Below the pieces are notes generated by a model that worked only from the letters and a program-made list of their open reading frames with translations, searched no databases and was not told the DNA's origin. Of a stretch of 22,546 bases of DNA, positions 1 through 22,546 are shown piece after piece. Every line of letters begins with the position of its first letter. The stretch's first letter is position 1. A program made the translations under genes and the position numbers. Source of the DNA: a virus; the IMG/VR virus record IMGVR_UViG_3300028197_001961, positions 1-22,546 of that record; one strand, given 5' to 3'.

Positions 1-31
1 TTATACTACCTTTTGTGTGAAGGAAGTGTGT

Positions 32-49
32 TGGGAGAGCAATCTCCCA
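32..49 (+). other. Perfect hairpin with GCAA tetraloop upstream of tRNA-Gly
   Basis: TGGGAGA (32-38) and TCTCCCA (43-49) form a 7-bp stem closed by GCAA, a GNRA-type tetraloop. No T-run follows, so it is not an intrinsic terminator. It lies 4 bases before the tRNA. It could be an RNA processing signal, or the tail of whatever gene lies left of the window. Only the pairing is seen; the function is unknown. Confidence 0.4.
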
Positions 50-52
50 TCT

Positions 53-123
53 GCGGAATTAGTTTAGAGGCAAAACTAAAGGTTTCCAACCTTTCGTCAC
101 CAGTTCGATTCTGGTATTCCGCT
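53..123 (+). tRNA. tRNA-Gly (anticodon UCC)
   Basis: The acceptor strands GCGGAAT (53-59) and ATTCCGC (116-122) pair perfectly, with U123 as discriminator. The anticodon stem AAAGG/CCTTT encloses the loop TTTCCAA, placing the anticodon TCC at 85-87, which reads GGA glycine codons. The T arm has the usual TTCGATT loop closed by CCAG/CTGG. CCA is not encoded. Phage-borne tRNAs are common in cyanomyoviruses and are thought to adjust decoding of AT-rich phage codons in GC-richer hosts. Confidence 0.93.
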
Positions 124-157
124 TTCGGGTTATCCGAATACCCGAAAAAAAGATGAG

Positions 158-165
158 TATAAATA
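158..165 (+). promoter_or_regulatory. T4-type late promoter core TATAAATA
   Basis: An exact TATAAATA octamer, the late promoter motif of T4-like phages including cyanomyoviruses, lies about 100 bases before the signal-peptide gene at 265. It sits inside a perfect inverted repeat, GAGTA (155-159) and TACTC (164-168). No -35 element is needed for this class. This suggests that the downstream gene is expressed late, which is inference. Confidence 0.7.
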
Positions 166-264
166 CTCTGAAGTTACGTAAGTAACAAATTACAACAGAA
201 CCAGTCGAGGTTCTTAACATCTGTGGGTAATCATTCCACAAGTAAAAAAAAACGAGGAAAACAA

Positions 265-639
265 ATGTTTAAAACGACTATCGCTGCCGCTGCTGCTGCA
301 ATTGCTCTTGCCCCTGCTGCCGCCCTAGCCGGACCCTATGTCAACGTTGAAGCAAACTCTGGTTGGACGGGATCTGATTATGCTGGAACTGCAACAGACC
401 TGCATGTAGGTTATGAAGGAGACATTGGTGAGTCTGCTTCCTACTATGTTCAAGGAGGAGCTACTGTTGTCAGTCCTGATGCTGCTGAGAGTGACACTGT
501 TCCTTCTGGTAAGGCAGGTCTTGGTCTTGCACTAACTGATTCATTGGGTGCTTACGGTGAAGTATCTTTCGTTGGTTCAGGTGACTCTGATATCGACCGT
601 GGTTACGGATCCAAATTGGGTCTGAAGTACAACTTCTGA
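265..639 (+). CDS. Small secreted / outer-membrane beta-barrel-like protein
   Basis: A 124-aa protein. The chosen ATG at 265 follows a good ribosome site (GAGGAAA at 254-260) and begins a classical signal peptide: M-F-K-T-T, then an Ala-rich hydrophobic core, then ALA followed by G at about residues 19-24. An upstream in-frame ATG at 223 would spoil the signal peptide and is rejected. The mature part is acidic and rich in Gly/Ser/Tyr, with alternating strands, and ends in Y-N-F. A terminal aromatic residue is typical of outer-membrane barrel proteins. It lies behind a late promoter and is followed by a strong terminator, so it is probably a monocistronic late gene. A role in the host envelope, or as a virion-associated protein, is inference; the family was not identified. 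Confidence 0.8.
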   Translation: MFKTTIAAAAAAIALAPAAALAGPYVNVEANSGWTGSDYAGTATDLHVGYEGDIGESASYYVQGGATVVSPDAAESDTVPSGKAGLGLALTDSLGAYGEVSFVGSGDSDIDRGYGSKLGLKYNF

Positions 640-674
640 TCTCTATAGACAAGTAAACATCTAGATGTTATACT

Positions 675-701
675 GGGGATGCGACGGCATCCCCTTTTTT
701 T
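675..701 (+). terminator. Rho-independent terminator
   Basis: GGGGATGC (675-682) pairs with GCATCCCC (687-694) around a GACG loop and is followed by seven T residues (695-701). It closes the transcription unit of the signal-peptide gene at 265-639. Confidence 0.9.
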
Positions 702-737
702 ATATATGGATTATATCTTACTTCTTATTGAGATGGA

Positions 738-926
738 ATGAAAAAATACTTTCTGACAATCGTTACTCATCCAGTTACTCATTATAATATTCTTACTATT
801 GGATTACTTATTACAATAGGAATGCTACATAACCATGCACACTATCAGATGAGTAATGATCCCGATGGATATGTATTTCGATGGTGTAAGGCAAATCCAG
901 AACGATGTACTTATAGACCACGTTAG
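738..926 (+). CDS. Small putative membrane protein
   Basis: A 62-aa protein. Residues about 16-32 (N-I-L-T-I-G-L-L-I-T-I-G-M-L) form one hydrophobic segment, followed by a His-rich stretch and a polar tail with two Cys (RWCKANPERC). It is preceded by a weak GAG/AGATGG ribosome site. It is the first of a run of small co-directional genes after the terminator. The family is not recognised; the continuous frame, AT-rich phage codon use and tight spacing to the next gene argue that it is real. Confidence 0.55.
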   Translation: MKKYFLTIVTHPVTHYNILTIGLLITIGMLHNHAHYQMSNDPDGYVFRWCKANPERCTYRPR

Positions 927-933
927 ATAAAGA

Positions 934-1116
934 ATGATAATGAAAAAGAAAATTAAAAAATCGGAACAAAAAATTGCAGACTGTGATAATATCTATGATA
1001 TGATTGAGATACTACAGAGTCGTATTGAGGAAATAGAAACTGAACATATGCAATTGATTTGTAAGATGGGAGAACTAAATAGTCGCGTAGACGACTTTTC
1101 TACAAATGAAAATTAA
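934..1116 (+). CDS. Small coiled-coil hypothetical protein
   Basis: A 60-aa, charged protein. The N-terminus is Lys-rich, and the middle (about residues 21-55) shows a heptad-like pattern of I/L/M with Glu, consistent with a short coiled coil. There are two in-frame starts, ATG at 934 and ATG at 940; neither has a strong ribosome site. Its 3' end overlaps the next gene by 11 bases, suggesting translational coupling. No family was recognised. Confidence 0.55.
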   Translation: MIMKKKIKKSEQKIADCDNIYDMIEILQSRIEEIETEHMQLICKMGELNSRVDDFSTNEN

Positions 1117-1279
1117 TCTTTGGTACTCTAAGAGTATGAGTCAATGGAGATGGACTCTCTGTGAGGAGTTTAAGAATGGTGTTACGAAAGTAGAGCAACA
1201 TGCTGGGCAACGTGAGGAATTGCGAGATGCTATGAATGATGTTGCCAATACGGTAGAGTATATGTTAGATGATAAATAA
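1106..1279 (+). CDS. Small conserved-looking hypothetical protein (57 aa)
   Basis: A 57-aa ORF starting MKINLWYSKSMSQWRW and ending in M-L-D-D-K. It is soluble, with a Trp-rich N-terminus and an acidic helical C-terminal half. The ATG lies inside the end of the preceding gene (11-base overlap), the usual coupled arrangement here. The N-terminal W-Y-x(6)-W-x-W pattern resembles small proteins I associate with cyanophages, from memory only. Function unknown. Confidence 0.6.
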   Translation: MKINLWYSKSMSQWRWTLCEEFKNGVTKVEQHAGQREELRDAMNDVANTVEYMLDDK

Positions 1280-1294
1280 CTGAAAACTGAAGAC

Positions 1295-1310
1295 GTATAA
1301 AGAATTATAC
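1295..1310 (+). promoter_or_regulatory. Hairpin directly before the start codon at 1312
   Basis: GTATAA (1295-1300) and TTATAC (1305-1310) pair perfectly around AGAA, ending one base before the ATG of the zinc-ribbon gene. It would sit where the ribosome binds and could dampen translation. Only the pairing is observed. Confidence 0.35.
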
Positions 1311-1311
1311 A

Positions 1312-1569
1312 ATGGAAAATATAAAGATTAGGTGTCGTTCCTGCGGAAAGGAATTGGAAGGACACCCAAGTAAGACAGTTTGCTGTGGTTGTCCGAATAT
1401 GGCAACCATTCGTGGTGATAAAATTTCAGCAGTTGACTTATCAAATGTTGTTATGTTAAACTCTTATCATCCTAAAAATAAAAAGGAAGTTCTTTCATCG
1501 GAAGATATCTTATGGCACGAACAAAGAAAGCAACGCAAAGTTCGCAAAATGGATTTTGAGATTAGATAG
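1312..1569 (+). CDS. Small zinc-ribbon-like protein
   Basis: An 85-aa protein with Cys-x2-Cys-Gly at residues 8-12 and a Cys-Cys-x-Cys-Pro cluster at 24-28, which together look like a one-zinc ribbon or knuckle. The C-terminal half is basic (K-Q-R-K-V-R-K). The fold would suit nucleic-acid or protein binding, but nothing shows the target. Its TAG stop (1567-1569) is immediately followed by the first base of tRNA-Ser, so messenger and tRNA are presumably co-transcribed and separated by RNase P. Confidence 0.7.
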   Translation: MENIKIRCRSCGKELEGHPSKTVCCGCPNMATIRGDKISAVDLSNVVMLNSYHPKNKKEVLSSEDILWHEQRKQRKVRKMDFEIR

Positions 1570-1652
1570 GGAGAGAGTCCGGTTGGTCGAGGACACCGCC
1601 TTGAAAGCGGCTGGGTGTAAAAACTTCGCAGGTTCGATTCCTGTTCTCTCCG
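1570..1652 (+). tRNA. tRNA-Ser (anticodon UGA)
   Basis: The acceptor strands GGAGAGA (1570-1576) and TCTCTCC (1645-1651) pair fully, with G1652 as discriminator, as expected for serine. The anticodon loop CTTGAAA (1600-1606) gives TGA at 1602-1604, reading UCA/UCG codons. The long variable region between the anticodon arm and the T arm, and the length of 83 nt, fit a class II serine tRNA. The T loop is TTCGATT. The outermost anticodon-stem pair is an A-C mismatch. CCA is not encoded. Confidence 0.9.
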
Positions 1653-1670
1653 TTAGGAAATCAAAATAAG

Positions 1671-1698
1671 TTGACGAATACAAATTAGTAACTATTAT
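1671..1698 (+). promoter_or_regulatory. Sigma-70-type promoter
   Basis: TTGACG (1671-1676), a 16-base spacer and TATTAT (1693-1698). Transcription would start near 1705, which makes the ATG at 1706 leaderless and favours the ATG at 1727 as the start of the next gene. Confidence 0.55.
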
Positions 1699-1726
1699 AG
1701 CTAATATGTATTTCAATCTAAAAACC

Positions 1727-1891
1727 ATGGACGAGCACACCTATAATAACTGGGTGAAAGTCAAAGAGACTTTTGAGTCATCTGGGAATACTGAAAACTT
1801 TTACTATAAAAGAGCATGTGCTATAGTTGGTGGAGTACCAGATCCTATTGATAAGATGATAAACCAAGATAATGCCGCATCGGATGGATGA
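1727..1891 (+). CDS. Small hypothetical protein
   Basis: A 54-aa soluble protein starting MDEHTYNNWVKVKETFESSG, with the block F-Y-Y-K-R-A-C-A-I-V-G-G at about residues 28-39. An alternative in-frame ATG at 1706 adds seven residues but coincides with the predicted transcription start, so 1727 is preferred. It overlaps the next gene slightly. The family is not recognised. Confidence 0.55.
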   Translation: MDEHTYNNWVKVKETFESSGNTENFYYKRACAIVGGVPDPIDKMINQDNAASDG

Positions 1892-2087
1892 AATAAAATT
1901 AGAACATTATGTCACTCAAAAAGAGTGTCAGGAGATGATTGACGATGCTATTCGGAAACACAATAGAAATGCAAGTATTATCAGCATGTGTGTTGGGTGG
2001 GTTGTCTTATGTTTATTTGCTGAGGGCCTTCTCAGATTAATTGGAGTTATTCCCCCATTACTACCATGGTTACAAATTAAATTGTAG
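1884..2087 (+). CDS. Small single-pass membrane protein
   Basis: A 67-aa protein (71 aa if the in-frame ATG at 1872 is used). A polar, helical N-terminal half (E-C-Q-E-M-I-D-D-A-I-R-K-H) is followed by one strong transmembrane segment (S-M-C-V-G-W-V-V-L-C-L-F-A) and a hydrophobic Leu/Pro-rich tail ending in P-W-L-Q-I-K-L. The start overlaps the previous stop, typical of coupled phage genes. It could be a small inner-membrane anchor or regulator; no family was recognised. Confidence 0.6.
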   Translation: MDEIKLEHYVTQKECQEMIDDAIRKHNRNASIISMCVGWVVLCLFAEGLLRLIGVIPPLLPWLQIKL

Positions 2088-2096
2088 GAAAATTTT

Positions 2097-2585
2097 ATGA
2101 AAGTTGGATTGATTTGGTTTAACAGTAATATTGCTGTGGATATGTCCCGCAGTATGATCGAAACTGGAATTGAAGTTTGGGGATATAGTAGTAACTATGA
2201 TCTTGCATGTAAAGAATATGAAAAAGGTTATTTTAGTGGGGTTACAACTTCACTAGAGTATCTTGTTCAGGCAGTTAAATCTGATAGTCTTAGATACACT
2301 AGTGCAGGAAAGGTTCCTGGTATTTTTCAAATTTCACTTCCAGTATCAAAGGCAGAAGATACATTTGATGAGTTGATACCTTTACTTGAAGAGGGTGATA
2401 TTATTATTGATTACAGTACCATTGACTTAGAAAAATGTCAGGAAAAACAAAAGTATTGTTCTAAGTTAGGTATATCTTATATCTTTGTTGGCATCTATGG
2501 ATCAAGACATACTATTGATGTTTGTTCTGATATTTTTAAACGTACAATGTACAAATCACCTTTTGCACAAGCACCGAAGTGGTGA
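2097..2585 (+). CDS. Truncated 6-phosphogluconate-dehydrogenase-like Rossmann protein
   Basis: A 162-aa protein with a good ribosome site (AGGA at 2086-2089). The order of elements matches the NAD(P)-binding domain of the 6PGDH / beta-hydroxyacid dehydrogenase family: an N-terminal strand M-K-V-G-L-I, a second strand I-E-V-W-G-Y ending near residue 30, then G-D-I-I-I-D-Y-S-T (100-108) and L-G-I-S-Y-I-F-V-G-I-Y-G (124-135). The nucleotide-binding glycine loop, normally G-x-G-x-M-G, reads G-L-I-W-F-N-S-N, so it is degenerate. The large helical catalytic domain is absent (family proteins are about 290-480 aa). Cyanophages carry full gnd genes to feed the pentose phosphate pathway; this protein probably cannot catalyse that reaction. 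It may be a domain-only relative with a binding or regulatory role. Family is fairly sure, function open. Confidence 0.55.
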   Translation: MKVGLIWFNSNIAVDMSRSMIETGIEVWGYSSNYDLACKEYEKGYFSGVTTSLEYLVQAVKSDSLRYTSAGKVPGIFQISLPVSKAEDTFDELIPLLEEGDIIIDYSTIDLEKCQEKQKYCSKLGISYIFVGIYGSRHTIDVCSDIFKRTMYKSPFAQAPKW

Positions 2586-2594
2586 AAATATAAA

Positions 2595-2726
2595 ATGACT
2601 TTAGCAGATGTCTTACTCTGGGGAACAATCCCATTTCTATGTGCCACCATTTATTTCGGGTACAGAAAAGGTGAAAATGTATACTATGAAAGTGACAAAT
2701 ATGACGGAAATGGAACAGCGCATTAA
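2595..2726 (+). CDS. Small membrane protein (43 aa)
   Basis: A 43-aa ORF starting MTLADVLLWGTIPFLCATIY: one hydrophobic segment (about residues 4-21) followed by a polar, Tyr/Gly-rich tail (Y-R-K-G-E-N-V-Y-Y). GGTGAA lies upstream as a ribosome site. It covers the 5' part of a longer overlapping frame and is the better candidate there. It overlaps the next gene by 26 bases. Function unknown. Confidence 0.6.
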   Translation: MTLADVLLWGTIPFLCATIYFGYRKGENVYYESDKYDGNGTAH

Positions 2727-2916
2727 GATGAGGTATGCGTTTGCCATGTCCTCATTTGGTAGAATGTTTAGACCTAATAATATTATATGTGAAATGAGAG
2801 CACTTTGTAGAGAGTGGTCTGAAAACATTGATGAAATACCACCTGGTAAAGACTTGTATCAAGTTGATCGTTATTTTCTAGAACTTTGGAAAACAAGAGA
2901 GATTACTTATGGGTAA
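2701..2916 (+). CDS. Small hypothetical protein
   Basis: A 71-aa soluble protein starting MTEMEQRIKMRYAFAMSSFG, then an R-x-L-C-R-E-W block and an acidic C-terminus. The frame is open from an ATG at 2608, but the part before 2701 is covered by the membrane-protein ORF at 2595-2726, so the ATG at 2701 is chosen. It overlaps the next gene by 8 bases. No recognised family. Confidence 0.55.
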   Translation: MTEMEQRIKMRYAFAMSSFGRMFRPNNIICEMRALCREWSENIDEIPPGKDLYQVDRYFLELWKTREITYG

Positions 2917-3082
2917 CATAGCACTCAAGGCAGCACACTTTGCTTCTGCCACACTCAATAATCCGTGGGGTGTTGGTAGTTTAAGTTTCATATTAGTCTT
3001 TGTTCCTGTTATAGGAATGTGGGCAGTCCACAAATACAACTGGCAGCATTGGGCACCATTTGACAGAGGGCACCAGAGGTAG
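2909..3082 (+). CDS. Small membrane protein (57 aa)
   Basis: A 57-aa ORF starting MGNIALKAAHFASATLNN, with a transmembrane segment at about residues 23-40 (V-G-S-L-S-F-I-L-V-F-V-P-V-I-G-M-W-A) and a Trp/His-rich tail (Y-N-W-Q-H-W). The start overlaps the preceding stop by 8 bases. Its last codons contain the -35 element and spacer of the next promoter (TTGACA at 3060-3065), so coding and promoter sequence overlap. Function unknown. Confidence 0.6.
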   Translation: MGNIALKAAHFASATLNNPWGVGSLSFILVFVPVIGMWAVHKYNWQHWAPFDRGHQR

Positions 3083-3088
3083 TATAAT
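3060..3088 (+). promoter_or_regulatory. Consensus sigma-70 promoter for the structured RNA
   Basis: TTGACA (3060-3065), exactly 17 bases, then TATAAT (3083-3088): a perfect consensus. The expected start is near 3095. The next gene begins only at 3445 and has its own promoter, so this one mainly transcribes non-coding sequence. Confidence 0.85.
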
Positions 3089-3094
3089 ATCAGA

Positions 3095-3385
3095 GTTGAT
3101 ATCAACTGCGGTACTTCCCTTCAGTAGGTTCAGAAGTATCGGCGATAGGAACCTACAGTTAAGGTCAGAGAAGTAAATGGAGCATGGGAGGTAATGTAAT
3201 CGTGTTTATCATAGGAATGTGCATTGACTTATGATATGGGTTATAACCGGATACCGCACCTGCCTTAACAACTCAACTTTGTATTTTTTGCTAGTTTAAG
3301 CATAGTTGAGTAGCAAAACTAGAATTGGGGAGAAGAGGGAACCGGTAATTTTAAATTGCCTTAGAGGTGTTAGACTCTTCTTTCA
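3095..3385 (+). ncRNA. Candidate structured, pseudoknotted non-coding RNA
   Basis: No plausible gene in about 360 bases, but dense pairing. The predicted start opens with the 12-base palindrome at 3095-3106. Perfect stems: TGCGGTA (3107-3113)/TACCGCA (3252-3258); GTAGGTTC (3124-3131)/GAACCTAC (3149-3156); GTTAAGG (3158-3164)/CCTTAAC (3263-3269), which crosses the first stem; TATCATA (3207-3213)/TATGATA (3230-3236); ACTCAACT (3271-3278)/AGTTGAGT (3304-3311), whose loop strand TTTTGCTA (3286-3293) can pair with TAGCAAAA (3311-3318); GGTAATT (3344-3350)/AATTGCC (3354-3360); AGAAGAG (3331-3337)/CTCTTCT (3375-3381). A 9-bp alternative, 3109-3117/3133-3141, competes with the first stem. From general knowledge, the manA and wcaG RNA motifs occur in cyanophages near sugar genes; identity with either is not shown here. 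Confidence 0.6.
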
Positions 3386-3393
3386 TTAAATAC

Positions 3394-3422
3394 TTGACTA
3401 CATAATCACAACACCTTATAAT
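3394..3422 (+). promoter_or_regulatory. Sigma-70-type promoter
   Basis: TTGACT (3394-3399), 17 bases, TATAAT (3417-3422). It lies 22 bases before the ATG at 3445 and presumably drives that gene plus the structured leader and glycan cluster beyond it. Confidence 0.85.
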
Positions 3423-3444
3423 ATACAGGTAATCAAAACGGGCA

Positions 3445-3666
3445 ATGGAACTGACTGAAAAATTCAAAACCAAGGATTTAGATACCCTTCGTAATGCTGC
3501 AAAAGGTGAAATTTTCTTAGATGTGAAAAGTCCAAAATTATTTAAGAAAGTTCGTAAATATTATGAGTCTAATGGAGTAATTTTTTCTGGAGAACCACTT
3601 GATGATTATGAAATCATGATGGACTGTTTGTATTCTGATCTAAAAATTTCTGTTGAGGTTGTTTGA
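3445..3666 (+). CDS. Small hypothetical protein between two structured RNAs
   Basis: A 73-aa soluble, highly charged protein starting MELTEKFKTKDLDTLRNAAKG, with a basic middle (P-K-L-F-K-K-V-R-K-Y-Y) and an acidic C-terminal part (D-D-Y-E-I-M-M-D). It has its own strong promoter 22 bases upstream and therefore a short untranslated leader; no clear Shine-Dalgarno. It sits between two RNA-structure-rich stretches just before the glycan cluster, so a regulatory role is tempting, but nothing in the sequence proves it. Family not recognised. Confidence 0.65.
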   Translation: MELTEKFKTKDLDTLRNAAKGEIFLDVKSPKLFKKVRKYYESNGVIFSGEPLDDYEIMMDCLYSDLKISVEVV

Positions 3667-3679
3667 TTATAGTCATGGA

Positions 3680-3846
3680 AAGACTTTAAAAACCCTGGTG
3701 GAGTCATAAGACCCTATTATGAGTTTACGGCATCTCTCAAATGTCGTTGGTGCGGGTGAGTTACTACCGTCCAGTTTCTTGCTTCTGGTTAAAGAGCAAG
3801 TGGCGTGCATGGCAAGACCTTAGGGGGAGAGTTGCATAAACTCTCC
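3680..3846 (+). ncRNA. Candidate structured 5' leader of the glycan cluster (wcaG-motif-like position)
   Basis: A 218-base gap between genes with no coding signal. Stems seen: a TCATAA/TTATGA hairpin with loop GACCCTA (around 3704-3722); an outer ACGG (from about 3727)/CCGT (about 3767-3770) pairing; CTTGCT (3778-3783)/AGCAAG (3795-3800); GGAGAGTT (3826-3833)/AACTCTCC (3839-3846). The ACCCT in the first loop could reach the AGGGG at 3822-3826. The wcaG RNA motif is described from cyanophages upstream of exopolysaccharide genes such as NDP-sugar epimerases, exactly the gene that follows here. The match is by position and structure density, not by a model search. Confidence 0.5.
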
Positions 3847-3850
3847 TTTT
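3826..3850 (+). terminator. Terminator or attenuator hairpin
   Basis: GGAGAGTT (3826-3833) and AACTCTCC (3839-3846) form an 8-bp stem with loop GCATA, followed by TTTT. The T-run is short, so termination may be partial. Its place between the structured leader and the first glycan gene suggests conditional read-through. Confidence 0.6.
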
Positions 3851-3860
3851 CTAGTATAAT
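3832..3860 (+). promoter_or_regulatory. Possible promoter overlapping the attenuator
   Basis: TATAAT (3855-3860) lies 17 bases after a poor -35-like TTGCAT (3832-3837). The -10 is inside an 8-bp inverted repeat, CTAGTATA (3851-3858) and TATACTAG (3862-3869), which could be an operator or a second RNA hairpin. AGGAG (3867-3871) follows as a distant ribosome site for the ATG at 3885. Confidence 0.45.
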
Positions 3861-3884
3861 ATATACTAGGAGTTTAAATATTTT

Positions 3885-4931
3885 ATGTCCGATTATAAAA
3901 AGACTGCACTAGTTCTTGGTGCGGGTGGATTTATTGGAAGTCACATGGTCAAACAACTTCGTTCTGAAGGATACTGGGTTCGGGGAGTTGATCTTAAGCA
4001 TCCTGAATATTCAGCATCTCATGCGAATGAGTTTATTGTTGGTGACTTGAGGGATGTTAATTTTGTAAAACGATGTGTTCGTTTTACTGGATACCTTGGA
4101 AACTTCTACAGAGATATTGTAGATAAGTTTGCCGAACCTTTTGATGAGATTTATCAGTTTGCTGCTGATATGGGTGGTGCAGGATTTGTATTCACTGGTG
4201 AGAATGATGCAGACATCATGCATAACTCTGTGTCCATCAATTTGAATGTTCTTGAGGAACAACGTAAACTGAATGAAATTACAGAGCAAAATAAAACTAA
4301 AATCTTTTACTCTGGATCGGCATGTATGTATCCAGAGCATAATCAACTAGACCCTGATAATCCTGATTGCCGTGAAGAAACAGCATATCCTGCAGCACCA
4401 GACTCTGAGTATGGATGGGAGAAACTATTCTCTGAGCGTCTCTACTTTGCTTACAATCGCAACCATGGCATCCCTGTTCGGGTTGCTAGGTATCATAATA
4501 TTTTTGGACCAGAGGGCACCTGGGACGGTGGAAGAGAGAAGGCACCATCTGCAATCTGCCGCAAGGTTGCTAAACTCCCGGAGTCGGGTGGATCTATCGA
4601 GGTGTGGGGAGATGGGTTACAAACTCGTTCCTTCCTGTTCGTTGATGAATGCATCGAAGCAACTAGAAGACTAATGGAGAGTGACTTTATGGGTCCTGTG
4701 AACATTGGTTCTGAAGAGATGGTAACTATCAATCAACTCGTAGATACTGCTGCTAAGGTTGCTAATAAGGAAGTCTCTAAGATTCATATTGATGGACCTC
4801 TTGGTGTACGTGGACGTAACTCTAATAATGATGTGATTCGTGAAAAGTTAGATTGGGATTATCAGATGACACTTAAGGAAGGTATTCGTTACACATATTA
4901 TTGGATTAGAGGGCAAATTAATGAGAAATAA
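3885..4931 (+). CDS. GDP-mannose 3,5-epimerase-like NAD-dependent epimerase
   Basis: A 348-aa extended SDR protein, full length for the family. The Rossmann loop G-A-G-G-F-I-G is at residues 12-18. It has the block A-A-D-M-G-G-A-G-F (93-101), S-A-C-M-Y-P with the epimerisation Cys147, the Y-G-W-E-K catalytic pair Tyr176/Lys180, and R-Y-H-N-I-F-G-P followed by G-G-R-E-K-A with Lys219. This combination is characteristic of GDP-mannose 3,5-epimerase, which converts GDP-D-mannose to GDP-L-galactose and GDP-L-gulose. W-G-D-G-L-Q-T-R-S-F (241-250) and G-V-R-G-R-N-S (307-313) also match. It is the first gene of the glycan cluster, after a structured leader and attenuator. It overlaps the next gene by 11 bases. 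It probably supplies a GDP-L-sugar to the fucosyltransferase-like enzymes of the cluster. Confidence 0.88.
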   Translation: MSDYKKTALVLGAGGFIGSHMVKQLRSEGYWVRGVDLKHPEYSASHANEFIVGDLRDVNFVKRCVRFTGYLGNFYRDIVDKFAEPFDEIYQFAADMGGAGFVFTGENDADIMHNSVSINLNVLEEQRKLNEITEQNKTKIFYSGSACMYPEHNQLDPDNPDCREETAYPAAPDSEYGWEKLFSERLYFAYNRNHGIPVRVARYHNIFGPEGTWDGGREKAPSAICRKVAKLPESGGSIEVWGDGLQTRSFLFVDECIEATRRLMESDFMGPVNIGSEEMVTINQLVDTAAKVANKEVSKIHIDGPLGVRGRNSNNDVIREKLDWDYQMTLKEGIRYTYYWIRGQINEK

Positions 4932-5730
4932 GTTTAATCTAGTTGGTGATACTTTTACTCATTTAACAGGAGGTAATAAAGGATACTCAGTACATGGAAA
5001 AGAATCCAAGTATATTGAATGGGTGAAGGATGGTGGAGAGGATACTTTTTATTTGGATAATACTATTAATTATGGTATTCGGGATCAAAGAGCAGGAATT
5101 AAGTATCTTTGGTTATTAGAGTCAAAATATATTAAACCGGGATTAGTTGAAAATATTCTTGATAATCGTCAAATTGTTGAGGATACTTATGGCACTGTTT
5201 TTACTCATGATCAAAGACTTCTTGCTTTAGGTGATAAGTATAAATGGGTTCCTGCTCAAGGATTTTGGATTAAAGAACCAAAGATTTATGAGAAATCAAA
5301 AATGATTTCTATGATTTCTTCTAACAAACAAATGTGTGAGGGACATAGAGTTCGTCTTGGGTGGGTTGATAAGATTGGTGAACAATTAGATTTATATGGT
5401 AGGGGTTTTAATGAAATTTCTACTAAGGAAGAAGGACTTTGCGACTATATGTTCTCAGTGGCAATTGAAAACGGACAGTATGAAACTTACTTTACGGAAA
5501 AACTTCTTGATTGTTTTGCGACGGGAACTATTCCTGTGTATCTTGGTGCTCCTGATATTGGAGATCATTTTAATAAAGATGGAATAGTTGATTTAACAGA
5601 CGTGTTTGACGTTTCGGAAGAAATATACTATAATAGGATGGACGCTATCAAGGATAATTTTGAAAGAGTAAAGAATATGGAAATATTGGAAGATTTTATC
5701 TGGGAGAAATATTTAAAAAATGAGTTTTAA
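4921..5730 (+). CDS. GT10 family (alpha-1,3-fucosyltransferase-like) glycosyltransferase
   Basis: A 269-aa protein. The C-terminal half carries the GT10 signature: F-S-V-A-I-E-N-G (178-185), Y-F-T-E-K-L-L-D-C-F (190-199), then G-T-I-P-V-Y-L-G-A-P (202-211). Before it, S-K-M-I-S-M-I-S-S-N-K (126-136) and L-D-L-Y-G-R-G (156-162) match the GDP-binding strand and donor loop. The enzymes transfer L-fucose from GDP-L-fucose to an acceptor sugar. No GDP-fucose synthesis genes are visible here, but a GDP-L-galactose-forming epimerase is directly upstream and overlapping, so an L-galactose donor is possible (inference). No membrane segment. It overlaps the following methyltransferase by 11 bases. Confidence 0.85.
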   Translation: MRNKFNLVGDTFTHLTGGNKGYSVHGKESKYIEWVKDGGEDTFYLDNTINYGIRDQRAGIKYLWLLESKYIKPGLVENILDNRQIVEDTYGTVFTHDQRLLALGDKYKWVPAQGFWIKEPKIYEKSKMISMISSNKQMCEGHRVRLGWVDKIGEQLDLYGRGFNEISTKEEGLCDYMFSVAIENGQYETYFTEKLLDCFATGTIPVYLGAPDIGDHFNKDGIVDLTDVFDVSEEIYYNRMDAIKDNFERVKNMEILEDFIWEKYLKNEF

Positions 5731-6373
5731 AGAAAATTTTTTCAAAGAAAATGAAATAAAGAATGTTCTCCACATTGGTGCAGATAGAGGTGGAGAACTT
5801 CCTCAATACAAAAGTATTGGTGTTGAAAATGTTGTTTGGGTGGAAGCAAATCCTGAAGTATATTGCGAACTCATAGAAAATATTAAAATTATGAATATTG
5901 ATGATGTCAATAGTTTAACATTCAATCAATTAATTTCTGATAAGGATGATGTAGAAACAGACTTTCACCTCTACTATGGATGGGATGCAGGACATCTTGT
6001 TGGGAATAAAGGTATGTCTAGTTTACTTAAAGCAAAAAATTCTAGTTGGGTTTCTGAATGTTATAAAGGTACTATTCAATTAAAATCTTCAACTGTTGAT
6101 ACCTTTTTAAAAACTAATAGATTGGATTATGATTTCGACCTTTTAAATATTGACACTCAAGGTGCTGAAATTAAGGTATTGAAAGGTGCTAATGATGTAC
6201 TAAAAATGGTGCAATATATAAACTGTGAGGTAACTTTTCATTCTGCAACCTATCAAGGAAACTCTACATTTGAAGAAGTGAATTCTTTATTAGAAACTTA
6301 TGGGTTCAAAGTTGTAGGTGTTGATAGATGTCTTGAAGGTAATTGGGGAGATGCTTTGTACATTAAGGAATAA
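5720..6373 (+). CDS. FkbM-type SAM-dependent methyltransferase
   Basis: A 217-aa class I methyltransferase of the FkbM type: N-V-L-H-I-G-A-D-R-G-G-E (15-26) as SAM motif I, V-W-V-E-A-N-P (39-45) as the acidic motif II, S-T-V-D-T-F-L in the middle, then L-L-N-I-D-T-Q-G-A-E-I-K-V-L-K-G, the hallmark of this family, and a C-terminal strand with Y-G-F-K-V-V-G-V-D. FkbM enzymes O-methylate sugars and other small-molecule hydroxyls. Its start lies inside the preceding GT10 gene. In this context it probably caps or decorates a glycan. Confidence 0.85.
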   Translation: MSFKENFFKENEIKNVLHIGADRGGELPQYKSIGVENVVWVEANPEVYCELIENIKIMNIDDVNSLTFNQLISDKDDVETDFHLYYGWDAGHLVGNKGMSSLLKAKNSSWVSECYKGTIQLKSSTVDTFLKTNRLDYDFDLLNIDTQGAEIKVLKGANDVLKMVQYINCEVTFHSATYQGNSTFEEVNSLLETYGFKVVGVDRCLEGNWGDALYIKE

Positions 6374-6375
6374 CT

Positions 6376-7116
6376 ATGAAAATGAAAATCAATTATCACT
6401 CTCAGGTTGGTCAAGATAAATTCGTTGCCAATGCTCTTAAATTTAAAAATAATGGATTCTTTGTAGAATTTGGATCACAAGATCCTATTAATATTAATAA
6501 TACATATACTTTAGAAAAAGAATTTGGATGGAAAGGTATAATGTTTGAGTGGGATGAAAAATATGCTCCACTATATGAAAAACATCGATCTGATGAAACT
6601 ACATATATTATTTCTGATGCAACTCAACTCAATTATAAAGAACTTTTTGATAAGTTAAATGTCCCAAATAATTTGGATTATTTGCAAATAGATTTAGAGT
6701 CTGGGATGATGACACCTCTAAACCTTTTGAAAAAATTGGATAATGAAATTTTGAACGATTATAAATTTGCTACAGTTACCTTTGAACATGATATCTATTG
6801 TTCTAGAGAGAATAGTAAAGACAATGTTGGATGCGCTCAAAATGGATGGGTTCCATTCAATCCTAAAAATTTTCATACTGTAAGAGAAGAATCTAGAAAA
6901 ATTTTTAAAGATCGAGGATATTTTTGTGTCTTTGAAGATATTAAGTGTAGTGAAGAATATCAAAATCCCTTTGAAGATTGGTGGGTTCATCCGGATTTGG
7001 TTGATATGGACCATATTCAAAATATTGTTGATATGAATAATGAAAATTATGTCAATAATGATGTGACTGGAGTATCTATTTCTGCACCTAATATAGTTTA
7101 TGAATTTGATGAATAA
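6376..7116 (+). CDS. FkbM-like methyltransferase (second type)
   Basis: A 246-aa protein beginning with H-S-Q-V-G-Q-D-K-F-V (8-17), then G-F-F-V-E-F-G-S-Q-D-P (27-37), N-N-T-Y-T-L-E-K (41-48) and F-G-W-K-G-I (50-55), the layout of the S-Q-x-G-Q-D-x-F-V group of FkbM methyltransferases. The usual motif G-x-N-D-G is changed to G-S-Q-D-P, so SAM binding may be altered. The conserved L-Q-I-D-L-E follows mid-protein. The long C-terminal part with W-V-P-F-N-P and D-W-W-V-H-P is unlike the first copy. It starts two bases after the previous stop, with GGAA upstream. Confidence 0.7.
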   Translation: MKMKINYHSQVGQDKFVANALKFKNNGFFVEFGSQDPININNTYTLEKEFGWKGIMFEWDEKYAPLYEKHRSDETTYIISDATQLNYKELFDKLNVPNNLDYLQIDLESGMMTPLNLLKKLDNEILNDYKFATVTFEHDIYCSRENSKDNVGCAQNGWVPFNPKNFHTVREESRKIFKDRGYFCVFEDIKCSEEYQNPFEDWWVHPDLVDMDHIQNIVDMNNENYVNNDVTGVSISAPNIVYEFDE

Positions 7117-7885
7117 GGAAAAAAAAACTTGTTTAGTAAAACAACCAGCAGGATTTGGAGATATTCTTTTTTGTCAAAAAATTGCAAAAATTCTTCAAAA
7201 AAATACTGAATATAAACAAATTGTATGGCCAGTTTCACCCATATATTCATATATTCAAGAATATATGGGAAATGATAATCTTTATTTTCCTAGAGAAGAT
7301 GAAGATTTTCCTCATAAAAACATATACGAATCAAATAATTATAATTTTTTACAAACTGATAATTGTTTATATGTTCCATTGCAAACGGCAAATTATATTT
7401 TATCACCTTGCACTTGTCATGGAAATCCTAGAGCTCACGGGCACATTAAATACAATTTTTGCAATATAGATTATAATGATTGGAAAAATTATCTTACATT
7501 CGAACGATTTGATGATAGAGAAAATGATTTGGTAAAGTATCTTGGAATTGATCTTAATGAACCTTATAATCTAATTAATAAAAGTTGTGGTACTCCACCA
7601 CACTGTAAGTATCGTGAAAATATTAAACCAGATAATGAACATAAGAACATATATATGGATCTCACTTCTGGATTCTCTATGTTTGATTGGTGTAAAGTTT
7701 TTGAACATGCACAAGAAATTCATATTATGGAGACAGGAGTTTGGTATATACTTGATAAATTGGGATTAGAAAATGTATATGTATATTCCAAATATACCAG
7801 TGATTGGAATCCTGAAAAAAATTTTCCAGATGATTTTTCATATATGAAAGATAATTGTAATAAAAACTGGAGACTTATAAATTGA
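7109..7885 (+). CDS. Glycosyltransferase-like protein (GT9/GT-B-like)
   Basis: A 258-aa protein. The N-terminus has K-Q-P-A-G-F-G-D-I-L-F-C-Q-K-I-A-K (about 11-27), a G-x-G-D-x-L loop like that at the start of GT9 heptosyltransferases. The C-terminal third has I-H-I-M-E-T-G-V-W-Y, then the G-L-E-N-V-Y-V-Y-S-K strand. The central region is diverged and rich in Asn/Tyr. Codon use is extremely AT-rich. The ATG at 7109 is chosen, 8 bases inside the previous gene (7100 is an alternative). It is a plausible transferase or deacetylase-like processing enzyme for glycans; the call rests mainly on the N-terminal loop and context. Confidence 0.5.
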   Translation: MNKEKKTCLVKQPAGFGDILFCQKIAKILQKNTEYKQIVWPVSPIYSYIQEYMGNDNLYFPREDEDFPHKNIYESNNYNFLQTDNCLYVPLQTANYILSPCTCHGNPRAHGHIKYNFCNIDYNDWKNYLTFERFDDRENDLVKYLGIDLNEPYNLINKSCGTPPHCKYRENIKPDNEHKNIYMDLTSGFSMFDWCKVFEHAQEIHIMETGVWYILDKLGLENVYVYSKYTSDWNPEKNFPDDFSYMKDNCNKNWRLIN

Positions 7886-8529
7886 AAAATATTTTTATTA
7901 CTGGTTGTGGTGATGGTTTGGGAAAAACTCTTTTGGAAACCTCGGAGGAATGTGGATATAATGTATTTCCTCATTTTAGGGAAAATAAAAATTTTATTTC
8001 TGGTGATATAAACAAAAAAAATATTTTAGAAAAACTTCCAAAATTTTTGAAAATGAATTCTATAGATGTTTTTATTAATAATGCAGCAATCTATAAGAAA
8101 AAATCTTTAGTAGATACCACTGATGATGAAATAGAAAATATTATTAATACAAATCTTCTTTCTCAAATTTTGATTACAAAGAGAGTATATTCTTTTTTCA
8201 AAGAACGTGGGTCTGGACTAATTATTAATATAAATTCTTTATCTGGAAAAATTTCTTCTGCTAATGAATCTATATACTGTGCATCTAAATCTGGGTTGTA
8301 CTCATTTTCAAAATCTCTGCAATTGGAATCAATTGATAGTAATATAGAAATTGTTGATCTTTTTCCAGGAGCAATGAAAACAAAAATGACTAGGGATAGG
8401 ACTAATTATAATACTCTTATAGATACTAAAGATGTTTCAAAAGTTGTTTTTGATATTATTTTTAAACATACTAACCTCTATATGAATGAAATAGTAATTC
8501 GTAAAAAAAATAAAAAAAGTGGAGATTGA
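7882..8529 (+). CDS. Short-chain dehydrogenase/reductase (SDR)
   Basis: A 215-aa classical SDR. The cofactor loop is T-G-C-G-D-G-L-G (7-14), N-N-A-A is at 66-69, and the catalytic Ser119, Tyr132 and Lys136 lie in N-S-L-S-G and Y-C-A-S-K. F-P-G-A-M-K-T-K-M-T follows at 161-170, as in active family members. The start is a TTG that shares TTGA with the previous stop. It is slightly short (usually about 250 aa), with the C-terminal substrate lid reduced. It probably oxidises or reduces a sugar or sugar precursor in the glycan pathway; the substrate is unknown. Very AT-rich like its neighbours. Confidence 0.82.
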   Translation: MKNIFITGCGDGLGKTLLETSEECGYNVFPHFRENKNFISGDINKKNILEKLPKFLKMNSIDVFINNAAIYKKKSLVDTTDDEIENIINTNLLSQILITKRVYSFFKERGSGLIININSLSGKISSANESIYCASKSGLYSFSKSLQLESIDSNIEIVDLFPGAMKTKMTRDRTNYNTLIDTKDVSKVVFDIIFKHTNLYMNEIVIRKKNKKSGD

Positions 8530-8534
8530 CTCTA

Positions 8535-9164
8535 ATGGGATTATTGACTGAACATAGATTGAACTATTACATAGATGAATATCAATTGGAATATTATTTT
8601 GAAACGGGAACGGGTCAAGGAGAATGTTTAGATTATGCAACAAGATATCCCTTCAAAGAATATTGGACAGTTGATATTGATGAAGAACTTATTGAAAAAT
8701 GTTATGAGAAAATGAAGTTTTATGAAAAAAATATAAATTTTTTGATCGGCAAATCCACTGAAATTATTGATGAATATATTCCAAATATTCCTAAGGAATC
8801 TCCAACATTATTTTTTTTAGATGCACATTTTCCTGGAGCAGACTTTAAGAAATGTACATATGAAGAATCTATCAGGGAGTACGGGCAAGATGCTTTTCCT
8901 TTAGAAGAAGAAGTCAATTTAATCCAAAAGCATAGGGATATTTCTAAAGATGTTTTTATCATTGACGATTTAGTACTCTATCAAAAAGATATTGAAGTTG
9001 AGCATGTAAAAAATGGACACAAATGGGAATATGATTGGTTGCAGGAAGAACTGAATTTGCAAACAGATTCGAAATTTTTGTATGAAAAATTTGAAAAGAC
9101 ACACGAATTTAAAGTTGATTTGAGAAGTCAAGGTTATCTTATTATTACTCCAAAGAAAAAATGA
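8535..9164 (+). CDS. Putative SAM-dependent methyltransferase
   Basis: A 209-aa protein with Y-F-E-T-G-T-G-Q-G-E-C-L near the start (SAM motif I), a strand ending W-T-V-D-I-D (motif II) and T-L-F-F-L-D-A-H-F-P-G mid-protein, a D-A-H motif as in macrocin-type sugar O-methyltransferases. V-F-I-I-D-D-L is next. The ATG at 8535 has GGAG at about 8520-8523; a TTG at 8526 overlapping the previous stop is the alternative. It overlaps the following dehydrogenase by 4 bases (ATGA). The role as a sugar O-methyltransferase is inferred from motif order and context. Confidence 0.65.
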   Translation: MGLLTEHRLNYYIDEYQLEYYFETGTGQGECLDYATRYPFKEYWTVDIDEELIEKCYEKMKFYEKNINFLIGKSTEIIDEYIPNIPKESPTLFFLDAHFPGADFKKCTYEESIREYGQDAFPLEEEVNLIQKHRDISKDVFIIDDLVLYQKDIEVEHVKNGHKWEYDWLQEELNLQTDSKFLYEKFEKTHEFKVDLRSQGYLIITPKKK

Positions 9165-10174
9165 AAGCAGCAATATTAGAACAGATTGATGCACCTCTTG
9201 CTATTAGAGATGTTGAACTGACGGAATTGAAAGTAGGTCAAGTCCTTGTAAAGGTTCTTGTTAGTGGTCTTTGTGGAGCACAACTTCATGAGATACGTGG
9301 TCATAAAGGTAATGTAAAGTTTCTTCCTCACCTAATGGGACATGAGGGATGTGGTATTGTAGATAAAGTCGGACCTGGTGTAACTACTGTGAACTTAGGT
9401 GATAAGGTTGTAATGCACTGGAGACCTGGTTCTGGTATTGAAGCACCCTTTCCTTCATATGTTCTTGATGGAAAAAGTATGAGTAGTGGTAAATGCACTA
9501 CTCTTAGTGAGTATTCAATTGTATCTGAAAATAGATTAACTACTGTCCCACAAGATACTCCAGAAGATCTATGTGCGATTCTTGGTTGTGCTCTCACGAC
9601 TGCTATGGGTATCATTGATAATGAAGTTGACCTTAAGTTTGGTGAAAGTGTTGTTGTTATTGGTTGTGGTGGTGTAGGACTTAATCTAATTCAAGCTGCA
9701 GCACTCAAAAGTGCTTGCCCTATTGTTGCAATTGATTGTAGTAAATCCAAAAAGGATCTTGTTTTTGCTGCAGGAGCATCAGTTTTTGCTGCAGAACTCA
9801 AAGAACTTGGTGGTAAGTATGATGTAATCATTGATACTACAGGTATTCCTGGAGTTATTAGTGATGCTATTGCACACTTGTCTGGAAAAGGACGTATTAT
9901 TCTTGTAGGACAACCTGCACCAGGACGAGGTATAGAAGTTATGAATGCCATTAATTTGTTTAGTGGTATGGGTCAGACCATAAAGGCAACTCAGGGGGGT
10001 AAGACCAATCCTACAGAAGATATTCCTCGTTATGTTCGTATGCATCAAGAAGGTATTCTTAGTATTGAACAATTCGTAACTCATAGATTTAAATTGGATC
10101 AGGTAAACGAAGCATTCGACTTGCTTAGAAGTGGAAATGCTGGTAGAATCATTATCGAAATAGGAGTAGTATGA
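9161..10174 (+). CDS. Zinc-dependent medium-chain dehydrogenase (MDR)
   Basis: A 337-aa MDR enzyme. Catalytic zinc ligands are visible: Cys38 in L-C-G-A-Q, His61-Glu62 in M-G-H-E-G and Cys143 in L-G-C-A-L. The cofactor loop G-C-G-G-V-G is at 168-173, with Asp192 at the end of the next strand favouring NAD over NADP. The lobe that holds the structural zinc (four Cys) lacks the Cys cluster and reads H-W-R-P-G-S-G instead. It starts within the previous stop (ATGA) and itself overlaps the next gene by 4 bases, so it is tightly coupled to a TPP-dependent enzyme. Its codon use is less AT-rich than the genes just before it. The substrate is unknown; a polyol or sugar alcohol is plausible. Confidence 0.85.
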   Translation: MKAAILEQIDAPLAIRDVELTELKVGQVLVKVLVSGLCGAQLHEIRGHKGNVKFLPHLMGHEGCGIVDKVGPGVTTVNLGDKVVMHWRPGSGIEAPFPSYVLDGKSMSSGKCTTLSEYSIVSENRLTTVPQDTPEDLCAILGCALTTAMGIIDNEVDLKFGESVVVIGCGGVGLNLIQAAALKSACPIVAIDCSKSKKDLVFAAGASVFAAELKELGGKYDVIIDTTGIPGVISDAIAHLSGKGRIILVGQPAPGRGIEVMNAINLFSGMGQTIKATQGGKTNPTEDIPRYVRMHQEGILSIEQFVTHRFKLDQVNEAFDLLRSGNAGRIIIEIGVV

Positions 10175-11376
10175 TGCGGAAGGTATGGACAAAAGAAGAG
10201 TTGGTTGCCTTTGAGGATAGAATAGGTGATCTTTACTTAGATAATCAGTTACCATTTCTTTTCCATCTTTCTGGTGGCAATGAAGATCAACTGATTGAAA
10301 TTTTTAAAGACATTAAAGATGGTGATTATGTGATCTCCAATCATAGAAATCATTATCATGCTCTCCTACATGGAGTTCCTCCTGAAGAATTGGAGGAAAA
10401 AATTAAAGATGGTAGGAGTATGTTTGTATATGATCGTGAACGTAACTTTTTCCTCTCTGCAATCATCGGAGGCACTCCTGCAATTGCTGCAGGGATTGCA
10501 TGGGCACTAAAACGTAAGGGATCTACTCAAAGAGTATGGTGTTTTGTTGGGGATGGAACAGAAGATAATGGACATCTCTCTGAAGCAGTTAGATATGTTG
10601 ATGGTCATGAATTGCCTTGCACTTTTGTGATTGAAAGTAATAATCGATCTTGTGAAGCATCTAACACTGATCGTTGGGGAAAGACCGCACATCCAGAATG
10701 GAACTCTTCTTCCGTAATTCGTTATCAATATGACTGTCTTTACCCTCACTGTCGTAAACCAGGAATGATTGATCTAGGTGAAGCGCAAAAGTATAAGAAA
10801 ACTGATGAAGAATACTTTCCACCTCTAGAAGAGTTTGTTTATCCTAATCATGATATGGATGAAAGTCTTTCTTATAAGGAAGCAATGTCTCAGTCTATGA
10901 CAGAACTTGGTAATGAAGGTGCTATCTTCATTGGATATAATGTTTTTTATGGTAATGCAATTGGCACTCTGAAAAACGTTTCTGATGATCAAAAACTAGA
11001 GACACCTGTGGCAGAGAATCTGATGGCAGGACTTGCTATTGGTATGTCATTTGAGGGATTTACACCTGTTATTTACTTTGAACGTCATGACTTTATGTTG
11101 GTTGCAGCAGATGCAATCATCAATCACATTGATAAGATTGAAAGGATATCTCATGGTGAATATAAAGTTCCTGTAATCATTCGTGCAGTCACTGCAGATG
11201 CTGGTCCCTTCTACTCTGGCATTACACATGCTCAAGACTTCACGAATGTGTTCCGAGAAGCAGTTAGTTTCCCCGTTATTGATCCTGTTACTGGGTCTGA
11301 TGTTGTTAATGCCTTCAGAGGTGCTAAAGAAAGTGGTAGACCTGCAATGATTATTGAAAGAAAGTCGAGGTATTGA
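10171..11376 (+). CDS. TPP-dependent E1-like enzyme with fused alpha and beta domains
   Basis: A 401-aa protein. Residues about 1-200 resemble E1-alpha of 2-oxoacid dehydrogenases: S-N-H-R-N-H-Y-H-A-L-L-H-G (56-68), then the TPP motif G-D-G (127-129) followed 27 residues later by N-N (157-158). Residues about 232-401 resemble E1-beta: Y-K-E-A-M-S, E-T-P-V-A-E-N-L-M-A-G (277-287) with Glu282 in the position that activates TPP, and P-V-I-I-R-A-V. Both halves are shorter than the free-standing subunits (about 330-400 aa each). No E2/E3 partners are seen, so decarboxylation or ketol transfer without lipoyl transfer is more likely. It overlaps the MDR gene and probably acts with it to make an unusual sugar or acyl unit. 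Family sure, reaction unknown. Confidence 0.82.
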   Translation: MMRKVWTKEELVAFEDRIGDLYLDNQLPFLFHLSGGNEDQLIEIFKDIKDGDYVISNHRNHYHALLHGVPPEELEEKIKDGRSMFVYDRERNFFLSAIIGGTPAIAAGIAWALKRKGSTQRVWCFVGDGTEDNGHLSEAVRYVDGHELPCTFVIESNNRSCEASNTDRWGKTAHPEWNSSSVIRYQYDCLYPHCRKPGMIDLGEAQKYKKTDEEYFPPLEEFVYPNHDMDESLSYKEAMSQSMTELGNEGAIFIGYNVFYGNAIGTLKNVSDDQKLETPVAENLMAGLAIGMSFEGFTPVIYFERHDFMLVAADAIINHIDKIERISHGEYKVPVIIRAVTADAGPFYSGITHAQDFTNVFREAVSFPVIDPVTGSDVVNAFRGAKESGRPAMIIERKSRY

Positions 11377-11377
11377 T

Positions 11378-12103
11378 ATGCTAGAGTTTAATAATTGTCC
11401 ATATAGAAACAAACCCTATATGGGTCCACATAGTGAGTGGGTTGTAGATCTTTATCAAAAATATTTTGGAGATATTACTGATGGATTTTTAGTAGAAATT
11501 GGGGTTGGTTGTGTCCTTGATTGGCAAAAAATGGGAACACCTAAAATGCTTGATTGGGATAATGATGAAATTATTAGAGGAGAAAGTCATACTTTAGAAT
11601 TGCTTGAGAATGGATGGACTGGTATTTACATTGAAAGTATTCATGAGTTGATAACAAATGAATTGGATCCTCTTCTACAAAGAATTCTTCCGGAGGAGCA
11701 GTATAAAAAAATAAAGATGGTAAAATGTGGTGCTTCTGATAAGAAAGAAGTAGTGCAGATCTATAATCAAGAATCTCTAAAACCAAGTAAAGATACTGTA
11801 GTTGATGAAATAATTCCATACAATTACCAAGGACGTAAACTTTTTTGTGATGCAACTTCTATCATTCTCAATGATAATGAATGTCCTTTTGATATTGATT
11901 TTATGTTGATTGATGTTGAAGGATATGAAGTTAATGTTCTCAATGGTTTAGATTTTTCTAAGCATCGACCAAAGTTGATGTTGATTGAGATATCTAATAC
12001 ACCTTTTCAAACAATAAATGATATGATTTCTGGTGACTATGTTTTTATTAGACATGATGGATTGAATGCAATGTTTGTACATAAAGATTTTTCAAAAGAA
12101 TGA
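11378..12103 (+). CDS. FkbM-type methyltransferase (third copy)
   Basis: A 241-aa protein. SAM motif I is G-F-L-V-E-I-G-V-G (36-44), with L-E-L-L-E-N-G-W-T-G-I-Y-I-E-S (motif II) after it. The family hallmark F-M-L-I-D-V-E-G-Y-E-V-N-V-L-N-G-L lies near residues 172-188, followed by P-K-L-M-L-I-E-I-S. The ATG at 11378 follows the previous stop by one base, with AGG upstream; a TTG at 11354 inside the previous gene is less likely. It overlaps the next gene by 4 bases. A role in O-methylating glycan residues is inferred. Confidence 0.82.
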   Translation: MLEFNNCPYRNKPYMGPHSEWVVDLYQKYFGDITDGFLVEIGVGCVLDWQKMGTPKMLDWDNDEIIRGESHTLELLENGWTGIYIESIHELITNELDPLLQRILPEEQYKKIKMVKCGASDKKEVVQIYNQESLKPSKDTVVDEIIPYNYQGRKLFCDATSIILNDNECPFDIDFMLIDVEGYEVNVLNGLDFSKHRPKLMLIEISNTPFQTINDMISGDYVFIRHDGLNAMFVHKDFSKE

Positions 12104-12912
12104 AGACATATCTATCTGTAGGAATAGGAGACATGTGTTTTCTTGATTCTATCCTCACAAAAAAAGAAAAAGAGAGTATCTCTGAGATTTATTGGGCATG
12201 TAGGTTTGGATATGTGATCAAAGAATTGCTTGAGAGTAATCCTGACTATCCAAATCTTACTTCTCATCATACTATAGATGATGAAACTGGAAAAAAATAT
12301 ATGGCACAACTTGATCCAGTTGCTGTTCCATTCTGGCACTTTAGACCCGACTTTGAAAAAAATTTTGAAGTAGGATTAAATTTGTTTGACATTAAAAATG
12401 AATGGAATAATCAAAATCTTCAAATTGTAGATGCGGCATTTTTATTTACCGATGAAAGTAGGTTATTTCAAGAATCTTCTATATTAAAATATTCTAAAAA
12501 AATTGATGAGGATTATATTCTTTTTCATTACCCTACATCTACAAGACCAAGAAGTGATATTGCAGACATTTCTAAATCTGATATGGAATTTATAAACACT
12601 TTATCTAAAGAAACTGGTTTAGTGGTAAAGATTATTTCTGATCATTATGTAGATCTTGATATTGATGATCAAGAATTGTTCTATAATATTCCAATTACTG
12701 ATGTGAGGGATTTGGTTGCAAACTGTAATTACTATGTTGGATGTGATTCTTTCTGTGCTCATTTGGCATCTAACATTTTACCGAAAGAAAATATTTTCAT
12801 TAAACTATCTCCCAACTTTAGTGGTTGGAATACATGGTTACTGAGGGCATTTATGCCACATTCACCAGAAGATGTCAAGCAGTTTTATAAATCTTACATT
12901 GGTAGACCATGA
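12100..12912 (+). CDS. GT9-like glycosyltransferase
   Basis: A 270-aa protein. It starts MKTYLSVGIGDMCFLDSI, with the G-I-G-D loop of GT9. The C-terminal domain has I-L-F-H-Y-P-T-S-T-R-P-R, the strand V-V-K-I-I-S-D-H, and then I-T-D-V-R-D-L-V-A-N-C-N-Y-Y-V-G-C-D-S-F-style elements (D-V-R-D-L, Y-V-G-C-D-S, C-A-H-L-A-S) that match the nucleotide-sugar site of ADP-heptose transferases. It lies directly before three ADP-heptose biosynthesis genes, so a heptosyltransferase role is attractive. It is shorter than typical WaaC/WaaF (about 320-350 aa). Confidence 0.7.
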   Translation: MKTYLSVGIGDMCFLDSILTKKEKESISEIYWACRFGYVIKELLESNPDYPNLTSHHTIDDETGKKYMAQLDPVAVPFWHFRPDFEKNFEVGLNLFDIKNEWNNQNLQIVDAAFLFTDESRLFQESSILKYSKKIDEDYILFHYPTSTRPRSDIADISKSDMEFINTLSKETGLVVKIISDHYVDLDIDDQELFYNIPITDVRDLVANCNYYVGCDSFCAHLASNILPKENIFIKLSPNFSGWNTWLLRAFMPHSPEDVKQFYKSYIGRP

Positions 12913-13637
12913 GTATCTTAGTCATTGGAGAAACATGCAGAGATGTATTTGTCTACTGTAATTCTAATAGATTATGTCCTGAGGCACCTGTTCCGGTATT
13001 GAACATCGTTGATCAGAGAGAAAATCCTGGCATGGCTGGCAATGTTCGTAGGAACATTGAAAGTCTGTCTGGAAAAGTAATTGATATTGCTACGAATAAT
13101 AACTGGCATGAGATTGTAAAGACAAGATACGTTCATAAAGAAAGTAATCATATGTTTTTTAGGGTTGATACGACTCAATCAATTCCTAGGATCAACTTGA
13201 AAGAACTTGATTTTGATTATGATTTGATTGTAATTTCTGATTATAATAAGGGTTTCTTATTGGAAGAAGACATTCAATACATTTCTTCTAATCATTCAAA
13301 TGTCTTTATCGACACGAAGAAGATCATGGGTGACTGGGTAAATGAAGCAAGGTTTATTAAAATCAATGACTATGAATATCGCAATTCTGAATCATATCTA
13401 ACTGATGATATGAAGCAAAAAATTATTCATACTATGGGTGGAAAGGGTTGTGAGTTTAAAGGTAAAAAATATCCAACCAAAAAAGTGGAAGTAAAAGATC
13501 TTTCTGGAGCAGGAGATACTTTCATGGCTGGACTTGTCGTGAAGTTTGTAGAGACTGATGACATTGTAAAGAGTATTAAGTATGCAAATGAATGTGCATC
13601 TAAAGTTGTATCGCAAAAAGGAGTTGCTGTATTATGA
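12909..13637 (+). CDS. hldE: D-glycero-beta-D-manno-heptose-7-phosphate kinase (HldE domain 1 type)
   Basis: A 242-aa PfkB-family kinase. R-L-C-P-E-A-P-V-P-V (21-30) and G-M-A-G-N-V-R-R-N-I (41-50) correspond to the R-L-S-P-E-A-P-V-P-V and G-G-A-A-N-V blocks of HldE. The phosphate loop and catalytic base are G-A-G-D-T-F (200-205, Asp203). It phosphorylates heptose 7-phosphate at C1. It is shorter than the bacterial kinase domain (about 310 aa), mainly in the middle. The nucleotidyltransferase half, fused to it in most bacteria, is here a separate gene at 14419, with HldD between. Start and stop overlap the neighbours by 4 bases each. Confidence 0.85.
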   Translation: MSILVIGETCRDVFVYCNSNRLCPEAPVPVLNIVDQRENPGMAGNVRRNIESLSGKVIDIATNNNWHEIVKTRYVHKESNHMFFRVDTTQSIPRINLKELDFDYDLIVISDYNKGFLLEEDIQYISSNHSNVFIDTKKIMGDWVNEARFIKINDYEYRNSESYLTDDMKQKIIHTMGGKGCEFKGKKYPTKKVEVKDLSGAGDTFMAGLVVKFVETDDIVKSIKYANECASKVVSQKGVAVL

Positions 13638-14422
13638 TTATTCTTACTGGTTCGCAAGGTTTCATTGGTAAAAAATTTCTCAAGGTACTTCAAGATGCTG
13701 GTAAAGAAGTGGTAGAAGTGGAGAAGGATAATAGTTGGCATTGGATAACATACTTTGATAATTGGGATAAGGTGGAATGCATTATCCATCAAGGAGCAAT
13801 GTCTTCTACTACAAATACAAATCTAAAACAAATATTTACTTTTAATGTAGAATATAGTGAGTGGTTGTTTTCTCAAGCAGCAAAGCATGGTATTCCTGTT
13901 AAATATGCATCCTCTGCATCTGTCTATGGTAATCAGCAAGGTATTATCAATCCTTTAAACTATTATGCATTGTCGAAAGTAACTACTGACTATTGGGTTC
14001 AAGATCATATCGATGAGTTTTCTCTTATTCAAGGATTTCGATACTTCAACGTATATGGTGATGGAGAAGAAGATAAGGGGGATCAAGCAAGTCCGGTTAG
14101 TAAGTTTACGGAGCAAGTTCAAAAGACTGGTAAACTTAAATTGTTTGAGGGATCTGATAAGTTCCTGAGAGATTTTATTTGTGTTGATGATATTGTTGAT
14201 TTAGTTCTTAATAACAGTAAGATCTCTGGAATCTATGATTTGGGAACTAGCAAACCAGTCAGTTTCGAGCATGTTGCAGAATGCGTTGCAAAGAGGTATA
14301 ATGGTGAAGTAGAATATATCCCATTCCCAAAACACCTAAAAGGTAAGTATCAAGATTATACTTGTGCAAAGAAAGAATGGGGTAATTATCAATTTACTAC
14401 TATTGGGGATTATTTGCAATGA
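13634..14422 (+). CDS. hldD: ADP-L-glycero-D-manno-heptose 6-epimerase
   Basis: A 262-aa extended SDR. The cofactor loop is G-S-Q-G-F-I-G (6-12). I-I-H-Q-G-A-M-S-S-T-T (50-60), Y-A-S-S-A-S-V-Y-G (91-99), the catalytic pair Tyr111/Lys115 in Y-A-L-S-K, G-F-R-Y-F-N-V-Y-G (134-142), L-F-E-G-S-D-K-F-L-R-D-F and the late E-Y-I-P-F-P-K-H-L-K-G-K-Y-Q are all HldD blocks. It is shorter than E. coli HldD (310 aa), mostly in the linker after the N-terminal strands. It converts ADP-D,D-heptose to ADP-L,D-heptose, the donor for inner-core LPS. Flanked by and overlapping the two halves of HldE. Confidence 0.9.
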   Translation: MIILTGSQGFIGKKFLKVLQDAGKEVVEVEKDNSWHWITYFDNWDKVECIIHQGAMSSTTNTNLKQIFTFNVEYSEWLFSQAAKHGIPVKYASSASVYGNQQGIINPLNYYALSKVTTDYWVQDHIDEFSLIQGFRYFNVYGDGEEDKGDQASPVSKFTEQVQKTGKLKLFEGSDKFLRDFICVDDIVDLVLNNSKISGIYDLGTSKPVSFEHVAECVAKRYNGEVEYIPFPKHLKGKYQDYTCAKKEWGNYQFTTIGDYLQ

Positions 14423-14817
14423 AAACAATCTGGACAAATGGATGCTTTGACATTCTTCATCCAGGACATATCGAACTATTCAAGGCATGTAAATCTCTTG
14501 GTGATCGTTTGATTGTTGGTATTGATACCGATGAAAAAGTGAAGTCTGACAAAGGATTTGAAAGACCTATCAATGATATCTGTCATCGATACTCTATTCT
14601 TAGTGCAATTAGATACATTGATATTGTTCATGTTTTTGGTAGTAGAATTGAATTGGAACAACTTATTGAATTTTATAATCCGGATGTATTAGTTGTGGGT
14701 GGTGATTGGAGAAAAGGTGATATTGTTGGATCAGATCATGCAAAAGAAGTACGATTTTTTAATCGGGTTGGTGGATATTCATCAACTAACCTCATCAATA
14801 GGATTAGAAAACTATGA
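14419..14817 (+). CDS. hldE: D-beta-D-heptose 1-phosphate adenylyltransferase (HldE domain 2 type)
   Basis: A 132-aa nucleotidyltransferase of the cytidylyltransferase fold. G-C-F-D-I-L-H-P-G-H (8-17) carries the H-x-G-H site, V-V-G-G-D-W (around residues 92-97) and the C-terminal Y-S-S-T-N-L-I-N-R-I-R matching the S-S-T-x-I-I-x-R-I motif. Length is right for the free-standing domain. It adenylates heptose 1-phosphate to ADP-heptose. With the kinase at 12909 and HldD at 13634 it gives three of the five steps from sedoheptulose 7-phosphate. Confidence 0.88.
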   Translation: MKTIWTNGCFDILHPGHIELFKACKSLGDRLIVGIDTDEKVKSDKGFERPINDICHRYSILSAIRYIDIVHVFGSRIELEQLIEFYNPDVLVVGGDWRKGDIVGSDHAKEVRFFNRVGGYSSTNLINRIRKL

Positions 14818-15140
14818 GATATGTTATAGATATTGATGGGACTATTTGTTTTTCTGGCAAGGATAAAAAAAGATATACTCACGCAGTTCCGAGATGGGAT
14901 AGAATTCAAGTGATAAATAAATTATATGATGAAGGCAATTATGTCGTTTATTTGACTGCTAGAGGCATGGGTAGATTTGAAAACTCTCAAGAACTTGCTA
15001 AAAAAGAATTCTACGATTTCACCAAATCTCAAATAGAGTCTTGGGGATGTAAGTTTCATGAACTTCATTTAGGTAAACCCTCATCTGATTACTATATTGA
15101 CGATAAAGGTATCAAAGACAATGACTTCTTCCGAGATTAA
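14814..15140 (+). CDS. Small HAD-family phosphatase
   Basis: A 108-aa HAD protein: D-I-D-G-T with nucleophile Asp6 and Asp8, Y-L-T-A-R (46-50) with motif II Thr48, Lys88 in L-G-K-P, and D-Y-Y-I-D-D-K-G (92-99) as the metal-binding motif. It has no cap domain insertion beyond a short loop (C1 region Y-T-H-A-V-P-R-W), so it probably acts on an accessible sugar phosphate. Overlapping the heptose genes, it could replace GmhB, which removes the 7-phosphate of heptose 1,7-bisphosphate, but GmhB is about 190 aa with zinc Cys residues that are absent here. It overlaps the next gene by 20 bases. Confidence 0.72.
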   Translation: MRYVIDIDGTICFSGKDKKRYTHAVPRWDRIQVINKLYDEGNYVVYLTARGMGRFENSQELAKKEFYDFTKSQIESWGCKFHELHLGKPSSDYYIDDKGIKDNDFFRD

Positions 15141-15477
15141 ATTTGTTCCTAAAGGATGGGGACATGAAAAATGGATAGTCAATACGGATGAGTATTGCGG
15201 AAAACTCCTCTATTTTAATGAGGGGAAAAAATGCTCCTGGCATTATCACAAAATAAAAGATGAAACTTTCTATCTTCAATCAGGCAAACTTCTTTTATAT
15301 TATAGTGATATTGATAGTATTGAAGATGCAAAGAATATTATATTAGATCCAGGAGATAAATTTCATATCTATCGAGGACTTAGACATCAAATGATTGCGA
15401 TTGAATCTTCAGAATTATTTGAATTTTCTACACAACATCTTGACAAAGATAGTTATCGTATCTTAAGAGGAGACTAA
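15121..15477 (+). CDS. Cupin-domain protein (mannose-6-phosphate isomerase C-terminal-like)
   Basis: A 118-aa single cupin. Motif 1 carries the metal ligands His41, His43 and Glu48 in W-H-Y-H-K-I-K-D-E, followed by Gly55; motif 2 is P-G-D-K-F-H-I-Y-R-G-L-R-H-Q with His89 as the fourth ligand. V-P-K-G-W-G-H-E (9-16) at the start is typical of the cupins attached to mannose-6-phosphate isomerase/GDP-mannose pyrophosphorylase. The ATG at 15121 is within the previous gene. It could be a sugar-phosphate isomerase or epimerase feeding the glycan pathway; the substrate is not visible. Confidence 0.75.
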   Translation: MTSSEIKFVPKGWGHEKWIVNTDEYCGKLLYFNEGKKCSWHYHKIKDETFYLQSGKLLLYYSDIDSIEDAKNIILDPGDKFHIYRGLRHQMIAIESSELFEFSTQHLDKDSYRILRGD

Positions 15478-16328
15478 TGGCAATATCATATAATAGATTG
15501 GGTTCTAATGGAAGACTTGGAAATCAAATGTTTCAATACTCTGCTCTAAGGGGAATTGCAAAACATCATAATTATGATTGGATGATTCCACATCCAAATC
15601 AATATGGGACAGGTAATTATGGACTGTTCGAATGTTTCCAAATGAGTTCGGTAAGAGAAAGTAATTTTGGAATCCTTCAAACGCAAAAAAATATTGTAAC
15701 AGGTCAATTTCATTTTAGTGAAGAATTTTTTAAGAATTGTCCTGACAATGCGAACATTCATGATTATTTTCAAACGGAGAAATATTTTAATAATATAGAA
15801 GATTTAATTAGATCTGATTATACTTTTAAAAAAAATATTGTAGATGCATGTAAAGACATTTTTGATGAATTGAAAAATCCAATTTTCATTCATGTAAGAA
15901 GGGGTGATTATGTCAATCAACCACAAAATCATCCTCCATGTCCAGTTTCTTATTATGAAAAATCATTAAAATATTTTGATGATGATTGTGAAGTATTAAT
16001 TTTTTCTGACGATATTGATTGGTGCAAGAATCAAGAATTTTTTAACGGAGATAGGTTTTTATTTTCGGAATTTGAAGATAGATACGATCATTTATCTGAA
16101 ACCAATGATGGCAATATAAAATCTTTAATTCCTTACTATGATCTTTGTATGATGTCTATGTGTAATGGTGGTATAATAGCTAATAGTTCTATGAGTTGGT
16201 GGGGTGCTTGGTTGCAAACAAATCCTACGCAACCTATTATAAGTCCACAACCATGGTTCGGAAAAAATTACGACCATTTTAATATGAATGATCTAATTCC
16301 TGATAGATGGATGATCCAAGATGTATGA
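15477..16328 (+). CDS. GT11 family (alpha-1,2-fucosyltransferase-like) glycosyltransferase
   Basis: A 283-aa protein with all GT11 blocks: G-R-L-G-N-Q-M-F-Q-Y (12-21), I-H-V-R-R-G-D-Y (138-145) for GDP binding, L-I-F-S-D-D-I-D-W-C (174-183) and I-I-A-N-S-S-M-S-W-W-G-A-W (233-245). GT11 enzymes add L-fucose from GDP-L-fucose in alpha-1,2 linkage. It resembles the gene at 17968 closely in these blocks, so the two look like paralogues. Starts on the last base of the cupin stop codon and overlaps the next gene by 8 bases. Confidence 0.92.
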   Translation: MAISYNRLGSNGRLGNQMFQYSALRGIAKHHNYDWMIPHPNQYGTGNYGLFECFQMSSVRESNFGILQTQKNIVTGQFHFSEEFFKNCPDNANIHDYFQTEKYFNNIEDLIRSDYTFKKNIVDACKDIFDELKNPIFIHVRRGDYVNQPQNHPPCPVSYYEKSLKYFDDDCEVLIFSDDIDWCKNQEFFNGDRFLFSEFEDRYDHLSETNDGNIKSLIPYYDLCMMSMCNGGIIANSSMSWWGAWLQTNPTQPIISPQPWFGKNYDHFNMNDLIPDRWMIQDV

Positions 16329-17136
16329 CTTAACTTTTCTCATTCCAACAAGGATCGAAACTGATGATCGATTGAGAAATATTATTTCGTCAGTCTCCTA
16401 TCTATTAAAGCATATTCCTGCTAAAATTATTGTAAAGGAAGTATCTGATAGGCCCACTTTTAAATTTAGAGCAATCCCAGAAATAAAAAAATATGTCAAT
16501 ATATCAAATCTAAATTATCTTTATGAAGAATCAAAGGAACCTTTGTTTTGCAAAAGTAAAATTTTAAATGATCTTATAGTTGCTAGCGACACTAAAGTAG
16601 TAGCAAATTATGATGCAGACTGTATTCTTCCTTTGTCTTCATATCACTATGCATATGATATGATTGCTACAAATAAAGCAGATGTTGTTTATCCTTATTC
16701 TTGTGGGGTATATCAATGGAAAACTGATTACAATAAAGAAATATATAAGAAATTTATTTCCGAGTTAGATATTTCTGTTTTGGATAAACAAAAAACTTTA
16801 TCAACATCTACAATCGGATGGTCTCAGTTTGTTAATAGGGAAAAGTATATTGACTCTTATATGATGAACGAGAACTTTGTATCATGGGGATGTGAAGATG
16901 ATGAATTTTATTATAGAATGAGTGTTCTTGGAAATCGTATTGCTAGAGTGAATGATTATGTTTATCACTTAGAACATTCTAGAACTTACAACTCTTGGTT
17001 TAGTAGTCCTAATTTTAATGATAATTTTAATTTGTGGAATACTATTAAAATTTTTGACAAAAATCAATTAATGAATTATTATATGGAGCAAGAGTATTTA
17101 AAAAAAAGAAAAAACCAATTAACAATATATAAATGA
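16321..17136 (+). CDS. GT2/GT-A fold glycosyltransferase
   Basis: A 271-aa protein. It starts M-Y-D-L-T-F-L-I-P-T-R-I, the usual GT-A first strand, with the metal-binding D-A-D at 98-100 (V-V-A-N-Y-D-A-D) and W-G-C-E-D-D-E-F-Y-Y-R at 189-199, the acceptor/base block seen in the galactosyltransferase/chondroitin-synthase group (W-G-x-E-D-x-E). C-terminal E-H-S-R-T-Y. It is a cytosolic retaining-or-inverting GT-A enzyme that probably extends the glycan; donor unknown. It overlaps the following epimerase by 4 bases. Confidence 0.82.
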   Translation: MYDLTFLIPTRIETDDRLRNIISSVSYLLKHIPAKIIVKEVSDRPTFKFRAIPEIKKYVNISNLNYLYEESKEPLFCKSKILNDLIVASDTKVVANYDADCILPLSSYHYAYDMIATNKADVVYPYSCGVYQWKTDYNKEIYKKFISELDISVLDKQKTLSTSTIGWSQFVNREKYIDSYMMNENFVSWGCEDDEFYYRMSVLGNRIARVNDYVYHLEHSRTYNSWFSSPNFNDNFNLWNTIKIFDKNQLMNYYMEQEYLKKRKNQLTIYK

Positions 17137-17981
17137 ACATTGCTATTTTAGGATCTGCCGGACAGATTGGTGCTTATCTGGAAGAGTATTTAAAAGAAAG
17201 GGGACATGATGTTATTGGTGTTGACATTGTTGAAGGTTCGCAGAATGACCTTCGAGTAACACCAAACATTTATGTTGAAAGCATTATTAAGAATGCCGAC
17301 TTTGTATTCTTTCTTGCTTTCGATGTTGGTGGATCTCATTACCTGAAGAAGTATCAGCATACTTTCCAGTTCATCAACAATAATACACGTATGATGGCAA
17401 ATACTTTTACCCTATTGAAGAGGTATAACAAGAGATTCGTCTTTGCATCATCTCAAATGAGTAATATGAGTTACTCTCCTTATGGGGTGATGAAACGTGT
17501 TGGTGAACTTCATACCACTGCACTCAAAGGACTTACTGTTAAGTTTTGGAATGTGTATGGTATTGAAAAAGATATGGAGAAGGCTCATGTGATCACTGAT
17601 TTCATTCGTAGAGGATTTGAGGAGGGTGAATTTGAGATGATGACTGATGGCACAGAAGAACGTCAGTTCCTTTATGCTGAGGACTGCTGTGAGGCATTAG
17701 AGACTGTGATGGAGAACTTTACTGACTTCAAACCGGAAGATCCTCTTCACATTACGTCGTTCAGTTCTACTTCTATTAAAGATATTGCCTCAATAATTCA
17801 GGGACAATTTAATTTGATTGGTAAGACCGTAAATATTAAACCCGGTCTTGCAAAAGATAGTGTTCAGATGGATAAACGAAACGAAGCAGATACTTATATT
17901 ACTGGTTGGTGGATACCTAAAACCACTATAGATAGAGGGATTGCAAAAGTTTTTGAGGATATGAAAAGTGATTGGATTTAA
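17133..17981 (+). CDS. NAD-dependent nucleotide-sugar epimerase/dehydratase (extended SDR)
   Basis: A 282-aa protein. The cofactor loop is G-S-A-G-Q-I-G (7-13), V-D-I (30-32) gives the Asp after strand 2, F-A-S-S-Q-M-S (104-110), and catalytic Tyr117/Lys121 lie in Y-G-V-M-K. V-K-F-W-N-V-Y-G and E-E-R-Q-F-L-Y-A-E-D-C follow, as in sugar-nucleotide epimerases. The substrate cannot be told; epimerase, dehydratase and reductase are all possible. Less AT-rich than the flanking glycosyltransferases. It overlaps the next gene by 14 bases. Confidence 0.82.
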   Translation: MNIAILGSAGQIGAYLEEYLKERGHDVIGVDIVEGSQNDLRVTPNIYVESIIKNADFVFFLAFDVGGSHYLKKYQHTFQFINNNTRMMANTFTLLKRYNKRFVFASSQMSNMSYSPYGVMKRVGELHTTALKGLTVKFWNVYGIEKDMEKAHVITDFIRRGFEEGEFEMMTDGTEERQFLYAEDCCEALETVMENFTDFKPEDPLHITSFSSTSIKDIASIIQGQFNLIGKTVNIKPGLAKDSVQMDKRNEADTYITGWWIPKTTIDRGIAKVFEDMKSDWI

Positions 17982-18831
17982 TAATATTGCAACAATGGGG
18001 CGTTTGGGAAATCAAATGTTTCAACATGCTTCAACAAAAGGAATTGCAAGAAAAATGGGATATGAATATTGTATTCCTCCAGCAAACAGATCAGATTTTC
18101 AAATAGACAATTATGGGTTATTTGAATGCTTTGAAATGTCTAATGTTGATAGTGTTCAGTTTTTAAACAATGGACATGCTCCGATGGTACAAGAAAGGCA
18201 TTTTCATTTTGATGAAGAACTTTTTACTATGTGTCCCGACCACATTTCTTTGAGTGGATTTTTTCAGACAGAAAAATATTTTAGACATATAGAATCTGAA
18301 GTAAAGTCGGACTATACATTTAGAGATGAATGGTTGGAACCATGTCAAGAGTTCATGTCTCAGTTTGATGGGAAGGAAGTAGGATTCTTGCATGTTAGAA
18401 GAGGAGATCCAAATCTTGCAGATAAGAGAGGATTCAAATGGGCGTATGTTAATCTTCAGGATCAACACCCTGTACAATCTCTTGAATATTATGAAGAGGC
18501 ATTGAAGAGATTTCCTGAAGAAATGCCTATTCTCGTATTTTCTGATTCTATTGATTGGTGTAAGGAACAGGATATTTTCAAACCAGACCGATTTATGTTC
18601 TCTGAACCAGAAGACAAATATGATGATGGTGCATTGATTCCGTATGTTGATTTGTGTTTGATGTCTTTATGTTCTCATGCTATTATTGCTAATAGTTCTT
18701 TGAGTTGGTGGGGAGCATGGTTGCAAAAAAATTCAAACAAAAAAATTATTGCTCCTAAAATGTGGTTTGGATCTGCATATCATTATCATGACACCAAAGA
18801 CTTAATACCTGAAGAATGGGATAGAATTTAA
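17968..18831 (+). CDS. GT11 family glycosyltransferase (second copy)
   Basis: A 287-aa protein with GT11 blocks: G-R-L-G-N-Q-M-F-Q-H (11-20), L-H-V-R-R-G-D-P (141-148), V-F-S-D-S-I-D-W-C and I-I-A-N-S-S-L-S-W-W-G-A-W. The start is GTG at 17968 with GAGG at 17955-17958, nine bases away, inside the end of the epimerase gene. It shares the same N-terminal and central phrases (N-Y-G-L-F-E-C-F, F-Q-T-E-K-Y-F) with the GT11 at 15477, pointing to a common recent origin, but carries an extra loop after the R-G-D motif. Probable alpha-1,2 transferase of L-fucose or a related L-sugar. Confidence 0.9.
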   Translation: MIGFNNIATMGRLGNQMFQHASTKGIARKMGYEYCIPPANRSDFQIDNYGLFECFEMSNVDSVQFLNNGHAPMVQERHFHFDEELFTMCPDHISLSGFFQTEKYFRHIESEVKSDYTFRDEWLEPCQEFMSQFDGKEVGFLHVRRGDPNLADKRGFKWAYVNLQDQHPVQSLEYYEEALKRFPEEMPILVFSDSIDWCKEQDIFKPDRFMFSEPEDKYDDGALIPYVDLCLMSLCSHAIIANSSLSWWGAWLQKNSNKKIIAPKMWFGSAYHYHDTKDLIPEEWDRI

Positions 18832-18832
18832 T

Positions 18833-19624
18833 ATGGATAAAAATAAATCAGTTTTCAAAATCAAAGGATTTCCTGCAATTTATTGGTTAAATTTGGATGC
18901 AGATACTCATCGTCGTGAGTATATGGAGGAACAGTTTGAGTACTGGCAGATTGAAAATCATACTCGTATTTCTGGATATGATGGAAGGACCGATGATGTG
19001 TGTGAGCATATTACTGGAATTGCTCCAGATAACGTATCAACAAACGAATTGGGATGTTGTTTATCTCATCTGAAAGCAATTAAACATTTTTATCAAGAAA
19101 CTGATGATGAATATTGCCTCATCTTTGAGGATGATGTTGTTTTAGATACTGTAAAATATTGGAATTTTTCTTGGAAAGATTTTGTATCAAAACTTCCATA
19201 CAACTGGGACTGTGTTCAATTGACTACTATTTGCACTGGAAATATTCATGTTTGTCTTCATCATTATTTTATTAATGATTTTTCTGCCGCGGCATATTTG
19301 ATTACAAGACATCATGCATCTAAAATTGTCAAGAACCATGTGCGTGGTGATAAATTTAAATTGAATAATGGCATCAAACCTCGTGCAGTTTCTGAAGATA
19401 CTGTTTTTGGATCTGGACTAACATATTCAATTCCTTTGTTTTTGTATAGACTCGACTTAGGATCTGCTATTCATCCAGAACATATTGACATTTACCATAG
19501 AGGAAGTTATAATGCCTTGGAAAATTTTTGGAAAACTAATGGATGTGAAATGTCTTTGGACCAATTTATGACATATGATCCATATCTGAATAGAATTAGT
19601 GAACATTCTCCAAATACCCAATAA
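18833..19624 (+). CDS. GT25 family LPS glycosyltransferase
   Basis: A 263-aa protein. It opens with A-I-Y-W-L-N-L-D-A-D-T-H-R-R (15-28), the I-N-L-x-x-x-x-x-R start of GT25, then N-E-L-G-C-C-L-S-H-L-K-A-I (71-83) and C-L-I-F-E-D-D-V (95-102), the diagnostic G-C-x-x-S-H and E-D-D blocks. S-A-A-A-Y-L-I-T-R and D-T-V-F-G follow as expected. GT25 enzymes add galactose or glucose to LPS in bacteria. It is the last gene of the glycan cluster; the next promoter begins 5 bases after its stop. Confidence 0.88.
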   Translation: MDKNKSVFKIKGFPAIYWLNLDADTHRREYMEEQFEYWQIENHTRISGYDGRTDDVCEHITGIAPDNVSTNELGCCLSHLKAIKHFYQETDDEYCLIFEDDVVLDTVKYWNFSWKDFVSKLPYNWDCVQLTTICTGNIHVCLHHYFINDFSAAAYLITRHHASKIVKNHVRGDKFKLNNGIKPRAVSEDTVFGSGLTYSIPLFLYRLDLGSAIHPEHIDIYHRGSYNALENFWKTNGCEMSLDQFMTYDPYLNRISEHSPNTQ

Positions 19625-19628
19625 AAGG

Positions 19629-19657
19629 TTGACAGGACTTTATGTTTGCTATATAAT
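19629..19657 (+). promoter_or_regulatory. Consensus sigma-70 promoter for hli
   Basis: TTGACA (19629-19634), 17 bases, TATAAT (19652-19657). The start is expected near 19664, about 20 bases before the hli ATG. It starts the photosynthesis block immediately after the glycan cluster. Confidence 0.88.
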
Positions 19658-19684
19658 ACTGTAATGTTTCTTTACAAAACTCAA

Positions 19685-19903
19685 ATGACTGTAACAACTG
19701 AAGACGGTGGACGCACAAACATGTGGGCTACAGAACCCCGTATGTACGTCGATCCATCCTATACTGAGACGTATGGTCTTGAGACATATGCAGAACGTGC
19801 AGAGAAACTCAATGGTCGCACTGCAATGATTGGATTTGCTGCTGCCCTGGTTTCTTATGCTACAACTGGTAGTGTGTTCTTTTTCGGATTTTTCGGTTTT
19901 TGA
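19685..19903 (+). CDS. hli: High-light-inducible protein
   Basis: A 72-aa HLIP. The C-terminal transmembrane helix carries the chlorophyll-binding signature A-E-K-L-N-G-R-T-A-M-I-G-F (about 50-62) and ends with a Phe/Gly-rich tail. HLIPs sit in the thylakoid membrane, bind chlorophyll and carotenoid, and protect photosystem II assembly; cyanophages carry them to protect the host photosystem during infection. The ATG at 19685 is chosen because the in-frame ATG at 19646 lies before the -10 element. The N-terminal 45 residues are polar and phage-specific. No strong ribosome site. Confidence 0.92.
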   Translation: MTVTTEDGGRTNMWATEPRMYVDPSYTETYGLETYAERAEKLNGRTAMIGFAAALVSYATTGSVFFFGFFGF

Positions 19904-19907
19904 ATAC

Positions 19908-19936
19908 TTGACATTGTATCAAATTTTTTATACAAT
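19908..19936 (+). promoter_or_regulatory. Sigma-70-type promoter for petF
   Basis: TTGACA (19908-19913), 17 bases, TACAAT (19931-19936). It starts four bases after the hli stop and gives petF a leader of about 57 bases that includes a 12-codon ORF. Confidence 0.82.
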
Positions 19937-19961
19937 AACTAGTATTGTCTTTGCTATATCA

Positions 19962-20000
19962 ATGGCATACTTCACAAAAAACTTTTTCGAGAAATACTAA
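19962..20000 (+). CDS. Possible 12-aa leader peptide coupled to petF
   Basis: ATG at 19962 opens [12 protein letters not shown], and its TAA (19998-20000) overlaps the petF ATG (TAATG). It lies downstream of the petF promoter and is rich in aromatic residues (three Phe, two Tyr). The stop/start overlap would let ribosomes re-initiate on petF. It could equally be chance in a 60-base leader. Confidence 0.35.
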
Positions 20001-20293
20001 TGGACTTTAACGTTACCTTCCGTACTCCTGACGGATCCGAAACAACCGTCACCTGTCAGGATGACCAATATCTTCTTGATGCTGCCGAGGAAGGTGGTGT
20101 TGATATGAACTACTCCTGTCGTGCAGGTGCTTGTTCATCTTGTGCAGGTAAGATTGTATCTGGTACAGTAGATCAAAGTGATCAATCATTCTTAGATGAT
20201 GATCAAATGGAAGAAGGATTTGTGCTCACTTGTGTTGCATATCCAACTTCTGATGTTATAATTCAAACTGAACAAGAAGAAAATCTCTACTGA
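20000..20293 (+). CDS. petF: Plant-type [2Fe-2S] ferredoxin
   Basis: A 97-aa protein, normal length. The iron-sulphur ligands are Cys40, Cys45 and Cys48 in [12 protein letters not shown] and Cys78 in L-T-C-V-A-Y-P. It accepts electrons from photosystem I and feeds NADP reductase, or, in cyanophage-infected cells, bilin reductases and ribonucleotide reductase. It is acidic, as usual. Own promoter upstream; it overlaps the next gene by one base. Confidence 0.95.
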
Positions 20294-20616
20294 TGCACGG
20301 AAGTTTTGAACCAGAAGATCGAGTAATGGATGCTCCATCTGTTTATGAACAAGTTGCTTCTCTTGCCCAAAAATATGGGTGGGAAAAAGATGACAACATT
20401 GTAGTTGAAATGGCAGGAACTCAAGTTTCTGGTATCGATGTTGGTGAAGTCTATAACAAAAAATGGCAATCACCTATCGGTATTCGTAAGTACAACAAAG
20501 AAGCATTCATTGTTATTAAAAATCTTACCAGAGATCCCTTTGAGTCTTCTAAACCTATGGATAGAGAACACAAACCTCAACATCCATATGAAATAGTTAG
20601 TAAAACAAATGACTAA
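20293..20616 (+). CDS. Hypothetical protein downstream of petF
   Basis: A 107-aa soluble protein starting [21 protein letters not shown] helical part (S-V-Y-E-Q-V-A-S-L-A-Q-K-Y-G-W) precedes mixed strands and the block W-Q-S-P-I-G-I-R-K-Y-N-K-E-A-F. The C-terminus is basic and polar. It shares its start with the petF stop and overlaps the next ORF by 8 bases, so it is co-translated with ferredoxin. Family not recognised. Confidence 0.75.
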   Translation: MHGSFEPEDRVMDAPSVYEQVASLAQKYGWEKDDNIVVEMAGTQVSGIDVGEVYNKKWQSPIGIRKYNKEAFIVIKNLTRDPFESSKPMDREHKPQHPYEIVSKTND

Positions 20617-20758
20617 TCCAAATCAACTCTATGATGATATGGAGAGGTTAAATGCCCTATACGAAGAACTCTGCTGGGCACATGATGATGAATTAGTATT
20701 CACTCATGAAAATGGTAGAGTCATTATTTACAACAAAACACAGGAGCAAGAACAATGA
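20609..20758 (+). CDS. Small hypothetical protein (49 aa)
   Basis: A 49-aa acidic ORF starting MTNPNQLYDDMERLNALYEE, with L-V-F-T-H-E-N-G-R-V-I-I-Y near the C-terminus. It overlaps the genes on both sides (8 and 4 bases), which strongly suggests it is translated. Family not identified with certainty. Confidence 0.65.
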   Translation: MTNPNQLYDDMERLNALYEELCWAHDDELVFTHENGRVIIYNKTQEQEQ

Positions 20759-20862
20759 ACGAAATCGCAGAAAAACTCAATGGTCGCCTAGCAATGCTTG
20801 GAGTCATTGCAGCAATGGGTGCATATGCATTGACCGGACAAATTATTCCTGGTATTTTTTAA
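20755..20862 (+). CDS. hli: Short high-light-inducible protein
   Basis: A 35-aa HLIP, almost only the helix: A-E-K-L-N-G-R-L-A-M-L-G (5-16), then a hydrophobic run A-A-M-G-A-Y-A-L-T-G. The chlorophyll-binding Glu, Asn and Arg are present. It shares ATGA with the previous stop. Very short even for cyanophage HLIPs; it would work as a single-helix pigment binder in the thylakoid membrane, probably as a dimer. Confidence 0.88.
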   Translation: MNEIAEKLNGRLAMLGVIAAMGAYALTGQIIPGIF

Positions 20863-20863
20863 G

Positions 20864-20929
20864 ATGGAATTTATAGTAGCAGCACTGCTGTTTCTTATTC
20901 CAATTGGTGCAGCAGTTAGAAAATCATGA
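20864..20929 (+). CDS. Tiny single-helix membrane peptide (21 aa)
   Basis: A 21-aa ORF, M-E-F-I-V-A-A-L-L-F-L-I-P-I-G-A-A-V-R-K-S: one hydrophobic helix with a positive end. It begins one base after the hli stop and its stop overlaps the next start (ATGA). Size and shape recall the small helix subunits of photosystem II or cytochrome b6f, but no specific subunit was recognised. Confidence 0.5.
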   Translation: MEFIVAALLFLIPIGAAVRKS

Positions 20930-21066
20930 GTATAGAATGGGCACAGACAACTATTTTTTTATTGGCACCCCTATTCTTTATGCTCATCTTCATAGAAACT
21001 AATGAAGATGATAATGGACCCCCAGACGGAGGTATGTTGATACCAGCACAAAATCCAATTCAATAA
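20926..21066 (+). CDS. Small membrane protein with acidic D-G-P-P-D-G-G tail
   Basis: A 46-aa ORF. Residues about 5-23 form one transmembrane helix (T-T-I-F-L-L-A-P-L-F-F-M-L-I-F-I), then the acidic, Pro/Gly-rich tail E-D-D-N-G-P-P-D-G-G and M-L-I-P-A-Q-N-P. The pattern of helix plus acidic Gly-rich tail seems familiar from other cyanophages, from memory only. It shares ATGA with the preceding peptide and is followed at once by a strong terminator. Function unknown. Confidence 0.6.
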   Translation: MSIEWAQTTIFLLAPLFFMLIFIETNEDDNGPPDGGMLIPAQNPIQ

Positions 21067-21071
21067 ATGAC

Positions 21072-21111
21072 AAAAAAGACTTTACTCTATATAATGAGTA
21101 AAGTCTTTTTT
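21072..21111 (+). terminator. Strong, symmetric terminator
   Basis: A 16-bp perfect stem: 21072-21087 (AAAAAAGACTTTACTC) pairs with 21096-21111 around an 8-base loop, and the 3' strand ends in TTTTTT. The 5' A-run makes it functional in both directions. It ends the hli-petF unit. Confidence 0.92.
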
Positions 21112-21116
21112 ATTAT

Positions 21117-21278
21117 ATGCCAAAGAATCAATTGAGTAAGGATGAACTGATATGTCATGTTCTTAAACTCAAGCATGAGGTTAATGAAGAACCAAAAACA
21201 GTTTGGCAGAAAGAAAAAGATTTGGCACACAAGTATCTAAATCGAGTACTGGAACGGATTCAAGAGTATCGATACTAG
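21117..21278 (+). CDS. Small hypothetical protein upstream of psbA
   Basis: A 53-aa ORF starting MPKNQLSKDELICHVLKLKH and ending L-N-R-V-L-E-R-I-Q-E-Y-R-Y. It is almost entirely charged helix. It starts six bases after the terminator stem, with no promoter seen between, so it may depend on read-through. Small helical genes in this position before psbA occur in cyanophages, from memory. Function unknown. Confidence 0.6.
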   Translation: MPKNQLSKDELICHVLKLKHEVNEEPKTVWQKEKDLAHKYLNRVLERIQEYRY

Positions 21279-21281
21279 GGG

Positions 21282-21310
21282 TTGACAGGAATGCAAAACT
21301 GTAGTATGCT
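21282..21310 (+). promoter_or_regulatory. Sigma-70-type promoter for psbA
   Basis: TTGACA (21282-21287), 17 bases, TATGCT (21305-21310). Start expected near 21317, giving a leader of about 160 bases before the psbA ATG. The -35 begins 4 bases after the preceding stop codon. Confidence 0.82.
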
Positions 21311-21316
21311 AAATAC

Positions 21317-21470
21317 ATCAGCAAGTTAAGGAACCAACACATTTCTTAACTGTTCGTAACACCCTGCAAACCAAGACCTATAGGGTGTATAAAAACGTCT
21401 TTCATATCCTTGCCTTAGGGTGGCGAGGAAATAGTAAAACCATCATTTCCCTGATGATCTTACTTTTTTT
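21317..21470 (+). ncRNA. Structured psbA leader (PhotoRC-II-like position)
   Basis: The leader holds four stems: AGTTAAG (21324-21330)/CTTAACT (21345-21351); ACACCCT (21359-21365)/AGGGTGT (21382-21388); CCTTGCC (21408-21414)/GGCGAGG (21422-21428) with loop TTAGGGT; ATCAT (21442-21446)/ATGAT (21454-21458) followed by a T-run at about 21464-21470. The AGGGT in the third loop can pair with ACCCT (21361-21365), in competition with the second stem, which would give a switch or pseudoknot. PhotoRC-II is a published structured RNA upstream of psbA in cyanophage and marine metagenome sequences; membership is inferred from position. Confidence 0.55.
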
Positions 21471-21478
21471 CAATTACA

Positions 21479-22546
21479 ATGGCTACAACTCTTTCAAGAC
21501 AACAATCAACCTCTCCGTGGAATGATTTCTGCGAGTGGGTAACATCAACTAACAATCGTCTCTATGTCGGTTGGTTTGGTGTACTGATGATTCCAACACT
21601 GTTAGCAGCAACTGTCTGCTTCATCGTTGCATTCATTGCAGCACCACCCGTCGATATTGACGGTATCCGTGAACCCGTAGCAGGTTCACTCATGTATGGC
21701 AACAACATCATTTCTGGTGCTGTTGTCCCAAGTTCAAACGCAATCGGACTCCACTTCTACCCAATCTGGGAAGCAGCATCACTCGATGAGTGGTTGTATA
21801 ACGGTGGTCCTTTCCAATTGGTAGTCTTCCACTTCCTTATCGGCATCTATGCTTATATGGGACGTGAATGGGAACTCTCATACCGTTTAGGTATGCGTCC
21901 ATGGATCTGTGTAGCATATTCTGCTCCAGTCGCTGCTGCGAGTGCAGTATTTCTAGTCTATCCTTTCGGTCAAGGTTCATTTTCCGATGCTATGCCTCTT
22001 GGTATTTCTGGTACTTTTAACTACATGCTTGTATTCCAGGCAGAACACAATATCCTTATGCACCCGTTCCACATGCTCGGTGTTGCTGGGGTATTCGGTG
22101 GATCTCTTTTCTCTGCTATGCACGGAAGTCTGGTTACATCTTCACTCGTTCGTGAGACGACTGAAACTGAGTCACAGAACTATGGTTACAAGTTCGGTCA
22201 AGAAGAAGAGACCTATAACATCGTCGCAGCCCATGGTTACTTCGGTCGTTTGATCTTCCAATATGCTTCATTCAACAACTCACGTTCCTTGCACTTCTTC
22301 CTTGCTGCATGGCCCGTTGTTGGCATCTGGTTCACCGCACTTGGTGTATCCACGATGGCATTCAATCTCAACGGGTTTAACTTTAATCAGTCCATCCTTG
22401 ATGGTCAGGGTCGTGTGCTCAACACATGGGCAGACGTATTGAACCGTGCCGGTCTTGGCCTTGAGGTAATGCACGAAAGAAATGCACACAACTTCCCTCT
22501 GGATCTTGCTGCTGCTGAGTCAACTCCTGTTGCACTTACTGCACCA
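21479..22546 (+). CDS. psbA: Photosystem II D1 protein (3' end cut by window)
   Basis: 356 codons without a stop; probably two to four codons are missing at the right edge. It starts [20 protein letters not shown]. Key residues are all in place: Tyr161 (Tyr-Z), Asp170, Glu189, His190, His198 (P680 ligand), His215 and His272 (iron), His252 and Ser264 (QB site), and the manganese ligands His332, Glu333, His337, Asp342, Ala344, followed by the cleaved tail A-E-S-T-P-V. Residue 130 is Glu, the high-light (D1:2) type. It replaces short-lived host D1 during infection so photosynthesis keeps supplying energy. No intron is present in the sequenced part. It has its own promoter and a structured leader but no clear Shine-Dalgarno. 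Confidence 0.98.

What the first reader, a model, noticed from the sequence alone, without database searches (positions are those of the whole stretch)
3060..3385. Independent ~290-nt RNA with several crossing stems behind a perfect promoter
TTGACA-N17-TATAAT is read directly, and the transcript would run through about 350 bases without a gene before the next promoter. At least six perfect stems of 7-8 bp are present. 3107-3113/3252-3258 and 3158-3164/3263-3269 cross each other, and 3271-3278/3304-3311 has a loop strand that pairs just outside it: two separate pseudoknots. The 9-bp alternative pairing 3109-3117/3133-3141 would break the first one, as in a switch. This may be a manA- or wcaG-type RNA known from cyanophages, or something undescribed.
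Basis: partly seen in the sequence, partly recalled or inferred. Interest (0 to 1): 0.8.

Follow-up and report, generated by a model that had tools for sequence, protein, structure and literature searches.

The report
Unnamed 5'-terminal pseudoknot RNA of cyanophages
The flagged stretch begins with a small, knotted RNA that is missing from the RNA-family database, sits at the very start of one transcript in many ocean cyanobacterial viruses (usually just before a tRNA gene) and keeps its shape through matched mutations; what it does is not yet known.

Summary
The promoter and the stems are real: eight perfect stems of 7 bp or more against 2.0 expected. The RNA is not manA or wcaG and matches no Rfam 15 family.

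The window holds three RNA modules between two promoters. Module A (3095-3156) is a new, widespread cyanophage RNA: hairpin P0, then an H-type pseudoknot (P1/P2) with near-invariant loops. P1 forms in full in 105 of 107 distinct sequences and all six pairs covary. A further pair is G-C in 105 sequences and U-A in 90; targeted scans found no real single-sided change.

In 173 of 199 distinct loci the -10 box ends exactly 6 nt before P0's first G, whether P0 spans 12 or about 260 nt, so the transcript is predicted to start on P0's first base. Each isolate genome found to carry it has one copy. Short-loop forms precede tRNA-Arg/Pro by 2-6 nt; long-loop forms mostly precede mRNAs (purM, pstS, gp32).

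Best mechanism, inferred and untested: a 5'-end-locking leader that shields the transcript. A trans-acting small RNA is the main rival. Modules B and C have few relatives.

The parts
3060..3088 (+). promoter 1, TTGACA-N17-TATAAT; predicted start G3095
   Evidence: 12/12 consensus; -10 box ends 6 nt before the fold in 173/199 distinct loci
3095..3156 (+). module A: new 5'-terminal pseudoknot RNA
   Evidence: model R1 67 bits; covariation; no Rfam match
3095..3106 (+). P0 hairpin, 3095-3098/3103-3106
   Evidence: covaries between loci, closing pair G-C in 104/104
3107..3111 (+). UGCGG; C3109 and G3110 pair with G3141 and C3140, G3111.U3139 (G.G in nearly all relatives)
   Evidence: pair 3110/3140 is G-C in 105 and U-A in 90 sequences, no real single-sided change
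3112..3138 (+). P1, 3112-3117/3133-3138, crosses P2
   Evidence: 6/6 pairs in 105 of 107 distinct copies; all six pairs covary
3118..3123 (+). loop 1, CCUU plus CA (long form)
   Evidence: CCUU required in the searches; CCUU versus CCUUNN tracks the cargo
3124..3156 (+). P2, 3124-3131/3149-3156
   Evidence: 8/8 pairs in 105 of 107 distinct copies; four pairs change on both sides
3139..3148 (+). loop 3, UCGGCGAUAG (usually GCGGCGAUAG)
3158..3269 (+). module B: closing stem 3158-3164/3263-3269, hairpin 3207-3213/3230-3236
   Evidence: same locus in several contigs; one compensatory pair in the hairpin, seen by eye in L179
3270..3385 (+). module C: possible pseudoknot and a 3' hairpin 3331-3337/3375-3381
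   Evidence: only L179 and L202 besides the window; no covariation test possible
3394..3422 (+). promoter 2, TTGACT-N17-TATAAT
   Evidence: 11/12; conserved in S-SKS1 and IMG/VR relatives
3445..3666 (+). 73-aa ORF behind promoter 2, conserved at this locus
   Evidence: 68 related loci

Best explanation
Module A is a phage-borne, 5'-terminal RNA domain that most likely works as a structural 5' cap. Shown by comparison: transcription is predicted to start on the first base of helix P0; P0 is closed by an invariant G-C pair and abuts a compact H-type pseudoknot (P1 with a G.G mismatch, P2) with near-invariant loops. Inferred: this leaves the 5'-triphosphate nucleotide paired and packed against the pseudoknot, so enzymes that need a free 5' end (pyrophosphohydrolase, RNase E, RNase J) engage poorly, and the transcript behind it (a tRNA operon or one mRNA operon) is protected during infection. 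Where a tRNA follows 2-6 nt later, RNase P would cut the domain off as a stable RNA of about 65 nt. In this window the domain heads a three-module leader (A-B-C) of about 290-330 nt reading toward the 73-aa gene.
For: Fold: P1 complete in 105/107 copies, all six pairs covary, no shuffle reaches the observed values; outer pair G-C 105, U-A 90, single-sided 0. Start: -10 box exactly 6 nt before P0 in 173/199 distinct loci, independent of P0 length, which is what a 5'-end lock requires. Almost always followed by cargo: tRNA 2-6 nt away or an ORF start (median 29 nt), rarely a terminator (6 of 114, four of those inside tRNA-like sequence). It replaces the native small leader hairpin of gp32 in L037 compared with P-HM1.
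Against: No measured transcript, start site or half-life. One copy per isolate genome is odd for a general stabiliser. A leader that RNase P removes should not need to protect a tRNA. The near-invariant loops look like more than a stabiliser needs.
Confidence: 0.38

Rival explanations
1. Module A is a trans-acting small RNA. It starts at its own promoter, is released by RNase P from the tRNA behind it (or by another nuclease from an mRNA), and acts on a host or phage target through its conserved loops.
For: One copy per isolate genome with unrelated partners: tRNA-Arg, tRNA-Pro, purM, pstS, gp32, small ORFs. Both ends would be neat: start on P0, tRNA 2-6 nt after P2. Conserved unpaired loops.
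Against: Never seen with its own terminator right behind it; loop-1 length tracks the cargo type, which a free RNA would not need, though common ancestry may explain this.
Confidence: 0.3
2. Module A is a co-transcriptional element that binds RNA polymerase and makes it read through distal terminators, in the way of the put RNA of phage HK022 (own knowledge).
For: Always at the start of the transcript, indifferent to the cargo, compact fold with conserved loops.
Against: An exact start on P0 is not needed for this; P0 of up to about 260 nt would delay folding; no read-through shown.
Confidence: 0.13
3. Module A is a ligand-sensing leader (riboswitch) or a protein-bound operator of the gene behind it.
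For: H-type pseudoknot with near-invariant loops; leader position before purM, pstS and gp32.
Against: Partners share no pathway; half of the loci precede tRNAs; no terminator or Shine-Dalgarno sequestration seen.
Confidence: 0.12
4. Module A is a ribozyme acting at or near its own 5' end or at its 3' border.
For: Compact pseudoknotted core with about 20 near-invariant nucleotides and a peripheral helix that tolerates large insertions.
Against: No match to any ribozyme family in Rfam; nothing is transcribed 5' of the fold.
Confidence: 0.05

Closest known systems
wcaG (RF01761), manA (RF01745) and PhotoRC-II (RF01717) RNAs
   Same: Structured leader RNAs of T4-like cyanophages (PMC2864571); wcaG and PhotoRC-II occur elsewhere in this window.
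   Different: No match of module A to any of them even at E<=5; different cargo; start-locked architecture.
GOLLD and ROOL RNAs
   Same: Phage-encoded structured RNAs of unknown function, often near tRNA islands; GOLLD has a conserved 3' part and a variable 5' part (PMC12286853), as module A has a conserved core and a variable P0 domain.
   Different: Hundreds of nt long versus a 50-nt core; no Rfam match; oligomer formation not examined.
T4 gene 32 leader pseudoknot (own knowledge)
   Same: H-type pseudoknot in a leader of a T4-like phage; module A precedes gp32 in L037 and L080.
   Different: Most copies precede tRNAs or other genes; gp32 leaders of other cyanophages read here lack it; different loops.
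Exoribonuclease-resistant RNAs (xrRNA) of flaviviruses and 5' stem-loop mRNA stabilisers (own knowledge)
   Same: Proposed way of working: a pseudoknotted fold that shields a 5' end.
   Different: No homology claimed; no nuclease test done.
HK022 put antitermination RNA (own knowledge)
   Same: Promoter-proximal folded RNA that would act on whatever lies behind it.
   Different: No sequence or fold comparison was made; no terminator read-through shown.
T4 RNA C and RNA D (own knowledge)
   Same: Small stable RNAs of unknown function made with a phage tRNA cluster.
   Different: Not compared by sequence here.

Membership tests
manA RNA (RF01745) | covariance-model match at or above the gathering score | tested here: not met
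   no match in 3000-3450 up to E 5
wcaG RNA (RF01761) | covariance-model match at or above the gathering score | tested here: not met
   no match in 3000-3450; the true wcaG copy is at 3719-3814
GOLLD or ROOL RNA | covariance-model match | tested here: not met
   no match for the window copy or the large-P0 copy L394
GOLLD or ROOL RNA | homo-oligomeric assembly | not testable with these tools
   needs biochemistry
Riboswitch | expression platform (terminator or RBS sequestration) and a consistent gene class | tested here: not met
   6 of 114 loci with a terminator-like site nearby, most of them inside tRNA-like sequence; cargo shares no pathway. RBS sequestration was judged only by spacing.
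Riboswitch | ligand binding | not testable with these tools
   needs in-line probing
T4-type gp32 operator | pseudoknot in the gp32 leader as a rule | tested here: not met
   only L037 and L080; leaders of other cyanophages lack it
tRNA or tmRNA (modules B, C) | ARAGORN call | tested here: not met
5'-end-protecting RNA (works-like claim only) | transcript starts on the first base of the fold | tested here: inconclusive
   predicted from promoter spacing in 173/199 distinct loci; no start site measured
5'-end-protecting RNA (works-like claim only) | resistance to 5'-dependent nucleases | not testable with these tools
   needs RppH, RNase E and RNase J assays

The most novel reading that the evidence does not exclude
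Cyanophages carry a new RNA class in which the initiating pppG is itself a structural element of a pseudoknotted core (a genetically encoded RNA cap), kept at one copy per genome, moved between tRNA operons and mRNAs, and enlarged in some phages by peripheral domains of 60-260 nt.
Probability: 0.35. Interest if true: 0.85.

Novelty: new variant of a known kind. Interest (0 to 1): 0.72.

Why it matters
A structured RNA with decisive covariation, spread over many marine T4-like cyanophages including the isolates P-SSM2, S-SM2, Bellamy and S-SKS1, has no Rfam entry and is not annotated in those records. Its predicted start on the first base of the fold is an unusual, directly testable design, and its link to tRNA operons bears on the open question of what phage RNAs beside tRNA islands do. 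Cultured phage-host pairs exist, so the function can be tested.

Tried and rejected
manA, wcaG and every other Rfam family. One 290-nt fold: rejected because S-SKS1 lacks 3157-3387 and relatives show modules A, B and C in different combinations. Group I intron core (suggested by crossing helices): considered by eye and rejected, since the order and spacing of helices do not fit and the empty site is not a split gene. HDV-type ribozyme: rejected by topology (no helix between the crossing strands). Anti-Shine-Dalgarno mimicry by ...CCUCCUU: rejected because the bases before CCUU vary freely. A gp32 operator in general: rejected because the gp32 leaders of other cyanophages and a pelagiphage, read by eye, show no copy and searches of their genomes found only weak hits. 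Host origin: the pattern in 84,980 bacterial and archaeal genomes gave 7 hits, none with P1 and P2 by eye. tRNA-like modules B and C: ARAGORN negative. Literature searches found no description of module A; the library holds open-licence papers only.

Full report
OBSERVATION. The window is a fragment of a T4-like cyanophage; its nearest isolate at this locus is Synechococcus phage S-SKS1. The promoter at 3060-3088 is a perfect consensus match and a second near-perfect one lies at 3394-3422. In 3095-3385 there are eight perfect stems of 7 bp or more where shuffled sequence gives 2.0. No Rfam model matches 3000-3450 even at E<=5, while the whole-window search finds wcaG at 3719-3814 and PhotoRC-II at 21347-21442.

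THREE MODULES, NOT ONE FOLD. S-SKS1 matches 3041-3156 and 3388-3440 but has nothing between, and two other phages continue after 3152 straight into a tRNA-Pro gene. At the same locus in 68 IMG/VR contigs the interval holds module A alone, A plus B, A plus B plus C (this window and two others), B' alone, A plus tRNA-Pro, or other small genes. Module B closes with 3158-3164/3263-3269; module C is almost unknown elsewhere.

MODULE A IS A NEW RNA FAMILY. The fold is hairpin P0, UGC(G/U)G, P1, CCUU(NN), P2, A, P1', G(C/A)GGCGAUAG, P2', so that P1 and P2 cross. On 39 aligned sequences P1, which was not used to make the alignment, is 100% paired, all six of its pairs change on both sides, and no shuffle matches any of the five measures. 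Across 107 distinct copies P1 is complete in 105 (that parser required at least 4 of 6). Shuffling P1 partners among the 44 distinct helices leaves 9.8 complete on average instead of 42.

A PREDICTION TESTED. Isolates of the S-B43 group showed UGCUG with GAGGCGA in place of UGCGG with GCGGCGA, suggesting that P1 continues past a G.G mismatch. I scanned for both-changed, 5'-changed-only and 3'-changed-only versions. After parsing for P1 and P2 the real copies were 90 (all U-A), 0 and 0, against 105 G-C copies. One degenerate single-sided copy, L174 (UGCAG), is known from another search.

THE START IS PART OF THE FOLD. In 173 of 199 distinct loci a promoter's -10 box ends exactly 6 nt before P0's 5' strand; no other offset exceeds 13 (separate counts). 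This holds whether P0 spans 12 nt, as here, or up to about 260 nt, with 9-10 bp P0 helices enclosing large extra domains. For the 172-184 nt cases P0 pairs by only 5-7 bp and spans the end of an upstream gene, so those assignments are less secure. By ordinary promoter spacing (own knowledge) transcription starts on P0's first G. No start site has been measured.

CONTEXT. In 11 isolate genomes with a strong match there is one strong copy each; several cyanophages lack it. Short-loop copies are followed by tRNA in 92 of 103 distinct loci, long-loop copies in 12 of 92. The tRNAs are mostly Arg(UCU), some Pro(UGG), 2-6 nt after P2. Other partners are purM (including P-SSM2, about 20 nt before the start codon), pstS, peptide deformylase, gp32, an antitoxin-like ORF and unknown ORFs; names other than the P-SSM2 annotation are read from translated starts and were not checked by profile search. 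Because the loop-length/cargo link could be one old split, it is only suggestive.

MECHANISM. The fold, the covariation, the promoter rule and the single copy in isolates are shown. Function is inferred. The exact start, the indifference to what P0 contains, and the position as leader of one transcript fit best with a 5'-end lock that hinders 5'-dependent decay. The single copy and the changing partners keep a trans-acting small RNA close behind. An RNA-polymerase-directed element, a ligand sensor and a ribozyme are less likely. In this window the U3139 variant, the short P0 and the missing tRNA make the copy slightly atypical, but it still scores 67 bits.

LIMITS. IMG/VR copies were collected by patterns that fix parts of the core, so invariance of those parts is partly by construction; P1, P0, loop-1 length, promoter spacing and the single-versus-double-change test are not affected in that way. 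Contigs are fragments, so copy number rests on the isolates. Novelty rests on Rfam 15 and an open-licence paper library.

Noticed in passing
window 3719-3814: A wcaG RNA (RF01761, 79.5 bits) lies upstream of the 348-aa nucleotide-sugar epimerase-like ORF at 3885-4931.
   Followed up: partly
window 21347-21442: A PhotoRC-II RNA (RF01717, 80.2 bits) lies near the right end, upstream of what is usually psbA.
   Followed up: no
window 3885-19624: A long run of sugar-nucleotide, glycosyl- and methyltransferase-like ORFs, probably surface polysaccharide genes (by eye).
   Followed up: no
L394, L457, L418, L461, L360, L365, L338 (upstream of the core): P0 of module A encloses an extra structured domain of about 90-260 nt, closed by 9-10 bp of P0; no Rfam match for L394.
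   Followed up: partly
L463 about 1430-1690 (P-SSM2 56.7-56.9 kb), L464, L465, L466: The same P0 domain stands without module A in an unannotated gene-free stretch of P-SSM2 and marine single-cell viruses, next to other repeated-looking modules: perhaps another new modular RNA.
   Followed up: partly
L468 734-813 (P-SSM2 about 144.0-144.1 kb): The reference phage P-SSM2 carries module A, unannotated, just before purM.
   Followed up: yes
L407 1177-1375: A manA RNA (RF01745, 176 bits) lies on a contig that also carries module A at another place.
   Followed up: no
L156, L157, L163, L178, L182, L203: Module B' stands alone behind the same promoter, without module A, so the slot seems to exchange small RNA modules.
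   Followed up: partly
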